Shown: positions 1-64,000 of the stretch, piece by piece | Numbering within the stretch: position 1 is the stretch's first letter | Layout: every line of letters begins with the position of its first letter | Notes under the pieces: generated by a model | The model's input: the letters and a program-made list of their open reading frames with translations, nothing else | Told to the model about the DNA's origin: nothing | The model's database searches: none | Made by a program: the position numbers and the translations under genes | Origin: Streptomyces sp. NBC_00335 | GTDB lineage: Bacteria; Actinomycetota; Actinomycetes; Streptomycetales; Streptomycetaceae | DNA length: 64,000 nucleotides | Assembly: GCF_036127095.1 (NCBI RefSeq) | Contig: NZ_CP108006.1 | Span: 372,001 to 436,000, forward strand | Direction of reading: 5' to 3'

Positions 1-11
1 AGATTCACTCA

Positions 12-2225
12 GTGCATGCCGCTATGTCAGCTCTTGGATCACACGGTTCCGTCGAGGCGGTGGCGACCGCCACCAGTGCGTTCGAACTTCCCGACCACCT
101 GTCCCCCAAGGCCGACCCGGCTCTGATCGACGGCGACGAACGGCATTTCGCGGCCATCTCGCACTGCCTGGAGCAGACGCTCGCCGAACTGTCCGACCGC
201 CTGGAGGCCACGCGCAAGGCGCCCGGCGGCATCGGCCGGGAGGCGATGGACCGCGACGCGGAGATCCACCGCCTGACCAGCCGGCTGCGCACCCTGCGCC
301 GCTTCGGGCTGGACCTGTGTCTGGGGCACATCGTCCCCTCCGACGGCTCCAAGCCCGTGTACATCGGACGCCTCGGCCTCACCGACAGTGCCGGAAACCG
401 GCTGCTGCTGGACTGGCGCTCCCCCGCGGCCGAGCCCTTCTTCGCCGCGACGCACGCCGTTCCGATGGGTCTGACGAGCCGCCGCAGGTACCGCTGGACC
501 CGCGGCCGGATCAGCGACTACTGGGACGAGGTGTTCTGCGCCGACGGCCTCGAAGGGCGCGCCGCGCTCGACGACCAGTCCGCTTTCATCGCCGGCCTGG
601 GCGCCAACCGGTCGGAGCGGATGCGCGACGTGCTCGCCACCATCCAGACCGACCAGGACGCCATCATCCGGGCCGGCTCCCGGGGCGCCCTCGTCGTCGA
701 CGGCGGTCCGGGTACGGGCAAGACCGTCGTCGCCCTGCACCGCACCGCCCACCTCCTCTACTCCGACCCCCGGCTGGGTCACCGCCGCGGCGGCGTGCTG
801 TTCGTCGGCCCGAGCCGCCCCTACCTGGCCTACGTCTCGGACGTGCTGCCGAGCCTCGGTGAGGAGGGCGTACAGACCTGCACCCTGCGCGACCTCGTCA
901 CCGAGGGAGCCGGCGCCGGGGTCGAGGCCGACCCGCGCGTCGCCCTCCTCAAGTCCTCCGCGGACCTGGTGAAGGCAGTGGAGGCGGCGGTCCGCATCTA
1001 CGAGGAGCCGCCCACCGAGGGGATGACGGTCTCCAGCCACTGGTCCGACATCCGGCTGAGCGCCGACGACTGGGCGGCCGCGTTCGAGGCGGTGGAACCG
1101 GGTACCCCGCACAACGAGGCGCGCGACCAGATCCTGGAGGAGCTGCTCACCATCCTGATGGACAAGGACGACAGCGACGTCTCGCCCCAGCTGCTGCGCC
1201 GTTCGCTGCTCCAGGACCGGGACCTGATCACCGCCCTCAACCGCGCCTGGCCGATGCTCGATGCGGGCGAACTCGTCGGAGACCTGTGGTCGGTGCCCGC
1301 CTACCTGCGCAAGTGCGCTCCGCGGCTCGGCCGCGATGACGTGTCCCTCCTGCAGCGCGCGGACGCCCAGGCCTGGACGGTGTCGGACCTGCCGATCCTG
1401 GACGCGGCCCGGCAGCGGCTCGGCGACGCCGAGGCCTCCGTACGCAAGCGCCGGCACGAGGCCGCCGTCGCCGCCGAGCGTGCGCGCAGGTCCGACGTCA
1501 TCGACCGGCTGCTCCAGGACACCGAGATCGACGAGAGCGAGGGCGCGGTGGGGATGCTGCGCGGACGGGACCTGCAGGACGCGCTGATCGACGGTGACGC
1601 CCTGCCCGGAGCCGAACCGGACCTGCTCGCCGGCCCGTTCGCCCACATCATCGTGGACGAGGCGCAGGAGCTGACCGACGCCGAGTGGCAGATGCTGCTG
1701 GCCCGCTGCCCGTCGCGGAGCTTCACCATCGTCGGGGACCGCGCGCAGGCCCGCCACGGGTTCACGGAGTCCTGGCAGGAGCGCCTCGAACGGGCCGGGC
1801 TGGACCGGATCACGATGGCCTCCCTGAGCGTCAACTACCGCACCCCGGAAGAGGTCATGGCCGAGGCGGCGCCGGCCATCCGCGCCGCACTGCCCGACGC
1901 CAACGTCCCGGCCTCCGTCCGCAGCAGCGGCATCCCCGTCACGCACAGGCCGGTCTCGGACCTGGCCGCGGTCCTCGAAGACTGGCTCGCCGCCCAGGCC
2001 GACGGAGTCGCCTGCGTCATCACCGCCGACGGCGCGCCCCCCGCCGCGCTCCCGGCTTCGTCCCGCATCCGCTCGCTGACGCCGACCCTGTCGAAGGGAC
2101 TCGAATTCGACCTGGTCGTCCTCATCGACCCTGACACCTTCGGCGAGGGCATCGAAGGCGCCGTCGACCGCTACGTGGCGATGACCCGCGCGACCCAGCG
2201 CCTCGTCGTCCTCACGAGCCCCTGA
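12..2225 (+). CDS. helR: HelR/HelD-type RNA polymerase-recycling ATPase (UvrD-like superfamily 1)
   Basis: A 737-residue superfamily-1 ATPase. Walker A GGPGTGKT lies at residues 231-238 and the Walker B/motif II DEAQ at 549-552. The C-terminal helicase-like motif YVAMTRATQRL is present. The N-terminal 180 residues contain a predicted helical hairpin and the LLLDWRSPAAEPFF block typical of HelD proteins. HelD proteins bind RNA polymerase and remove stalled complexes; the actinobacterial HelR branch is linked to rifamycin tolerance. The call as HelR rather than generic HelD is an inference from overall sequence resemblance. The start is uncertain: GTG at 12 and ATG at 24 are both possible, and the frame is open to the window edge, so the promoter and any rifamycin-response element are out of view. 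It is convergent with the chitinase gene. Confidence 0.85.
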   Translation: MHAAMSALGSHGSVEAVATATSAFELPDHLSPKADPALIDGDERHFAAISHCLEQTLAELSDRLEATRKAPGGIGREAMDRDAEIHRLTSRLRTLRRFGLDLCLGHIVPSDGSKPVYIGRLGLTDSAGNRLLLDWRSPAAEPFFAATHAVPMGLTSRRRYRWTRGRISDYWDEVFCADGLEGRAALDDQSAFIAGLGANRSERMRDVLATIQTDQDAIIRAGSRGALVVDGGPGTGKTVVALHRTAHLLYSDPRLGHRRGGVLFVGPSRPYLAYVSDVLPSLGEEGVQTCTLRDLVTEGAGAGVEADPRVALLKSSADLVKAVEAAVRIYEEPPTEGMTVSSHWSDIRLSADDWAAAFEAVEPGTPHNEARDQILEELLTILMDKDDSDVSPQLLRRSLLQDRDLITALNRAWPMLDAGELVGDLWSVPAYLRKCAPRLGRDDVSLLQRADAQAWTVSDLPILDAARQRLGDAEASVRKRRHEAAVAAERARRSDVIDRLLQDTEIDESEGAVGMLRGRDLQDALIDGDALPGAEPDLLAGPFAHIIVDEAQELTDAEWQMLLARCPSRSFTIVGDRAQARHGFTESWQERLERAGLDRITMASLSVNYRTPEEVMAEAAPAIRAALPDANVPASVRSSGIPVTHRPVSDLAAVLEDWLAAQADGVACVITADGAPPAALPASSRIRSLTPTLSKGLEFDLVVLIDPDTFGEGIEGAVDRYVAMTRATQRLVVLTSP

Positions 2226-2256
2226 GGCGGCCCGGCCGCGCGGGGCGACCGCGGGC

Positions 2257-3774
2257 CTAGCGGAGGGCTCCGAAGGCCTTCGTGAAGGCCAGCGGCGGCT
2301 GGAGGATCGAGCTGCACGTCGCGTCCGCGTAGTTCACCACTCCGGCCGGGCACTGCCGGTCGCGGGTCGCGGACCACATCGCCAGCCTGCCGATTCCCTT
2401 CTCGCTCGCGAACTCCACGAGCTGGGTGGCGTCGGCGACGGTGAAGATCTCGCTCGTGACGTCGTTGACGCCGATCATCGGGGTCACGGCGACGGTCTTC
2501 CAGGCCGCCGCGTCGGAGAGGCCCAGTACTCCCTTGATCTGGGCCTGGGTGGCCGTGGCGGCCTGGATCGCGTAGCGGCCCATGTCGCCGCTGTAGGCGG
2601 GGCCGTAGTCCATGGCCATGATGTTGACGCCGTGGATCCGTACGCCCGCCTTCTTCGCGTCCGCCAACAGGGCCACGCCCGGCTGCGTGAGGCCTTCCGG
2701 CATCACGGGCAGGGTGAAGGCCACGTCGAGCCCCGGGTGGGCGGCCTGGAGCAGGGCGATGGCCTGGGCGCGGCGGGTGTTGGCGGCGGTGTCGGGCAGG
2801 GCCGCGCCCTCGATGTCGAAGTCGACCTTGGTCAGCCGGTACTGGTCGACGACCTTGCCGTAGGCGGCGGCCAGCTCCTGCGCGGAACCGCAGTTCAGGG
2901 CCAGTTCGTGCCCGGCGGCGCCGCCGAAGGAGACCCGCACGTCCCCGCCCTTGGCCCGCAGGGCGCCGATCTGCGCGGCGACCTTGTCGTTTCCGAGCTC
3001 GGCGACCCCGCCCCAGAGCGGGGCGCAGCCGCCGCCGGAGGTGATGAAGGCGAGGTGGAACTCCTTGACGCCGGTCTTGGCCACCGTGTCGAGCAGGTCG
3101 TAGGCCGGGTAGAGGGAGGTGTCCACGTACGGCGCGAAGCGCGCGCCAGTGGCCGGGTTGCCACCGCCGGGCGGGGTCGTGGCGGTGGGCGGGGACGTGG
3201 GCTTGGTCGGCCGGCCGGAGGGCCTGGGGGTCGCGGGAGCGCTCGTACCGGCCGTCGGCGCCGGCGTGGGCGCGGCGGAGGGGGCTGCGGTCGGGGCGGT
3301 GGTGGGGCGGCCGCCCGGCGGGGGTGTCGGGCCCTGGTCCGCCGAGCACTTCGCTCCGTTGATCCGGCAGGCCGTCGGGTTGCCCGGGGTTCCGCTCGCG
3401 CTCGTGACGAAGCCGATCGTGACGGAGGCGCCCGCGGCCAGCTCCCTGTTCCATGCGGCCGGCTTCACGGTGACGCGGCGGCCGCTGACCGTGTGCGAGC
3501 CGTTCCACAGGGAGTCGATCCTCGTGCCCGCGGGCAGGTCGAATTCCAGGGTCCAACCGGTCTGGGCCTGGCTCTTGTTGTTGGTGATCACGTACGTGCC
3601 GGTGTAACCGCCGCTCCAAGAGCTCGACTTGGTGTACACCGCGCCGACCGAGGCGGCCTGGGCCGTACCCGTGAAGGCGAAGGCGGCGGTCGCGATCAGC
3701 GCCGCCACCGCCGTCCCGCCCGCGGCCTTCGCCTTGATGCTCGTCCTGCGCCGGTGACCGGTCGTGCTGCCCAT
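2257..3774 (-). CDS. Secreted chitinase: signal peptide, CBM2, linker, GH18 catalytic domain
   Basis: A 505-residue exported enzyme. Residues 1-41 form a signal peptide (basic start, Ala-rich core, cleavage near TAQAA). Residues about 42-145 form a CBM2-type carbohydrate-binding module with spaced Trp residues. A Pro/Thr/Ala linker spans about 150-215. The GH18 barrel fills the C-terminus with the catalytic DxDxE motif as D318-F-D-I-E322, where E322 is the proton donor. The predicted role is extracellular hydrolysis of chitin to GlcNAc oligomers. The frame is open upstream to 4764, but the ATG at 3774 is chosen because the signal peptide begins there. The gene stands alone, convergent with helR, and its upstream region holds unusual inverted repeats. 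Confidence 0.93.
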   Translation of the reverse strand: MGSTTGHRRRTSIKAKAAGGTAVAALIATAAFAFTGTAQAASVGAVYTKSSSWSGGYTGTYVITNNKSQAQTGWTLEFDLPAGTRIDSLWNGSHTVSGRRVTVKPAAWNRELAAGASVTIGFVTSASGTPGNPTACRINGAKCSADQGPTPPPGGRPTTAPTAAPSAAPTPAPTAGTSAPATPRPSGRPTKPTSPPTATTPPGGGNPATGARFAPYVDTSLYPAYDLLDTVAKTGVKEFHLAFITSGGGCAPLWGGVAELGNDKVAAQIGALRAKGGDVRVSFGGAAGHELALNCGSAQELAAAYGKVVDQYRLTKVDFDIEGAALPDTAANTRRAQAIALLQAAHPGLDVAFTLPVMPEGLTQPGVALLADAKKAGVRIHGVNIMAMDYGPAYSGDMGRYAIQAATATQAQIKGVLGLSDAAAWKTVAVTPMIGVNDVTSEIFTVADATQLVEFASEKGIGRLAMWSATRDRQCPAGVVNYADATCSSILQPPLAFTKAFGALR

Positions 3775-4080
3775 CGCGTGCCTGCCTCTGAATTGCCGGG
3801 TGGATCTGGGGGGTTTCGGGGGGTGCGGCAGCACGCTAGCCGCCCCGAAACGGACATTTGATCGATTCGGGGCGGTGATCGCGAACCTTAGGTTCCGCTT
3901 AAGGGAGCGATCGGGCGACCTTAAGACAGCCGGCCCCCGGGCAGCCGAGGTGGAGCCAAGTCCAGTGAGTGAACAGTCGGTTGATCCCCGGCACGAGCCG
4001 GGCCGATGCCGCATATGCTCCCTCCGTACCTCAATGCGACGTACATCCGAACGCCTCGCGAGCCGTAAGGGGACCGCCCC
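3775..4080. promoter_or_regulatory. Divergent control region with three inverted repeats
   Basis: This 306-bp gap separates the chitinase start (leftward) from the acetyltransferase start (rightward). It holds three exact inverted repeats. The first has 10-bp arms CCGCCCCGAA (3840-3849) and TTCGGGGCGG (3866-3875) around a 16-base spacer. The second is GAACC-TTA-GGTTC at 3883-3895. The third has 7-bp arms CTTAAGG (3898-3904) and CCTTAAG (3919-3925). No DasR-like site (TGGTCTAGACCA type) was seen. The regulator is unknown; the repeats are observed and their function is inferred. Confidence 0.55.
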
Positions 4081-4680
4081 GTGAGTGTCCGAATTCAACC
4101 CTCCTCCCAGGTCGACGAGACGGCCGAACTCGGGGAGGGGACCACCATCTGGGACCTGGCGCAGGTACGGGAGGACGCCAGGCTCGGACGCGACTGCATC
4201 GTGGGACGCGGAGCGTACGTCGGTCCCGGCGTACGGATCGGGGACAACGTCAAACTGCAGAACTACGCGCTGGTCTACGAGCCCGCCGAACTCGGCGACG
4301 GAGTGTTCATCGGCCCGGCCGCCGTGCTCACCAACGACTTCTACCCGCGGGCCGTCGATCCCGACGGGCGGCAGAAGCGCGGCGGCGACTGGGAGGCGGC
4401 CGGAGTCGTGGTGGCCGAGGGGGCCTCCCTGGGGGCCCGTTCGGTGTGCGTCGCGGGCGTCCGGATCGGGCGCTGGGCGCTCGTCGCGGCCGGCGCGGTC
4501 GTATCCCGGGACGTACCGGACTTCGCGCTCGTGGCCGGAGTGCCCGCCCGGCGCATCGGCTGGGTGGGCCGGGCCGGGGTCCGCCTGGCGGAACGGAACG
4601 GCGAGCCGGGCGTGTGGGAGTGCCCGCGCACCGGCGCCCTGCACGACGAGACCGACGGAACGCTGGCCGAGCGCACCTGA
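4081..4680 (+). CDS. Hexapeptide-repeat N-acetyltransferase, WbpD/WlbB type
   Basis: A 199-residue left-handed beta-helix acyltransferase with successive hexapeptide turns across residues 10-160. The signatures GTTIWDLAQVREDARLG, VKLQNYALVYE and FIGPAAVLTNDFYPR match the family that N-acetylates the 3-amino group of UDP-2-acetamido-3-amino-2,3-dideoxy-glucuronate (WbpD/WlbB). The start is GTG at 4081, preceded by AAGGGGA. It opens the rightward arm of the polysaccharide cluster. The matching oxidoreductase and aminotransferase genes are 18-23 kb away in the opposite arm. The family assignment is strong; the exact substrate is inferred from the other enzymes in the window. Confidence 0.85.
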   Translation: MSVRIQPSSQVDETAELGEGTTIWDLAQVREDARLGRDCIVGRGAYVGPGVRIGDNVKLQNYALVYEPAELGDGVFIGPAAVLTNDFYPRAVDPDGRQKRGGDWEAAGVVVAEGASLGARSVCVAGVRIGRWALVAAGAVVSRDVPDFALVAGVPARRIGWVGRAGVRLAERNGEPGVWECPRTGALHDETDGTLAERT

Positions 4681-5044
4681 CGCGACGTCGGCAATTTGGG
4701 TCAATGGCATTTCCTCAAAACCACAATCAATGAACATCCTTGGGCATACCTTGTCCCTGTACACGGGATCTGAGCAGGCAACAGGCTGTGTTCAGTGGGG
4801 GGTTGTACACGACGAGGGCAATCGCAGACGAGGTAACGGCCGGCGCAGAACCCTGCGCCCGTCCGCCGCCGCCGTCCGCGCGCGCCCCGATCCGGAACTT
4901 CGCTGGAGGGGGATCCAGCGGGCCCGGACCGCTCGTGCCATCGGGGGGATCACACCGTAGGCACGCGCGCCGTCATGCGCAGTCCCCTCCGCCGAACGAC
5001 GACCGCCGGGTCTGTCCTAGGAACGATTTTCAGAGGGGGTAGGT
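4681..5044 (+). promoter_or_regulatory. Long untranslated/control region before the polysaccharide operon
   Basis: A 364-bp stretch without a supported gene. Its first 130 bases are distinctly less GC-rich than the surroundings. The 7-mer GTACACG occurs twice, about 45 bp apart, with TTGTCC just before the first copy, which could be part of a promoter. The second half is GC-rich and ends in a strong ribosome-binding site (GAGGGGG, about 5033-5039) before the leader ORF. No known riboswitch was recognised. Confidence 0.4.
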
Positions 5045-5122
5045 GTGTTGGAGCCGTACGGCTACAGCTCGGACATACAGGGCGAGCAGGACGCGCGGGG
5101 AACCGGGGTGGGGAACCGGTGA
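5045..5122 (+). CDS. 25-residue leader ORF, translationally coupled to the next gene
   Basis: GTG at 5045 follows the best ribosome-binding site in this region (AGAGGGGGT). The 25-codon frame encodes a peptide starting MLEPYGYSSDIQGEQD and ending VGNR. Its TGA stop (5120-5122) overlaps the GTG start of the following gene as GTGA, the arrangement normal for coupled operon partners. The downstream gene has only a weak site of its own. The peptide matches no family I recognise; it could be a leader that feeds ribosomes to the operon or a small functional peptide. Confidence 0.55.
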   Translation: MLEPYGYSSDIQGEQDARGTGVGNR

Positions 5123-6288
5123 CCGCCCGACGATTAGAAGCACTGGCCCACGAGGACCCCTCGCTGCACGCCCTCGCCGAGCGGCTGCTCGCACTGGCCG
5201 AGGCGGGGCTGCCCGAGATGTACCTGCCGGGCGCGGAGACCTTCGTCTTCACCCGGGTGGGGACCGTCTCCCCCGAGGGCGCCAGGCGCATGGAACGGCG
5301 CGGTACCAGCACCCGGTACGCGGCCATCACCGCGCTCGGCGCGCGGTTCCTCCCGGAGGAGCGGCAGCGCGCGCTCTTCGGCGGCCGCAGCACCGGGGAG
5401 TTCACGGCGCTCCTGGTGGAACGACTGCCCGCGGTGACCAACCTCGGCGACGCCGCGCTCATCGCCTGGGCCGCCGCGGAGACCGGCCATCCCAAGCTCG
5501 CGGACGCCGTGGCGAGGGTGGCCGAACTGGACGTCCCCGGACGTCCGCAGTACACCGTGGAAGCCGCCTGGGTGCTCTCCGCCCTCACCGCGGCCCGTAC
5601 CTCGGTGGACGTCGAGTACCGGCTGGCGGCCGCCCGCGACCGCCTGCTGGCGGCCCGGGTCGGGGACGGTCCGCTGTTCCCGCACGCCACCGGGCCGGGG
5701 CTGGTCCCCGGGTACCGCTCCCACGTGGCCTGCTTCGCCGACCAGACCTATCCGCTCCAGGCGCTGGCCCGGCTGCACGCGAGCGCCCCGGACCCGCAGG
5801 CCCTCGCGGCCGCCGACGCCTGCGCCGCCCGGATCTGCGCCCTGCAGGGGGACGGCGGACAGTGGTGGTGGCACTACGACGCCCGCACGGGCGGCGTGGT
5901 GGAGGGCTACCCCGTGTACAGCGTGCACCAGCACGCCATGGCCCCGACGGCCCTCTTCGACCTGGCCGAAGCGGGCGGCACCGACTTCGGCGCCGAGATC
6001 CGCCGGGGTCTGCGCTGGATGACGGAGGTGCCCGAGATCAGCGGGCCCGACGGCACCCCGCGCGAGCCGATGATCCGCGAGGAGTTCGGGGTCACCTGGC
6101 GCAAGGTCTACCGCGGCGATCCAGCCAAGGCCGTGCGCGCCACCCGCGGACTCACCACCCGGGTCGCCCCGCGGGCCCGGCTGGCCCCGCTGGACCGGAT
6201 CTTCCGCCCCCTGGCGGTGGACCGCGAGTGCAGGCCCTACGAGTTCGGCTGGCTGCTCCACGCCTGGCTCGGGGGGCTCGGGAGATGA
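5119..6288 (+). CDS. Unknown protein, helical-toroid-like, first main gene of the polysaccharide operon
   Basis: A 389-residue soluble, mostly alpha-helical protein with no signal peptide or membrane segment. Repeated paired helices and aromatic-rich blocks (GQWWWHYDARTG, GYPVYSVHQHAM, YEFGWLLHAWLG) recall alpha/alpha-toroid folds, as in prenyltransferase/cyclase repeats or sugar 2-epimerases. I cannot assign a family. GTG at 5119 is chosen because it overlaps the leader ORF stop (GTGA). An ATG at 4975 in the same frame lacks a ribosome-binding site and would add 48 low-complexity residues. The stop overlaps the next start as ATGA, so the product is probably made together with the glycosyltransferase and works in the same pathway. 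Confidence 0.7.
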   Translation: MTARRLEALAHEDPSLHALAERLLALAEAGLPEMYLPGAETFVFTRVGTVSPEGARRMERRGTSTRYAAITALGARFLPEERQRALFGGRSTGEFTALLVERLPAVTNLGDAALIAWAAAETGHPKLADAVARVAELDVPGRPQYTVEAAWVLSALTAARTSVDVEYRLAAARDRLLAARVGDGPLFPHATGPGLVPGYRSHVACFADQTYPLQALARLHASAPDPQALAAADACAARICALQGDGGQWWWHYDARTGGVVEGYPVYSVHQHAMAPTALFDLAEAGGTDFGAEIRRGLRWMTEVPEISGPDGTPREPMIREEFGVTWRKVYRGDPAKAVRATRGLTTRVAPRARLAPLDRIFRPLAVDRECRPYEFGWLLHAWLGGLGR

Positions 6289-7064
6289 AGCACAGACAGT
6301 CCCTCTTCGGAGTGGCGCTCGACCCCCTGACCATGGACGAGACGGTCCAGCGCTGCCTCGACGCCGTACGGCGCGGTGAACAGATCGAGATCGGCATGGT
6401 CAACGCCGCCAAGCTGGTCAACATGCGCCGCGACCCCCGCCTCGCCGCGGCGGTCGCCGGCTGCGACCTCGTCCTGGCCGACGGCCAGGCCGTGGTCTGG
6501 GCCGGCCGCGTCCTCGGGGTGCGGCTCCCCGAACGGGTCGCGGGAATCGACCTGTTCATGCGGCTGCTGGCAGCCGCGGAGACCGCGGAGATCCCCGTCC
6601 ACCTGCTCGGCGCACGGCAGGACGTACTGGACCTCATGCTCGGCCGGATCGCCGAGCGGTTCCCCGCCCTGCGCGTGGCCGGCAGCCGCAACGGCTACTT
6701 CCAGGACTCCGAACAGGGCGAGATCGCCGACGCGGTGGCCGCGAGCGGTGCCCGGATGCTGTTCCTCGGCATGACCTCGCCCAAGAAGGAGATCTTCACC
6801 GCCGGCTACGGCAAGCGCACCGGCGCCCACGTGGTGCACGGCGTCGGCGGCTCCTTCGACATCCTGGCCGGCATCACCAAGCGCGCCCCCCTGGTCTGGC
6901 AGCGGATGGGGCTCGAATGGTTCTACCGGACCCTCCAGGAACCGCGCCGCCTGGGCAAGCGCTACCTCACCACCAATGCCGCCTTCCTCCTCATGACGGT
7001 CCGGGAACTCATCCGCCGCACACCGTCCACACCGTCTGCCGGTTCCGCGAACAGGAGTCACTGA
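6285..7064 (+). CDS. WecG/TagA/CpsF-family glycosyltransferase
   Basis: A 259-residue GT26-type enzyme. The family blocks are clear: VNAAKLVNMRRDP, LADGQAVVWAGR, LFLGMTSPKKEIF and VGGSFDILAG. Members transfer N-acetylmannosamine or N-acetylmannosaminuronic acid from UDP to a lipid-linked acceptor on the inner membrane face. That fits the epimerase and dehydrogenase encoded directly downstream, which would supply such a donor. The start (ATG 6285) overlaps the previous stop as ATGA, and the stop overlaps the next start by one base (TGATG). Confidence 0.9.
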   Translation: MKHRQSLFGVALDPLTMDETVQRCLDAVRRGEQIEIGMVNAAKLVNMRRDPRLAAAVAGCDLVLADGQAVVWAGRVLGVRLPERVAGIDLFMRLLAAAETAEIPVHLLGARQDVLDLMLGRIAERFPALRVAGSRNGYFQDSEQGEIADAVAASGARMLFLGMTSPKKEIFTAGYGKRTGAHVVHGVGGSFDILAGITKRAPLVWQRMGLEWFYRTLQEPRRLGKRYLTTNAAFLLMTVRELIRRTPSTPSAGSANRSH

Positions 7065-8320
7065 TGCGCGTCGTCGTCGTGGGACAGGGATACGTCGGCC
7101 TTCCGCTGGCCATCAGGGCCGCCGAGGTCGGACACCAGGTGGTCGGCTACGACGTGGACGCGCGGCGGGTCAAGAGCCTCGCCGCGGGCGAGTCGTACGT
7201 GGAGGACGTCTCCTCCGCGCGGCTGGCCAAGGCCCTGGAGCTGGGCACGTACCAGGTCAGTGACCAGGCCCGGGACTGCGGCGGCTTCGACGTCGCGGTC
7301 GTCACCGTCCCGACCCCCCTGCAGGACGGTGCCCCCGACCTGCGCTACATCGAGGAATCCGCGCACACCCTGGCCCGCTTCCTGCGGCCGGGGGCCACCG
7401 TCGTACTGGAGTCGACCACCTACCCCGGTACCACGGAGGAGCTGTTCGGCCCGATCCTGGAGGACGGTTCGGGCCTCACGGCCGGAGTGGACTTCCACCT
7501 CGGCTACAGCCCCGAGCGCATCGACCCCGGCAACAAGGTCTGGGGCTTCCAGCAGACGCCGAAGGTGGTCTCCGGCGTCAACGCCCTCTCGCTCAAGGCC
7601 GTGGAGACCTTCTACGCGGGCCTCGTCGACACCACGGTGCCGGTGCGCTCCCCCAAGGAGGCCGAGCTGGCGAAGCTGCTGGAGAACACCTTCCGGCACG
7701 TCAACATCGCCCTGGTCAACGAGATAGCCATGTTCGCCCGTCACCTCGACATCGACGTGTGGCAGACCATCGAGGCCGCCTCCAGCAAGCCGTTCGGCTT
7801 CATGAAGTTCACCCCGGGTCCCGGCGTCGGCGGGCACTGCCTGCCCATCGACCCCTCGTACCTGTCGTGGCGGGTGCAGCGCGAGCTCGGCCAGAACTTC
7901 CGCTTCGTGGAACTGGCCAACGACATCAACAGCCACATGCCCGAGTACGTGGCGCGCCGCGTCATGGACGCGCTCAACGCCAAGCGCCGCTCGGTCAACG
8001 GCTCCCGGATCCTGCTCCTGGGGCTGGCGTACAAGAAGAACACCGGCGACGCCCGGGAATCTCCGGCGGTGCGCGTCTCCCAGCTGCTCCTGGACATGGG
8101 GGCCAAGGTGCGCGCGGCCGACCCCCACGTGGTGGAGAGCATCAAGGTCGACGCCCGCCTCTCGCGGGTGGAGCCGACCCGCAAGGAGCTGGCCGCCGCC
8201 GACGTGGTCGTCCTGCTCACGGACCACGACTCCTTCGACTACCCGATGATCACCGAGCACGCCTCGCTGATCCTCGACTGCCGCAACCGGCTGTCGGGAC
8301 CCACGGTGGAGGTGCTCTGA
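7064..8320 (+). CDS. UDP-sugar 6-dehydrogenase (WecC/WbpA type)
   Basis: A 418-residue NAD-dependent nucleotide-sugar dehydrogenase. The N-terminal Rossmann motif GQGYVGLPLA, the catalytic Cys in GVGGHCLPIDP and the C-terminal LAYKKNTGDARESPA block are all present. It oxidises C6 of a UDP-GlcNAc or UDP-ManNAc type sugar to the uronic acid in two NAD-dependent steps. AGGAG lies 8 bases before ATG 7064. The frame extends upstream to 6917, but that part is a shadow of the glycosyltransferase gene. WecC- and WbpA-type enzymes cannot be told apart by eye here. Confidence 0.93.
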   Translation: MRVVVVGQGYVGLPLAIRAAEVGHQVVGYDVDARRVKSLAAGESYVEDVSSARLAKALELGTYQVSDQARDCGGFDVAVVTVPTPLQDGAPDLRYIEESAHTLARFLRPGATVVLESTTYPGTTEELFGPILEDGSGLTAGVDFHLGYSPERIDPGNKVWGFQQTPKVVSGVNALSLKAVETFYAGLVDTTVPVRSPKEAELAKLLENTFRHVNIALVNEIAMFARHLDIDVWQTIEAASSKPFGFMKFTPGPGVGGHCLPIDPSYLSWRVQRELGQNFRFVELANDINSHMPEYVARRVMDALNAKRRSVNGSRILLLGLAYKKNTGDARESPAVRVSQLLLDMGAKVRAADPHVVESIKVDARLSRVEPTRKELAAADVVVLLTDHDSFDYPMITEHASLILDCRNRLSGPTVEVL

Positions 8321-8324
8321 CTCC

Positions 8325-9452
8325 ATGCCCAGGATCATCTGTGTGGCCGGAGCCCGGCCCAACTACATGAAGATCAAGCCGGTGATGGACGCCCTGGAGC
8401 GCCGAGGCGCCGAGGTCGTCCTCGTCCACACCGGCCAGCACTACGACGAGTCCATGAACGATGTCTTCTTCCGCGACCTCGGCATCCGCTCCCCCGACCG
8501 CTATCTGGGAGCCGGGTCCGGCAGCCACGCCGTCCAGACCGGCCGGGTGATGGAGGCCTTCGAGCCGCTGCTCGAAGAGCTGGTCCCGGACGCGGTCGTG
8601 GTGGTCGGGGACATCAACTCCACCGTGGCCTGCGCGCTGGTCACCGCGAAGGCCGGGCCGCTGCTGGCCCACGTGGAGGCGGGCCTGCGCAGCCGGGACT
8701 GGAGCATGCCCGAGGAGGTCAACCGGGTCGCCACCGACCGGCTCAGCGACTACCTGCTGGCCCCCTCCCCCGACGCAGCCGCGAACCTGCGGGCGGAGGG
8801 GTACCGGGAGGACCAGATCCACGTCGTCGGCAACGTCATGATCGACACGCTGCTCGCCAATCTGGACCGGGCCCGGCGCTCCGACGTCCTCGACCGCTAC
8901 GGGCTCACCCGCGGCGGGTACGGCCTGGTCACCCTGCACCGGCCGGCCAACGTGGACGATCCGGACGCCCTGCGCGGCCTGCTGAAGGCGCTGGGCGAGA
9001 TCGCGGGCCGCTGCCCGCTGCTGCTGCCGGTGCACCCCCGGGCGGCCGAACGGCTGGCCGAGATCGGCGTCCCCGGCGGCATCCGGCTGGTGCCGGCCGC
9101 CGGATACCTCGATTTCATCGCCCTGCAGGACTCCGCCCGCGTGGTGCTCACCGACTCCGGGGGCATCCAGGAGGAAACCACCGCGCTCGGCGTGCCCTGC
9201 GTGACCCTCCGGGAGAACACCGAGCGGCCGATCACCGTCGAGCAGGGCACCAACGTCCTGGCGGGCACCGACCCGGACCGCATCACGGCCACGGTGCACC
9301 GGGTGCTCGACGATCCGCCCGCGCCCCGCTGCCCCGAGCTGTGGGACGGCCGCGCGAGCGAGCGCATCGCGCAGGTGCTCCTGGAGGGCGGCAGCGCGGC
9401 GACCCGGCCGCGGCCCACCGACCTCGTCCCGGGCAGCGCGCCCGTCGTGTAG
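8325..9452 (+). CDS. wecB: UDP-GlcNAc 2-epimerase (non-hydrolysing; WecB/WbpI type)
   Basis: A 375-residue GT-B-fold epimerase. Diagnostic segments are AGARPNYMKIKPVM, VHTGQHYDESMN, VVGDINSTVA, AHVEAGLRSRD and TDSGGIQEE. It inverts C2 of UDP-GlcNAc, or of its 3-acetamido-uronic derivative in the WbpI branch, giving a manno-configured donor. It starts 4 bases after the dehydrogenase stop, so the two are co-translated. It supplies the donor expected for the WecG-like transferase upstream. Confidence 0.93.
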   Translation: MPRIICVAGARPNYMKIKPVMDALERRGAEVVLVHTGQHYDESMNDVFFRDLGIRSPDRYLGAGSGSHAVQTGRVMEAFEPLLEELVPDAVVVVGDINSTVACALVTAKAGPLLAHVEAGLRSRDWSMPEEVNRVATDRLSDYLLAPSPDAAANLRAEGYREDQIHVVGNVMIDTLLANLDRARRSDVLDRYGLTRGGYGLVTLHRPANVDDPDALRGLLKALGEIAGRCPLLLPVHPRAAERLAEIGVPGGIRLVPAAGYLDFIALQDSARVVLTDSGGIQEETTALGVPCVTLRENTERPITVEQGTNVLAGTDPDRITATVHRVLDDPPAPRCPELWDGRASERIAQVLLEGGSAATRPRPTDLVPGSAPVV

Positions 9453-9545
9453 CGCTGTGGTCGCAGGGGTTTGCCGGAGGCGGCGGACCCTTCCGGCCAC
9501 AGCACCGTTTTCCACCCCTGTTCCACCTGGATCGAAAGAAGGCTG

Positions 9546-10340
9546 ATGGACCTCGCGGAGATCTGGCGGGTCATGCGCAGGCGCTGGTACGTGCTGCTGC
9601 CCGGGCTGCTGCTCACGGCCGCGCTCATCACCGGCGTGTACCTGCTGGTGCCGGTGGAGTACCGGTCGCAGAGCACGGTGACCCTCCTGAACTCGAAGAA
9701 GGCCACGGTGGCCTTCGACGGCAACCCCTTCCTGAGCACCCAGGCCTCGCTCACCGGCATGGCCGACGGACTCGCCCGGAACCTGAACTCCGACGATTCC
9801 AAGGCCGACCTGAAGGCCCAGGGACTCACCGGCGTGTACGAGGCGAAGATCGCCGACAACGCCCAGGGGCCCTTCATGTGGCTGAGCGTCACCGGCACCG
9901 ACCCGGCCGCCGTCCTGCAGTCCGACAAGCTCTTCACGGCCTACGCCGAGAAGCGGCTCCTGGAGTTCCAGGCCCAGCAGTCCGTGACCCCCGAGGCGAT
10001 GATCCGCATGGCGACGATCGTGCCCCCGCAGAAGCCCGAGGCGCAGACGAAGACCCGGCTCCAGTACCTGGTCATGGCGGCGGCGCTGGGCTTCGTACTC
10101 AGCCTGGTGGCCACCTTCTTCGTCGAGGCCCGGCGCCGCAAGGCCGGCAAGGCCGGCCGGCGCAAGCCCGTGGCAGCCGCTGCGGAGCCGCCCGAGACTC
10201 CCGGCTCCGATTCAGGTTCCGGTTCCGGTTCCGGTTCCGGTTCCGGTTCCGACGATCACACCGGCGCCCTCGACCCCACGGCCACGATGGCCCTCAAGGT
10301 CCTGCCCTCGTCCGCCTTCCGCTCCAAGGCACCGAAGTGA
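9546..10340 (+). CDS. Wzz-like polysaccharide co-polymerase (chain-length determinant)
   Basis: A 264-residue membrane protein. The N-terminal IWRVMRRRWYV is followed by a first membrane helix, an extracytoplasmic domain of about 150 residues and a second helix near residues 180-200. The protein ends in a basic cytoplasmic tail holding six Gly-Ser dipeptides encoded by six ggttcc hexamers (10215-10250). No Walker motifs or tyrosine-kinase domain are present. Wzz proteins set the length of Wzy-made polysaccharides. ATG 9546 follows GAAAGAAGG. The stop overlaps the flippase start as GTGA. It is one of three Wzz-like domains in the cluster sharing the LRRRWYV motif. Confidence 0.8.
   Translation: MDLAEIWRVMRRRWYVLLPGLLLTAALITGVYLLVPVEYRSQSTVTLLNSKKATVAFDGNPFLSTQASLTGMADGLARNLNSDDSKADLKAQGLTGVYEAKIADNAQGPFMWLSVTGTDPAAVLQSDKLFTAYAEKRLLEFQAQQSVTPEAMIRMATIVPPQKPEAQTKTRLQYLVMAAALGFVLSLVATFFVEARRRKAGKAGRRKPVAAAAEPPETPGSDSGSGSGSGSGSGSDDHTGALDPTATMALKVLPSSAFRSKAPK
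10215..10250 (+). repeat. Hexanucleotide microsatellite, 6 copies of ggttcc
   Basis: Six perfect tandem copies of ggttcc encode a Gly-Ser run in the cytoplasmic tail of the Wzz-like protein. Length changes would stay in frame and would alter only the tail length. Confidence 0.95.
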
Positions 10341-11839
10341 CCGCCCCCACCACGGACACGGGCATCCAGGGCCCGTCCGAGGTCCCGCCCGAGGCGCCGT
10401 CCCTGGCGCGCAAGGTGGGATCCGCCGCCCGGTGGAGCCTGGTCAACACCATGGTGATGCGCCTGGGCAACTTCGTCACCGGCATCATCCTCGCCCGCTT
10501 CTTCCTCGGCCCCGAGGCCTGGGGCGTCTACGGGATCGCCCAGACGGTCCTGCTGGTCCTCCTCTCCGCCAACGAGCTCGGGGTCTCCCTCGCCATCGTG
10601 CGCTGGGAGGGCGACCCCCGCCGCTTCGCCCCGACGGTCCTCACTCTGAGCGTCGCCTCCAGCCTCCTGCTGTACGCGGGCCTGTTCGCGGCCGCCCCCC
10701 TGGTGGCCCGGGTGCTCGGCTCCCCCGAGGCCTCCGGCGTGCTGCGGGTGATGTGCGTGTGCGTGGTCCTCGACGGGCTCTCTCAGGTGCCCGCCGGTTT
10801 CCTCACCCGGGAGTTCCAGCAGGGCCGGCGGATGGCCATCGACGCCGTCAACTTCGTCCTCAGTACCGCGGTGACGCTGCTGCTGGCCGTCCAGGGCTGG
10901 GGTGCGATGAGCTTCGCCTGGGGCTCCGTCGCGGGCAACGTGGCCGCGCTCATCGGCTGCTGCCTGGCCGCGCCCGGCACCCTGAAGTTCGGCTGGGACC
11001 GGGAGCAGGCCCGCGCCCTGCTGCGCTTCGGGCTCCCGCTCGCCGGGGCCAGCATGCTCGCGCTCGGGGTCGTCAACGTGGACACCATGGTGGTGGGTTC
11101 CTCCCTCGACCAGCTGGCCCTCGGCTTCTACGTGCTGGCCTTCAACATCTCCGGCTGGCCCGTACGGATCATCTCCGAGGCGGCCCGCCGGGTCTCCTTC
11201 GCCGGGTTCTCCCGGCTGGCCGACTCCCCCGGCGCATTGGCAGGGGGCTTCGGCCGGGCCCTCGGCGTGGTGATGACGGGCACGGTCCCGCTCTGCGTGC
11301 TGCTGGCCGCCCTCGCCGGGCCGATCGTGGAGCTGGTCTACGGGGCGCGCTGGCTGCCCGCCGCCGCCGCACTGCCGTGGCTGATGGGCCTCGGGCTGGT
11401 CCGGATCGGCTGCGAACTGGCCTACGACTGCCTGGTGGCCATCGGCCGCCGCCGCTCCCTCATCGGGGTCCAGGGCCTGTGGCTCGTCGTCCTGGTCCCG
11501 GTGCTGGTGGCCGGCGCCGGCGCGGGCGGGATCGAGGGGGTGGCCCAGGGCCACGTCCTGGTGGCCGGGGCCGTCGTGGTGCCGGTGTTCCTCTTCGCCC
11601 TGCACCGGGGCGGCGTCGGGCTGGGCACCGTGGCGCGCGCCTGCGCCTGGCCCTTCCTCGGCGGGGCCGTGATGACGGGCGTGGTCCTCGCACTGGAACG
11701 GCTCCTCGGCGACGGCGTCCTCGCGCTCCTGGCGACCGCGGCCGCCGCGACCCTGTGCTACGCCGTGTGCGTCCTGCCCAGCTTCGGGTTCCTGCGCGGC
11801 GCCGAACCGGCCGCCGCGGCCGCGACGATCAAGGACTGA
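10337..11839 (+). CDS. Wzx-like polysaccharide flippase (MOP superfamily)
   Basis: A 500-residue integral membrane protein with about 12-14 hydrophobic segments from residue 40 onward. The early block WSLVNTMVMRLGNFVTGIILARFFLGPEAWG is typical of the polysaccharide transporter (PST/Wzx) family. It would flip undecaprenyl-linked repeat units to the outer face for polymerisation. GTG 10337 overlaps the previous stop (GTGA). The frame runs upstream to 9341, but that is a shadow of the Wzz-like gene. Wzx-, Wzy- and Wzz-type functions all occur in this cluster, which points to the Wzx/Wzy route of assembly. Confidence 0.9.
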   Translation: MTAPTTDTGIQGPSEVPPEAPSLARKVGSAARWSLVNTMVMRLGNFVTGIILARFFLGPEAWGVYGIAQTVLLVLLSANELGVSLAIVRWEGDPRRFAPTVLTLSVASSLLLYAGLFAAAPLVARVLGSPEASGVLRVMCVCVVLDGLSQVPAGFLTREFQQGRRMAIDAVNFVLSTAVTLLLAVQGWGAMSFAWGSVAGNVAALIGCCLAAPGTLKFGWDREQARALLRFGLPLAGASMLALGVVNVDTMVVGSSLDQLALGFYVLAFNISGWPVRIISEAARRVSFAGFSRLADSPGALAGGFGRALGVVMTGTVPLCVLLAALAGPIVELVYGARWLPAAAALPWLMGLGLVRIGCELAYDCLVAIGRRRSLIGVQGLWLVVLVPVLVAGAGAGGIEGVAQGHVLVAGAVVVPVFLFALHRGGVGLGTVARACAWPFLGGAVMTGVVLALERLLGDGVLALLATAAAATLCYAVCVLPSFGFLRGAEPAAAAATIKD

Positions 11840-11843
11840 CTCC

Positions 11844-12971
11844 ATGGCACGCGTGCGCAAACGACTGTGGGCCTGGCTGCTGGCCGGGGTCTTAACCGTC
11901 GCCGCCCTGACCCTCTACCAGGCCGAGCGGACGGGCCGCAGCGAGTCGGCGGCCGGTACCTGCCCGGAGAGCGCCCTCGAATGCCCCGGCCAGGAGAAGC
12001 CCCTCCCGCTGCCCGCGCCCAGCGCCGCGCCCTCCGACTCGCCGTCCGCGCCGGTCAGCCCGAGCCCCTCCGCGACCTCGGCCTCCCCGTCCCCGTCGGC
12101 CACTGCCCCGCCGGGCAGCAGCGCGCCGCCCGCACCGGGCCCCGTCTGCAACGCCACCTCGCCCGGCGCCTGCGGCTTCCCCGACGCACGGTCCACCGGT
12201 CCCCGGATCGCGCTGGAGCGGCACGACACGGGGAACATGTCGATCAAGACCAACGGCACGGTCATCCGGGGCTGGGACATCCGCGGTTCGCTGGACGTCT
12301 ACGCCGACAACGTCACGATCATCGACAGCCGGATCACCTCGACCAACTGGTGGGGCGTCAACCTCCGTCCGGGCTTCAAGGGCCTGCGGGTCCTGCACAC
12401 CACGATCACCGCGCTGCCGGGCAAGGGCCCCGACAACGGAGGCGTCAACTACGCGGTCTCCAACATGGGCGAGAGCTCCGTCGAGGTCGGCTGGTGCGAC
12501 GTCTCGGTGTTCGGCAACGCCCTGTCCATGGGCCAGGGCGATCTGCACGACAACTACGTGCACGACATCGTCGCCTTCCGCAACCTCGGCGGGGAGTGGC
12601 AGCACACCGACGCCGTGATCAGCGGCGGCGGCAACAAGGGCCGGCTGACGGTCCGCCACAACACGCTGCTGAACTCCGTCCCGATCGACAAGGGTGCCAG
12701 CGCGGCGCTCGGGCTCTTCGCCGACACCGGCGTGGTCTCCAACGTGGTGGTCGACAAGAACTGGCTGGCCGGAGGGGCGTACGCGCTCTACGGCGGCGGC
12801 CCGGGAGCCACCGGCATCCAGGTCACGGACAACGTGTTCTCCACCCAGTACCACCCCAACAGCGGGCTTTACGGGGCGGTCGCCGCGTGGAACGCGGGCG
12901 GCGCGGGGAACGTGTGGCGCGGCAACCGCATGTCGGACGGACGCCCCGTCGTCCCCGAGCCCTCCCCCTGA
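11844..12971 (+). CDS. Membrane-anchored or secreted right-handed beta-helix protein
   Basis: A 375-residue protein. Residues about 8-26 form a hydrophobic anchor or signal. A Pro/Ser/Ala linker follows at about 50-100. Residues about 110-375 are rich in short beta-helix-like rungs with repeated asparagines (for example VYADNVTIIDSRITSTNWWG). Such folds occur in polysaccharide lyases, epimerases and depolymerases, so trimming or modifying the exported polysaccharide is plausible but unproven. The start lies 4 bases after the flippase stop. No catalytic set could be assigned with certainty. Confidence 0.75.
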   Translation: MARVRKRLWAWLLAGVLTVAALTLYQAERTGRSESAAGTCPESALECPGQEKPLPLPAPSAAPSDSPSAPVSPSPSATSASPSPSATAPPGSSAPPAPGPVCNATSPGACGFPDARSTGPRIALERHDTGNMSIKTNGTVIRGWDIRGSLDVYADNVTIIDSRITSTNWWGVNLRPGFKGLRVLHTTITALPGKGPDNGGVNYAVSNMGESSVEVGWCDVSVFGNALSMGQGDLHDNYVHDIVAFRNLGGEWQHTDAVISGGGNKGRLTVRHNTLLNSVPIDKGASAALGLFADTGVVSNVVVDKNWLAGGAYALYGGGPGATGIQVTDNVFSTQYHPNSGLYGAVAAWNAGGAGNVWRGNRMSDGRPVVPEPSP

Positions 12972-12989
12972 CCACCGAGAGGACATGAC

Positions 12990-13826
12990 GTGCGCTCCAT
13001 CGCCCGGGCCCCCTGGGAGCTGCTCAAGCGGGCCTTCGGCTGGCTGGTGCTCTTCGAGGCCAGGAACAAGCTCGTACTGGCCCCCTCCGCCCTGCGGCTG
13101 CGCCGTTTCGAGAACGCGGAGACCAGCAGGCTCGGCTCGCTCCTGGGCCGGCCGCCGGCCGCCCTGGTCGCCACCGTGATCGCCACCCACCGGCGCCCCG
13201 AGGCCCTGCGCGCGGCGGTGGCCTCGGCGCTGGCGCAGACCGTGTCCGACCAGGTGGTCGTCGTCGTGGACGACGGGGCAGGTCTGCCCGAACTCCCTCC
13301 GGACCCCCGGCTCTTCGCGGTCTCACTGGCCCGGAACACGGCCACGGCCGGGGTCGTGCGCAACGTGGGGATCCGGCTGAGCCGCTCTCGGTACGTGGCC
13401 TTCCTGGACGACGACAACCTGTGGGAGCCGGACCATCTGGAGCAGGCCCTGACGGTCCTGGAGTCACCGGGCGGGCCGGACGCGGTGTACACCGCGCTGC
13501 GCAGGATGCTCCCCGACGGATCGCAGCGGGACGTCCTGTCGGTGCCCTTCGACCGCCGCCGCTCGGCGCACGAGGCCTTCCTCGACACCAACGCCTTCGT
13601 GGCGCGGCGCACCCCGGCCCTGCACTTCAGCCGGCTGCGGCGGACCCCGGAGGTCCTGCCCCGCGAGGACTGGGAGCTCGTGCGCCGCTACAGCCGGCGC
13701 CACGAGGTCCGCCACCTGCCCCGGCCGACCGTCCGCTACCTGGTCAACCCGGAGAGCTTCTACACCGCCTGGGAGGGGTCGGCGCCCGCGGGCCCGGCGC
13801 CCACGGGTCCGGCCCCCACCGCCTGA
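12990..13826 (+). CDS. GT2-family glycosyltransferase
   Basis: A 278-residue GT-A enzyme. The nucleotide-sugar fold starts at about residue 55 with ATVIATHRRPEALRAAVAS. VVVVDDGA and the metal-binding AFLDDDNLWEPDHLEQ follow. The N-terminal 50 residues carry an extra basic/hydrophobic stretch that may sit on the membrane. GTG 12990 follows GAGAGGA. It is the last gene of the rightward arm, and its end faces the next GT2 gene only 10 bases away. Donor and acceptor are unknown. Confidence 0.85.
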   Translation: MRSIARAPWELLKRAFGWLVLFEARNKLVLAPSALRLRRFENAETSRLGSLLGRPPAALVATVIATHRRPEALRAAVASALAQTVSDQVVVVVDDGAGLPELPPDPRLFAVSLARNTATAGVVRNVGIRLSRSRYVAFLDDDNLWEPDHLEQALTVLESPGGPDAVYTALRRMLPDGSQRDVLSVPFDRRRSAHEAFLDTNAFVARRTPALHFSRLRRTPEVLPREDWELVRRYSRRHEVRHLPRPTVRYLVNPESFYTAWEGSAPAGPAPTGPAPTA

Positions 13827-13836
13827 CCCGCCCGGG

Positions 13837-14835
13837 TCAGGGTCCCGGCGTGGCGCGCAGGGCCCTCCGGCTGGTCAGGGCACGCGCCGCGGCCCGGCTG
13901 GCCGGGCGGCCGAGCGCCGCACGGGAGGTCTCCCGTAGCAGCACGGCCGCGTGGAAGGCCGCGGTGGCCGGCGCCGAGTGCCGGCGGCCGTAGAGGCGCA
14001 CGCGGTTGAGGGTCAGCAGGGTCCACAGGCGCGGGGAGACCTGCGAGTCCCCGCCGAGGTGGACGGCCGAGGCGGCGGGTTCGAGGCGGGTGGCGAAGCC
14101 GTGGTCGCCGGCCCGCAGGCAGTACTCGGTCTCCTCCGAGTACAGGAAGAACGATTCGTCCCAGGCGCCGCAGGCGTCCAGGCACTCACGGGAGAGGGCC
14201 ATCAGCGCGCCGGACGCCCAGTCGGCGACCGTCCTGCGCCCGTACGCCGCCGGATCGGTGACCAGTTCGCTCCACCGCGGGAAGCGTCCCGCGCGACGGT
14301 TGCCGATCACGGCCTCGCCGAGGGCCCGGGTCACCCGGGACTCCCTGCGCAGCGAGTGGTGGAGCGTGCCGTCCTCCTCGTACAGCAGGGGCACGCTGAT
14401 GCCCACCCGGCGCCCGCCGTCCCCGCCGTCGACGGGGGCGCCGAGCGCGCCGACGAGGTGGCGCGCGCAGCCCTCCCGCATCCGCAGGTCCGGGTTGCAG
14501 ACCAGGCCGACGCTGAAGCCGCCCTCCCATCCGGCGGCGGCCTTCAGGGCCGCGTTCACCCCGGCGGCGTAGCCGGCGTTGCGACCGGTCTGGACGATCG
14601 TGGCCTCCGGCGCCAGCGACCGGATCACCTCGACGGTGTCGTCGGCGGAGTCGTTGTCGGCGACGACGAGCCGCCAGTCGACCCCGGCCATGCCCTGCGG
14701 CAGGGAGGCGAGGAACCCGGGTATCACCTTGGCGCTGTTCCAGGTGACGACGAGGACGGCTACGGGGCCGGCTGCATCCGGCCGGTCCGGGCCGCGGTCG
14801 GCTGCGGGGCCGGAAGCTGTGCTGTCGGAGGGCAC
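13837..14835 (-). CDS. GT2-family glycosyltransferase (rhamnosyltransferase-like)
   Basis: A 332-residue GT-A enzyme. Key blocks are VLVVTWNSAKVIPGFLASL, VVADNDSADDTVEV and WDESFFLYSEETEYCLRA, typical of the WbbL/rhamnosyltransferase-like GT2 group. GTG 14835 is selected because GGAG lies 6 bases upstream. This start places the first 76 bases inside the 3' end of the Wzz-Wzy fusion gene, so the two are tightly coupled. The frame continues upstream as a shadow of that gene. The actual sugar cannot be read from sequence. Confidence 0.85.
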   Translation of the reverse strand: MPSDSTASGPAADRGPDRPDAAGPVAVLVVTWNSAKVIPGFLASLPQGMAGVDWRLVVADNDSADDTVEVIRSLAPEATIVQTGRNAGYAAGVNAALKAAAGWEGGFSVGLVCNPDLRMREGCARHLVGALGAPVDGGDGGRRVGISVPLLYEEDGTLHHSLRRESRVTRALGEAVIGNRRAGRFPRWSELVTDPAAYGRRTVADWASGALMALSRECLDACGAWDESFFLYSEETEYCLRAGDHGFATRLEPAASAVHLGGDSQVSPRLWTLLTLNRVRLYGRRHSAPATAAFHAAVLLRETSRAALGRPASRAAARALTSRRALRATPGP

Positions 14836-16805
14836 GGGTTCTCCAAGGTTCGGGGCTCGGGCGCGGAGCGCCGGATGAAGCCGAGGTAACTGCCTCCGGC
14901 GGCGATCGTCAGGAAGAACATCCCGGCGAACATCGGGAAGCTGAGGGCGTCGAAGGTGGCCGCGCTCACCAGGGCGACGAGGGCCGAGGCGAAGAAGGCC
15001 TGGCCGAGCTCCCGGTCGGACTCGTCGGCGGCGATACGGCGGATGGCGCCACCCTGGTGGATTCCGGCGAGGAACAGCGCCAGGAGCGCGAGCAGGCCCA
15101 GCAGGCCCATCTCCGCCAGGGTCAGCATGTACTGGTTGTCGGTGAAGAAGTACAGGTCCGGTGTGAAGGTGCCCAGGCCCCGGCCGAACAGCGGGCGTTC
15201 CTCCAGGTAGGGCACGATCGCGCTGTACTTCACGGTGCGGGCCTGGGTGCTGCTGTCGGAGTTCGACACGAAGGACGCGAAGAGCGTGGTGATCGTGCCG
15301 ATCAGTCCGGGTACCAGGACCTTGAAGACGGCCACCGAGCCGAGGAGCAGTCCGAAGGCGGTCCAGCGGCGCTGCGGCTTCCACCTCGGCACCATCACCA
15401 GCACCACGATGAGGGCCCCGATGATGGAGGTCCGCGACACCGTCAGCGGCAGGGCGCCGCCCATCAGCGCCACCGGCGCCCAGCGGCGCCAGCGGCTCAG
15501 GTGCGCCCGGACCGGATCGAAGGCCTGCTGGATCGCGAAGGGCAGCATCAGGGCGAGCATGCCGCCGAACTCCAGCGGCTGCGCGGTGGTCGAGCGCGGC
15601 CGGGTGAACGCCCCGCGGTCCAGGGTGGTGATCTGCGCGACGCTCGACTGGAGCCCCGGGATGCTGATCTTCTCGGCGATGTTCGTCGCGGTGAAGAAGT
15701 CGTAGTAGCCGATGGCGGCGACCACCGCCCCCATCACGACGGCCCGCCGCAGCAGCACGTCCAGGCGTGCCCGGTCCTGGATCCCGGCGGAGATCAGCAC
15801 CACCAGCGAGACCCAGACCAGCAGGCCGATCAGTCCCCGGTCTGCGCCCAGCACCTCCTTGTGCGAGCTTCCCCGGGAGGCGTTCGCCAGGTACGAGGCA
15901 AGGACCGAGACGGCCAGCAGCCACATGACGACCCGGGGCAGCCGGGTGCCGGGGGCCGGTCTGATCCGGCCGGTCAGCCAGGTGGCCAGGTACCAGAAGA
16001 GGGCCAGGAGCGCGAAGACGTTGGCCGGGGTGCCCACGCCGCCCAGGCCCGGAAGGGTCAGGTTGGAGGGGATGAAGAAGGCCAGCCCCAGATAGCCGGT
16101 GAGCAGTGCGGTGGCGTCCAGCTCACGATGGCGGGTCCGCTTGCGCCCGCGCTTGCCGGCCGTACCGGCCGCGGCCTCGGCGGCCTCCCGCCGGCGCCGC
16201 CGGCCCGCCAGCATGCTCTCCATGACGAAGGAGGCGGTGAAACCGGCGACCAGGCCCGCGATGACCACGGCCAGTACCTGCTGGTAGCGGGTCTTGAGCT
16301 GGGGTTTCGGGGTCTGCGGCAGCACCACGGGGGCGGTCTGCACGAAGTACGCGGGCTGTACCTTGGCCGCCGCCTGGAGCGCGTTGAGCTGCTCCCCGGC
16401 GAACTCGGTGAGCTTGGTGGTCTCCTTGAGCACCTTGTTGCGGTTGGTGCCCGTGACGGTCAGGGTGAGCATCGGGCCCGAGGCGTTCGCGGCGAATCCG
16501 ACCGTGTAGGGGTCGGTCACCCCGAGACCGTGCAGGTCCCGCGCCGCGTCGGCGCCCGACAGGGTCCTGATGAGCACGTCGGCGGTCACCACGAGCGAAC
16601 CGCCCGCGTTCGCGATGGGGTTGCCGAAGGCGGGGGCCAGTTCGGCCACCGCCGTGGAGTCCAGGAGGGCCACCGAGCTCTGGGACTGGTAGGACACCGG
16701 GACCGTCTGGTACAGCTGCCCGCCCGCGAGGACCCCGCACAGCGTCAGGGGCGCCATGACGTACCAGCGGCGCCGCAGTACGGCTCCTATCTCACCGATG
16801 TTCAC
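14760..16805 (-). CDS. Natural fusion: Wzz-like co-polymerase domain + O-antigen polymerase/ligase (Wzy/WaaL-like) domain
   Basis: A 681-residue membrane protein in one uninterrupted frame. Residues 1-210 are a Wzz-like module: NIGEIGAVLRRRWYV, a first helix, a periplasmic-type domain, and a second helix followed by a basic linker (GRRRRREAAEAAAG, KRGRKRTRHR). Residues about 230-650 hold about ten hydrophobic segments and a large extracytoplasmic loop, with RGLGTFTPDLYFFTDNQYMLTLAEMGLLG matching the Wzy_C/O-antigen ligase family. Length control and polymerisation (or ligation) would therefore sit in one chain. GTG 16805 follows GGGAGGGAGC; the upstream extension to 16997 is a shadow. Its 3' end overlaps the next GT2 gene. 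Confidence 0.85.
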   Translation of the reverse strand: MNIGEIGAVLRRRWYVMAPLTLCGVLAGGQLYQTVPVSYQSQSSVALLDSTAVAELAPAFGNPIANAGGSLVVTADVLIRTLSGADAARDLHGLGVTDPYTVGFAANASGPMLTLTVTGTNRNKVLKETTKLTEFAGEQLNALQAAAKVQPAYFVQTAPVVLPQTPKPQLKTRYQQVLAVVIAGLVAGFTASFVMESMLAGRRRRREAAEAAAGTAGKRGRKRTRHRELDATALLTGYLGLAFFIPSNLTLPGLGGVGTPANVFALLALFWYLATWLTGRIRPAPGTRLPRVVMWLLAVSVLASYLANASRGSSHKEVLGADRGLIGLLVWVSLVVLISAGIQDRARLDVLLRRAVVMGAVVAAIGYYDFFTATNIAEKISIPGLQSSVAQITTLDRGAFTRPRSTTAQPLEFGGMLALMLPFAIQQAFDPVRAHLSRWRRWAPVALMGGALPLTVSRTSIIGALIVVLVMVPRWKPQRRWTAFGLLLGSVAVFKVLVPGLIGTITTLFASFVSNSDSSTQARTVKYSAIVPYLEERPLFGRGLGTFTPDLYFFTDNQYMLTLAEMGLLGLLALLALFLAGIHQGGAIRRIAADESDRELGQAFFASALVALVSAATFDALSFPMFAGMFFLTIAAGGSYLGFIRRSAPEPRTLENPCPPTAQLPAPQPTAARTGRMQPAP

Positions 16806-16887
16806 GAATGCTCCCTCCCAACCACCCTGGAACCGTTGGCGTGTTGCCCGGCGTCCTGGGAAGATCGAACACGACGGAAGGAATCCT

Positions 16888-17583
16888 GTGTCGCCTGGTG
16901 AGCTGTTCCGCACGCTGCGCCGCCGCTGGTACGTGCTGGCCCTGGCGGCAGTGCTCGCGGCCTCCGGGGCGCTCCAGGTGCTCCGGCCCACCACCACCTA
17001 CGTGAGCACCGCGATCGTGGTCCTCAAGCCGCCCGTGACGAGCAACCAGCCCAACCAGCTCGCCAATCTGCAACCGCCGCTGGCCGCCGTCTCCCTCGCC
17101 GCCGTACAGCAGCTGGACTCCTCCGACGGGGAGGCCGAGCTGCGCGCGGCCGGGGTCGCGGGCACCTACCGGCTGATCCCGCGCAACAGCGGCACGAGCG
17201 TCACGCCGCGCTATCTGATCCCCTCCCTCCAGATCCAGGCGGAGCACACGGACCCGGCCACGGCCGACAGCTCGGTGCTCAAGGTCGTCGAGGTCTACGG
17301 GAAGCACCTTTCGGACATGCAGGCCGAGCAGCGGATCCCGGCGGCGGGCCGGATGAGCGTCACCCTGCTCGTGCCGCCCTCCGCGGTGGCGCAGCTCGGG
17401 ACGAAGAGCCGCGGGCTGGCCGGGACGGCGGTACTGGCCGTGGTCGCCGGGGTGGCCTGCGCACTGTGGACCGATCAGTTCCTGGCGGGCCGCGCCCGGC
17501 GCCGGCGCGTTCGCGCCGGCGCTGGGGGCAACGGGCCGCTGCGGGGCGAGAGCCCCGTGCCGACGGCCGCGGCGGCCCGCTGA
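16888..17583 (+). CDS. Wzz-like chain-length determinant protein
   Basis: A 231-residue protein, third of the Wzz-like set. SPGELFRTLRRRWYV leads into a first membrane helix. An extracytoplasmic domain of about 140 residues and a second helix (LAGTAVLAVVAGVACALW) follow, then a short basic tail. There is no kinase motif. GTG 16888 is preceded by GGAAGGAA. It is divergent from the Wzz-Wzy fusion gene with an 82-bp shared promoter region, so the two are likely expressed in parallel. Its 3' end is convergent with a GT2 gene. Confidence 0.78.
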   Translation: MSPGELFRTLRRRWYVLALAAVLAASGALQVLRPTTTYVSTAIVVLKPPVTSNQPNQLANLQPPLAAVSLAAVQQLDSSDGEAELRAAGVAGTYRLIPRNSGTSVTPRYLIPSLQIQAEHTDPATADSSVLKVVEVYGKHLSDMQAEQRIPAAGRMSVTLLVPPSAVAQLGTKSRGLAGTAVLAVVAGVACALWTDQFLAGRARRRRVRAGAGGNGPLRGESPVPTAAAAR

Positions 17584-17607
17584 GACAGCGGGCCGCCGGG
17601 CCGCCAA

Positions 17608-17625
17608 CGCCCCTGGTTCGGGGCG
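17608..17625. terminator. Hairpin between convergent genes
   Basis: CGCCCC and GGGGCG arms flank a 6-base loop in the 56-bp gap between the convergent Wzz-like and GT2 genes. The short stem and missing T-run make this a moderate call. Confidence 0.45.
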
Positions 17626-17639
17626 GTGGTGCGGTGTCA

Positions 17640-18686
17640 TCAGATCCCTCGGCGCTTCCAGGACTGCCACCAGAGCCATTCGCGTCCCCGGTCGGCGACC
17701 GCGGACAGCACCAGCGGCTGGAGGTACGGCATCGTGCGGGCCCCGATCCGCCGGCGCCTGCGCAGTGCCCCGTACTCGGCGAGCGAGGTGTACTGCGGCA
17801 GGCACTCGGCGGCGAAGGCCTCCAGCTCCTCGACCGGGACCACGTCGGTGCGCCCGCGGTCGTAGGCCCGGTAGGCGCGCCGCAGGGCGTACCGGGCGAG
17901 CCGGGTGCGGGCCGCGGTGGACAGCCGGCCCGCCTCCGGGAGCAGGCCGCCGCACTTGTCCAGCACCGAGTCGAAGGCGACGAGGCGCTGGCGCAGGTCG
18001 TCGAGCTGTCCGCCGAAGTCGGTGGTGGACATGTTGTTGCCGTGGACCCGGTAGAAGGCCTGGTCGGCCCCCCGGACGTAGCCCACGTCTGCGTGGGCGG
18101 CGAGCCGCATCCACATCTCGATGTCCCCGGCGTGCGGAAGCTCCGGATCGTAGCCCCCGACCTTGCGCTGGAGGCTGGTGCGCACGACCACCTCGGGTGA
18201 GGTGATGCACCCGGTGCCCTCCCGGAAGCGCCGCTCCAGCCACCACCGCCCGGGGTAGACCACCGAGCCGGTGCTCTGGGTGCGGGCCTCGGGCAGCGGC
18301 CCGCCGTGCTGGAACCGCAGCGGCCTGCCGTAGGCGAAGCCGGCCCGCGGGTGGGCGTCGAGCAGGGCCGCGGCGCGCACCAGGGCGCCGGGGACCAGCC
18401 GGTCGTCGGCGGAGAGCAGGGCGACGTAGTCCCCGTCCGCCCACTCCAGCAGGCCCTCGTTGTAGGTGGCGATGTGCCCCTGGTTCTTCTCGTGGACCCG
18501 GACCTCGATCCGGGGATCGGCGGCCGCGAGGGCGCGCGCGACCTCCGCGGAATCGTCGGGCGAGGCGTCGTCGATGATCAGTACCCGTACGTCGACGCCT
18601 TCCTGTTCGTCCAGGACGCTCTTGACGCAGTCGGCCAGGAAGTGGCCGTACTTGTAGCAGGGGATCACCACGCTGACGGTGCTCAC
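17640..18686 (-). CDS. GT2-family glycosyltransferase
   Basis: A 348-residue GT-A enzyme. STVSVVIPCYKYGHFLADCV starts the fold, then LIIDDASPDDSAEVA and YVALLSADDRLVPGAL provide the metal/nucleotide-binding region. About 90 helical residues follow. The GTG start (18686) overlaps the stop of the large secreted protein gene as GTGA, so the two are translated together, which suggests a linked role in building or processing the same surface polymer. The long upstream frame is a shadow of that gene. Confidence 0.87.
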   Translation of the reverse strand: MSTVSVVIPCYKYGHFLADCVKSVLDEQEGVDVRVLIIDDASPDDSAEVARALAAADPRIEVRVHEKNQGHIATYNEGLLEWADGDYVALLSADDRLVPGALVRAAALLDAHPRAGFAYGRPLRFQHGGPLPEARTQSTGSVVYPGRWWLERRFREGTGCITSPEVVVRTSLQRKVGGYDPELPHAGDIEMWMRLAAHADVGYVRGADQAFYRVHGNNMSTTDFGGQLDDLRQRLVAFDSVLDKCGGLLPEAGRLSTAARTRLARYALRRAYRAYDRGRTDVVPVEELEAFAAECLPQYTSLAEYGALRRRRRIGARTMPYLQPLVLSAVADRGREWLWWQSWKRRGI

Positions 18687-21600
18687 TGGCCGGACACCTC
18701 CGTGGATCCCTCCGTGAGCGGGGCGGGGGCCGTGGTGGTGAAGACCGGGCCGACCCAGTAGTTCACCGATCCGAAGGTGTTGTTCGGGAAGACCGTGGCC
18801 GCCCCGTACTTGTAGAGCCCGTTGCCGGTGACGGGGCCGCCGGTGCCGTCGGCCGGGGCGACCAGCGGGTAGGAGCGGTGCGCGGCGCTGAAGTAGCCGC
18901 CGTCCACGGAGTACTTGCCGTTCGGCGCGTGGTACGAGGCCACGTACTCGGTGTTCGCGGTGATGGCCACCGGGGTGGTGAAGTGCAGCTGCTGCCAGCC
19001 GGACAGGGTCTCGCTGCCGAAGGTTCCGGTGGCCAGGAGCGTGCCGGTGGCGGTCCAGAGGCTGCCGGTGTGGGTGCCGGTGTTCCCGGGGCCCTTGTAG
19101 AAGGTGACGCCGGTGATGTAGCCGGCGACCGTGGACTGGAAACGGGTGCCCAGTTCCACGGAGTTGGTGTCGTCGCCGACGTTGGCGGTGGTCGGGGTGG
19201 CGTTCGGACCCCACAGGGTGCAGGGGCAGGTCACCGCCGGAGGGGTCGCGCTGGTGGTGAAGGTCCAGGTGACCGGCGCGGCCATGAGGTTGCCCCACAG
19301 GTCGGCGGCCTGCACCGACGCCGTGTAGGTGGTGTTCAGCGCCAGTTCGGAGGACGGGGTGAAGGTGGCGCTGTTGGACACGTCGAGGATCTTGCTTCCG
19401 GGGACGTTGGAGCCGCCGGGACCCTTGAGGGTGAACACCAGGGTGTCCACGTCCACGGCCGAGCTGAAGGTGGCCTTCACCGTCGTGGTGATCGCGGTGC
19501 CGGTCGCCGCCGACTGCGGGGTGGTCGAGGTGACGGTCGGGGGCGTCGTGCTCGCGGTGGCGGTGTCGAGGACCGCGTCGACCCAGTAGTTGCTGCCGGA
19601 GGAGGCGCTCGACGGGAACCCGCCGGTGCCGCTGTAGCGGTAGACGCCGTTGCCGCCGTCGGTGCCGCTCTTCAGGGCGGTGAGCGGGGCGAGCCCCGCG
19701 GCGGCCGAGGCGAAGGTGGTGTCGTAGGAGTATCCGCCGTTGGGGGCGAAGTAGGAGGCGATGTAGGTGGTGTTGGCCTTGACGGGGATCGGGGAGGAGA
19801 AGTTGAGCTGCTGCCAGCCCGAGGCCGTCTCGTTGGTGAAGGTGCCCGTGGCCAGGCGCTGGCCGGTACTGCTCCACAGGCTGCCCGTGTGGGTGCCGGT
19901 GTTGGCCGGGGACTTGTAGAAGCGGACGCCCGTGATCGAACCGGGCACCGAGGAGCGGATCTTCACGCCGAGTTCCACGGCGCTGCCGTCGCCGGCGTTG
20001 ACGGTGCCCGGCACGGCCGCGGCGGGCCAGACGGTGCAGGGGCACTGCTGGGGGCCCACGGTCAGCGGCACGGTGGTGGTGGCGCCGATGTTGACGCTGT
20101 CGTCCACCGCGCGGACCTTGATCTGCGCGGCACCGGGGGTGGTCGGGGTCCACTTGTAGCTCCAGGACGCGACGCCCGTGGTGGCCTTCCAGGTGGTTCC
20201 GCCGTCGGTGGAGACCTCCACGCGGGCCACGACTCCGCCACCGCTGTCGGAGGCGGTGCCCGTGATGGTCACGGGCCGCAGGGCGGGCACCGTGGCATTC
20301 GCCGCGGGGCTGCTCACGGTGATGACGGGGCCGGTGGTGTCCGTGGAGGCGGTGGCCACGAGCAGGTTGCTCTGCAGGGACTTGGGCTGGACCCCCATGT
20401 CGGCGAAGATGTTCACCGTCGCCTGCTGCATCCGCTTGTCCTCGGTGACCACCGCGTCGTCGGGGTTCCCGGTCGGCATGTTGGTCAGGCCCCAGGACCA
20501 CTGCACGGTGCCGGAGCCGAAGACCAGCGCGTTCGAGATCTGGTCGCGGAAGGCGACCAGGCTGTGCGTCGCGGTCCCGTTGCCGTAGGTGTTGCCGTAG
20601 TCGAGGCGGTACTTGCCGTCGTTGATGTCCACCGTGGTGGACGACATCGCGATCTGCCCGGGCGGGCGGGCGGCGTCCTCCACGTCACTGTCCCACTCGT
20701 AGCCGAGCGTGCCGACGGGGAAGGTGGCGGTCTGGGAGGGGGTCAGGTTCGCGACGGTGGTGCCCCGCCACAGGCGCATCTTGGCGTAGGCGCCGGGCAC
20801 GGTGATCGCGTCGCTGCGGTAGCCGTTCACGCTGAACAGCGAGCCGGTGACCTGGTTCTGCGGCTGGTAGGGCCGGCCGTTCGTGGCGCTGGCCGGGTCC
20901 ATGAAGGTACCCGTCCAGATCCCGCTCGGGTCGGGGATGCCGTTGGGCTGGGGGAAGGAGAGCTTGGTCTCCTTGTAGCAGACCAGGGTCCGGTTGGCCG
21001 TGTTGGCCCCGTCGATGCTGGGGGTCAGGCGGGTCTTCCAGAAGACCTCGTTGCCGGCGAAGTAGGTCTGGTTGACGCCCGCGTGACGGGCGTTCAGCGC
21101 GTTGGTGAACTGGTCCTGGGTCCAGTACTCGTCGTGGCCCGAGGACATGAACACCTTGTGGTTCTGCAGCTGGGTCGCGCCCTTGGTCGACATGTCGATG
21201 CCCGACATGTAGCTGACGTCATACCCGTTGCGCTCCAGCCAGGCGACCATCTGGTACTCGGATCCGTAGATCCCGTTCTCCCCGCCGATGTCCATCGGCC
21301 GGTTGTAACTGACCTCGTAGGCGCGGCCGTCGGGCGCGGGGCCGGCGCCGTCGTACAGGTCCTGGCCGCCGTAGTTGTTGTACGCCTGCCAGGTCTGGTC
21401 GCTGGTCTGCACGACGATGTCGGAGTGGCTGGAGTCGTTGCGGACCACGAACGGATAGGGCATGACCCCGTTGCCGTCCGCCTGGTCGAAGTTGGCTATG
21501 TAGAGGCCGGAGACGGCGTCGGAGGGCACTGACCAGGTCGCGGTGACCGGCCAGTTGCCGCAGTCGACCAGGCCGGTGGAGGGCTTGGTGGTGCAGCTCT

Positions 21601-21985
21601 GCGGGGCGCCGCCCTGCGGGAAGTTCGCCGGGTGGGTCTGGGCGGCCTGGGCCGGGGTCGACATCAGGCGGGCGCCGTCACCCCCGTAGTGGCCGAGTCG
21701 GTAGACCGACACCTTGTACGCCGTCGGCGACTGGATCTTGAACTGCAGGGTCTCGCCCGCCTGCACGCTCTCCTTGGCCGGGAAGCCCTTGATGTCGCCG
21801 TAGGCGCTGGGCGCGAACCAGTCGGACATCGGTGTGCCCGTCTTGGAGTTCTCGCACACGATCGCGTTGGAGCCGGGACCGCACGGATCCGCCGCGACCG
21901 CCACCGATGGCGGCAGCGCCGCCGCCATCAGCGCTGCCACCACGGTGTAGAGCCCGTACCGCAGCAGCCTTGTCCTTCTGTTCAT
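18683..21985 (-). CDS. Large secreted protein: N,N-dimethylformamidase-beta-like domain, Ig-like domains and two DUF4082 repeats
   Basis: A 1100-residue exported protein. Residues 1-32 form a signal peptide. Residues about 33-560 resemble the large-subunit domain of N,N-dimethylformamidase (blocks YRLGHYGGDGARLM, YVITNFDQADGNG-like and SSGHDEYWTQDQF). A bacterial Ig-like domain follows at about 545-650. DUF4082 domain 1 spans about 655-800, a second Ig-like domain about 805-910, and DUF4082 domain 2 about 915-1085. The two DUF4082 copies share FYKGPGNTGTHTGSLW-type repeats. DUF4082 is a beta-sandwich thought to bind carbohydrate or surfaces. Real substrates are unknown; amidase activity is not assured. 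Coupling to a GT2 gene places it in the polysaccharide programme. Confidence 0.82.
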   Translation of the reverse strand: MNRRTRLLRYGLYTVVAALMAAALPPSVAVAADPCGPGSNAIVCENSKTGTPMSDWFAPSAYGDIKGFPAKESVQAGETLQFKIQSPTAYKVSVYRLGHYGGDGARLMSTPAQAAQTHPANFPQGGAPQSCTTKPSTGLVDCGNWPVTATWSVPSDAVSGLYIANFDQADGNGVMPYPFVVRNDSSHSDIVVQTSDQTWQAYNNYGGQDLYDGAGPAPDGRAYEVSYNRPMDIGGENGIYGSEYQMVAWLERNGYDVSYMSGIDMSTKGATQLQNHKVFMSSGHDEYWTQDQFTNALNARHAGVNQTYFAGNEVFWKTRLTPSIDGANTANRTLVCYKETKLSFPQPNGIPDPSGIWTGTFMDPASATNGRPYQPQNQVTGSLFSVNGYRSDAITVPGAYAKMRLWRGTTVANLTPSQTATFPVGTLGYEWDSDVEDAARPPGQIAMSSTTVDINDGKYRLDYGNTYGNGTATHSLVAFRDQISNALVFGSGTVQWSWGLTNMPTGNPDDAVVTEDKRMQQATVNIFADMGVQPKSLQSNLLVATASTDTTGPVITVSSPAANATVPALRPVTITGTASDSGGGVVARVEVSTDGGTTWKATTGVASWSYKWTPTTPGAAQIKVRAVDDSVNIGATTTVPLTVGPQQCPCTVWPAAAVPGTVNAGDGSAVELGVKIRSSVPGSITGVRFYKSPANTGTHTGSLWSSTGQRLATGTFTNETASGWQQLNFSSPIPVKANTTYIASYFAPNGGYSYDTTFASAAAGLAPLTALKSGTDGGNGVYRYSGTGGFPSSASSGSNYWVDAVLDTATASTTPPTVTSTTPQSAATGTAITTTVKATFSSAVDVDTLVFTLKGPGGSNVPGSKILDVSNSATFTPSSELALNTTYTASVQAADLWGNLMAAPVTWTFTTSATPPAVTCPCTLWGPNATPTTANVGDDTNSVELGTRFQSTVAGYITGVTFYKGPGNTGTHTGSLWTATGTLLATGTFGSETLSGWQQLHFTTPVAITANTEYVASYHAPNGKYSVDGGYFSAAHRSYPLVAPADGTGGPVTGNGLYKYGAATVFPNNTFGSVNYWVGPVFTTTAPAPLTEGSTEVSGQ

Positions 21986-22030
21986 CCGAACCTCATTTGG
22001 GAGGGGCTTTGGTGATTCGACGCCGGAGCG

Positions 22031-23146
22031 TCAGCGCAGCGCTGCTGAGAGCGCGTCCACGACCCGCTGCTGTTGGGCGGCGGTGATCTGCGGGAAGAGC
22101 GGGAGGGACAGCATCCGGTCGGCGGCCAGCTCCGCGTGCGGGAAGGCCCCACGGCCGTGGCCCAGGTGGGCGAAGGCCGGGGTGAGATGGACGGGCGCCG
22201 GATAGTGCACGCCCGCGCCGATGCCTTCCGCGTTGAGCTTGCCGACGACGGCGTCGCGATCGGCGCCGGCGACCCGGATGACGTACAGGTGCCATACATG
22301 GACGTTGCCCGGCGCCGTGACCGGCAGGGTGAGGCGTCCGGTGGCCGCCAGGTCCGCGAGCAGGCCGTCGTAGCGGGCGGCGGCGGCCCGGCGGGCCTCG
22401 TTCCCCTCGGCGAGCCTGGCCAGCTTGGCCCGCAGCACCACGGCCTGCAGACCGTCGAGCCGGCTGTTGAATCCGGCCACGTCGTGCCGGTACTTGGCCA
22501 CGCCTCCGTGGTTGGCCAGCGCCCGCACCAGGTCGGCGGCCTCCTCGTCGTCGGTCACCACCGCGCCCGCGTCCCCGTAGGCGCCCAGGTTCTTGCCCGG
22601 GTAGAAGCTGGTCGCGGCGATCCCGCCACTGCCCGGGGTGCGGCCCTCGCGGGAGGCCCCCTGGCTCTGCGCGGCGTCCTCGACGAGCTTGGCGTACGGG
22701 GGCAGGCCCGCGGCCAGAGCGGCCGTGTCGGCGCACTGCCCGTAGAGGTGGACCGGGACCACCGCGCGGGTGGCCTTGGTGACCGCGTCGAGCGCGGCCT
22801 GCGGGTCCAGCAGCAGGGTGTCCGGGAGGCAGTCGGCCAGCACCGGCCGTGCGCCGATCCGGGCGACCGCGCCGGCGGTGGCGATGAAGGTGTTCGCGGG
22901 CAGCACGACCTCGTCGCCGACGCCCACTCCGCTCGCCCGCAGGGCCAGTTCCAGGGCGTCGGTGCCGTTGGCCACGCCGACGCAGTGTCCGACCCCGGCG
23001 AAGTCCGCGTACTCGCGCTCGAAGGCCCGTACCTCCTCGCCGCCGATGAAGGCGGTGTCGGCCAGTACGCGGTCGAATCCCGCACGTAATGCGTCCGCGA
23101 CCTCGGCGTGCGCGGCCTTCAGGTCGACGAGCGGTATCTGGTTCAT
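22031..23146 (-). CDS. DegT/DnrJ/EryC1 sugar aminotransferase, WbpE/WlbE type
   Basis: A 371-residue PLP enzyme. The Schiff-base lysine is K185 in SFYPGKNLGAYGDAGAVV. NGTDALELALRASG and PVHLYGQCAD are close to the WbpE branch, which aminates the 3-keto group of UDP-2-acetamido-3-keto-glucuronate. The start is ATG 23146, overlapping the previous stop as ATGA. Together with the MocA-type oxidoreductase (26208-27308) and the acetyltransferase at 4081 it would complete the 3-acetamido branch. The substrate is inferred from the enzyme set. Confidence 0.88.
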   Translation of the reverse strand: MNQIPLVDLKAAHAEVADALRAGFDRVLADTAFIGGEEVRAFEREYADFAGVGHCVGVANGTDALELALRASGVGVGDEVVLPANTFIATAGAVARIGARPVLADCLPDTLLLDPQAALDAVTKATRAVVPVHLYGQCADTAALAAGLPPYAKLVEDAAQSQGASREGRTPGSGGIAATSFYPGKNLGAYGDAGAVVTDDEEAADLVRALANHGGVAKYRHDVAGFNSRLDGLQAVVLRAKLARLAEGNEARRAAAARYDGLLADLAATGRLTLPVTAPGNVHVWHLYVIRVAGADRDAVVGKLNAEGIGAGVHYPAPVHLTPAFAHLGHGRGAFPHAELAADRMLSLPLFPQITAAQQQRVVDALSAALR

Positions 23147-23955
23147 GCGGCTGTGCTCCCCATCCGTGTCTCCGGCCTCCGGCCGGTCTCCAACTCATCG
23201 GCCCGCAGCTCGTCGAGCGCCGGGCCCCCCGCCTCGCGCAGCCGGCGGGCGGGGCTTCCGGCCCACACCTCGCCTGCCGGCACGTCGGTCAGGACCGTGC
23301 TTCCCATCCCGGTCAGCGACCAGGCGCCGACCTCCCGGTACTCCCGGACCAGCGCGCCGGCGCCCACGTAGGCCCCGCGCCCCAGCCGTACCCCGCCGCC
23401 GAGGCGGACCCCGGAGGCCAGGGTCGCGAAGTCCCCGACCTCGTCGTCGTGGGTGAGGACCACGTGCGGCATGACCGCCACGTGGGACCCCACCCGTACC
23501 GCCGCCGTCAGCACGCAGTGCGCGAGCAGCACCGTGCCGGGGCCGAGGACCGAGGAGCCGGAGAGGGCCGCCGTGGGGTGGACCACGGTGGCGTACCGGC
23601 TCTCGGGCAGTGCCAGGCGCCGCACCAGGCGGGCCCGCACCCCGTAGTCGCGGGGGCTGCCGACGCAGACCACCACGCGGGCGTCCACACGTTCGTGCAC
23701 CAGGGCGCTGCCGCCCAGGACGGGCACCCCGTCGACGTCCCGGCCGTGCAGGGCCGGGTCGTCGTCGAGGTGCCCGGCGAGCCGCCAGCGCGGGGCCCGG
23801 CCGGCCGCCAGGTCGGCGGCGGCCGCGTCCCGTACGGCCTGGGCGGTTTCGCGGGCGAAGCCGCCCGCGCCGACGATCAGCAGGCTTTCGGTCGTCGGGG
23901 TCCCGGTCCCTGTCCCGGTCCCGGTCCCGGTCCCGGGATCGTGCGGCCCGCTCAT
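23143..23955 (-). CDS. NeuD/PglD-type sugar O/N-acetyltransferase
   Basis: A 270-residue protein. An N-terminal Rossmann-like PglD_N domain begins at about residue 25 (LLIVGAGGFARETAQ) and ends near 105. A left-handed beta-helix with hexapeptide turns (about 110-235) follows, ending AGSPARRLRE. PglD-type enzymes N-acetylate UDP-4-amino-4,6-dideoxy sugars. The first 20 residues contain a Gly-Thr run encoded by hexamer repeats. Start and stop overlap both flanking aminotransferase genes (ATGA each side). Pairing with the DegT enzyme upstream suggests a second acetamido sugar. Confidence 0.85.
   Translation of the reverse strand: MSGPHDPGTGTGTGTGTGTPTTESLLIVGAGGFARETAQAVRDAAAADLAAGRAPRWRLAGHLDDDPALHGRDVDGVPVLGGSALVHERVDARVVVCVGSPRDYGVRARLVRRLALPESRYATVVHPTAALSGSSVLGPGTVLLAHCVLTAAVRVGSHVAVMPHVVLTHDDEVGDFATLASGVRLGGGVRLGRGAYVGAGALVREYREVGAWSLTGMGSTVLTDVPAGEVWAGSPARRLREAGGPALDELRADELETGRRPETRMGSTAA
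23901..23936 (-). repeat. Hexanucleotide microsatellite, 6 units of tcccgg
   Basis: Six tandem units (one variant, tccctg) encode a Gly-Thr run at the N-terminus of the NeuD/PglD-type acetyltransferase. The unit length preserves frame. Confidence 0.9.
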
Positions 23956-25118
23956 CCGCCGTCCGCCTGTTCGCGCAGCACCGCCACCACCCGGTCCTGC
24001 TGCCCCTCGGTCATCGTGTGGAACAGCGGCAGGATCAGGGAGTCGCGGGTGATCCGCTCGGTGACCGGCAGCGGCGCCGCCCCGTGATCGGCGTACGCCG
24101 GCTCCAGGTGGGAGGCCATGATCCCGCGCCGGGCCGAGATCCCGGCCTCGGCCAGCGCCGCGAGCAGTTCGTCGCGGCCGACGGGGAAGTCCTCGGCCAG
24201 GAGCACCCAGTACGACTGGAAGTTGCCCTCGCCGTGAGCGGGGTCCCGGACCGGGGTCAGGCCCGGGATCCCGGCGAGGAGCCGCGCGTACCGGGCGGCG
24301 AGGAAGCGCCTGCGGGCCACGATCTCGTCCAGTTTGCCCAACTGCACCAGGCCGACCGCGGCCTGGATGTCGGTCATCCGGTAGTTGTAGCCGACCTCCA
24401 GGTAGCTCTCGGCGATCGGCTTGCTGCTCGCGTGCCGCTGCGCCGCGGACACGTTCATGCCGTGCTCGCGCAAACGGCGCAGCCGCTCCGCCCACGCGGC
24501 GTCGTCCGTGGTCACCATGCCGCCCTCGCCGGTGGTGATCACCTTGCGGGGGTGGAAGGACCAGGCGGCCAGCAGCGCCCCCTGGCCCACCGACTTGCCG
24601 CCGACGGTGGCGCCGATTCCGCAGGCGGCGTCCTCCACCAGCGCGAGGCCCCGGTCGGCGCAGGCGGCGCGCAGGGCGTGCACGTCGGCCGGGACCCCGC
24701 CCTGGTGGACGGCGATCACCGCCTTGGTGCGCGGGGTGCGGACGGCGTCCACGGTGGCCGGGGTCAGGTTCCCGGTGGCCTCCTCGACGTCCGCGAAGAC
24801 CGGCTGCGCGCCCACGTAGCGCACCGCGTTGGCCGTGGCGATGAAGGACAGCGAGGGGACGACGACCTCGTCGCCCGGTCCGAGGTCCAGTGCGATGAGC
24901 GAGAGGTGCAGGGCCGTGGTGCACGAGCTCACCGCGATGCCGTGCTCCGCGCCCACCCGCTCGGCGAAGGCCCGCTCGAACTCCGCGACCCTGGGTCCCT
25001 GGGCCACCCAGCCGGACAGGACCGCGTCGGCGGCGGCCCGTGCCTCGTCCTCGCCGAGCCACGGGATCATGACGGGGATCCGGGCGGGCGCGGGAGCGGC
25101 GGCCTCCCGGGCGCTCAT
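23952..25118 (-). CDS. DegT/DnrJ/EryC1 sugar aminotransferase (second copy)
   Basis: A 388-residue PLP enzyme. The Schiff-base lysine is K192 in SFHPRKVITTGEGGMVTTDD. IPVMIPWLGEDEARAAADAVLSGWVAQGP at the N-terminus is typical of PglE/PseC/ArnB-like 4-aminotransferases. It differs clearly from the WbpE-like copy at 22031 and is not a recent duplicate. ATGA overlaps on both sides place it in a strict operon with the SDR enzyme and the PglD-like acetyltransferase. The likely reaction is transamination of a 4-keto nucleotide sugar; this is inferred. Confidence 0.87.
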   Translation of the reverse strand: MSAREAAAPAPARIPVMIPWLGEDEARAAADAVLSGWVAQGPRVAEFERAFAERVGAEHGIAVSSCTTALHLSLIALDLGPGDEVVVPSLSFIATANAVRYVGAQPVFADVEEATGNLTPATVDAVRTPRTKAVIAVHQGGVPADVHALRAACADRGLALVEDAACGIGATVGGKSVGQGALLAAWSFHPRKVITTGEGGMVTTDDAAWAERLRRLREHGMNVSAAQRHASSKPIAESYLEVGYNYRMTDIQAAVGLVQLGKLDEIVARRRFLAARYARLLAGIPGLTPVRDPAHGEGNFQSYWVLLAEDFPVGRDELLAALAEAGISARRGIMASHLEPAYADHGAAPLPVTERITRDSLILPLFHTMTEGQQDRVVAVLREQADGG

Positions 25119-26125
25119 CGGCCGGCCTCCGCGGCGGCCGCGTCACCGGCGGCCGCGTCCGCCGCGCGCTCGGCCCGCCACCAGTCGACCAGGTCCCGCA
25201 GCCCGCTGCGCAGGTCGATCTCGGCGGTGAAGCCGAGGTGGACGGCGGCCTGCGAGGTGTCCGCGAGCCGGCGGGTCACCCCGTTCACGGCGCGGGCCGG
25301 TCCGTGCTCCGGCGCCAGGCCCTCGGCGCCCATGGCCTCCAAGAGGCCGTTGGCCAGGTCGAGGAGACTGGTCTCGGAGCCGCTCGCGACGTTGAACACC
25401 TCGTCGGTCAGGTCCGATTCGGCGGCCAGCAGGTTGGCCCTGGCGATGTCGCGGACGTCGACGAAGTCCATGGTCTGGGTGCCGTCGCCGAGGATCAGCG
25501 GCGGTTCGCCCGAGGCGATCCGCTCCATCCAGCGGATCAGTACCTCGGTGTACAGCCCGTGGATGTCCATCCGGGGGCCGTACACGTTGAAGTAGCGCAG
25601 GGCGACGTAGTCCAGCCCGTACATGGCGTGGAAGCTGCGCAGCACGCCCTCGTTGAAGGCCTTCGCGGCCCCGTAGAAGGTGTCGTTGTTGTAGGCGTGG
25701 TGGCGCTCGGTGGTCGGGAAGGACTCCGCCATCCCGTAGACCGAGGCCGAGGACGAGGCGACCACCTTGCCCACGCCGGCGGCCGCGGCGGCCTCCAGCA
25801 CGTTGAACGTCCCGTCGACCATCACCTCGTTGGCCAGCCGCGGCTCCTCGGCGCACTGGGTGATCCGGATCGCCGCCAGGTGGAAGACGAAGTCGGCGCC
25901 CTCGGTCGCCTTGCGCACGGCGGATATGTCCCGGATATCGCCCTCGACCAGGTCCACGACCCCGCTCGGCAGGGCGCGGGCCAGGTTGGCGCGACGTCCC
26001 CGGACGAAGTTGTCGAGCACGACGATCTCGCGTGCCCCGTTGTCCACCAGCAGGTCCACCAGGTGCGAGCCGATCGTGCCCGCTCCGCCGGTGACCAGAA
26101 TCCTCTTGCCTCGTACGCTGCTCAA
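25115..26125 (-). CDS. NAD-dependent sugar epimerase/dehydratase (extended SDR)
   Basis: A 336-residue extended SDR. The cofactor motif GGAGTIGSH and the catalytic SSSASVYG plus YGAAKAFNEG (Tyr-x3-Lys) are seen. The general build is that of UDP-glucose/UDP-GlcNAc 4-epimerases; a 4,6-dehydratase role is less supported. TTG 26125 is chosen: its T-T-G-A overlaps the stop of a 9-codon mini-ORF, and GGGGCAGGG lies just upstream. An ATG at 26182 in the same frame would add 19 unlikely residues. The stop overlaps the next start as ATGA. Confidence 0.83.
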   Translation of the reverse strand: MSSVRGKRILVTGGAGTIGSHLVDLLVDNGAREIVVLDNFVRGRRANLARALPSGVVDLVEGDIRDISAVRKATEGADFVFHLAAIRITQCAEEPRLANEVMVDGTFNVLEAAAAAGVGKVVASSSASVYGMAESFPTTERHHAYNNDTFYGAAKAFNEGVLRSFHAMYGLDYVALRYFNVYGPRMDIHGLYTEVLIRWMERIASGEPPLILGDGTQTMDFVDVRDIARANLLAAESDLTDEVFNVASGSETSLLDLANGLLEAMGAEGLAPEHGPARAVNGVTRRLADTSQAAVHLGFTAEIDLRSGLRDLVDWWRAERAADAAAGDAAAAEAGR

Positions 26126-26151
26126 CGCCCTGCCCCTACTGAGTCGGTCAT
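26122..26151 (-). CDS. 9-codon mini-ORF coupled to the SDR gene
   Basis: ATG 26151 follows AGGGAACACC and encodes MTDSVGAGR. Its TGA overlaps the TTG start of the epimerase gene as TTGA. The uncommon TTG start and overlapping stop suggest the mini-ORF exists to deliver ribosomes to the epimerase start. It could be fortuitous at this length. Confidence 0.4.
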   Translation of the reverse strand: MTDSVGAGR

Positions 26152-26207
26152 GGTGTTCCCTGCTGTGCCCGGCGCGCCGCACGCGGCCCGGGCGGCGCCT
26201 CCGACCC

Positions 26208-27308
26208 TCAACGGCCGGTGCGGAGTCCGACGACGGCGCCCTTGAACTCCAGGCTGCGGGAGGCCGCTTCGAGGATGTCGAGGACCTGGAGTCCGGCCCG
26301 GCCGTCGGTGAGTGCGGGCCGCCGCGTCCTGATCGCCGCGGCGAACTCCTCGACCATGCTGCGCAGGGCCTCCTTCTCGCCGAGCGCGGGTGCCACCATG
26401 TCGCCGGTCCGGTAGGAGACGAGCATGTCGCGGCGCTCGTCCGCGCCGATCTCCTGCGGCGCCGTGAGGTCGACCCCCCGGTCGAACACCGCGACCCGCT
26501 GGGTGGGGTTGAGGTCGTCCCACACCAGGGTGCGCTTGGAGCCGCCGACCATCGTGGTGCGGACCTTCACCGGTGACAGCCAGTTGACGTGCACGTGCGC
26601 GATGGCGCCGGTGTTGAGCTGGAGCGTCAGGTAGGCCACGCAGGACTGACCGGCCCCGATCGGGTCGGCCCCGTGCGCGGCGACGGCGACCGGGTGGACG
26701 TTGTCCGGGAGGATGAAGTCGAGGACCGAGAGGTCGTGGGGGGCCAGGTCCCACAGGACGTCGATGTCCTTCTGGACCAGCCCGAGGTTGATCCGCACCG
26801 AGTCCACGAACTGGATGTCGCCGAGTTCGCCGGAGCGGACCATGTCCCTGATGCGGCCCACGGCCGGGGTGTAGCAGTAGGTGTGGTCGCACATCAGGGT
26901 GAGGCCGCGTTCCTCGGCCTCGTTCACCAGCCGCAGTCCGTCCTCGTAGGTCGCGGCGAGCGGCTTCTCCACGAGGACGTGCTTGCCGGCGCGCAGGGCG
27001 GCCAGGGCGACGTCGAGGTGGGTTCCGGCGGGGGTCGCCACGGCGACGGCCTCGACGGCGGGGTCGGCCAGGACCGCCGCGTAGTCCGCGGTCGCCTGGA
27101 CCGTGGAGTACCCGCCGAGCACCTGGCGGGCCCGGTCCACGTTCAGATCACAGAGCCAGCGGAGCCGGAACTCCGGACTCGACTGGAAGTTGCGGACGAG
27201 ATTGGGGCCCCAGTAGCCCGCTCCGACGACTGCGACCCCTAACGGCTCGGTCCGTCCCGCACCTGCGCCCGCGGCGTCCCGCCCGGCGTCCTTCGCGGTG
27301 TCCTTCAC
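26208..27308 (-). CDS. Gfo/Idh/MocA-family oxidoreductase, WbpB/WlbA-like
   Basis: A 366-residue NAD(P)-dependent enzyme. GVAVVGAGYWGPNLVRNF is the Rossmann start. The central EKPLAATYEDGLRL block holds the conserved Glu-Lys-Pro, followed by the C-terminal alpha/beta domain. Such enzymes oxidise C3 of UDP-GlcNAcA to the 3-keto sugar for transamination. GTG 27308 is chosen because AAGGAAAGGG lies upstream; the frame is open to 27572 without support. It is the first gene of the leftward arm. The substrate is inferred from the companion aminotransferase and acetyltransferase. Confidence 0.88.
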   Translation of the reverse strand: MKDTAKDAGRDAAGAGAGRTEPLGVAVVGAGYWGPNLVRNFQSSPEFRLRWLCDLNVDRARQVLGGYSTVQATADYAAVLADPAVEAVAVATPAGTHLDVALAALRAGKHVLVEKPLAATYEDGLRLVNEAEERGLTLMCDHTYCYTPAVGRIRDMVRSGELGDIQFVDSVRINLGLVQKDIDVLWDLAPHDLSVLDFILPDNVHPVAVAAHGADPIGAGQSCVAYLTLQLNTGAIAHVHVNWLSPVKVRTTMVGGSKRTLVWDDLNPTQRVAVFDRGVDLTAPQEIGADERRDMLVSYRTGDMVAPALGEKEALRSMVEEFAAAIRTRRPALTDGRAGLQVLDILEAASRSLEFKGAVVGLRTGR

Positions 27309-27711
27309 AGCGTTCCCTTTCCTTCCGCGCACGCCCGCGGGCGTGTCGACGACCCATGGCCGGAACGCGTGCGAAGGAAGGGGGTGCCGTCGAGGGCATG
27401 CCGGGCGCCTGCGCGACCCGTGCGTGACCCGCCCGACGGTGATGGCCCCCACGACCGATGCCGTACGTGTTGCACGTACTTCCGCCCCCCGGCCGTCCGG
27501 CACCCCTCGCGCCGGCCGGCCACGGACAGGCGGCCTGTTCCCCCAAGCCGCCGAACCCGTAACCTGCCCCAACTACCCTGCGCCGACTGGATCGCAGCGC
27601 GGACCACGGCACTGCCGAAGCACGCCCAATCCGGTCGGCTGCGTTCAATCTAGACCACGGGGCGTACCCCCGGGGAGAGTTGGAGGAAACGGTCGGTACG
27701 GGCGTTCGAGC
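27309..27711. promoter_or_regulatory. Divergent intergenic region between the leftward arm and the outer GT2 gene
   Basis: A 403-bp gap without a supported gene. It should contain promoters for the oxidoreductase-led operon and for the rightward GT2 gene. The element GGGGCGTACCCCCGGGG at 27659-27675 lies about 36 bp before the GT2 start, and a near-identical copy lies before the small gene at 31222. No terminator or RNA was recognised. Confidence 0.45.
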
Positions 27712-28596
27712 ATGCATACTTCCGGGGTGACCAGCATCGTGATCCCGGCCCACAACGAGGGCCGGGTCATCGGCCGGCTCCTCGACGCGCTCCTGGACGG
27801 GGCCCCCTCCGCGGGACCCGACATCGTCGTGGTGTGCAACGGCTGTACGGACGACACCGCCACGGTGGCCGCCGCGCGGGGCCCCCGCGTACGGGTGGTT
27901 GAGATCCCGACTCCCTCCAAACACACGGCACTTCGGGTGGGCGACGAGCATGCTCGCGGCTTCCCCCGTCTCTACGTGGACGCGGACGTGGTGGTCGGCG
28001 CGGCCGACGTACGGGCCCTCGCCGACGCCCTCGCCACCAGCCCGGCCCTGCTCGCCGCGGCCCCCGGCCGGGACATTCCGCTTGTCGGCTGCGCCTGGCC
28101 GGTCCGGGCCTACTACCGGGTCTGGCAGCTGCTGCCGGCCGTCCGCGAGGGACTGTTCGGGCGCGGGGTGATCGCGGTGACCGAACCGGGGCACGCCCGG
28201 CTCGCCGCCCTGCCGCCGCTGATGGCCGACGACCTGGCCGCCTCCCTGGCCTTCGCACCGGGGGAGCGGCGGGTGGTGGAGTCGGCACGGGTCGTGGTCC
28301 TCCCGCCGCGCACCTGGGGCGACCTGATCAAACGCCGGGTGCGGGCGGCGACTTCCTCCGCCGAGCTGGAGCGCTTCCAGGCCGCGCGGGCTTCCGAGCC
28401 GGCGGCCGCGCCCCCGCCGTCCGCGCGCACCGGTACGGGAGACCTCCGGGAGCTGCTCCGGGCCCGGCCGCGACTCCTCCCCGGAGTGGTGGTGTTCGTG
28501 GTGGCCGCCCTCGCGGCCCGCCGGGGTGCCCGCAAGGCCATCCGGACCGGGGACTTCTCCACCTGGCTGCGGGACGAGAGCAGCCGAAAGGGCTGA
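27712..28596 (+). CDS. GT2-family glycosyltransferase with C-terminal membrane segment
   Basis: A 294-residue GT-A protein. SIVIPAHNEGRVIGRLLDAL begins the fold, and VVCNGCTDDTATVAA and YVDADVVVGAADV supply the nucleotide/metal site. One hydrophobic helix (LLPGVVVFVVAALAA) lies near residue 265. ATG 27712 is used; GTG 27727 in frame is an alternative. Distance from the arm and the opposite direction suggest it is an accessory transferase of the same cluster. Confidence 0.82.
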   Translation: MHTSGVTSIVIPAHNEGRVIGRLLDALLDGAPSAGPDIVVVCNGCTDDTATVAAARGPRVRVVEIPTPSKHTALRVGDEHARGFPRLYVDADVVVGAADVRALADALATSPALLAAAPGRDIPLVGCAWPVRAYYRVWQLLPAVREGLFGRGVIAVTEPGHARLAALPPLMADDLAASLAFAPGERRVVESARVVVLPPRTWGDLIKRRVRAATSSAELERFQAARASEPAAAPPPSARTGTGDLRELLRARPRLLPGVVVFVVAALAARRGARKAIRTGDFSTWLRDESSRKG

Positions 28597-28725
28597 GCGG
28601 CCGGCGGGTGGGGCGGTCGAATCCCTCCGTAATCAGCCCAGTTGGCCCGTACAACCATTAGGGTGCCATTCGCACGCACCACTGGCTCACCGCACAGACG
28701 CACGCCGGACCGGGAGTTCGAAAGC

Positions 28726-30090
28726 ATGTACCTCGCGGACCGCTCCGCGCCCGAGGACGCGAAGTCCGCCGCCGACGGATCCCCCGTCCGCGGACCCGCG
28801 GTCGCCTCGACCGTCCTCGCACTGGGCTCGGTCAGCCTGATCACCGACGTCTCCTCGGAGATGGTCACCGCCGTCCTGCCGCTCTACCTCGTCGCCGGAC
28901 TGGGCCTGAGCCCGCTCGGCTTCGGCGCGCTCGACGGCCTGTACAACGGGGTCAGCGCGCTGGTGCAGCTGACCGGCGGCCACCTCGCCGACCGGATCCG
29001 CAACCACAAGCTGATCGCCGGCATCGGCTACGGACTGTCCGCGGTGTGCAAGCCGCTGCTGCTGCTCGCCCACAGCCTCGGCCCGGTGGCGCTGATCCTG
29101 GCCCTGGAGCGCACCGGCAAGGGGCTGCGCACCGCCCCGCGCGACGCGCTCATCTCCCTTTCCACGCCGCCCGAGTTGCAGGGCCGGGCCTTCGGCGTGC
29201 ACCGCGCCATGGACACCACCGGGGCCCTGCTCGGGCCCCTCGCCGCCTTCTTCATCCTGAGCGTGACGGTCGACGGGTACGACGCCGTCTTCGGGGTCAG
29301 CGCCTGCGTGGCCGCACTGGGCGTCGTGGTGCTCCTGCTGTTCGTCCCCTCCGGCGCGGAGCCGGGACCCGCCCGCCCGAAGCCCGCCGCTCCCCCGGTA
29401 CCCGCCCCGCGCCGGCCCGCTCCTCCTGCGGCCGCCTCCCCGAAGCCGGACCCGGTGAACCTGCGCGACGCGCTGGGCCTGCTGCGGCTCCCCCGGCTCC
29501 GCGCCCTGGCGGGCTGCGCCGCCCTGCTCGGGCTCACCACCGTCAGCGACGCCTTCCTCTACCTGCTGCTCCAGGACCGCACCGGCATCGGCGAGCGGTG
29601 GTTCCCGCTGCTCCCCCTGGGTACCGCGGCCGTGTTCCTGCTGCTGGCCGTGCCGGCCGGCGCCCTCGCGGACCGCATCGGCCGCCGCACCGTGTTCCTC
29701 ACCGGGCACGCCCTCCTGCTGGCCGGGTACGGGCTGCTCCTGTGGGCCCCCGGCCTGCCCGCGCTGCCCTACCTGGTCCTCGCCCTGCACGGCATGTTCT
29801 ACGCAGCCACCGACGGGGTGCTGCCCGCCGCCGTCGCCGCGACCGTCCCCGCGAAGCTGCGGGCCACCGGCATCGCGCTCGTCGGCACCGGCCAGGCCCT
29901 GTCCCGCTTCGGCTGCTCACTGGCCTTCGGCGCCGCGTGGACGGTCCTCGGCTCGGGCCCGGCGCTCGCCGCCGCCGCGGCCGGGCTGTGCTGCTGCGCG
30001 GCCGTCGCAGGCTTCGTACTCCGCCCCACGGCCCCGGACGGCGCCGCCGCCGGGGCCCCGCGACCCCGACGCCCCCGAGGAAATCGATGA
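28726..30090 (+). CDS. MFS transporter
   Basis: A 454-residue, 12-segment major facilitator protein. The loop 2-3 signature GGHLADRIRNHKLIAGIGYG and the ERTGKGLRTAPRDALI block are clear. A Pro/Ala-rich cytoplasmic loop sits near residues 215-245. ATG 28726 follows GGGAG. The stop overlaps the start of the next gene as ATGA, so transporter and beta-propeller protein are made together. The substrate is unknown; export of a small molecule or sugar is possible. Confidence 0.85.
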   Translation: MYLADRSAPEDAKSAADGSPVRGPAVASTVLALGSVSLITDVSSEMVTAVLPLYLVAGLGLSPLGFGALDGLYNGVSALVQLTGGHLADRIRNHKLIAGIGYGLSAVCKPLLLLAHSLGPVALILALERTGKGLRTAPRDALISLSTPPELQGRAFGVHRAMDTTGALLGPLAAFFILSVTVDGYDAVFGVSACVAALGVVVLLLFVPSGAEPGPARPKPAAPPVPAPRRPAPPAAASPKPDPVNLRDALGLLRLPRLRALAGCAALLGLTTVSDAFLYLLLQDRTGIGERWFPLLPLGTAAVFLLLAVPAGALADRIGRRTVFLTGHALLLAGYGLLLWAPGLPALPYLVLALHGMFYAATDGVLPAAVAATVPAKLRATGIALVGTGQALSRFGCSLAFGAAWTVLGSGPALAAAAAGLCCCAAVAGFVLRPTAPDGAAAGAPRPRRPRGNR

Positions 30091-31100
30091 CGCGCTCACG
30101 CCGGCTGCTCGTACTCGCCCTGGCCGTGCTGCTCCTCGCAGGCGTGGCCGGCGTGCTGGTGGTGCGCGCCGCCGCCCGGTCCGAGCAGACCCGCGCGGGC
30201 GACCCGACGGCCGTCCCGGGCAAGGTCACGCTCGACCGGCGTGACGGCCTGGCCTTCCTCAACGGCGCGCAGGGCCCGCACCGCGGAGCCCTCGTCTCCG
30301 TACCGGACCGCTCCCGGCAGGACCAGCGGACCGCATCGGGCCTCACCTGCCTGCGGTTCCACGCCGCGGCCGGCACCGGCGTGTGCCTGAGTTCCTCCCC
30401 GGGCGCCCTCGCCCAGGACAACCGGGCGCTGATCGTCGACTCCGAGCTGCGCACGCGGCGGACGTTCCCGCTCGCGGGCACCCCGTCCCGGGCCCGGGTC
30501 TCCCCGAGCGGCCGCTTCGCCGCCTGGACGGTCTTCGTCGCCGGGGAGTCCTACGGCTCCGCGTTCTTCTCCACCCGCACCTCGATCGTGGACACCCGTA
30601 GCGGCGCGCTCGAACCGGACCTGGAGAAGTTCGCCATCGAGCTGGACGGCCGCCCATACAGCGCGAGCGACGCCAACTTCTGGGGCGTCACCTTCTCCAA
30701 GGACGACGACACCTTCTACGCCACTTTGGGCACCAACAGCCAGACGTACCTGGTGAAGGGATCGATCGCACGGCGCACCGTCACCACCCTCGCCTCGAAC
30801 GTGGAATGCCCGTCCCTGTCCCCCGACGAGACCCGGGTCGCGTACAAGAAGCGGGTGCAGCGCGGGGCCTCCCTGTGGCGCGAACACGTGCTGGATCTGC
30901 GGACGTTGCGGGAACAGCCGCTGGCGGAGAAGCGCAGCGTGGACGATCAGGCGCTCTGGCTCGACGACCGGACCCTCGCCTACGCCCTGCCGGCCGAGGG
31001 CTCCGTGGACACCACGGACCTCTGGACGCTCCCGGCGGACGGCACCGGAGCCCCCCGCGTCCTGGCTCCGGCGGCCTCCTCGCCCACCCGGCTGGGCTGA
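30087..31100 (+). CDS. Membrane-anchored TolB/WD40-like beta-propeller protein
   Basis: A 337-residue protein. A single N-terminal hydrophobic segment (residues about 6-28) is an uncleaved anchor or signal. The rest shows propeller-like repeats such as RVSPSGRFAAWTVF, PSLSPDETRVAYKK and WLDDRTLAYALP, typical of TolB-type blades. It probably acts on the outer side of the membrane. It is coupled to the MFS gene by an ATGA overlap. The ligand is not predictable. Confidence 0.8.
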   Translation: MTRSRRLLVLALAVLLLAGVAGVLVVRAAARSEQTRAGDPTAVPGKVTLDRRDGLAFLNGAQGPHRGALVSVPDRSRQDQRTASGLTCLRFHAAAGTGVCLSSSPGALAQDNRALIVDSELRTRRTFPLAGTPSRARVSPSGRFAAWTVFVAGESYGSAFFSTRTSIVDTRSGALEPDLEKFAIELDGRPYSASDANFWGVTFSKDDDTFYATLGTNSQTYLVKGSIARRTVTTLASNVECPSLSPDETRVAYKKRVQRGASLWREHVLDLRTLREQPLAEKRSVDDQALWLDDRTLAYALPAEGSVDTTDLWTLPADGTGAPRVLAPAASSPTRLG

Positions 31101-31221
31101 TCGACCGGGCTGATCCGCTGGACCGATCCTCTGGGCCGACGTCTCCCAGCGCCGGCCGCGCGCTCCATCCCGCCGGTCCGGGGGGCGTACCCCGGGGGCC
31201 CGCAGAATCGTTGGGGCGGGC

Positions 31222-31548
31222 ATGGGCACTCCACACGCCGTCTCCCCGTCCCCGGCCCGGCACCGGGCACCCGAGCGCGCCCCCGCCGCGATGGCCCGGG
31301 GCATCCCCCGGCAGCAGTCGGGCAGCGCCGCCCCCTCGGCCGGGGCGGTCGTCTTCGACCAGCTCGCCCGCGAGTGGGAGGCGCGCGGGGCCACCGTTCC
31401 GGGCCGTCCCGACCCGCTGTGGGAGCGGCTGATCACCTACGCGCACTTCCAGCGCGAGACGGACGCCACGCTGCGCAGCCTGCGCCTGGACGGAGCCGAA
31501 CCCCCGCCGGCCCCCACCGCGGCGGGCCCGCGCTGGACCCGGGCATGA
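31222..31548 (+). CDS. Small hypothetical protein
   Basis: A 108-residue soluble protein. The first 45 residues are Ala/Pro/Arg-rich and likely disordered. Residues 45-90 form a plausible helical segment (FDQLAREWEARGATVPGRPDPLWERLITYAHFQRE). The start is ATG 31222. It ends just before a strong terminator. It looks like a genuine small Streptomyces protein by codon use; I do not recognise a family. Confidence 0.55.
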   Translation: MGTPHAVSPSPARHRAPERAPAAMARGIPRQQSGSAAPSAGAVVFDQLAREWEARGATVPGRPDPLWERLITYAHFQRETDATLRSLRLDGAEPPPAPTAAGPRWTRA

Positions 31549-31589
31549 GCCTGGCATCAGCCGGGCAGGAGCCGGGGCGCACGAAAAGG

Positions 31590-31629
31590 CCCAGGGCCCC
31601 GGTCGGCTGTGGCCGACCGGGGCCCTGGG
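31590..31629. terminator. 18-bp bidirectional terminator hairpin
   Basis: A perfect 18-bp inverted repeat (31590-31607 and 31612-31629) flanks the loop TGTG. It lies between the small gene ending at 31548 and the convergent SCO5918-type gene ending at 31659, so it can stop transcription from both sides. Confidence 0.9.
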
Positions 31630-31658
31630 CTCCGTACGCGTTGTTCCCGCTGCTCCCG

Positions 31659-31970
31659 CTACACGCCCGAGGGGGCGCCCAGCATGGCCGAGGCCTTCTG
31701 GAGCGGGGTCAGGGCGGCGGCGGGCGCCGGGACCGTTTCCTGCGGGCGACAGGTGAAGCCCAGTGCGGTCAGGGCCCTGATCACCTCGGCGGCGGTGAAG
31801 TCGCGGCGGTCCTGGCGGGTGATGACGGCGCCCACCTGCTTCACGGGGTAGGAGCGACGCCCTATGACCACTGAGTCGGCGGTGATCGGTTCGGGCTTGA
31901 CGCCCTTCATCGATTCCAGGACCCCGGCCTTGGTCAGGTCGAACGGAAAGCGGGCGATGACGAAGCGCAT
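31659..31970 (-). CDS. SCO5918-family protein
   Basis: A 103-residue soluble protein beginning MRFVIARFPFDLTKAGVLES. It carries basic and aromatic patches (YPVKQVGAVITRQDRRDF). It resembles the Streptomyces SCO5918 family, usually found beside a DEAD-box helicase and a cold-shock gene, exactly as here. It starts 62 bases after the helicase stop, with GAGG before ATG 31970. The biochemical function is unknown; RNA-related work is suggested only by its neighbours. Confidence 0.8.
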   Translation of the reverse strand: MRFVIARFPFDLTKAGVLESMKGVKPEPITADSVVIGRRSYPVKQVGAVITRQDRRDFTAAEVIRALTALGFTCRPQETVPAPAAALTPLQKASAMLGAPSGV

Positions 31971-32032
31971 GCTGCCTCACAGGTAGAAGAGAACCGTCCG
32001 TGCCCGGACCGGCAGGATCCGGGCGGGGCTAC

Positions 32033-33643
32033 CTAAGCCGCCGTGGTGACCGGGGACTGGCGCTGCGGCCCCCGGGCGGTCGTGGCGGTCCTGCTGCGCC
32101 GGTCCTGTGCGGGCCGGCTGCGGCGGCCACGGGAGGCACCGCCGGTGCCCCTGGGCCGCTCGGTGACGGGGGCCGTGATGACGACCGGGACGCCCGAGGG
32201 CGCCTGGGCGCCGGTGATCCGGCTCAGCTCGGCCTCGCCGGAGCGGACCTGCGCGGTCTGCGGGGTGATGCCCGCGGCCTGCATGAGACGGACCATGTCG
32301 CGGCGCTGGTTGGGCAGGACCAGGGTGACGACGCTGCCGGACTCGCCGGCGCGGGCGGTACGGCCACCGCGGTGCAGGTAGTCCTTGGGGTCGGTCGGCG
32401 GGTCGACGTTGACGACCAGGTCCAGGTTGTCGACGTGGATGCCGCGCGCCGCCACGTTCGTGGCCACGAGCACGCTGACGTGTCCGGACTTGAACTGCGT
32501 GAGCGTACGGGTGCGCTGGGGCTGCGACTTGCCGCCGTGCAGCGCCGCGGCGCGCACGCCGCTGCTCAGCAGGTGTTCGGTCAGCCTGTCCACGCCGTGC
32601 TTGGTGTCCAGGAACATGATCACGCGACCCTCGCGGGCGGCGATCTCGGTCGTGGCGGCCTGCTTGTCGAAGTTCTGGACGTGCAGGACGTGGTGTTCCA
32701 TCGTGGTGACGGCGCCCTGCGAGGGGTCCACGGAGTGCACGACCGGGTCGGTCAGGTAGCGGCGGACCAGCAGGTCGACGTTGCGGTCCAGAGTGGCGGA
32801 GAACAGCATCCGCTGGCCCTCGGGACGCACCTGGTCGAGGAGCGCGGTGACCTGGGGCATGAAGCCCATGTCGGCCATCTGGTCGGCCTCGTCCAGGACG
32901 GTGATCCCGACCTGGTTCAGCCGGCAGTCACCCCGCTGGATGAGGTCCTTGAGCCGGCCCGGGGTGGCGACGACCACTTCGGCTCCGGCACGCAGCGCGC
33001 CGGCCTGCCGGTGGATCGGCATGCCGCCGACGACCGTGGCGATCCTCAGCTTCACGGCACGGGCGTAGGGCGTGAGGGCCGCGGTGACCTGCTGGGCGAG
33101 CTCACGGGTGGGTACGAGGACCAGCGCGAGCGGCTGGCCCGACTCGGCCTGCTGGCCGGCGGTACGGGCCAGCAGCGCCAGGCCGAAGGCCAGGGTCTTG
33201 CCGGAGCCGGTACGGCCGCGGCCCAGGACGTCCCGGCCGGCGAGGCCGTTGGGCAGCGTGGCCGCCTGGATCGGGAACGGGGTCGTCATGCCCTCACGGG
33301 TGAGGGTGGTGAGCAGCTGGGCCGGCATGGCCAGGTCGGCGAACGCCTCGACGGCGGGCAGCGCGGGGACCACGGTGACCGGCAGGGCGAACTCGCCCTG
33401 CGGTGCGGCGGGACGGCGCCCGCCGTAGCCGCCGCCACCCGAGCGCTTGGGGCCGCCGCCGGAGCGGCTGGGGGCCGAGGAGCCGAAGCGGCTGCCGGAA
33501 CGGCTGGAGGAGCCGGAGGAGCCGCCGTACGAGCCACCGTAGGAGCTGGTGGAGCCGTAGGAGCTGGTGGAGCCGTAGGAGCTGCCGGATCCCCCCGAAC
33601 GGGAGGACGAAGAGCGGTCATTCATGCGGGTCGTGCGGTTCAT
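32033..33643 (-). CDS. DEAD-box RNA helicase with Ser/Tyr/Gly-rich N-terminal tail
   Basis: A 536-residue ATP-dependent RNA helicase. Motif I GRTGSGKT (K149), PTRELA, TPGR, DEAD (251-254), SAT and HRGGRTARAG are all present, so both RecA-like lobes are intact. Residues about 11-80 are a low-complexity tail of Ser-Tyr-Gly repeats (Y23, Y29, Y35 and Y39 in SYG context) followed by Arg/Gly-rich sequence. The predicted role is unwinding RNA during cold or other stress. ATG 33643 follows GAGGAAGG; a second Met at codon 7 is an alternative. It is likely co-transcribed with the SCO5918-type gene. Confidence 0.93.
   Translation of the reverse strand: MNRTTRMNDRSSSSRSGGSGSSYGSTSSYGSTSSYGGSYGGSSGSSSRSGSRFGSSAPSRSGGGPKRSGGGGYGGRRPAAPQGEFALPVTVVPALPAVEAFADLAMPAQLLTTLTREGMTTPFPIQAATLPNGLAGRDVLGRGRTGSGKTLAFGLALLARTAGQQAESGQPLALVLVPTRELAQQVTAALTPYARAVKLRIATVVGGMPIHRQAGALRAGAEVVVATPGRLKDLIQRGDCRLNQVGITVLDEADQMADMGFMPQVTALLDQVRPEGQRMLFSATLDRNVDLLVRRYLTDPVVHSVDPSQGAVTTMEHHVLHVQNFDKQAATTEIAAREGRVIMFLDTKHGVDRLTEHLLSSGVRAAALHGGKSQPQRTRTLTQFKSGHVSVLVATNVAARGIHVDNLDLVVNVDPPTDPKDYLHRGGRTARAGESGSVVTLVLPNQRRDMVRLMQAAGITPQTAQVRSGEAELSRITGAQAPSGVPVVITAPVTERPRGTGGASRGRRSRPAQDRRSRTATTARGPQRQSPVTTAA
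33541..33588 (-). repeat. 18-bp tandem repeat encoding SYGSTS
   Basis: Units of aggagctggtggagccgt repeat at 33541-33558 and 33559-33576, with a partial third. They encode the Ser-Tyr-Gly tail of the DEAD-box helicase and suggest the tail grew by in-frame duplication. Confidence 0.85.
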
Positions 33644-33991
33644 GCAGAACCTTCCTCGATACGGCGCACATCGAGGAGTTCTCGGCAGCGGAAAACTGGC
33701 CGCACGAGGAACCACAAGAATGAGCCGGAGCATAAAAAGATATGACGGAGTCGAATCGAACTTCGACCGGCCGGTCATATAAGGATTATCACCCTATGCG
33801 TCGACGAATTATGCGCCGCATGCGGGGTGGGGAGCCGAGGAGTGCATCCATCGGCCGAACGGTGGGGCGCTGGGACAGGTTTCCCCGTCGCGCCGCTCAC
33901 GCGGGCCCAGACGGCCCGCGGATCCGGAAACGCAACGAGCTGGGGCCCGCACCCAAGGTGCGGGCCCCAGCTACGCGGTTACGCGTGAACG
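33644..33991 (-). promoter_or_regulatory. Helicase upstream region and cold-shock gene trailer
   Basis: A 348-bp gap. The part next to the helicase (33644-33800) is unusually AT-rich for this genome and likely holds the helicase promoter and 5' leader, as in cold-induced helicase genes. The other end contains the cold-shock gene terminator at 33938-33972. No other gene was seen. Confidence 0.5.
33938..33972. terminator. 16-bp terminator hairpin after the cold-shock gene
   Basis: A perfect 16-bp stem (33938-33953 and 33957-33972) with loop CAA lies 19 bases beyond the cold-shock stop codon. Confidence 0.88.
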
Positions 33992-34195
33992 TCAGGCGGT
34001 GACGATGTTCTCAGCGGTCGGGCCCTTCTGGCCCTGCGCGATGTCAAAGCTGACCTTCTGGCCTTCCTGAAGCTCACGGAAGCCCTGCGAGGCGATGTTG
34101 GAGTAGTGGGCGAACACGTCAGGACCGCCACCCTCCTGCTCGATGAAGCCAAAGCCCTTTTCCGCGTTGAACCACTTCACGGTGCCATTTGCCAT
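33992..34195 (-). CDS. Cold-shock protein (CspA family)
   Basis: A 67-residue single OB-fold protein. RNP1 KGFGFI and RNP2 VFAHY are intact, and the first residues [14 protein letters not shown] are classic for the family. It acts as an RNA/DNA chaperone. ATG 34195 follows GAAGGAGA, an ideal ribosome-binding site. The 5' region is long and AT-rich for this genome, as expected of cold-shock leaders. It forms a cold-adaptation group with the helicase. Confidence 0.96.
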
Positions 34196-34541
34196 GTTTT
34201 TATCTCCTTCGGGGCACAGCCCAGAGATCCGCACTGTGCGAACCTCAAGTCGCCGATGATTGCCCAGCCCGGAAAACGCCGGAAAAACAAGAACACTCGC
34301 CCGGCTCCTGCGAGAGGATCGGTCAGAGGTGCTCGAAATTTTGGGAACCACAACTGCAACTCAAACCACAGTAGCACGGCAGGGTCGGCTCGGCGTGAAA
34401 ATAAAACGCGCCCCATCTCCGGTCCGGAAATTCTCATGCCGCCCGCTCATATTTTCCCTCCCGGTGGGCAGGGATTTTTCGGCGGCGGTTCCGGGTGGTC
34501 GGGAGCCACCCCGGGATCCCGTACAGTCATGTCCACAACGA
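34196..34541. promoter_or_regulatory. Cold-shock gene 5' leader and tRNA promoter region
   Basis: A 346-bp gap between divergent units. The left two-thirds is a comparatively AT-rich leader for the cold-shock gene. Near the right end TACAGT (34522-34527) is a plausible -10 element for the tRNA gene 15 bp downstream. No protein-coding gene was supported. Confidence 0.5.
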
Positions 34542-34616
<75 letters not shown>

Positions 34617-34622
34617 GAAAGG

Positions 34623-34660
34623 TTCGGCCCCCTTGACGCCCAGGCGTCAAGGGGGCCGAA
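34623..34660. terminator. 17-bp bidirectional terminator
   Basis: Arms 34623-34639 and 34644-34660 pair perfectly around loop CCAG. It serves the tRNA from the left and the MFS gene from the right. Confidence 0.9.
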
Positions 34661-34678
34661 CTCATTTCCGGACCGGTT

Positions 34679-36085
34679 CTACTTGATGCGGGTGTTGAGG
34701 AAGCCGGCCGCGGCGAAGGCAACCGCCGTGGCGGCGAGCGAGACCGTGTCGGAGCCCAGGGAGAGCACCGCGGCGAAGACGACCGTCGGGCCGAGCTCCA
34801 TCGCAGTGTTCATGACGCCCCCCGCGAGTCCCGCCTGGTGGGGCTCCACCCCGTCCGTGGCGAGCACCGCGGCCCCCGCGAAGGCGGCCGCCGTGCCGGC
34901 GGGCAGCAGGAGCAGTCCGGGGAGGAGGCCGTAGGCGTACGGGATCTCCGCGGCGAGGCCGGTGAGCGCGAGGAGTGCGAGTCCGGCCGCCGCGACCACG
35001 AGGCCGGCGGTGGTGACGCGGGGCGCCCCGTACCGGGCCACGAGCGGGCCCGCCACCCGGCCGGCCACGAGCAGCGCCACCGCGAAGGGGAGGAAGGCGG
35101 CGGAGGTGCTCAGCGCCGACCAGCCCAGTTCCTGCTGGAGGTGGAGGGAGAGGAGGACGAAGGTCACGGCCGTGCCGGCGGCGGTCAGGCCGATGGCCGC
35201 GAGGGCCAGGACCCGGCGCCGGTCGCGGAGGAATCCCAGCGGGAGCAGGGGGTCGCGGACCCGGCGTTCCACCAGCGGGAAGGCCAGCAGGAGCACGGCC
35301 GCCGTGAGCAGGGTGACCAGGACGCCCGTCGATCCCCAGGACTGGACGTCGGTGAGGACGAAGCCGTAGCTGGCGAGGCTGATCCCCGCCGTGGCCAGCA
35401 GGGCGCCCGGCAGGTCCAGGGAGCGGCCCTCGCCCGCCGGGGTGACGGGCAGCAGCCGGGGAGCGAGGAGCAGTGCGGCGACGGCCACGACGACCGGTAC
35501 GGCGAAGGACAGCCGCCAGGTGGTCAGGGCCGAGATGACCCCGGAGAGGAGGTTCCCGGCGGTCGCGCCGAGCACCGACAGCCCGCCCCAGGTGGCCATC
35601 GCCCGTCCGAACGCGGCGGGTTCGGGGAAGACCGCCCGCAGCACGGCCATGGCGGCGGGTGCGGTCAGCGCCGCGCCCACCCCCTGGGCGAAGCGGGCGG
35701 TGAGCAGGGTCCCGGATCCCTGGGCGAACGGTGCGGCGAGGGAGGCCACGGCGAAGAGGAGCAGGCCGGCGGTGAGCACCCGGCGCCCGCCGAACCGGTC
35801 GGTGAGCCGGCCCCCGAAGAGCAGCAGGCCGGCGAAGCTCAGCCCGTAAGCGGCGCTCAGGAGCATCAAGTCGTCGCGGCCCAGGGTGAATTCGCGACCG
35901 ATGGCGGGCAGCGGCACGATGAGCGAGGTCAGCGCGAAGATCAGCGTCATCTGCACGGTGCCGAGCAGCGCGAAGGCCGGGCCGGATGCCGGTCGGGCCG
36001 CCTTGGGTCCCGACGCGGTGAGCGCCTTCGTGGTGCCTGTGGTCTGCGTGGTGTGTGCGGTGTGTTCGGTCTGCGTGACGGTCAT
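34679..36085 (-). CDS. MFS exporter (DHA-type)
   Basis: A 468-residue protein with about 14 hydrophobic segments. GGRLTDRFGGRRVL is the loop 2-3 signature. It begins with a Thr-rich cytoplasmic tail. ATG 36085 is preferred to an upstream Met at 36112 because GGGGGAG lies directly before it. Two overlapping inverted repeats sit 11-38 bases upstream. The adjacent TetR gene and this operator-like DNA suggest drug-inducible efflux. The substrate is unknown. Confidence 0.88.
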   Translation of the reverse strand: MTVTQTEHTAHTTQTTGTTKALTASGPKAARPASGPAFALLGTVQMTLIFALTSLIVPLPAIGREFTLGRDDLMLLSAAYGLSFAGLLLFGGRLTDRFGGRRVLTAGLLLFAVASLAAPFAQGSGTLLTARFAQGVGAALTAPAAMAVLRAVFPEPAAFGRAMATWGGLSVLGATAGNLLSGVISALTTWRLSFAVPVVVAVAALLLAPRLLPVTPAGEGRSLDLPGALLATAGISLASYGFVLTDVQSWGSTGVLVTLLTAAVLLLAFPLVERRVRDPLLPLGFLRDRRRVLALAAIGLTAAGTAVTFVLLSLHLQQELGWSALSTSAAFLPFAVALLVAGRVAGPLVARYGAPRVTTAGLVVAAAGLALLALTGLAAEIPYAYGLLPGLLLLPAGTAAAFAGAAVLATDGVEPHQAGLAGGVMNTAMELGPTVVFAAVLSLGSDTVSLAATAVAFAAAGFLNTRIK

Positions 36086-36095
36086 TTCTCCCCCT

Positions 36096-36123
36096 TGAAC
36101 TAGATCGTTCATTCCAAAATGAA
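36096..36123. promoter_or_regulatory. Putative TetR operator: two overlapping inverted repeats
   Basis: TGAAC-N6-GTTCA (36096-36111) overlaps TTCATT-CCAA-AATGAA (36108-36123). Both have exact arms and lie between the TetR stop and the MFS start. Binding by the neighbouring TetR protein is inferred. Confidence 0.6.
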
Positions 36124-36172
36124 GCCCTAAAAGAACCTCCCCGAAGGGAGGTGCCCTACAGCCGTGCGGCCG

Positions 36173-36757
36173 TCATTCGAGCAGCGCCAGGGCCTGCTCC
36201 GCCGCGTCCCGCGCCCTGCCCGGGTCCTGCGAGGCCTTGCCCACGACGCGCATGCCCTGCGTCAGGACCAGCAGCATCCTGGCGAGCATGCGCGGATCGC
36301 GGTCCGCGGGCAGTTCGCCCTGGGCCTGGGCCCTCGTCAGTGCCGAGTGCAGCAGGGTCTCGATGTGGTTCCAGTTCGCTTCGACCCTGCGGGCCGCCGC
36401 CGGGTCGTGAGCCCCGAACTCCGTGGCCGTGTTGGTCACGAAGCAGCCGTTCAGCCGCAGTTCGTCGATGCTCGACTCGGCGGCGAAGCGGCGTACCACC
36501 GTCCGCACGGCCGGCAGCGCGGGCCCCGGCTGGGACAGCTCGCGCAGCAGGCCGGGGTCCCGTTGCGCGTTGTAGCGGTCCAGCGCCTTCAGGTAGAGCT
36601 CGCGCTTGTTCCCGAAGGTGGCGTACATGCTGGCCCGCCCGATGCCGAGCTCCTCCACGAGGTCCGCCATCGACGTCGCCTCGTAGCCGCGCCGCCAGAA
36701 CAGCTCCAGAGCTGACTGCAGCGCGGCGTCCGGATCGAATTCCTTGGTCCTGGCCAC
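36173..36757 (-). CDS. TetR-family repressor
   Basis: A 194-residue regulator. The N-terminal HTH (residues about 8-55; TSMADLVEELGIGRASMYATFGNKRELY) is canonical, with a helical ligand-binding domain after it (TetR_C_33-like, NGCFVTNTATEF). ATG 36757 is the start. It lies immediately upstream of the MFS exporter in the same direction, 87 bp apart, so it probably represses that gene and may repress itself. Confidence 0.93.
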   Translation of the reverse strand: MARTKEFDPDAALQSALELFWRRGYEATSMADLVEELGIGRASMYATFGNKRELYLKALDRYNAQRDPGLLRELSQPGPALPAVRTVVRRFAAESSIDELRLNGCFVTNTATEFGAHDPAAARRVEANWNHIETLLHSALTRAQAQGELPADRDPRMLARMLLVLTQGMRVVGKASQDPGRARDAAEQALALLE

Positions 36758-36812
36758 ATCCCGTACTCTACGAGATACTGGAACGGTCAGTCAAGTAATC
36801 CGTGCCGTCTCT

Positions 36813-37112
36813 TCAGATGGCCCGGGTCTCCCCCGCCGGGTGGGCGCTCAGCTCCACCACCTCGACGCAGCGCCGGAGCTTGGCCTGGGCGCGGGGCGAG
36901 TCGGCGACGGGGACCACGATCTCGCACACCGCGAGGCCGCCGCCCTCGGCGGCCCTGAAGGACAGCGTCCTGACGGACAGGTTGTTGAGGAGCGCGGAGA
37001 TGCGGGTGAGGGCGTGGCCGCCGTCCCGGACGGTGATGATCAGCGTGTGGCAGGCGGTGTCGTCGGTGCGCACGGCGTCGTCGACGGCGGGGAGAACATC
37101 GCTGCGGGTCAT
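36813..37112 (-). CDS. Stand-alone ACT-domain protein
   Basis: A 99-residue protein consisting almost entirely of one ACT domain (HTLIITVRDGGHALTRISALLNNLSVRTLSF), resembling the regulatory subunit of acetolactate synthase. ACT domains bind amino acids or similar small ligands. ATG 37112 follows GAGGAG-like sequence within the overlapping leader. It is preceded by a promoter, a 14-codon leader ORF and an intrinsic terminator, suggesting attenuation. The partner enzyme is unknown. Confidence 0.8.
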   Translation of the reverse strand: MTRSDVLPAVDDAVRTDDTACHTLIITVRDGGHALTRISALLNNLSVRTLSFRAAEGGGLAVCEIVVPVADSPRAQAKLRRCVEVVELSAHPAGETRAI

Positions 37113-37151
37113 GAGGAGTGGGCTCCTGTCCTGGGGCGGAGTGCGTGGTCC

Positions 37152-37189
37152 CGGAAAACAAGAAGACCCCTCGCGGATGCGAGAGGTCT
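37152..37189 (-). terminator. Attenuator-like intrinsic terminator before the ACT gene
   Basis: On the minus strand an 11-bp stem (37189-37179 with 37174-37164, one C-A mismatch, loop of 4) is followed directly by TTCTTGTTTT. A T-rich tract after a stem is rare in this genome. It lies between the leader ORF and the ACT gene, so it should terminate transcription before the gene. The sequence AGACC occurs again just upstream (TGAGACC) and could compete for pairing. Confidence 0.75.
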
Positions 37190-37224
37190 GCGTGCGGGCG
37201 GTGGGCTGCTGGGGTGGTCTCAGT

Positions 37225-37269
37225 TCAGCTCCGGGCCGGCACGCCGGCGCTAATCTTCTGCTGGCGCAT
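37225..37269 (-). CDS. 14-residue leader peptide, probably leaderless
   Basis: ATG 37269 begins MRQQKISAGVPARS and stops at 37225. It has no ribosome-binding site, but a promoter-like pair (TGTCAC at 37306-37301, 18-base spacer, CAGACT at 37282-37277) would start transcription at or within a base of this ATG. Leaderless leader peptides are common in Streptomyces attenuators. The codon run gives no obvious single amino acid signal; the Ile codon is the rare ATT. Confidence 0.55.
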   Translation of the reverse strand: MRQQKISAGVPARS

Positions 37270-37276
37270 GCGGAAG

Positions 37277-37306
37277 AGTCTGGCACGCCGCCGCCGACAT
37301 GTGACA
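37277..37306 (-). promoter_or_regulatory. Promoter for the ACT-gene leader
   Basis: TGTCAC (-35) and CAGACT (-10) with an 18-base spacer on the minus strand. The predicted start falls about 7-8 bases downstream, at the leader ATG. Confidence 0.5.
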
Positions 37307-37324
37307 CCGCATCTCACGATGCGG
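37307..37324. terminator. Short hairpin between the GH13 gene and the ACT-gene promoter
   Basis: CCGCATC-TCAC-GATGCGG is an exact 7-bp hairpin 32 bases beyond the GH13 stop. It may end the GH13 transcript or be an operator for the ACT gene; no T-run is visible. Confidence 0.4.
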
Positions 37325-37355
37325 ATGGCCCGCGCCACGGGGCCGCCCGCGGGTG

Positions 37356-39035
37356 TCACCCGGGCATGCGCAGCCAGACCGTGGTGTCCCGGGGCAGCAC
37401 GGGCACGCCGTTCTCGCCGGTGCCGAGGGGACCGCTGCCGAGCAGGACCCGGGCGCCCGCGGGAAGCGGGACCGGGCTCGCGAAGGCGGTCAGGCAGCGG
37501 AAGCCGCCGGGACGGTCGAAGCACAGGGTGTCGGGTCCCGCGTCGACCCACTCCAGCGTCTCGGGCAGCCGTGCCAGCTCTGCGCCGCGCAGCGCGAGGG
37601 CCTCGCGGTAGAGGGTGAGGACGGAGTACGGGTCCTCCTGTTGCGCCATCGCGCTGAGGGCGGCCCACTGCTCGGGCTGGGGCAGCCAGGGAGCGGCCGG
37701 CCCGGCCGGGGCGTCCTCGGCGGCCGAAGCGGAGAAGCCGAGCGAGGGCCCGCCGGCCTCCCACGGCAGCGGTACCCGGCAGCCGTCGCGGCCGCGGTCC
37801 GCGCCGCCGGACCGGACGAAGGTCGGGTCCTGGAGGACCTCGTCGGGCAGGTCCTGAACCTCGGGCAGGCCCAGTTCGTCGCCCTGGTAGACGTAGACGC
37901 CGCCGGGCAGGGCGAAGGAAACGAGGGCGGCGGCGCGGCCCCGGTGGCGGCCGAGTCCGGTGTCGCTGGGGTCGAGGAGCCGCTTGTCGCCCATGTCGAA
38001 GGAGGTGTCGGCGCGTCCGTAGCGGGTGACGTGCCGGATGGTGTCGTGGTTGGAGAGCACCCAGGTGGGCGGGGCGCCGACCGGTTCGTGCGAGGCGAGC
38101 GTCGCGTCGACGACCTTCCGCAGGGCGCCGGAGTCCCAGGGGCAGCACAGGTAGTCGAAGTTGAAGGCGGAGTGCAGTTCGTCGTGCCGCAGGTAGCGGG
38201 CGAACTGCTCGGCCTCCGGGAGCCAGACCTCGCCGATGAACACGCGGTCGCCCGGGTAGGTGTCGAGGATCTTGCGCCAGTCGCGGTACACGGCGTGGAC
38301 GGCATCGACGTCCTGGTAGGGCAGGTCGGTGGGGTCGGGGTTCTCGCCGACGTCGGGGAGGCCGGGCTTCTTGGCGAGTCCGTGCGCGACGTCGATGCGG
38401 AAGCCGTCCACGCCCCGGTCGAGCCAGAACCGCAGGACGTCCTCGAACTCGGCGCCCACGTCCGGGTGTTCCCAGTTCAGGTCGGGCTGCTCGGGGGCGA
38501 ACATGTGCAGGTACCAGGGGCCCTGGGTGCCGTCGGCCTCCGTGATCCGAGTCCAGGCGGGGCCGCCGAAGTACGAGTCCCAGTCGTTGGGCGGCAGTTC
38601 GCCGTGGCTGCCGCGGCCGGGCAGGAACCAGAAGCGCTCGCGCTCGGGGGATCCGGGGCCGGCGGCGAGGGCCCGGACGAACCAGGGATGCCGGTCGGAG
38701 CAGTGGTTGGGGACGAGGTCGACGATGACCCGGAGGTCGTGACCGTGGGCCTCGGCGATGAGCTCCTCGGCTTCGGCGAGCGTGCCGAAGAGGGGGTCGA
38801 TGTCGCGGTAGTCGGCCACGTCGTAGCCGGCGTCGGCCATCGGGGAGACGTACCAGGGGTTGAACCAGAGCGCGTCGACGCCCAGTTGCCGAAGGTAGGG
38901 CAGCCGCTCGCGCACTCCGGCGATGTCACCGGTGCCGTCGCCGTTCCCGTCGGCGAAGCTGCGTATGTAGATCTGGTAGATCGCCGCGTGCCGCCACCAG
39001 GGGGAGGCGGCGGGGTGCGGGGTGCGCTGGGTCAC
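37356..39035 (-). CDS. GH13 alpha-glucosidase (intracellular)
   Basis: A 559-residue GH13 enzyme without a signal peptide. The catalytic residues are D215 (GFRIDVAHG, nucleophile), E269 (FIGEVWLPEAE, acid/base) and D331 (SNHDTIRH, transition-state stabiliser). YQIYIRSFADGNGDGTGDIAG and DLVPNHCSD mark the barrel start. It belongs with oligo-1,6-glucosidase/alpha-glucosidase types and would cleave imported gluco-oligosaccharides to glucose. It is encoded downstream of the secreted GH87-like enzyme, separated by a hairpin, and probably shares the LacI-controlled programme. Confidence 0.92.
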   Translation of the reverse strand: MTQRTPHPAASPWWRHAAIYQIYIRSFADGNGDGTGDIAGVRERLPYLRQLGVDALWFNPWYVSPMADAGYDVADYRDIDPLFGTLAEAEELIAEAHGHDLRVIVDLVPNHCSDRHPWFVRALAAGPGSPERERFWFLPGRGSHGELPPNDWDSYFGGPAWTRITEADGTQGPWYLHMFAPEQPDLNWEHPDVGAEFEDVLRFWLDRGVDGFRIDVAHGLAKKPGLPDVGENPDPTDLPYQDVDAVHAVYRDWRKILDTYPGDRVFIGEVWLPEAEQFARYLRHDELHSAFNFDYLCCPWDSGALRKVVDATLASHEPVGAPPTWVLSNHDTIRHVTRYGRADTSFDMGDKRLLDPSDTGLGRHRGRAAALVSFALPGGVYVYQGDELGLPEVQDLPDEVLQDPTFVRSGGADRGRDGCRVPLPWEAGGPSLGFSASAAEDAPAGPAAPWLPQPEQWAALSAMAQQEDPYSVLTLYREALALRGAELARLPETLEWVDAGPDTLCFDRPGGFRCLTAFASPVPLPAGARVLLGSGPLGTGENGVPVLPRDTTVWLRMPG

Positions 39036-39079
39036 GGGGTCTCCTGGTGCGGTGGGTTCGGTGGCGTGCGCGGCGGAGG

Positions 39080-39138
39080 TGCCGGGGTGGAGGCGTGCCG
39101 GGGTGGGAGGCTGCCGGGGTGGGAGGCTGCCGGGGTAC
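39080..39138. repeat. Tandem repeat of about 16 bp, about 3.7 copies
   Basis: Units of TGCCGGGGTGGGAGGC at 39096-39111 and 39112-39127 are identical, with variant copies at 39080-39094 and 39128-39138. They lie in the GH87-GH13 intergenic region. The role is unknown. Confidence 0.85.
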
Positions 39139-39179
39139 GGGGCCCGGTCGGGCGGGGTGTCTGGGGGTGACCGGGCCCC
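39139..39179. terminator. Hairpin after the GH87-like gene
   Basis: Exact 11-bp arms GGGGCCCGGTC (39139-39149) and GACCGGGCCCC (39169-39179) flank a 19-base loop, 34 bases beyond the GH87 stop. It could lower read-through into the GH13 gene. Confidence 0.6.
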
Positions 39180-39212
39180 GGGTCGCGGAGGCGGAGGAGC
39201 CGTACGGTGTTG

Positions 39213-41738
39213 CTACCAGCCCGAGTTGCCGGCTCCGCGGCTGACGGCGAAGCCGCCTGCGAGGCTCAGTCCGCCGGTGGCGGCGTCGGTGACCGTGACC
39301 CCGCTGAAGGTGCCCGATCCGGCCGCGTTGATCTCGATGCCGTAGCCGCCGGCCTTGGCGATCCTGGTGTTCTTCACGGTCAGGTTCCCGACGTTCTTCT
39401 GCCAGGAGACGAGCAGTCCGCTGTAGGTGCTGTCCAGGATGTCGTTGTCCTGGAGGATCACCGGGGTGGTGATCTCGGAGGTGTCGGCGTACACCCACAG
39501 GGCGCCGAGCTTGCTCGCCCAGTTGGGCTCGTAGCCTCCGGCCCGGTCGATGGTGTTGCGCTGGACGGTCGCCGGTCCGCTGAAGGGGATGCCGAAGCGG
39601 GTGCTGACGGCGATTCCCGCGGCGCCGGTGACGGTGTCGGAGACCAGGTTGTCCTCGATCCGGTTGCCGCTGCCGCCGTAGATGGCGGCTCCGTTGGCGA
39701 GCAGCGGGAGCTGGACCGTGTTGAAGCGGAGCACGCAGTCGGTGACGGCCTGCGCCTCCGACCACATCGCCAGGGCGTCGTCGCCGGTGTTGCGGATGCT
39801 GCTCTGGGAGACCTCGCTGCCCGTGGTGCCCTTGTGCAGGTTGACCCCGTCCGCGTACGTGTCCCGGATGCGCAGGCCGGTGGCGAGCAGGCCCCGGGTC
39901 GGTGCGTCGATCCAGAGGCCGACCTTGCTGTGCTGGATCCAGAGGTTCTGCAGGGTGGATCCGGAGCCGAAGTCTCCCTCCACGGCGGCGTCGCTGTTGG
40001 CGTCGTCGCGGTGATCGGCCTCTCCGGTGATCGCCAGGTCCTGCACGGTGCTGGTGCCGCCGCGCCCGAAGAGGCCCCCCTTGCCGTTCTTGCCGCGCAG
40101 GGTGGTGTGCCATTCGCCGGCGCCGCGCAGGACGGCTCCGGTGAGGTTCACGGATCCGGAGATGTCGTAGGTGCCGGCCGGCAGCCACAGGCCCTTGCCC
40201 TGGCCGGTGACCGTGGACAGTGCGGTGTTGAGGGCGGCGGTGTCGTCGCCCGAGTCGTTCGCGGTGACGCCTAGGGCGGCGGCGGAGACGAATCCGGTGG
40301 CGGGCATTGTGGGGGCCGTCGGGGCGGTCTCGGTCTCGACGAGGTCGATGGCGTAGGAGGCGGCGGTGTCCCCGGCGTCCTTCTGGAACTTCAGCACGGT
40401 TCCGGCGGGGAAGTCACCGGTGAGGGTGCGGGTCTCGTCGAAGAAGCGGTGGGCCTCGCCCTGCGCGGGGTCGTTGCCGTAGGGGTAGGCGCCGTAGACC
40501 CAGCCGTACTTGGAGGTGAGGGCCAGGTCCTTGGAGTGGACGCCGTTGGCGTAGAGGCTGAGGCTGGCGTTGGTCCCCGTGCCGGCGGCGTTGTCCGGGA
40601 TCGAATAGCGCACGGTCAAGGCGTTCGCGGCCTTGGCCAGCGTGAACTGGACGTACTCCCCCGTCTGGTCGAGTACGACGGCCCGGCGGCCCGACGCTTC
40701 CGAGGCGAGGGTCTTGTAGGTGCGGTCCGGCCCGGTGACGGAGGCGTTGGTCGCGCCGGCCTCGGCCTCGTAGGCGGTGTACGGAAGGCTCGCGCCGCGG
40801 GCGGCGCTGGGCGCGGAGCCGGTGACGTCGATGCCGTCGAGCTGGAGGTCGCCGTTGTCCCCGGCCTCCGTGCGCAGGGTGAGGGTGTTGAGCTGGGCGC
40901 GCAGGGGCGCGTCGGTGGTGAAGCCGGCCCAGGCTCCCGAAGTGGCGGGGAGGGTGAGGCGGCGTACGGGGACGCCGTTCGCGGTCAGGGTGATGGTCGC
41001 GGCGTTCGCCCCGGGGGTGCGGTACCGCACGGCCACCTGCCGGGTGGCGGCGGTGGGGGCGGAGACGGAGAAGACGGCTCGGGCACCGGTGGCGGTGAAG
41101 CCCGTCAGATAGCCGGCGCCGCTGAAGCCGGTGACCGCGGAGGCGGGCGCGGGGCCGCCCGAGGCGAAGGCGGTCTCGGCCTGGTGGCTGAGGGAGGCGG
41201 GCGGTGGGTCGGTGGGCGTGGTCGTCGGGCTGGTGGGGGTGAGGCTGTCGAGGTTGACGTTGCCGGAGTCGGCGGTGGTGAAGGTCAGCGCGACCGTATT
41301 GGCTCCGCTCGCCAGCGGGACCGGCTCCTCGCGGACGGCCCAGGTGTCCCAGTTCGCGGTGGCCGGGAGGGACACCTGGCGGACCTTGACCCCGTTGACA
41401 TAGAGGCTCAGGGTCCGGGCCGCGCCCGTCCCGTTGGCGTACCGGATCGCCACCGAGCCCGTACCGGCCGCGGTCGACTGCACCGCGAAAGAGGCGGAGG
41501 CCGCCCCCTTGTTGCCGTCCGTGAAACCGCCGACGTAGCCGGAGCCGGTGAAACCGGAATGCGCCGACTCGGCTCGGGCCCCGCCGGAGAGGGCGGCCGA
41601 CTCCGCTTCCAGGGTGACGGCGACGGCGTACGAGGTGGTGGCGAGGGTGCCGGTGAGGCCGGTGGCGGCCAGGGCGGTGAGGAGGAACGGGGAGACGAGG
41701 CGTGCGGCTCTGGTGCGGGTTCCTCGGGAAGAAGACAC
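39213..41738 (-). CDS. Secreted GH87-like alpha-1,3-glucanase (mycodextranase/mutanase type) with carbohydrate-binding modules
   Basis: An 841-residue exported enzyme. A signal peptide spans residues 1-40. Three beta-sandwich CBM35/CBM6-like modules lie at about 41-165, 185-310 and 325-470, the first two separated by a Thr/Pro linker. The catalytic parallel beta-helix spans about 485-841 with Asp-rich segments (YADGVNLHKG, NTGDDALAMW) that match the GH87 active-site region. The enzyme would open alpha-1,3 (nigeran/mutan-type) glucan outside the cell. GTG 41738 follows AAGGA at a somewhat long spacing. It lies 129 bp after the permease genes in the same direction. Confidence 0.78.
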   Translation of the reverse strand: MSSSRGTRTRAARLVSPFLLTALAATGLTGTLATTSYAVAVTLEAESAALSGGARAESAHSGFTGSGYVGGFTDGNKGAASASFAVQSTAAGTGSVAIRYANGTGAARTLSLYVNGVKVRQVSLPATANWDTWAVREEPVPLASGANTVALTFTTADSGNVNLDSLTPTSPTTTPTDPPPASLSHQAETAFASGGPAPASAVTGFSGAGYLTGFTATGARAVFSVSAPTAATRQVAVRYRTPGANAATITLTANGVPVRRLTLPATSGAWAGFTTDAPLRAQLNTLTLRTEAGDNGDLQLDGIDVTGSAPSAARGASLPYTAYEAEAGATNASVTGPDRTYKTLASEASGRRAVVLDQTGEYVQFTLAKAANALTVRYSIPDNAAGTGTNASLSLYANGVHSKDLALTSKYGWVYGAYPYGNDPAQGEAHRFFDETRTLTGDFPAGTVLKFQKDAGDTAASYAIDLVETETAPTAPTMPATGFVSAAALGVTANDSGDDTAALNTALSTVTGQGKGLWLPAGTYDISGSVNLTGAVLRGAGEWHTTLRGKNGKGGLFGRGGTSTVQDLAITGEADHRDDANSDAAVEGDFGSGSTLQNLWIQHSKVGLWIDAPTRGLLATGLRIRDTYADGVNLHKGTTGSEVSQSSIRNTGDDALAMWSEAQAVTDCVLRFNTVQLPLLANGAAIYGGSGNRIEDNLVSDTVTGAAGIAVSTRFGIPFSGPATVQRNTIDRAGGYEPNWASKLGALWVYADTSEITTPVILQDNDILDSTYSGLLVSWQKNVGNLTVKNTRIAKAGGYGIEINAAGSGTFSGVTVTDAATGGLSLAGGFAVSRGAGNSGW

Positions 41739-41867
41739 GGCGGCGTGTCCTTTCTGAAGGGCGCGCCCTGCGCGCGGGGGCCACAGGGCGCGGTGGGGGC
41801 CGCCGCGGCGTTCCGTCGCTGCGGCGGTGACGAGGAGTCGGGGCGGGGAGGGCCGGCCGGGGAGTGA

Positions 41868-42758
41868 TCAGCCCTTGAGGCTGCCGGCGGTGAGGCCGGA
41901 GATGATGTGCCGCTGGAAGACGAGGAAGAGGACCAGCAGCGGGATGCTCGCCATGACCATGCCTGCGAGGAGCTGGTTGGCCGGCATGAACTCCGCGAGG
42001 CGGTTCAGGGCGACGGTGACCGGCTGCTTCCTCTCGTCCGGCAGGACGAGCATCGGCCAGAGGAAGTCCTTCCAGACTCCGACCACGGCGAAGATCGACA
42101 CCACGGCCAGCACCGGACGGGACAGCGGGAGGACCACCGAGACGAGGATCCGCACGGTGCCCGCGCCGTCGATCCGGGCCGCGTCGAGCAGTTCCGCGGG
42201 GATCTGGTCGAAGAACCGTTTGAGGATGAAGACGTTGAAGGCGTTCGCCGCGGCGGGCAGCCAGATCGCGAACGGTGTGTTGATCAGGTTCACGTGGACG
42301 AGGGGAACGTCCACGACGGTGAGGTACGCGGGTACGAGCAGGGCGGACACCGGCAGCATCAGGGTGGCCAGCATCATCGCGAGCACGGCGTTGCCCAGGA
42401 CCGGACGGAGCTTGGACAGCGCGTACGCGGCGGAGACGTCGATGACGAGCTGAAAGAGCAGGGCTCCGAAGGCGAGCAGGAAGGTGTTGAAGAAGTACCC
42501 GGCGAGGCCCGTGTTCGTCCAGGCCTCCGCGTAGCTCTCCGGGTGCCAGCTGCTCGGGAGCAGCGTGGGGTGCGGCTGGGACAGCTCCGCGGAGGTCTTG
42601 AGGGCGCCGGTGGTCATCCAGTAGAGCGGGAAGACGAAGGCCAGGGTGAAGCCGGTCAGGGTCGTGCCCAGGACGAAGCGGTGCAGGAACCGGCCGACGG
42701 GCCGGGTCAGTTCGGCGGGCGCGATGAGTGTGCGGGAGCGGGGTTCGGTGGCGGCCAT
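41868..42758 (-). CDS. Sugar ABC transporter permease (MalG type)
   Basis: A 296-residue protein with six membrane segments. The cytoplasmic EAA-like loop ELLDAARIDGAGTVRILVSVVLPLSRP docks to the ATPase. With the MalF-type partner directly upstream it forms the membrane channel of an oligosaccharide importer. The ATPase is absent here, as in most Streptomyces sugar operons, which use a shared MsiK-type ATPase encoded elsewhere. Confidence 0.93.
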   Translation of the reverse strand: MAATEPRSRTLIAPAELTRPVGRFLHRFVLGTTLTGFTLAFVFPLYWMTTGALKTSAELSQPHPTLLPSSWHPESYAEAWTNTGLAGYFFNTFLLAFGALLFQLVIDVSAAYALSKLRPVLGNAVLAMMLATLMLPVSALLVPAYLTVVDVPLVHVNLINTPFAIWLPAAANAFNVFILKRFFDQIPAELLDAARIDGAGTVRILVSVVLPLSRPVLAVVSIFAVVGVWKDFLWPMLVLPDERKQPVTVALNRLAEFMPANQLLAGMVMASIPLLVLFLVFQRHIISGLTAGSLKG

Positions 42759-42774
42759 GCGGCCCGCCCTCCTT

Positions 42775-43680
42775 TCAGTCCTTGGTCCGGGTCAGCCGCA
42801 GGTAGAGGCCGGCGAAGAGGCCCAGGACCACGAAGAGCAGGGTGCTCATCGCGCTGGCCAGGCCGAAGTCGTTGTAGACGAAGGCGTAGCGGTAGAGGAG
42901 CAGCAGGATGGTGACGGTGGCTTCGTTGGGGCCGCCGCCGGTGAGGACGAAGGGCTCGACGAACACCTGCATGGTGCCGATGACCTGGAGCAGCAGGGTG
43001 ATCATGAGGATGAACCTGACCTGCGGGATCGTGACGTGCCACAGGCGCCGGCGGATGGAGGCCCCGTCGAGTTCGGCCGCTTCGTAGAGCTCCCCCGGGA
43101 TGCCGCCGAGGGCCGCCAGGTAGATGAGGGTCGTGGTGCCCATGTTGGCCCAGGTGGAGACGAGGACCAGGGAGATCATCGCGAGGTGTTCCGACTCCAG
43201 CCACTGCTGGGCGGGCAGGTGCAGGACGCCGAGCACGTTGTTGAAGAGGCCCGGGCCCGGATCGTAGAACCAGCGCCACAGCAGCATGGTCACGATGGGC
43301 GGGAGCATCACCGGGAGGTAGACGGTGAGCCGCAGGTACGACTGGCCGCGCCGGACCTCGTTCAGGACGACGGCCGTGACGAACGGGGCGGCGAAGCCGA
43401 AGACGAGCGCCAGCAGCGTGAAGTAGCCGGTGTTGCGCCAGGCGGTGGCGAAGAGCGGGTCGTCGAAGAGGCGGCGGAAGTTGTCCAGGCCGACCCACTC
43501 GGCCGGCTGGGCGAAGGTCACCTGCTGGAAGCCGAGGAGGACGCCGCGGACGATCGGGTACCAGGCGAACAGCGCGAAGCAGATCAGTCCGGCGGAGAGG
43601 AAGAGGTAGGCGACGAGGTTCTCCCGCAGGCGGCGGGCCCGACCCGTGGCGGGGGCCGCGGGAGTGGGGAGTGCGGACAT
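42775..43680 (-). CDS. Sugar ABC transporter permease (MalF type)
   Basis: A 301-residue protein with six membrane segments. The EAA-like loop is ELYEAAELDGASIRRRLWHVTIPQVRF. It starts two bases from the end of the binding-protein gene and ends 16 bases before the MalG-type gene, consistent with one operon. Confidence 0.93.
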   Translation of the reverse strand: MSALPTPAAPATGRARRLRENLVAYLFLSAGLICFALFAWYPIVRGVLLGFQQVTFAQPAEWVGLDNFRRLFDDPLFATAWRNTGYFTLLALVFGFAAPFVTAVVLNEVRRGQSYLRLTVYLPVMLPPIVTMLLWRWFYDPGPGLFNNVLGVLHLPAQQWLESEHLAMISLVLVSTWANMGTTTLIYLAALGGIPGELYEAAELDGASIRRRLWHVTIPQVRFILMITLLLQVIGTMQVFVEPFVLTGGGPNEATVTILLLLYRYAFVYNDFGLASAMSTLLFVVLGLFAGLYLRLTRTKD

Positions 43681-43681
43681 G

Positions 43682-45040
43682 TCACTTCACCGTGGCGAGG
43701 ATGGAGTCGGCGCGGGCGGCGGCGTCCTTCAGCAGGGTGTCGATGTCCGCGTCCTCCTTGGTCAGGACCGACTGCATGACGCCGTCCAGGACGGTGTAGA
43801 GCTGCTGCGCGTTCGGCGGCTCGACCTTGACCTCGACCTGGGGGCTGCGGTCGACGAACGGCTTGTAGTTCTCCTGCGGCACGTTGGCGTGCGCGGCGTG
43901 GACGGCCTGGATCTTCTGCTGGGCGGCGCCCGCGAACAGGTTCGGCTGGGGAAGGCCGATCGGGACGCCCAGGCCGGAGAACTTGGTGACGTTCTCCTCC
44001 TCCCGGTCGGGGTTGAGGTACTTCCACTGGATCCACTGCAGACCGGCCTTGATCTTCTCGGGCGTGGCCTTGGGGTTGAACATGAAGCCGTCGCCGCCGC
44101 CGAGGGTGGCCGTGCCGGGGAGGGCCGCCAGGCCGAACTCCTCGTACTTGCGCTCGAACTGCTTGACGATGGTGGGGATGTTGTCGGGCCCGGCCATGTA
44201 CATCCCGAGCTTGCCGGAGCCCATCATCTTCTGGACGTCGCCGATCTCCAGGAGCTGGCGGGTGCCCATGCTCCGGTCGGTCCAGCGCATGTCGTGCAGG
44301 GTCTGGAGCGCCTTGCGGCCCGCGTCGCTGTCGAAGGCGGCCTTCCACTTGCCGTTCTCCTCGGCGGCGACCTCGCCGCCCATGGAGTACAGCCAGGACG
44401 TCAGGTGCCAGCCGCCCTGGTTGTTCTTGCTGTAGTCGGCGTACCCCACGGTGTCCTCGCCCAGCGCGCTGATCTTCTTCGCGGCGGCCCGGACCTCTTC
44501 CCAGGTGGTGGGGGGCTTGTCGGGGTCGAGTCCGGCCTTGCGGAAGAGCTCGCGGTTGTAGACGAGGCCCATGGAGTAGTTGCCGGTGGGCAGGCCGTAG
44601 GTCTTGCCCGCCTTGTCCTTGAACACCTTCTGGAGCTCGGGGCGTATGTCGGACAGATAGGGGACGTCGGCCAGGTAGGGGGTGATGTCGGCGCCCTGCT
44701 TGCGCTGGATGAGCCCGGCCGGGTCGGTGAAGTAGACGTAGTAGACGTCTTCGAGCTGGCCCCCGGCGAGTTTGGCCGCGAAGGTCTTCGGATCCATCTG
44801 GCCTTCGCGGGCATCGATCTTGATCTTCGGGTGCGCCGCTTCGAACTGCTTGACCAGCTCCTCGAAGTCCTTTCGGTCGGCGGCCTGCGTGGCCGCCGGC
44901 ATGCCGTTGACCGTGATCGTCACCACCCCGCCGGCCTTGTCGCCGGCCGGGGCCGGCGCACCGCCGCAGGCGGCGGTTGCGAGGCTCGCCACGAGGGCGG
45001 TGGAGATGAACAGGGCGCGACGTCTGGTGATGCCATCCAT
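43682..45040 (-). CDS. Extracellular sugar-binding lipoprotein of the ABC importer
   Basis: A 452-residue solute-binding protein. The signal peptide has twin arginines (ITRRRAL) and ends in the lipobox LATAAC with Cys25 as the lipidated residue. The rest is a two-lobe family-1 binding protein (YYVYFTDPAGLIQRKQGADITPYL, GLPTGNYSMGLVYNRELF). It would deliver alpha-gluco-oligosaccharides released by the GH87-like enzyme. ATG 45040 begins the operon. The promoter and CGCAA repeats are just upstream. Confidence 0.93.
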   Translation of the reverse strand: MDGITRRRALFISTALVASLATAACGGAPAPAGDKAGGVVTITVNGMPAATQAADRKDFEELVKQFEAAHPKIKIDAREGQMDPKTFAAKLAGGQLEDVYYVYFTDPAGLIQRKQGADITPYLADVPYLSDIRPELQKVFKDKAGKTYGLPTGNYSMGLVYNRELFRKAGLDPDKPPTTWEEVRAAAKKISALGEDTVGYADYSKNNQGGWHLTSWLYSMGGEVAAEENGKWKAAFDSDAGRKALQTLHDMRWTDRSMGTRQLLEIGDVQKMMGSGKLGMYMAGPDNIPTIVKQFERKYEEFGLAALPGTATLGGGDGFMFNPKATPEKIKAGLQWIQWKYLNPDREEENVTKFSGLGVPIGLPQPNLFAGAAQQKIQAVHAAHANVPQENYKPFVDRSPQVEVKVEPPNAQQLYTVLDGVMQSVLTKEDADIDTLLKDAAARADSILATVK

Positions 45041-45080
45041 GCGAACAGGCCTTCCGAGCGGGTCGGGCTTCGATGGCGCG

Positions 45081-45124
45081 ACAGTAGAAGCCGTGAACGC
45101 AAGAAGTCAATAATGTTACGCAAG
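45081..45124 (-). promoter_or_regulatory. Promoter of the sugar operon with 21-bp-spaced CGCAA repeats
   Basis: On the minus strand TTGACT (45110-45105) and TACTGT (45086-45081) form a promoter with an 18-base spacer. ACGCAAG occurs at 45097-45103 and 45118-45124, exactly 21 bp apart, flanking the -35 region. A matching pair lies before the LacI gene, so these are likely LacI-family operator half-sites. Confidence 0.6.
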
Positions 45125-45201
45125 ACATTAAGCATCAAGATTCAGGGATGTGACAGAACGTGATGTCGGGCCGTCACCTCGAAGGCCTCCCCCCGACATG
45201 C

Positions 45202-45232
45202 GGAGGGGCCCGGCTTGCGCCGGGCCCCCTCC
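45202..45232. terminator. Terminator after the LacI gene
   Basis: A 13-bp stem with one bulged C (45202-45214 and 45219-45232) and loop TTGC, 26 bases past the LacI stop codon. Confidence 0.85.
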
Positions 45233-45257
45233 TTCTCGCTCCGCATCCGCTCCCCCG

Positions 45258-46274
45258 TCAGCGCCCCGGGAACGAGCGCGCGGTGGATGACCGGACGATG
45301 AGTTCGGTGTCGAAGAGGATCTCCGCGGACAGGCCCACCCCGGTACGGATCTGCTCGGTCAGGAACTGCACCGCTGCCGAGGCCATGGCCGCGACGGGCT
45401 GGCGGGACGTCGTCAGCGGCGGGTCGGTGGCGACCATGAAGAGCGAGTCGTCGAAGCCCACGACGGACAGTTGGGCCGGCACGCTCAAGCCCCGGCGGCG
45501 CGCACCGCGGATGGCGCCGAGAGCGAGGGCGTCGCTCGCGCAGACCACCGCCGTCACCCCGCGCGCGAGCAGCTGGGTGATCGCCGTGGCGCCGCCCTCC
45601 ATCGAGAAGAGCGCGTGGGCGACGAGCGGCCGCCACTCCTGGGCCGGGACCCCGCGGCGGGCATTGAAAGCCGCGTAACCTGCGAGTTTACGGACCGAGG
45701 GGACGTGCCCGGAGGGGCCCACGATCATCCCGATCCGCTCGTGGCCGAGCGCCGACAGGTGCGCCAGCGCCTGCTCGGCCGCCCCGGCGTCGTCCACCGA
45801 GACCTGCGCGACGCCCGGGTTCTCATCGGCCGGATTCACCAGGACGACGGGGATCGCGCGGCGGCGCAGCTCGCGGCCCTGGGCCTCGCCTATGTCCGTG
45901 TAGCTGGCGCCGACGAACACGATGCCGCCGACGTTCTGCCCGAGCAGCATGTCGACGTAGTGGGACTCCGAGACCCCGTCGGCCGTGCGCGTGCACAGCA
46001 CGGGGACCAGGCCCTGGCCGTTGAGCAGTCCGGCGAGGGCTTCCGCCGAAGCGGAGAAGACGGGGTTCTGGAGGTCGGGCACCACCAGTCCGATCAGCTG
46101 GGCCCGCTCCTTGCGGAACTCCACCGGGCGCTCGAACCCGCACACGTCGACGGCCGTCAGGACCGCCTCGCGGGTGGCGGGCGCCACGTCCCTGTTGCCG
46201 TTCAGTACGCGACTCACCGTAGTCGTGCTGACGCCGGCCATCTCGGCCACCTGGGCTAGCCTCTGGGTGCTCAC
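45258..46274 (-). CDS. LacI-family sugar-responsive repressor
   Basis: A 338-residue regulator. The N-terminal HTH (LAQVAEMAGVSTTTVSRVLNGNRDV, residues about 6-30) and hinge precede a periplasmic-binding-protein-like domain with sugar-binding features (GLVVPDLQNPVFS, SVVGFDDSLFM). GTG 46274 is the start. It sits directly upstream of the binding-protein operon in the same direction and is the obvious repressor of it, likely releasing DNA on binding an alpha-gluco-oligosaccharide. Confidence 0.93.
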   Translation of the reverse strand: MSTQRLAQVAEMAGVSTTTVSRVLNGNRDVAPATREAVLTAVDVCGFERPVEFRKERAQLIGLVVPDLQNPVFSASAEALAGLLNGQGLVPVLCTRTADGVSESHYVDMLLGQNVGGIVFVGASYTDIGEAQGRELRRRAIPVVLVNPADENPGVAQVSVDDAGAAEQALAHLSALGHERIGMIVGPSGHVPSVRKLAGYAAFNARRGVPAQEWRPLVAHALFSMEGGATAITQLLARGVTAVVCASDALALGAIRGARRRGLSVPAQLSVVGFDDSLFMVATDPPLTTSRQPVAAMASAAVQFLTEQIRTGVGLSAEILFDTELIVRSSTARSFPGR

Positions 46275-46297
46275 GCGACCAAGCTACCAGCCGGGTG

Positions 46298-46335
46298 CGC
46301 AAAAACCAGTCCCTGATACGCAAATCTCTTGCAAG
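46298..46335. promoter_or_regulatory. CGCAAA repeats and CTTGCAAG palindrome before lacI
   Basis: CGCAAA occurs at 46298-46303 and 46319-46324, spaced 21 bp as in the operon promoter. A perfect palindrome CTTGCAAG lies at 46328-46335. This region also serves the divergent oleate hydratase gene. Autoregulation by the LacI protein is inferred. Confidence 0.55.
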
Positions 46336-46469
46336 CGGAGTACGGGTTCCCGCCCGGAACACCCGTCCAACGGCGCACCCGAGTCGCGGCAGGGCACAGG
46401 GGGTGGTGGCCTGGGTGGGTGACCGTACGGCCGACCGGGGTGCGTACGGCCAGGGCGAGGAGACACATC

Positions 46470-48035
46470 GTGGCGAAGGCCTATCTGGTGGGTGCCGGCA
46501 TCGCTTCCCTGTCGGCGGCGGCACTGCTGATCAGGGAGGGCGGTTTCGCGGGCTCGGACATCACGATCCTGGAAGCCCAGGGCCGCACCGGCGGAAGCCT
46601 GGACGCCGCGGGAGACCCCGAGAACGGCTACACCATGCGCGGCGGCCGGATGTTCGAGCTGCACTTCGAGTGCACCTACGACCTGCTGCGCTCCATCCCC
46701 TCGCTGGACGCTCCGGGCACCTCGGTCACCGAGGACACCTTCGCCTTCCACGAGGACTTCGCCTGGAACGACAAGGCCCGCCTGGTCGACTCCTCCGGCC
46801 TGCGGGTCGACACCCGCTCGATGGGGTTCTCCGAGCGCGACCGCCTGGACCTCGTCGCGTGCGTGGCCTCCCCCGAGTCCCGGCTCGACGGCAAGCGGAT
46901 CTCCGACTGCTTCACGCCCGCGTTCTTCACCACCAACTTCTGGTACATGTGGTGCACGACCTTCGCCTTCGAGCCCTGGCACTCGGCGATCGAGTTCCGG
47001 CGCTACCTCAACCGGTTCGTGCACCTCTTCAAGACCTTCGACACCATGTCGGGCATCTACCGCACCCGCTTCAACCAGTACGACTCGATCGTGCGCCCCC
47101 TCCAGAGCTGGCTGCGGAGCAACGGCGTCGTGTTCTCGATGAACACCACCGTCACCGACGTGGAGCTGGCCGACGGCGAGGGCACCACCGCCACCGCCCT
47201 CGCCTGTACGCGGGAGGGCTCGGCCGTGCGGATCCCCGTCGCCGCCGAGGACCTGGTGTTCGTCACCAACGGATCGATGACCGCGAACTCGACCCTGGGA
47301 TCCACCGACACCCCCGCCGTACTGGACACCTCCGAGCCGGACGACTCCTGGCGCCTGTGGCAGACCCTGGCCGCCAAGCGCCCCCACCTGGGCGACCCCT
47401 CGGTGTTCGACTCCTCCGTCTCGGACTCCACCTGGGGCTCCTTCACCGTGACCACCCAGGACCCGACCTTCTTCAAGGCCATGGAGGAGTTCTCCGGCAG
47501 CGAGGCCGGCAAGGGCGGTCTGATCACCTTCAAGGACTCCGGCTGGCTGCTGACCATCGTCCTCAACCACCAGCCACACTTCCACGAGCAGCCCGAGGGC
47601 ACCTACGTCTGGTGGGGGTACGCCCTGTTCCCGGACAAGGCCGGCGACCACGTGGGCAAGACGATGGCCGAGTGCACGGGCCGCGAGATCCTCACCGAGG
47701 TGCTCGGACACCTGCGGCTCGAACAGAGCGAGCAGATCCTGGAGTCCTCGGTCGTCGTTCCGGCGCTGATGCCGTACATCACCAGCCAGTTCCTGGTGCG
47801 CAAGGCCGGCGACCGGCCCGAGGTCGTCCCGGAGGGCTCCACCAACCTGGCCTTCATCGGCCAGTACGCCGAGGTCCCCGACGACGTGGTGTTCACCGTC
47901 GAGTACTCGGTGCGCACCGCGTGGACCGCGGTGGCCCGGCTGCTGCACCTGGACCGGCAGCCGCCGCCGGTCTACAAGGGCGGCCACGATCCCAAGGTGC
48001 TCCTCGAAGCCCTGCACACGATGCACCGCCGCTGA
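46470..48035 (+). CDS. ohyA: Oleate hydratase
   Basis: A 521-residue FAD enzyme adding water to the cis-9 double bond of oleic and related fatty acids, giving 10-hydroxy acids. The FAD site is VGAGIASLSAA. GGRMFELHFECTYDLL includes the conserved active-site Glu region, and WYMWCTTFAFEPWHSAIEFRRY and NHQPHF are family blocks. The length suits the shorter actinobacterial forms. GTG 46470 follows GCGAGGAG. The frame runs back to 46329 without support. It is divergent from the LacI gene and is possibly a fatty-acid detoxification function. Confidence 0.93.
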   Translation: MAKAYLVGAGIASLSAAALLIREGGFAGSDITILEAQGRTGGSLDAAGDPENGYTMRGGRMFELHFECTYDLLRSIPSLDAPGTSVTEDTFAFHEDFAWNDKARLVDSSGLRVDTRSMGFSERDRLDLVACVASPESRLDGKRISDCFTPAFFTTNFWYMWCTTFAFEPWHSAIEFRRYLNRFVHLFKTFDTMSGIYRTRFNQYDSIVRPLQSWLRSNGVVFSMNTTVTDVELADGEGTTATALACTREGSAVRIPVAAEDLVFVTNGSMTANSTLGSTDTPAVLDTSEPDDSWRLWQTLAAKRPHLGDPSVFDSSVSDSTWGSFTVTTQDPTFFKAMEEFSGSEAGKGGLITFKDSGWLLTIVLNHQPHFHEQPEGTYVWWGYALFPDKAGDHVGKTMAECTGREILTEVLGHLRLEQSEQILESSVVVPALMPYITSQFLVRKAGDRPEVVPEGSTNLAFIGQYAEVPDDVVFTVEYSVRTAWTAVARLLHLDRQPPPVYKGGHDPKVLLEALHTMHRR

Positions 48036-48146
48036 GGCCGAGCGGTCGCGTCCGTCCCGCCGCCCCCACCCCCGGTCTCCGGGCGGCGACACGGCGGGCG
48101 CGACCGGGTACCGTACGCCCCTCTACGACAGAGAGGTGCGGCCATC

Positions 48147-48632
48147 GTGACCCGAATCCCGGACGTGGGCGATGTGGTGGGCGATTTCTCGCTCCCCGGC
48201 GGCCTGCTCAGCGAGGACGTGTTCGTCCGCGGGCAGTACGCGCTCGGCGAGCAGCGCGGGAACCCGGTCGTTCTCGCCTTCTACCCCGGCGACAACACCC
48301 CCGTCTGCACGACGCAGTTGTGCTCCTACTCCGACGGGCTGGAGGCGCTCTCCGCGTGCGGCGCCCAGGTGTGGGGCATCAGCCCGCAGGGCGTGGAGAG
48401 CCACGAGGCCTTCGCCCGGGCCCGCGGCCTGCGGATCCCGCTGCTCGCCGACACCGACCGCGAGGTGGCCCGCGCCTTCGGCATCGCGGCTCCCGTGATC
48501 GGTCTGCGGCGGTCCGTCTTCGTCATCGCGCCGGACGGCACCCTGCACTGGAAGCACGTCGGGACCCTGGGCATGAGGTTCCCTTCGGCGGACACCATCG
48601 CGGAGCAGCTCGTCGGCGTCTCCACCGGCTGA
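48147..48632 (+). CDS. Peroxiredoxin (BCP/AhpC-TSA family)
   Basis: A 161-residue thioredoxin-fold peroxidase. The peroxidatic cysteine is C54 in YPGDNTPVCTTQLC and the resolving cysteine is C59, the BCP Cys-x4-Cys arrangement. It reduces H2O2 and organic peroxides, probably with thioredoxin. GTG 48147 follows AGAGAGGTG. It lies 111 bp after oleate hydratase in the same direction; whether it shares that transcript is unclear. Confidence 0.92.
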   Translation: MTRIPDVGDVVGDFSLPGGLLSEDVFVRGQYALGEQRGNPVVLAFYPGDNTPVCTTQLCSYSDGLEALSACGAQVWGISPQGVESHEAFARARGLRIPLLADTDREVARAFGIAAPVIGLRRSVFVIAPDGTLHWKHVGTLGMRFPSADTIAEQLVGVSTG

Positions 48633-48691
48633 CGCGCCGGGCCCCCGGCCGTCCGGCGGGGCCGGACGAGCGGGGACCTCGGAGCCGGTGC

Positions 48692-48892
48692 TCAGTTGTT
48701 GGAACCCACCGTGTTGTTGAGGCCCGCGTTGAACACGTCGTCGGCGGCGAACTGCAGCCAGTCGCCGAAGACGATCGTGTACGACTTCTCGGACGGGGCG
48801 TTGACGGTCACATCGGCGGCGGCCGCGGAGGCGCAGCCGAGGACGATGAGACCGGCGGCGACCACGGAGAGCGCGGAGCGTACGGAACGCAT
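48692..48892 (-). CDS. Small secreted protein, 66 residues
   Basis: Residues 1-26 form a signal peptide ending ASAAAA. The mature part is only about 40 residues (starting DVTVNAPSEKSYTIVFGDWL and ending NTVGSNN), acidic and with aromatic and Asn-rich ends. No cysteines remain after cleavage, so it is not a chaplin. AAAGGTGG precedes ATG 48892. I do not recognise the family. A surface or signalling role is possible. It has a long AT-rich upstream region with inverted repeats. Confidence 0.65.
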   Translation of the reverse strand: MRSVRSALSVVAAGLIVLGCASAAAADVTVNAPSEKSYTIVFGDWLQFAADDVFNAGLNNTVGSNN

Positions 48893-49298
48893 GGATCCAC
48901 CTTTCGAGGGGGCTGTGAGCACCCTCGAACCTAAAGAGGCCTCGCCCGTCTGTCCCGTCACACCGCCGGGCAGGGCCGAGAGCAAGCCGATCGGACGAAC
49001 GTCGCCGATCGCCGGTGGAGAGGTACTGGGCGGCCTCGGCCCAGGGGTTGGCCGAGGCCGCGGAGGCGCTGCGGGATCCGAAAGCCGGACGGGACACCTG
49101 GCGTCACGTGAGGAGGAGAAACGTCACGCCGGTATCTGGTTCTAGGACGGTGTGGGGACACCTTCCTTGGCATCTTGACGGATGACCGCGCCGCCATCAG
49201 TAAACATATATACCGCCGAGTACGCAAGGGTATGAAAATATTCATGTGCGGGCAGGGTGTGAATATGACGGCTCACACCAGTTCGCCCTAGGGGTGCC
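48893..49298 (-). promoter_or_regulatory. AT-rich control region of the small secreted protein
   Basis: A 406-bp gap with no supported gene. The stretch 49193-49270 is the most AT-rich DNA in this part of the window. It holds ATGAA-AATA-TTCAT at 49232-49245 and GTGTGA with TCACAC arms at about 49257-49278. These could be operators; the regulator is unknown. Confidence 0.45.
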
Positions 49299-50216
49299 CT
49301 AGAGGAAGAAGCCGTGCTGGTCCGCGGCCTGCTCATAGCTTTCGAGCCGGGCCTGCGTCCGCTCGGGGTCCGCGTCCGCCATCGCCTGGAGCAGCGCCGC
49401 GGACAGGACGCCCGGCGCCGAGTACGAGTCGAAGACCAGCCGCGAACCGGTACCGGCCGTCAGCGCCACATCGGCTTCGTCCACCAGCGGCCCCAGCGTG
49501 CGGTCCGTGATCAACGCGATCTTCAGCCCCGCGCCGCGGGCCACCCGCAGCGCCGCCAGGGTCTCCTTGGCGTGCCGGGGCATCGCGAAGGCCAGGACCC
49601 AGCTCCCGCCCGCCGCACGGGCCTGCAGCAGTGCGTCGGAGGCGACGCTGCCGCCGCCGGTCACCAGGCGCACGTCGGGGTGGATCCGGCGGGCCGCGTA
49701 CGCGAAGTACTCCGCCAGCGAGACGGAGATCCGCAGCCCGAGGACCGTCAGCGGCACCGACCGGGCCAGCTCGCGCCCGATGTCGAGCACCTGGTCGGTG
49801 TCGGCGAGCAGCTGCCGGACGGTGCGCAGGTTCTCGATCTCGGCGTCGACGGCCGCCTGCAGTTCGTTGCGCCGGGTCTGTTCGGGGCTGTCCGGGGCGC
49901 CGGCCACCGCGCTGAGCGCGATCGGCTGGAGCACGTCCCGCAGGGCGGGATATCCACTGAAGCCGAGGGCCGAGGCGAAGCGGGTCACGGACGGCTGGCT
50001 CACGCCGGCCCGCTCCGCGAGCTCGGTGATGGAGAGGAACGCCGCCTCGGTGAGGTGGTCGACGAGGTACTGGGCGATCCGGCGCTGGCCCGGCGAGAGC
50101 GGGTGCCCGTCGAACAGCGCCCGGACCCGGTCGGCGGGAGCCCGCTCGTGATCGACCGCCTGCCCGCCCGGCGTGATCGCTGCCGCCTGTGCGCGCGCCT
50201 GCTGCCCCGATGACAC
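49299..50216 (-). CDS. MurR/RpiR-family regulator (HTH plus SIS domain)
   Basis: A 305-residue regulator. The HTH_6 domain at about residues 30-100 (LSITELAERAGVSQPSVTRFASALGFSGY) is followed by a SIS sugar-phosphate-binding domain at about 130-270. RpiR proteins respond to phosphosugars. GTG 50216 follows AGGGAGGT. It is a single gene between the small secreted gene and the carboxypeptidase gene, with no obvious sugar operon beside it, so its target is not clear. Confidence 0.9.
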   Translation of the reverse strand: MSSGQQARAQAAAITPGGQAVDHERAPADRVRALFDGHPLSPGQRRIAQYLVDHLTEAAFLSITELAERAGVSQPSVTRFASALGFSGYPALRDVLQPIALSAVAGAPDSPEQTRRNELQAAVDAEIENLRTVRQLLADTDQVLDIGRELARSVPLTVLGLRISVSLAEYFAYAARRIHPDVRLVTGGGSVASDALLQARAAGGSWVLAFAMPRHAKETLAALRVARGAGLKIALITDRTLGPLVDEADVALTAGTGSRLVFDSYSAPGVLSAALLQAMADADPERTQARLESYEQAADQHGFFL

Positions 50217-50370
50217 CGGCGGACCTCCCTCTCGTGCCACTCCGTGATCCCAACATAGCTCACGGCATCCGGCTGACCAGCGCGCTTCCCCCTGCGGCCG
50301 GCCGCAGGGGGCGTCCCGGGAGCCCGCGGTGCGCACCGGTACCGCCACCTCCACTCGAAGTGACGCCACG

Positions 50371-51672
50371 TCAGCAGACCTGCACCGGCTGCCCCGTTGT
50401 GATCCGGTGCGGGGCCCGGGGGTCGAGGAGGAGCACCGCGAGGGCGCGCAGGGGCTGGCCCAGCGGAACGAACGCGCCGCCGTCGGCGGTGGGTACGGCC
50501 CGTACGCCGTGGAGGGCGAGGCGGCCGCCGGTCGCGGCGTACCGGGCCGGGGTGAGCCGGTAGCCGCAGGGCGGGTCGGCGAGGATCTCGCCCCCGGCCG
50601 CGGGGGCGTTGTCCGCGCCGCCCAGAGGGACGGGGCCCAGCGCGCTCCCCGCAGCCCGGCGGGCTGCGTCCGAGGCCGCGGCCAGGGGGCCCGTACGCGT
50701 GGAAACGTAGGCGAACAGGCCTTGTAGGGCTGCCAGTTGGGAGTCGACCCGGCGGCGGTGGTTGAGGGACGGGTCGGCCCGCTCCGCGTCCCCGGCCGCG
50801 CCCGAGGGGGCTTCGATGCGGCTTTCGATGAGCAGCGCGACCGCGTGTTTGACGCCCGCCGTGTTGCGCAGGATCCGCTCCTGGCCGTCGCCCGCGGACT
50901 GCCCGGCCGGGGCGCCGGTGACGGGGTCGGTGCGGATGCCGTAGGTCCCGGTGGAGTGGCCGGCCGCGTGGGCCGCACCGCGCACGTACGCGGCGGACAG
51001 GAGGCGGGACTGCGCGTACACCGCCGGGTCGGTGTTGAGGTTGCGCGGCCAGAGGTCGAAGAGGTCCTTGTCGTACGTCCCCGGTGTCGCCCGGTACTCG
51101 TGCAGGTCGTACACGAGGTGCGGCCGGTGGTCGCGCAGCACGGCGGCCATCGCCCGCGCCTCGGGCGAGGTCAGGGCCATGTGGTCGCGGTTGATGTCGG
51201 TGCCCCCGGCGTTGGGGCGGGTACCGGCCGCCCGTCCGTCCGGGTTGGCGGTCGGGACCACGAGCAGGGTGACGGTCTCCAGGAGGCGCCGGGCCGCCGT
51301 GTCCCGGGCGTGGGCGAGGTCCCGTACGGTGCTCAGGCACGCCTCGCGCCCCGCCGGCTCGTCCCCGTGCTGGCTGCACACCAGCAGCACGGTGACGGGA
51401 CCCCGGCCCAGGCTCACCAGCCGCAGCGGGCGGCCGCGCACGGTCGTACCGATGGTCCGGACGGTGACGCGCTCGCCCCGCCGGCCGACCGCGTGGAGGA
51501 GGTCCCGCTCCTGGGACTCGCTGGTCCACCTCGCTCCGTACGCGGCCTCGAAGCCGGTACGGGGCGCCCCTTCGGCCGCACGCACCGGATCAGGGGCCAG
51601 GGCCACCGCGAGCACGGCCGTCAGTGTCGCGGCGAGTGCGGACAGGCCGCGCGCCGTCATCTTCTCGATCAC
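50371..51672 (-). CDS. Secreted M14 zinc carboxypeptidase
   Basis: A 433-residue exported metallopeptidase. The signal peptide ends near residue 33. Zinc ligands are H102 and E105 ([11 protein letters not shown]) and H191 (YDLHEY). NR at 161-162 binds the substrate carboxylate and E283 is the catalytic base. It would trim C-terminal residues from peptides or act on cell-wall peptides. GTG 51672 is the first start in frame; ATG at codon 5 is an alternative, and neither has a clear ribosome-binding site. Confidence 0.87.
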
Positions 51673-51909
51673 GCCATGGTTGTAGCGGGCCCGGTACCGC
51701 CGCGGCGGGGTTCCGCTCCTGAACTCACCCGGGTGGCCGGGCGAGTTCCTCCGGTACGGGACTGCGCGCGTCTGTCGAACGACACCACCGCCGCACCCGT
51801 GCGGGTGGCGTTCGGGTGGTGTTCGGGCGCCGTGGGCGCGGTCGGGGCCGGATGGGACGGGACGGACACGAGGATCACGGAAGCGCGACCCTCCGGGGCC
51901 CGGAAGCCT
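51673..51909. promoter_or_regulatory. Divergent control region, carboxypeptidase/DUF4239 gene
   Basis: A 237-bp gap between the divergent carboxypeptidase and DUF4239-like genes. GC-rich, no motif recognised. Frames here are shadows. Confidence 0.35.
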
Positions 51910-51978
51910 ATGAAGGAGATCTTGGTGGGATACGTGACGGGGCCGCCCGGTACCGCCGCCGGGGAGGCCGGCCGGTGA
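51910..51978 (+). CDS. 22-codon (or 17-codon) mini-ORF coupled to the DUF4239-like gene
   Basis: ATG 51910 or, more likely, GTG 51925 with AAGGAG 7 bases before it, in one frame to TGA 51976-51978. The peptide ends GTAAGEAGR. The stop overlaps the next gene's GTG as GTGA. The arrangement repeats that at 5045 and 26122. It may be a translation-coupling leader. Confidence 0.45.
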
Positions 51979-52790
51979 CGATCACCGTTCTCGTCGCCTT
52001 CCTCGCACTGGCCGCGGGGCTTGCCGCGAACCGGTTCCTGCGCCCCGGGCTGATGGGCGGTGACGACGCCGAGGGCATGGGCGTGCGCGACCTCATCGGA
52101 CCCTTGATGACCCTGACGATCCTGATCCTCGCGTTCATGCTCGTCACCGCCTCCAGCTCCAACGGGCGGGCCGACGACGCCGCACGGGCGGAGGCCCACG
52201 CACTGGACCACCTCGCGGAGGTGGCGGACTACGCTCCCCCGGCGTTGCGCGAGCGGCTGCGCGGTGACGCCGTCTGTTACGCGCGCGCCGTCGAGCACAA
52301 GGAATGGCCGGCCATGGCCGGGGGCAAGGGCTCCCCGGCCCCCAGCGTGTGGAGCAGGGACTTCCGCGCGAGCTTCAAGGAACTGGGCACGGACAGCCCT
52401 ACGTTCGGCATGCTGGTCGCCGCGGATGATCAGCGGTCTCTGGGCCGACAGGCCAGGATGGCCGAATCCACTCCGACCATCCCGGGCCTGATCTACTGGT
52501 TCATGCTGGTGAACCTCGCCGTGACCGTGGTCGGCCTCGCTCTGTGCCTGCCCCGCAAGGGCAACAGGGGGCCGCTCGCCGCCCTGGTCGTCGTCACCGT
52601 GCTGCTGACCGCGACCCTGCTCATCATCCGGGACGTGGACCGCCCCTTCGGGGGTGTGATCGTGGTGGAACCCGTGCAGATGACGGAGGTCAGGAAGGAG
52701 TCGGTCCGGGACTTCCTGGCCGACTACCCGGCGGACCGGCTCCCGTGCGACGAGCAGGGTCTGGCCAGGCCGCCGGGGAGCGGCTCGTAG
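51975..52790 (+). CDS. DUF4239-like membrane protein
   Basis: A 271-residue protein with an N-terminal segment (residues 4-20), a strong hydrophobic helix at about 40-60 ([18 protein letters not shown]), and two helices near 180-200 and 210-225. The central soluble part ([29 protein letters not shown]) matches the DUF4239 family of unknown, bestrophin-like proteins. GTG 51975 is chosen from the GTGA overlap and GGGGAGG upstream. The upstream frame is a shadow. Confidence 0.62.
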
Positions 52791-52802
52791 ATCCCGTTCC
52801 CG

Positions 52803-55079
52803 CTACGGCTGTCCGTCCAGGCCCTCCGGCAGGCGGCCGGTGTGGAGCACCCCCAGGGTCTGGGTCGCGCGCGTCAGGGCCACGTAGAGGTCGCTCGGCT
52901 CGTGATCGGCCGGTTCCACGACGATCACCGTGTCGAACTCCAGGCCCTTGGCCTGCCGCGGTGCGAGCAGGACCACCGGCCGGGTGAGGTCGGGCTCCTC
53001 CCCCGCCCGTACGCCGGGCAGCGCGGCCGCCAGTTCCTCGTGCAGCGGGCGCGGGGCGATCACCGCGAGGCGGCCCTCGGCCGGAGCGCCCTCGCGTACC
53101 GCGGCGGCCACCGCCGCGGCCAGGTCGTCGGTCCGCGCCACCCAGGGCCGGCGCCCCGTGGAACGGACCGAACTCGGCGGCTCGAAGCCCGGGTGGCGGG
53201 CCCGGAGCACGGCTGCCGCCAGCTCCATGATCTCGGCGGGCGTACGGTAGTTGACGCCGAGGCGCACCAGCTCCCAGCGGTCTTCCACGTAGGGCGCGAG
53301 GATCTGCCGCCAGGAACCGCAGCCGGCTTCGTCGCCGGTCTGGGCCGGGTCGCCCACCAGGGTCATGGAACGGGTCGGGCAGCGCCTCATGAGCAGGCGC
53401 CAGGCCATGGCGGACAGTTCCTGCGCCTCGTCCACGATGACGTGCCCGAAGGCCCAGGTGCGGTCGGCGGCGGCCCGTTCGGCCGCGCTGCGGTGGTCGG
53501 CCTCCTCCTGGCGCTCCGCCATCCGCTCGGCGTCGATGATGTCGTGCGCCGCGAGGAACTCGTTCTCCGTGTCCTCGAACTCGTAGGACTCCGACCCGGC
53601 CGACAGGTCGAGGACGCCCTGCGCGTACGCGACGCGTTCGAGGCGCTCGCGCTCCTCGGCGGCGCGCCGCGCGGTGTCGTCGACTCCGAGCAGCTCGGCG
53701 GCCTCGTCGAGCAGCGGGACGTCGGCCGGGGTCCAGTCCGCGTCGCCCGTCGTCGTGCGCCGGATCAGCGCTGCGTCCCGTTCGGGGAGGTACGTGGGCT
53801 CGGCGAGGTAGTCGGAGATCAGCTGGCGGGGCGTGAGCGGGGGCCACAGCGTGTCGATGGCGGCGTGCACCTCGGCGCTGGTCGCGATCTCCTTGCCCAG
53901 CTGGGCGATGTCGTCGGGGCCGAGCAGGTTGGGGCCGCCGTAGGGGTCGGCGCCGAGCCGGTCGGCGAGCTGTTCGGTGAGCGCGTCGATGATCCGGAAG
54001 GCGAAGTACGGGCGCGCGAGGTTGTGCGGCAGTCCGGTGGCGCGGGCCCGGTCCCGGGCCTCGTGGGCCATGGTCCGGTCGAGCAGCAGCGTCCCGTAGT
54101 CGTCGTGGTCGATCTCCAGGGCCGGTTCGGGGACCACGTCTGCGTCCTCGCCGCTGCCCGCGGGCACGGTCTCCGGCAGCGCCTGGCGGTCGCTCACGAC
54201 GCGGGCGAGGATCCCGGCCATCTCCGCGCGCCCCTTGACGGCGGCGGCGCCGGGGCGGTCGGCGGCGCTCGCGCGCACGCCGGGGAACAGCTCGCCGGGG
54301 GTGGCGAGCAGCACCCCGGTCTCGCCGAGGGCCGGGAGGACCTCGCCGATGTAGCCGAGGAAGGCCGGGTTCGGCCCGACGATCAGTACGCCGCGCTTGG
54401 CGAGGAGCTCGCGGTGCGCGTAGAGCAGGTAGGCGGCACGGTGCAGGGCCACGGCGGTCTTGCCGGTGCCGGGGCCGCCCTCCACCACCAGGATTCCGCG
54501 GTGCGTGGAGCGGATGATGCGGTCCTGCTCGGCCTGGATGGTCTGCACGATGTCGTGCATCCGGCCGGTCCGGGCGGCGTCGAGGGCGGAGAGCAGCACG
54601 GCATCCGCGTCGGCCCCCTCGTGGCCGGTGCGTTCCGTATCGGCGAGGTCGAGGATCTCGTCGTGCAGGGCCGTGACCTCGCGGCCCCGGGTGGTGATGT
54701 GGCGGCGTCGGCGCAGCCCCATGGGGGAATACCCGGTCGCGAGATAGAACGGCCGTGCGACTTCGGCCCGCCAATCGAGGACGAGAGGGGTTCGCTCCCG
54801 GTCGTCCTGCCTGATTCCAATGCGGCCGATGTGGCGATCCGAGCCGTCGGAGAACTCCAGCCGGCCGAAACACAGGCCGCTTTCGCCCGAGTTCAGAGCG
54901 GAAAGCAGACCGGACTGTTCAGCGACCACGACGTCCCGCTCCAGTCGCGCCTGGAACCCGCCGCCAGGCTCGCCGAGCGCACCCTGCACGGCGCGTTCGG
55001 CCTGCTCCCGCAGGTCGTCGAGGCGCGCGTAGAGAGACGTGATGAATTGCTGCTCATTCCGGAATTCTTCGGTTGACAA
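52803..55079 (-). CDS. HelD-type RNA polymerase-associated ATPase (second copy)
   Basis: A 758-residue superfamily-1 ATPase. An N-terminal helical arm (STEEFRNEQQFITSLYARLDDLREQAE) and LVLDWRAEVARPFYLATG precede Walker A GGPGTGKT (about residue 200), DEAQEL and LYVALTRATQTL. HelD proteins clear RNA polymerase from DNA or nucleic acid. TTG 55079 is preferred to GTG 55085: AGGAG ends at 55085, giving TTG a 5-base spacing while overlapping the GTG. This copy differs greatly from the helR copy at position 12 and is not a recent duplicate. Confidence 0.87.
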   Translation of the reverse strand: MSTEEFRNEQQFITSLYARLDDLREQAERAVQGALGEPGGGFQARLERDVVVAEQSGLLSALNSGESGLCFGRLEFSDGSDRHIGRIGIRQDDRERTPLVLDWRAEVARPFYLATGYSPMGLRRRRHITTRGREVTALHDEILDLADTERTGHEGADADAVLLSALDAARTGRMHDIVQTIQAEQDRIIRSTHRGILVVEGGPGTGKTAVALHRAAYLLYAHRELLAKRGVLIVGPNPAFLGYIGEVLPALGETGVLLATPGELFPGVRASAADRPGAAAVKGRAEMAGILARVVSDRQALPETVPAGSGEDADVVPEPALEIDHDDYGTLLLDRTMAHEARDRARATGLPHNLARPYFAFRIIDALTEQLADRLGADPYGGPNLLGPDDIAQLGKEIATSAEVHAAIDTLWPPLTPRQLISDYLAEPTYLPERDAALIRRTTTGDADWTPADVPLLDEAAELLGVDDTARRAAEERERLERVAYAQGVLDLSAGSESYEFEDTENEFLAAHDIIDAERMAERQEEADHRSAAERAAADRTWAFGHVIVDEAQELSAMAWRLLMRRCPTRSMTLVGDPAQTGDEAGCGSWRQILAPYVEDRWELVRLGVNYRTPAEIMELAAAVLRARHPGFEPPSSVRSTGRRPWVARTDDLAAAVAAAVREGAPAEGRLAVIAPRPLHEELAAALPGVRAGEEPDLTRPVVLLAPRQAKGLEFDTVIVVEPADHEPSDLYVALTRATQTLGVLHTGRLPEGLDGQP

Positions 55080-55165
55080 TTCCACTCCTGACGCGGTACG
55101 GTGTCCTCATAAGCTTTCTCACGTCTCGGCTCTGCCTCGATGTGAAACATCAAATATACGCAGGC

Positions 55166-55199
55166 AAACACCCCGGCCGTCAATCGGTCCGGGGTGTTT
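55166..55199. terminator. Terminator hairpin with T-rich tail
   Basis: An 11-bp outer stem (55166-55176 with 55189-55199) plus a 3-bp inner stem; loop TCAAT. TTTTT follows on the plus strand, TTT on the minus. It lies after the carbonic anhydrase gene and before the HelD gene and would insulate the two. Confidence 0.85.
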
Positions 55200-55240
55200 T
55201 TGCGTAGCGGCGGCGATATGCGAGCGGTATCGCCCGGTGA

Positions 55241-55996
55241 TTACTCGGTTGGCAGCATGCGGACCTTCTGGTCGTCCAGGTCGTAGCGTGCGACCGCCAC
55301 GGCGAGCCGGCCGGTGGCTATCCTGCGGGCCAGGTCCGGCTCCGCCGCCAGCAGGCCCCGGGTCCGGCGCGCGTGGGCATCGATGGTGGCGGCGACACGG
55401 GCCTCCCCGTGCTGACCGTGGTCGATGGAGGGCCGGATCTGCTCGGCCAGGTACCGGATGTGGGCGGGCAGCTCGGTACCCGTCTCCTCCGCGTGGACCG
55501 CGGCGCCGACGGCCCCGCACGACTGGTGGGCGAGGACCAGGACCAGGGGGACGCCGAGCTCCAGGACCCCGTACGCGATGCTGCCGAGCACCGCCTCGTC
55601 CAGCACCTCGCCCGCCGCGCGTACGGTCAGCAGGTCTCCGAGCCCCTGGTCGAAGACGAGCTCCGGCGGGACCCGGGAGTCGACGCAGCCCAGCACGATC
55701 GCGAAGGGGTGCTGTTCCCGCGCCACTTGGAGGCGTACGGAACGCGACTCGTGCGGGTGCTGCTGGCGGTACGCCGCCCAGCGCCGGTTGCCGGCCGCCA
55801 GGCGCCGCAGCGCCTCCTGCGGGGTCTGCGGACGGGCCCCGTCCAAGCCTCCCGCGGAGGCCTCGGAGGCGGAGGCCGGGAAGACGGAGCCGAGCCCGAG
55901 GACGGACCCGGCGGCCGCCGACCCGGCCAGGGCGGTGCGCAGGAGAACGCGACGACTGGGTGAACTGGCGGAAGGCGCCTGTGTGTTCGAGGACAT
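55241..55996 (-). CDS. Exported beta-carbonic anhydrase (Tat signal)
   Basis: A 251-residue protein. Residues 1-45 form a Tat-type signal (SRRVLLRTALAGSAA). The beta-class zinc set is complete: C104, D106 and R108 (CVDSR), H157 and C160 (HQSC). It interconverts CO2 and bicarbonate, here probably on the outer side of the membrane. ATG 55996 is the start. It is a single-gene unit ending in the terminator at 55166. Confidence 0.92.
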   Translation of the reverse strand: MSSNTQAPSASSPSRRVLLRTALAGSAAAGSVLGLGSVFPASASEASAGGLDGARPQTPQEALRRLAAGNRRWAAYRQQHPHESRSVRLQVAREQHPFAIVLGCVDSRVPPELVFDQGLGDLLTVRAAGEVLDEAVLGSIAYGVLELGVPLVLVLAHQSCGAVGAAVHAEETGTELPAHIRYLAEQIRPSIDHGQHGEARVAATIDAHARRTRGLLAAEPDLARRIATGRLAVAVARYDLDDQKVRMLPTE

Positions 55997-56214
55997 TCGG
56001 GGACGTTAACCCCGCACCGGTCCCGCGCGACCGCCCCCGGACGGAAATGGCGGGTTCCTCCCGGAGCCCGGCGCGATCGGGCCGACGGAGTTGTAGGGAC
56101 CGCCCGCGGCCGCCCCGTTTCACTGGTCGATCACCCGGAAGGCGCGGACCGCCGGACGTCGGATGCGAATCGGCGCCCAGACCGTGGCCGCCCGCCGGTC
56201 AGGCCCGGCGGAGT

Positions 56215-56358
56215 GCGGAGCGGCCCGCTTAGCGAGCCGAGGATCGCGTGGGCGCCGAGCCGGGACACGGCCGCGCGCCCCGGGGACCCGTCCGCCAGGA
56301 CGACGTCGACCTCGACCGCCGCGCGCACCCCACGGACGGCCGCCACAGCACTAGGCAA
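56215..56358 (-). pseudogene. Remnant of an enolase gene (with internal deletions)
   Basis: The minus-strand frame reads AAVRG then AAVEVDVVLADGSPGRAAV, the enolase N-terminal strand (normally RGNPTVEVDVVLADGS.GRAAV), and then joins directly to SRLGAHAILGS, which matches SRLGANAILGVS about 80-100 residues further on in enolase. The roughly 8-residue block ILDSRGNP and the region from PSGASTG onward are missing. No start, active site or C-terminal part remains. It sits immediately after the monooxygenase stop. The match is from memory of the family, not a search. Confidence 0.6.
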
Positions 56359-57490
56359 CCCCGTCGGCGAAGTCGGGGAGTTCCGTGGACAGCAGGGCTT
56401 CGGCGCCGCGGTCGAGGAGCTGCTGCATCTCTGCGGAGCGGGGCAGCATGGTCTTCTCGTAGACGCGGACGGCCTCCTCCAGGGTGTTGCCGTTGACCAC
56501 GGCGAGGGCGAGTTCGCAGGCGTCGAGCATGGCGAGGTTCACGCCGACGCCGAGCGGGGGCATGAGGTGGGCGGCGTCGCCAAGGAGGGTGACGGTCGGG
56601 TTGTGGTCCCAGGTGTGCGGGACGGGCAGGGCATTGATGGGGCGGTCGACGTAGCGGCCGTCGTTGTCGCTGATCAGGCGGCGCAGGGCCGGCGACCAGT
56701 CGCGGTACTGCTCCAGGAGGTGGGTGCGGATGGCCTCGGTGTCCTTGCCGGTCAGGCCGTTCGCGGCGATCCAGTCCGCGGGGACCCGCTGGATGACGTA
56801 GACGCGGATGTGGTCGCCACTGCTGCGCTGGGCGAACAGCCCGCGCTCGCCGTCGGCCGCGGCGGCGCTGCCCTGGCCGACGAGTGCGGCGATGGCGGGG
56901 TGGCGGGTTTCGACGTCGTGGAACCAGGCTTCGAGGAAGCTGACGCCGGTGTATGCGGGGAGCGCCGGGGAGATGGCTCGGCGGACCTTGGACCAGGCGC
57001 CGTCCGCGCCGATGACGAGGTCGGCTTCGATCGTGGTTCCGTCGTCGAAGCGCACCCGGCGGGGGCCCTTTTCGGGGCCTTCGACGGACCGCAGGGTGTG
57101 GCTCCAGCGGACGGTGCCGGGCTCCAGCGAGTTCAGGAGGAAATTGCGGAGGGCGCCGCGGTCGATCTCCGGCTTGAAGCTTTCTCCCTCTTCGGGGGTG
57201 TGGTGGAAGAGGAGGGTGCCCGCCGGGTCCAGCTGACGCATCTCCTGCCCCTCGGGGCGGGAGAGGCGGAAGAACTCCTCCAGGAGTCCGGCTTCGCGCA
57301 GGGCGATCTGGCCGTTGTCCTCGTGCAGGTCGAGGGTGCCGCCCTGGTCGCGGGCGTCGGGACCGCTCTCGCGGTCGTAAACGGTGACGGCGACGCCGTG
57401 GCGCTGGAGGATGCGGGCGCAGGTCAGGCCGCCGGGACCGGCGCCGATGATGGCGATGCGGGGGGTGGGGGCAGGGGTGGGCGTCTTCAT
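56351..57490 (-). CDS. TetX-like FAD-dependent monooxygenase
   Basis: A 379-residue class-A flavoprotein hydroxylase. The FAD sites are IAIIGAGPGGLTCARIL at the N-terminus and GDAAHLMPPLGVGVNLAM near residue 295; DGTTIEADLVIGADGAWS is also present. Overall it most resembles the TetX group, which hydroxylates aromatic polyketide-like compounds. ATG 57490 is the start. The DHA2 exporter is directly upstream in the same direction (50 bp), so the pair may modify and export a toxic aromatic compound. Confidence 0.85.
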   Translation of the reverse strand: MKTPTPAPTPRIAIIGAGPGGLTCARILQRHGVAVTVYDRESGPDARDQGGTLDLHEDNGQIALREAGLLEEFFRLSRPEGQEMRQLDPAGTLLFHHTPEEGESFKPEIDRGALRNFLLNSLEPGTVRWSHTLRSVEGPEKGPRRVRFDDGTTIEADLVIGADGAWSKVRRAISPALPAYTGVSFLEAWFHDVETRHPAIAALVGQGSAAAADGERGLFAQRSSGDHIRVYVIQRVPADWIAANGLTGKDTEAIRTHLLEQYRDWSPALRRLISDNDGRYVDRPINALPVPHTWDHNPTVTLLGDAAHLMPPLGVGVNLAMLDACELALAVVNGNTLEEAVRVYEKTMLPRSAEMQQLLDRGAEALLSTELPDFADGVA

Positions 57491-57540
57491 GGTGGTGCTC
57501 CGTTCGTACGGGTCGGCAGTGCTGCCGTGCGCGGGGGATG

Positions 57541-59091
57541 TCAGTTGGCCGAGGCGACGGGGGTCTTCGCGGGGGTGTCCGCGGGTGCGGGCGGGCCGGC
57601 CTTCCTCAGCGGGACCTCGATGACGAAGAGCGCGGCGATGAAGGCGAGGGCGCAGACGGTCGCGGCGGTGAGGAAGATGTGGCCGGTGCCGTCCGTGACC
57701 GCGGTGAGGTAGGCGTCCCCGGATCCGGCGGGCAGGTTCCGCAGGGCGTTCGGGCCGCTGTCGCCGCCGGCCGGGAGGGTGGGCTGGACGGCGCGGGTGA
57801 ACAGCGAGCCGAAGACGGCGACGCCGAGGGATCCGCCCAGGGTCCGGAAGAGGTTGACCGAACTCATGGCCGCGCCCATGTCGCGCAGGGAGACGCTGTT
57901 CTGCGCGATGGTGCCGGCCATCTGCAGGGTGAAGCCGAGGCCGATGCCCACGAGGACCATGTAGAGGCTGGTCAGCAGGGACGAGGTGCGGGCGTCCATG
58001 GTGGCCAGCAGGCCGAGCCCGGCCACCAGGAACAGGGTGCCGACGACGGGGAAGATCTTGTACTTGCCGGTGGCGGACATGACCTTCCCGGCGATGGTCG
58101 AGACGATCACGACGGGGATCATCATCGGGAGCATCAGCAGGCCGGAGTTGGTGGCCGAGGCGCCCTGGACGGTCTGCTGGAACAGCGGCAGGTAGAGGCC
58201 CGCGCCGAACATGACCACACCGGCGGCCAAGAGCAGGACCATGGCGAGCGGGTAGTTGCGGTGGCCGGTGAACACGCTCAGCGGCAGCAGCGGTTCGACG
58301 GCCCGCTTCTCGACCTGGACGAACAGGGCCAGGCCCACGATCGCGGCGGCGCCGAGCGACAGGATCTGCCAGGACCCCCAGGCGTAGGTGCTGCCGGCCC
58401 AGGTGGCGGCCAGGACGATCGCGGTGATGGACAGGGTCAGCAGGGCGATGCCCGCCCAGTCGATCTTCGCCTGGATGCGCTGGGCGGGGACCTGCAGCTT
58501 CCGCCACAGCCACACCAGGGCGACCAGGCCGAGCGGCAGGTTGACGTAGAAGGCCCAGCGCCAGTCGAAGTGGCCGGTGACGAAGCCGCCGAGGAGCGGT
58601 CCGCCGATGGTGCCGATCGCCATGACGGAGGCGGTCATGCCCTGGTACTTGCCGCGCTCGCGCGGCGGTACGAGGGCTCCGATCAGCGCGAAGGCGCCCG
58701 CGCCGATGCCACCGGCGCCGATGCCCTGCACGACGCGGTAGGCGATCAGCTCGCCCATGGAGCCGGAGGTCCCGCACAGGGCGGACCCGAGGATGAAGAC
58801 GGCGATCGAGGCCAGGTACATGCGCTTGCGGCCGAAGAGGTCGCCGAATTTGCCCCAGACCGGGGTGGTGACGGCGGTGACGAGGGTGTAGGCGGTGACG
58901 ACCCAGGAGATGTGCTCCAGGCCGCCGAGGTCGCCGACGATCGTGGGCATCGCGGTGCTGACGACCATGTTGTCGAGCATCGACAGCAGCATGGCGAGCA
59001 TGACGCCGAGCAGCACCCAGCGCACGTTCTTCGGTACGGCCATGGGCCCGGCAGCGGGGCCGGTGGAGGGGAGGGAGGCAGTCGTGGACAT
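57541..59091 (-). CDS. MFS multidrug exporter (DHA2, 14 segments)
   Basis: A 516-residue protein of the EmrB/QacA type with 14 hydrophobic segments. VWGKFGDLFGRKRMYL is the loop 2-3 motif, and segment 5 carries the antiporter motif (GTIGGPLLGG). ATG 59091 follows AAAGGAG. It forms an operon with the monooxygenase gene. No regulator gene lies beside it, but paired repeats lie in the promoter region. Confidence 0.9.
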   Translation of the reverse strand: MSTTASLPSTGPAAGPMAVPKNVRWVLLGVMLAMLLSMLDNMVVSTAMPTIVGDLGGLEHISWVVTAYTLVTAVTTPVWGKFGDLFGRKRMYLASIAVFILGSALCGTSGSMGELIAYRVVQGIGAGGIGAGAFALIGALVPPRERGKYQGMTASVMAIGTIGGPLLGGFVTGHFDWRWAFYVNLPLGLVALVWLWRKLQVPAQRIQAKIDWAGIALLTLSITAIVLAATWAGSTYAWGSWQILSLGAAAIVGLALFVQVEKRAVEPLLPLSVFTGHRNYPLAMVLLLAAGVVMFGAGLYLPLFQQTVQGASATNSGLLMLPMMIPVVIVSTIAGKVMSATGKYKIFPVVGTLFLVAGLGLLATMDARTSSLLTSLYMVLVGIGLGFTLQMAGTIAQNSVSLRDMGAAMSSVNLFRTLGGSLGVAVFGSLFTRAVQPTLPAGGDSGPNALRNLPAGSGDAYLTAVTDGTGHIFLTAATVCALAFIAALFVIEVPLRKAGPPAPADTPAKTPVASAN

Positions 59092-59165
59092 GACTGATCA
59101 CTCCTTTCGAGCGCGGGGAATGAGGGGCGGGGCGCTGATCCGCAGCCCGCTCCCCCAGAAGAACA

Positions 59166-59191
59166 CAACAGCTAAATAAATGCAACGGCTA
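59166..59191. promoter_or_regulatory. Paired direct repeat before the DHA2 exporter operon
   Basis: CAACAGCTA (59166-59174) and CAACGGCTA (59183-59191) are direct repeats 17 bp apart in AT-rich DNA, between the exporter start and the divergent gene at 59240. A regulator-binding site is inferred. Confidence 0.5.
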
Positions 59192-59239
59192 CACTTTTAC
59201 ATCCGCACAACCGAAGCAGTCGGCCACTAGGCTGCCGGG

Positions 59240-60406
59240 ATGACCGCACAGTCGCCCATGCCGCTGACCGTGGAGGCCGCCCGGGGCCTTCAGAACATGC
59301 TCGGTGCCGAGATCGGGCCGGGCCTCAGCGAGCGGGAACTCGACGCGGTCCAGGCACGGTTCGGCTTCACGTTCTCCGCGGACCACAGGGTCTTTCTTGC
59401 CGCCGGGCTCCCGCACGGCTCGCGAAGCTGGCCCGACTGGCGGGGCGGCGATCCCGAGGACCTTGCCGAGCGGCTCTCCCGACCAGTCGAGGGCGTGCTC
59501 TTCGACGTGGAACACAGCGGCTTCTGGCACCCCTCCTGGAGGCCGAGGCCCTCAGGAACATCCGCGGCGCTGCGCATGGCACGGTCCGAGCTGGCGGCCG
59601 TCCCGCAGCTGGTCCCCGTCTACAGCCACCGCTACTTGCCCGGCACGGCAGGCGAGTGGGGTCACCCCGTGCTGTCCGTCCACCAGACCGACATCATCTT
59701 CTACGGGAACGACCTCGCCGACTACGTACGGCACGAGTTCACCGGCGGGGCGAGCACCCTTCCGGCCCGCGCGACCGTCGACTTCTGGTCGTACTTCGTC
59801 AACGGCGGTCCCGCCACGGACCTTGCCACGCCCACCCCGCACACCCCCTACGCCGTCACCGCGCAGGAGGCCGTCGAGGCCCTGCGCATGCTGGCATTGG
59901 AGCGGCTGATCGGCCGACCGCACCACCCGTACCAGCTGATCGAGGCGGGGCTGACGGCACTGGTCCTCGACGTCGAGACGGAGTCGCTTCCGCTCCTCGC
60001 CGGCCTGTCGCGCACCGAGCATCAGAGCGCCGACGCGCTCTTCGACAAGGTGCTGGCCGAGCTGGGGCCGGCCGGGGACCTTCCCGCCGATGACACCGGC
60101 ATCCCGTGGGAGGCCGCGCGTGGGGAACTCGTGCGCTGGTGGCTCCGGCTCATCGCGAACGGGAGTCTCGCCCCTGGAACCGGTGGTGACCTGACCGCGT
60201 ACGAGGGCTGGGGTGCGCTGGCCCGGCCCCGGGCGCTCCGGCCGCTCGTCGACAGGGTCGATGCCTACAACGACTGGGACCGGATCCGGCGCGGCACGCG
60301 CGAGCAGTTGGCCGGAGCGATCGTCGCGGAGGCCGAGCGCCTACTGGCCGGTCCCTGGCCGCCGTTGAGCGGAGAGCAACAGCCCCCGGGGCTCTCGGAC
60401 CACTGA
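59240..60406 (+). CDS. SMI1/KNR4 (SUKH)-like protein with an unknown C-terminal region
   Basis: A 388-residue soluble protein. Residues about 20-170 resemble the SMI1/KNR4 fold (LSERELDAVQARFGFTFSADHRVFLAAGLPHG, WPDWRGGDP, VYSHRYLPG). The C-terminal 190 residues are helical and not assigned. SUKH proteins are often immunity proteins of contact toxins, but no toxin gene is adjacent. ATG 59240 is the start. Its last 257 bases overlap the convergent Y-family gene. Confidence 0.68.
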   Translation: MTAQSPMPLTVEAARGLQNMLGAEIGPGLSERELDAVQARFGFTFSADHRVFLAAGLPHGSRSWPDWRGGDPEDLAERLSRPVEGVLFDVEHSGFWHPSWRPRPSGTSAALRMARSELAAVPQLVPVYSHRYLPGTAGEWGHPVLSVHQTDIIFYGNDLADYVRHEFTGGASTLPARATVDFWSYFVNGGPATDLATPTPHTPYAVTAQEAVEALRMLALERLIGRPHHPYQLIEAGLTALVLDVETESLPLLAGLSRTEHQSADALFDKVLAELGPAGDLPADDTGIPWEAARGELVRWWLRLIANGSLAPGTGGDLTAYEGWGALARPRALRPLVDRVDAYNDWDRIRRGTREQLAGAIVAEAERLLAGPWPPLSGEQQPPGLSDH

Positions 60407-61535
60407 ACCACCCGGCCTTGCCGGGGCACTGCTGAGATACGAGCCCGGTTGCCGAACCACATTGGGCCCCTGCGGCAGGGCGCTCTCCCGATAACGCCCG
60501 CCGAGGTCCTCGCCCCGGTGCCAGGAGTGAGGCCGGGTGGAGGGCGCCGGCGCCGAAGCGCCGGCCGGCCCGGTCGATGACCGGTTCCAGTGCGCGGGCG
60601 TTCTCGGTGGGCCGGTCGAAGGTCAGTTGCTCGGCGGTGCCGGCCGAGCCGGTCAGCTCGCCGACCCGGGCGGTCACCGCCCGCACGCGCGCCCGTTGCA
60701 GTCCGAGCGCGGAGAACAGTCCGTACAGCGTCTGCTGGAGGGAGGGCGTGTGGGCGGTGGGCTCGGGCAGGGTGCGCGAGCGTGTGGTGGTCGACCGGTC
60801 GGCGTAGGTGACCTGCAGCTCGACCGTTCGGGCAACCTGCCCGGCGATCCGCAGCCGGGCTCCGAGATCCGTGGCCGCGCCGAGCAGGGCGCGGCGGACC
60901 TCGGCCGGGTCGAGGACGTCCCGGTCGAAGCGCTGGGCACTGGTGATGGTGGCGGGCGGTCCGCCCGGGCTGACGGTGCGGCGGTCGGTCCCCCGAGCCC
61001 GCTCGTGCAGGAGGCGGCCGGCGGAGGCGCCGGCGATGCGCTGCACCGTGGTCACCGGGAGGACGGCCAGATCGCCGATCGTCTCGATCCCGTACCGGAG
61101 CAGCGAGCGCTCCAGTACGGACCCGACCCCGGGCAGTGCCCGTACCCGGCAGCTCCACAGGAAGCCCTCCTGTTCGGCCGGGTCGTCGGGCAGCACCCGG
61201 ACGGTGCCGGGCGGGGCGGCGCCGGCGGCGAGGGTGGCGAGGAGACGGTTCGGGCCGATCCCGCCCGTGCTGACCAGTCCGTACCGGGCTGCGAGCCGGG
61301 TCTGGAGCCGGTCCGCGAGCTCTGCGGGAGACTGCCCGAAGTACCGCGTGGCACCGGCCAGGTCCAGCAGCGCGCTGTCCGGCGGGAGCGCCTGGACGAC
61401 GGGGGTGATGTCGCCGAGCACCGTGAACAGTTCGCGGTAGGTCTCGAAGCCGGCGCGGTGGAAGCGCAGGTGAACGATCGTCGCCCTGGTGGTGGTGCTG
61501 GTACTGGTGCTGGTGCTGGTGCTGGTGCTGGTCAT
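60150..61535 (-). CDS. Non-catalytic Y-family polymerase-like protein (ImuB-like), C-terminally extended
   Basis: A 461-residue protein. A Ser-Thr repeat tail (residues 2-17) precedes a short palm region: IVHLRFHRAGFE replaces the catalytic HVDMDxF motif, and DSALLDLAGATRYFG stands where SxDExxLD should be, so the metal-binding acidic residues are missing. The thumb and little-finger regions follow to about residue 340. Such proteins (ImuB) tie DnaE2 to the sliding clamp; QLTFD near residue 325 may be a clamp-binding motif. From about residue 340 the frame runs on 120 Arg/Pro-rich residues into the opposite gene, and the normal stop seems lost. The start overlaps the dnaE2 stop (ATGA). Confidence 0.75.
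   Translation of the reverse strand: MTSTSTSTSTSTSTTTRATIVHLRFHRAGFETYRELFTVLGDITPVVQALPPDSALLDLAGATRYFGQSPAELADRLQTRLAARYGLVSTGGIGPNRLLATLAAGAAPPGTVRVLPDDPAEQEGFLWSCRVRALPGVGSVLERSLLRYGIETIGDLAVLPVTTVQRIAGASAGRLLHERARGTDRRTVSPGGPPATITSAQRFDRDVLDPAEVRRALLGAATDLGARLRIAGQVARTVELQVTYADRSTTTRSRTLPEPTAHTPSLQQTLYGLFSALGLQRARVRAVTARVGELTGSAGTAEQLTFDRPTENARALEPVIDRAGRRFGAGALHPASLLAPGRGPRRALSGERPAAGAQCGSATGLVSQQCPGKAGWFSGPRAPGAVALRSTAARDRPVGARPPRRSLRPTARACRAGSGPSRCRHRPCRRAAGAPGAGPAHPSPRTRSGHHRFQGRDSRSR
61495..61530 (-). repeat. Hexanucleotide microsatellite, 6 units of gtgctg
   Basis: Six tandem hexamers (one variant, gtactg) immediately after the start codon encode a Ser-Thr run in the ImuB-like protein. 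Confidence 0.9.
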
Positions 61536-64000
61536 CCGGCGCTCCCCTGACTGGCGTGCCACAGCCGCCCGGCACCACTGCCGCCCTGTCCGCCGCCGCC
61601 CTGTCCGCCCGGTGTCGGCCGGGCTGCCGAAACGGCTTCGCCGTCGGAGCACGGGGGCTCGCCGACGAGCAGCGTACGGACGGCGGCGGTCCCGCCGTCC
61701 CGGTGGGCGTCGGCGATGTCCTGGAGGTTCCAGGCGTGGGTGCCGATGACGGAGACGGACTTGCCGCGGCGGGAGACGGTGCCGCGCGCGAGGAGCAGGA
61801 AGTGGTGGAACAGCGGGTAGGCGGCCTGCTCGTGGGTGTCGTCGAAGAAGGTGAGGTCGATCTGGCCGGCCGGGCTGCCGTCGTCCAGGGAGACGAAGAT
61901 GGTGCGCCGTCCGGAGCGCATGGGCGGGGTCTGGATGGCGACCTTCGCGCCGGCCACCAGCACGGTCCCGCCGGACGGCTGGTCCTTCAGCCGGTGGGAG
62001 GGGGTGACGCCGAGCTCGGCCAGCAGCGGGTGGAACGGTTCCATGAGGTGCCGGGAAGCCTCCATGCCGATGACCTCCAGTTCCGCCTCCAGCTCCTCGC
62101 CGACGGTCATCGCGGGAAGGCCGCTGTCTCCGGCGGCGGGGGTGGTGACAGGGGTGAGGAGGAGCTGGTCGGGGATGCTGCCGGCGCGGTGCTGCCGGTG
62201 GAGCTCGTCGATCTGCAGGAGCAGGTCGCGGCGGGCCGCGCCCGGGGCGAGGGTGGCGAAGGCACCGACCCGGGCGAGGCGGTCGGCGATCGGCTGGGAG
62301 GGCCGGGCGCGGGCCCAGAAGTCGGCGAGGTCCGTGTACGGCCGGCCCTCCTGGATGCGTGCGGACTGGTCGTCGGTGATGCCGTGGACATCGGCCAGCG
62401 ACATGCGCAGGCCGAGACGGCCGTCCGCGAGCCGCTCGGTTCGGTACTGGGCGGCGGAGTGCTGGACGTCGAGCGGCAGGATCGGCACGCCGCGGCGCCG
62501 GGCGTCGGCCAGTACCAGCCGCTTCGGATACATGCCGGGGTCGTGTTCGAGGAGTCCGGCGTAGAACGGCGCCGCGTAGTGCGCCTTCAGCCAGGCGGAC
62601 TGCAGGGTGGGCAGGGCGAACGCCACGCCGTGGGAGCGGGCGAACCCGTAGCTCCCCATGTTCTCCAGCATCCGCCAGACCTCGTCGATCACCTTCTGTT
62701 CGTAGCCGGCCCCGGCTGCCCGCTGCCGGTACCAGGTCTGGAGTTTGGGCAGGCGTTCGGGTCTGGCCAGGGCGCGCCGGGCCTCCTCGCCCATGGCCAG
62801 GTCGGTGCGGGTCATCGTCGCGAACAGACCGATGACCTGCTCGTTGAAGATGACCACGCCGTAGGTGGAGCGCAGCCAGGGCTCCAGGTCCGGGTGGGGG
62901 TAGGTGACGGGCTTCTTGCCGTGCCGGCCCAGGAGGAACGGGCGGATCATGTCCGCCTGGACCGGGCCCGGGCGGAACAGCGAGATCTCGGCGACCAGAT
63001 CGGCGAAGGTCTCCGGCTGGAGCCGGCCGAGCAGGTCCTTCTGGCCGGGGGATTCCAGCTGGAAGACGCCCAGCGATTCGCCCTCGCGCAGCAGCTCGTA
63101 GGCGGCCGGGTCGGTCAGCGGTACCTGGGTGCGGTCGTCCAGGTCGATCCGCTCGCCGGTGGTGCGCTCGATCTCCCGCACCGCGTACGCCATCGAGCTC
63201 TGCATCCGCACGCCGAGGACGTCGAGCTTGAGGAGTCCGAGGCCATCGCCTTCCACGTCCTCCTTGTCGAAGACCGTGGCGGGGAAACCCTCGGTGGCGG
63301 TGGGGACGACGGGGGTGCGCTGCAGCAGGGTCGCGTCGGAGAGGATGACGCCGCACGGGTGCATGGCGCTGCCCCGGGGCAGCGCGTCCAGTCCCTCGAC
63401 CAGCTCCCACAGCCGTCCGTACCGGTCTGCGCCGGCGGCGACCTGTCGCAGCTCCGGGAGTTCGCGCAGTGCGGTGCGGGCCGAGCGGGCGGCGATGTGC
63501 GGGAAGGCCTTGGCCAGGCGTCCGACCTCGTCCGGGGGCAGGCCGAGTGCGAGGCCGGCGTCGCGGATCGCCCACCGCACCCGATAGGTCTCGGGCATCG
63601 ACAAGGTGCAGACCCGGTCCGTACCGAACCGGTCCATGATCTTGCGGTAGACCTCCAGGCGCCGGGCGGACTCCACGTCGATGTCGATGTCCGGCAGTGT
63701 GCGGCGGCGCAGGTTCAGGAACCTCTCCATGATCAGCTCGTGGTCGAGGGGGTTGGCGAAGGAGACGCCGAGCAGGTGGACGACCAGGCTGCCCGCGCCC
63801 GAGCCCCTTGCCTGCACCCGGATCCCGAGGTCTCGTACGTCGTCGACGACCTTGGAAACGGTCAGGAAGTACGTCGGCCAGCCGAGGGTCTGGATGACCC
63901 GTAGCTCCTCTTCCAGGCGGGTGCGCATCGTGGCGGAACGGTCGTAGCCGTGGCGGACCATCGCCGCCTCGCACCGCAGGCGCAGGATCCGGGCCGAGGT
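61532..64000 (-). CDS. dnaE2: Error-prone DNA polymerase III alpha subunit DnaE2 (5' end beyond the window)
   Basis: 822 C-terminal residues of a C-family polymerase. The active-site motif PDIDIDVE, GSGAGSLVVHLLGVSFANPL, FFRPGPV-like SLFRPGPVQADMIRPF, GVIIFNEQ-like GVVIFNEQVIG and GSYGFARSHGVAFA are all typical of DnaE. An OB-fold domain (GTVLVAGAKVAIQTPPMRSGRRTIFVSLDDGS) follows. Coupling to an ImuB-like gene marks it as the DnaE2 (damage-inducible, translesion) rather than the replicative type. It should act in SOS mutagenesis. The promoter and PHP domain are outside the window. Confidence 0.92.
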   Translation of the reverse strand, partial: TSARILRLRCEAAMVRHGYDRSATMRTRLEEELRVIQTLGWPTYFLTVSKVVDDVRDLGIRVQARGSGAGSLVVHLLGVSFANPLDHELIMERFLNLRRRTLPDIDIDVESARRLEVYRKIMDRFGTDRVCTLSMPETYRVRWAIRDAGLALGLPPDEVGRLAKAFPHIAARSARTALRELPELRQVAAGADRYGRLWELVEGLDALPRGSAMHPCGVILSDATLLQRTPVVPTATEGFPATVFDKEDVEGDGLGLLKLDVLGVRMQSSMAYAVREIERTTGERIDLDDRTQVPLTDPAAYELLREGESLGVFQLESPGQKDLLGRLQPETFADLVAEISLFRPGPVQADMIRPFLLGRHGKKPVTYPHPDLEPWLRSTYGVVIFNEQVIGLFATMTRTDLAMGEEARRALARPERLPKLQTWYRQRAAGAGYEQKVIDEVWRMLENMGSYGFARSHGVAFALPTLQSAWLKAHYAAPFYAGLLEHDPGMYPKRLVLADARRRGVPILPLDVQHSAAQYRTERLADGRLGLRMSLADVHGITDDQSARIQEGRPYTDLADFWARARPSQPIADRLARVGAFATLAPGAARRDLLLQIDELHRQHRAGSIPDQLLLTPVTTPAAGDSGLPAMTVGEELEAELEVIGMEASRHLMEPFHPLLAELGVTPSHRLKDQPSGGTVLVAGAKVAIQTPPMRSGRRTIFVSLDDGSPAGQIDLTFFDDTHEQAAYPLFHHFLLLARGTVSRRGKSVSVIGTHAWNLQDIADAHRDGGTAAVRTLLVGEPPCSDGEAVSAARPTPGGQGGGGQGGSGAGRLWHASQGSAG

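Follow-up and report, generated by a model that had tools for sequence, protein, structure and literature searches.

The window analysed was a stretch of 64,000 nucleotides from Streptomyces sp. NBC_00335 (contig NZ_CP108006.1, positions 372,001 to 436,000), in which one gene on the minus strand (14760..16805) almost certainly encodes a natural PCP-Wzy fusion, that is, a Wzz-type co-polymerase (PCP) joined to Wzy in a single chain. The frame runs from a GTG start codon at 16803-16805 to a stop at 14760-14762 through 681 residues without an internal stop, and a Shine-Dalgarno-like GGGAGGGAG (16811..16819, minus strand) lies 6-14 nt upstream of the start, in agreement with a first-pass annotation that had described an unbroken 681-codon frame with its own ribosome-binding site. 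In 71 fused sequences residue 1 is encoded by GTG in 40 and by ATG in 31, and a Shine-Dalgarno core was located at -16..-4 in 52/71 fused sequences, compared with 14% of random positions.

The fusion gene sits in a Wzx/Wzy-type polysaccharide cluster. On the plus strand, the gene for a free PCP-A, a paralogue of the fused domain (9546..10340, start chosen by homology), overlaps by GTGA the gene for a 500-aa Wzx flippase (Polysacc_synt_3; 10337..11839, plus strand). A Ser-Gly repeat in the C-terminal tail of this free PCP-A is absent from the fused copy. A third and more distant co-polymerase, PCP-B (16888..17583, plus strand, start likewise chosen by homology), is transcribed divergently from the fusion, its start lying 82 bases from the fusion gene on the opposite strand; PCP-B was found in 71/71 Streptomycetaceae loci. 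A search of the genome at E ≤ 1 returned no PCP of this kind beyond the three in the window. Family 2 glycosyltransferases are encoded at 12990..13826 (plus strand) and at 13837..14811 and 17640..18761 (both minus strand; coordinates are those of the scanned regions, with approximate starts). The cluster also contains a UDP-sugar dehydrogenase, a UDP-GlcNAc 2-epimerase, aminotransferases, an acyltransferase and oxidoreductases, the sugar genes at 6917-9452 and 22031-27572 comprising the UDP-sugar dehydrogenase, the 2-epimerase, two DegT aminotransferases, a hexapeptide acyltransferase and a Gfo/Idh oxidoreductase. These genes resemble those of the Wbp pathway, which leads to a diacetamido-uronic acid, and this likeness suggests that the polymer is acidic. 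Inside the sugar cluster, 18683-21985 encodes a large protein in which DMFA2_C, two DUF4082 and Ig-like domains were recognised. The window contains no PF02397 initiating transferase; the three in the genome are far off, at 2.63, 4.00 and 5.02 Mb.

The PCP domain (16206..16805, minus strand, residues 1-200) consists of TM1 (residues 14-34), a four-strand ectodomain (38-169) and TM2 (from 170). In an AF2 model of the full fused chain (pLDDT 88.8, pTM 0.82), the predicted fold of residues 1-200 matches solved Wzz, Wzc and KpsE chains and has the PCP arrangement, in which a four-stranded extracytoplasmic alpha/beta domain (motif 1) lies between two TM helices; as is also characteristic of PCPs, the domain is encoded together with Wzy and Wzx. 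The Wzz profile gave no match to the whole fused chain up to E = 10 and none to the first 215 fused residues alone at E ≤ 0.01. PF02706 nevertheless matches 17/28 members of the PCP-domain alignment at E ≤ 0.01 (best 4e-5), the fused domain being outside those 17. The first-pass annotation had held that the absence of a Wzz profile match for residues 1-210 would refute the fusion; such absence is true of the single sequence in Pfam, but the argument is overturned by the matches of its relatives to PF02706 and by the predicted fold. The LRRRWYV start of the fused protein, said to be the same in two free Wzz-like proteins, is identical in the copy at 16888 and near-identical (MRRRWYV) in the copy at 9546. 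Over residues 1-219, the fused chain shares 39% identity with free PCP-A (E 1e-36) and 22% with PCP-B (E 0.003).

A basic linker (16122..16205, minus strand, residues 201-228), probably cytoplasmic, connects the PCP and Wzy halves and varies in both sequence and length: 1/31 columns is invariant over residues 198-228, and across 71 sequences the length of the stretch aligned to fused residues 197-228 ranges from 28 to 53 aa. Median dN/dS values, calculated by a simple method from 2444 non-independent pairs, were 0.27 for Wzy, 0.32 for the ectodomain, 0.35 for TM1, 0.63 for TM2 and 0.85 for the linker.

The Wzy polymerase domain (14865..16121, minus strand, residues 229-647) has the WaaL fold: residues 226-647 are predicted to adopt a WaaL/Wzy fold of the WaaL/SEDS type, the best structural match of the model being WaaL, and the Wzy_C profile (PF04932) matches residues 445-575, with a whole-chain score of 58.6 bits (cut-off 31.7). 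The chain accordingly carries both predicted folds in one conserved frame, as the first-pass annotation had proposed. Three residues are invariant in 28/28 aligned sequences, namely Asp556 (15138..15140, minus strand) and, as candidate diphosphate-binding residues by analogy with PMC10920833, Arg523 (15237..15239, minus strand) and Arg458 (15432..15434, minus strand). A short local alignment with an HN-type paralogue (L001) places Asp556 opposite His354 of the latter, at the alignment's edge. According to section 11 of PMC10920833, most inverting polymerase families of the WaaL clan have conserved Arg together with an Asp/Glu that replaces the ligase His, a pattern given there for all but GT127 among the GT-C1 inverting polymerases (GT125-GT129) and also found in the Wzy half described here.

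In named genomes, 70 of 74 related loci have a continuous frame, one is broken (L067) and three have two genes (L066, L068, L072). The Wzy orthologue occurs in 43 of the 249 Streptomycetaceae genomes and is fused in 38, unfused in four and frame-broken in one, so that the chain is uninterrupted in 70/74 loci and in 38/43 Wzy-bearing genomes. The fusion is present wherever the cluster was seen in Streptomycetaceae outside Kitasatospora, bar the one frame-broken copy (39/249 genomes). In that copy (L067/L127, genome G115) the fused frame is broken by a shift within the Wzy half. Across all 314 proteins compared, the PCP-Wzy order was found in 153.

The four unfused relatives belong to one genus, being three Kitasatospora records and a record named Saccharothrix sp. 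ST-888. The latter (L068, NZ_JYJF01000046.1) groups with Kitasatospora in both trees, and its name is doubtful. At the four unfused loci only 6-7 bases separate the PCP stop from the first possible Wzy start, which is in the same frame in three, and loss of the PCP stop would therefore be enough to fuse the two Kitasatospora-type genes. In maximum-likelihood trees, the sampled fused chains form one group both for the PCP (15/15 rows, support 100/100) and for Wzy (15/15, support 100/98), and in both trees these groups are placed beside Kitasatospora, among unfused relatives. The trees thus point to a single origin of the N-terminal PCP-Wzy fusion. In which order the fused, the free and the Kitasatospora PCP-A branched off is not separated in the PCP tree; the simplest history is that a PCP-A-Wzy-Wzx set was duplicated, after which Wzy was lost in one copy and fusion took place in the other.

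Outside the family, the two halves are almost always neighbors. A class-wide survey (72/345 genomes matched) yielded 68 Wzy loci outside Streptomycetaceae, none of which has an N-terminal PCP fusion. A separate PCP gene is located directly upstream of Wzy (PCP stop < 320 bases before the Wzy domain) in 64/68 and directly downstream in two; the other two are at contig ends, one without a visible PCP and one with a C-terminal PCP fusion only. Among 198 genomes from the phylum's other classes, 5/5 loci found have a separate upstream PCP. The reverse-order fusion, Wzy-PCP, with the PCP at the Wzy C-terminus, occurs in 4/68 loci (L088, L097, L098 and L143), all from other actinomycetes, and in two further chains obtained from the protein search (P0277 and P0310). 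A separate upstream PCP is kept in 3/3 reverse-fusion loci with flank. The best Wzy tree requires two origins of the reverse fusion, although no more than one is forced by those of its branches that have good support; in the PCP tree the branches with good support force two, one of which rests on a very long branch. The reverse fusions probably have two origins. Taken as direct evidence of one complex, as the first-pass annotation had it, the fusion is asked to prove too much; together with near-universal adjacency and reverse-order fusions, it is strong indirect evidence.

Several other readings of the gene were weighed against these data. That the fusion is a sequencing or gene-prediction artefact might be suggested by the single relative with a broken frame (L067 = G115), but the same uninterrupted frame is present in 70 named loci and in 38 genomes, among them that of the window, and the Wzy half and the ectodomain are both under purifying selection; the artefact reading has next to no probability and is refuted at the level of present evidence. 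It is also improbable that the single frame gives two products, through internal initiation or linker cleavage, leaving PCP and Wzy functionally separate. A linker that is cleaved could vary and be under little constraint, as this one does and is, but the junction has no conserved internal start: over residues 186-245 no in-frame start is conserved, the commonest (residue 200, in 40/71 sequences) lying inside the TM2 helix. As to the C-terminal half, it could be an O-antigen-type ligase or glycan transferase that the PCP half only positions, a view favored by WaaL being the best structural match and by the database names of relatives, which among the matches listed are mostly "O-antigen ligase family protein" where a name is given. 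The acceptor-activating His of the O-antigen ligase (GT121) is, however, replaced by Asp in 28/28, the pattern noted above for most inverting polymerase families; the gene is the sole Wzy-type gene among the window genes scanned and stands beside Wzx and the co-polymerases; and the genome's other PF04932 gene lies at a distance of 4.6 Mb. A ligase is accordingly unlikely. Because the invariant Asp occupies the ligase His position, the enzyme half is, judging by its sequence, very probably a polymerase, which sharpens the earlier description of a Wzy/WaaL-fold "polymerase or ligase".

The ratio of the two partners was approached through the second PCP copy. With free PCP-A as the query against the 249 genomes, a second orthologue was found outside the fusion in 39/39 fused-gene genomes (38 intact, one broken), while the four unfused genomes have a single PCP-A, beside Wzy. 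In an overlapping locus set, a second PCP-A lies within the fetched flank in 63/71 loci and elsewhere in the genome for seven of the remaining eight, giving 70/71; the eighth is a 4-kb contig. In one of the 63 (L048), the free PCP-A frame runs into the first half of Wzx, which continues in another frame, through either a sequencing error or a real change. Free PCP-A is directly upstream of Wzx in 59/64 loci of the fused lineage with Wzx in sight, and the Kitasatospora gene order is PCP-A, Wzy, Wzx in 4/4. Since fused-gene genomes keep a separate co-polymerase (39/39, and 70/71 in the overlapping set), the working ratio need not be 1:1, and the fixed ratio that had been read from the fusion is unsupported. 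The fused chain could still act alone as a 1:1 homo-oligomer, with free PCP-A a leftover or secondary modulator: no part of the fused PCP domain (TM1, ectodomain and TM2) is missing, its ectodomain is constrained, and short PCPs that lack the long helical hairpin might assemble unlike the enterobacterial octamer. Against this stand the second copy, the separate upstream PCP of the 3/3 flanked reverse fusions and the dimensions reported for the WzzE:WzyE complex in the part of PMC10030265 consulted, where one WzyE (about 50 Å) nearly fills the measured 57 Å lumen, so that eight polymerases would not fit such a ring. We regard the homo-oligomer as rather unlikely.

A mixed assembly is favored by the measured Wzz:Wzy complex, in which about eight Wzz surround one Wzy in the ring lumen (PMC10030265, same part), and by the retained second PCP; on balance, the fusion and free PCP-A probably work in one assembly. 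The model as a whole, a short Wzz-type PCP, a basic linker and an inverting WaaL-fold polymerase seated in a PCP-A ring, is put forward with moderate confidence. We infer catalytic roles, polymerase activity, ring formation, mixed composition and chain-length control as follows. Wzx would flip undecaprenyl-diphosphate repeat units, the two Arg of the Wzy half would handle the diphosphate, and Asp556, replacing the ligase His, would activate the acceptor. The fused PCP half would dock next to its own polymerase, and free PCP-A subunits would complete the ring together with the fused PCP, the fused chain being the subunit that anchors the polymerase. Because the fused and free PCPs have membrane and motif-1 parts only, length control might operate via contact with the polymerase and not as a "measuring cylinder". 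That each ring holds one fused chain is a tentative proposal. Equally tentatively, the ring may be covalently keyed, with one PCP-Wzy chain seated among free PCP-A so that there is exactly one polymerase per ring. Should a ring be required here as well, one with a single seat for the fused chain and the others for free PCP-A would explain the retained second copy. Under the same mixed-ring reading, the reverse Wzy-PCP fusions might have reached a similar solution separately, and the fusion might have arisen together with a duplication, through which one PCP copy became available for the rest of the ring, both suggestions being somewhat doubtful.

The architecture differs from known systems in several respects. 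In Wzc (PCP-2a) a cytoplasmic kinase is attached and in KpsE (PCP-3) the partner is an ABC transporter, whereas here the partner is a polymerase. WaaL is not known to carry a PCP domain, and the WaaL ligase (PDB 7TPG, GT121) has an acceptor-activating His where the fusion has Asp. WzzE-WzyE of enterobacterial common antigen is formed from two chains at about 8:1, as described in the available part of PMC10030265, and here there is one chain; WzzE-WzyE also has a long helical hairpin that is absent here, and WzyE is in the retaining clan. The unfused PCP-Wzy-Wzx loci of Kitasatospora (L066, L068, L072 and L124) contain homologues of both halves, adjacent and in the same order as in the fusion, but with a stop codon between them and one PCP-A match per genome. 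For the clan GT-C1 polymerases, the portion of PMC10920833 at hand does not mention a PCP fusion. A search of open-licence literature found no description of a PCP-Wzy or reverse-order Wzy-PCP fusion; the component families are known, and the literature searched described neither their union in one chain nor the conservation of that architecture, nor the second-copy rule.

PCP-Wzy proteins carry only Wzy_C in public annotation (among the matches listed), which is corrected by these results. Pictures of the WzzE-WzyE complex are described as low-resolution in the part of PMC10030265 consulted, and a 2025 review, in the part available, asks for further data on the stoichiometry with which Wzz and Wzy interact (PMC12004945). 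The conserved joined pair offers a stable target for cryo-EM and reconstitution. The second-copy rule, whereby fused genomes keep an extra co-polymerase and unfused genomes have a single one, makes the ratio question a simple genetic test, and for the question of how a Wzz-type protein controls Wzy, and at what ratio, a naturally joined pair provides a handle on the partnership.
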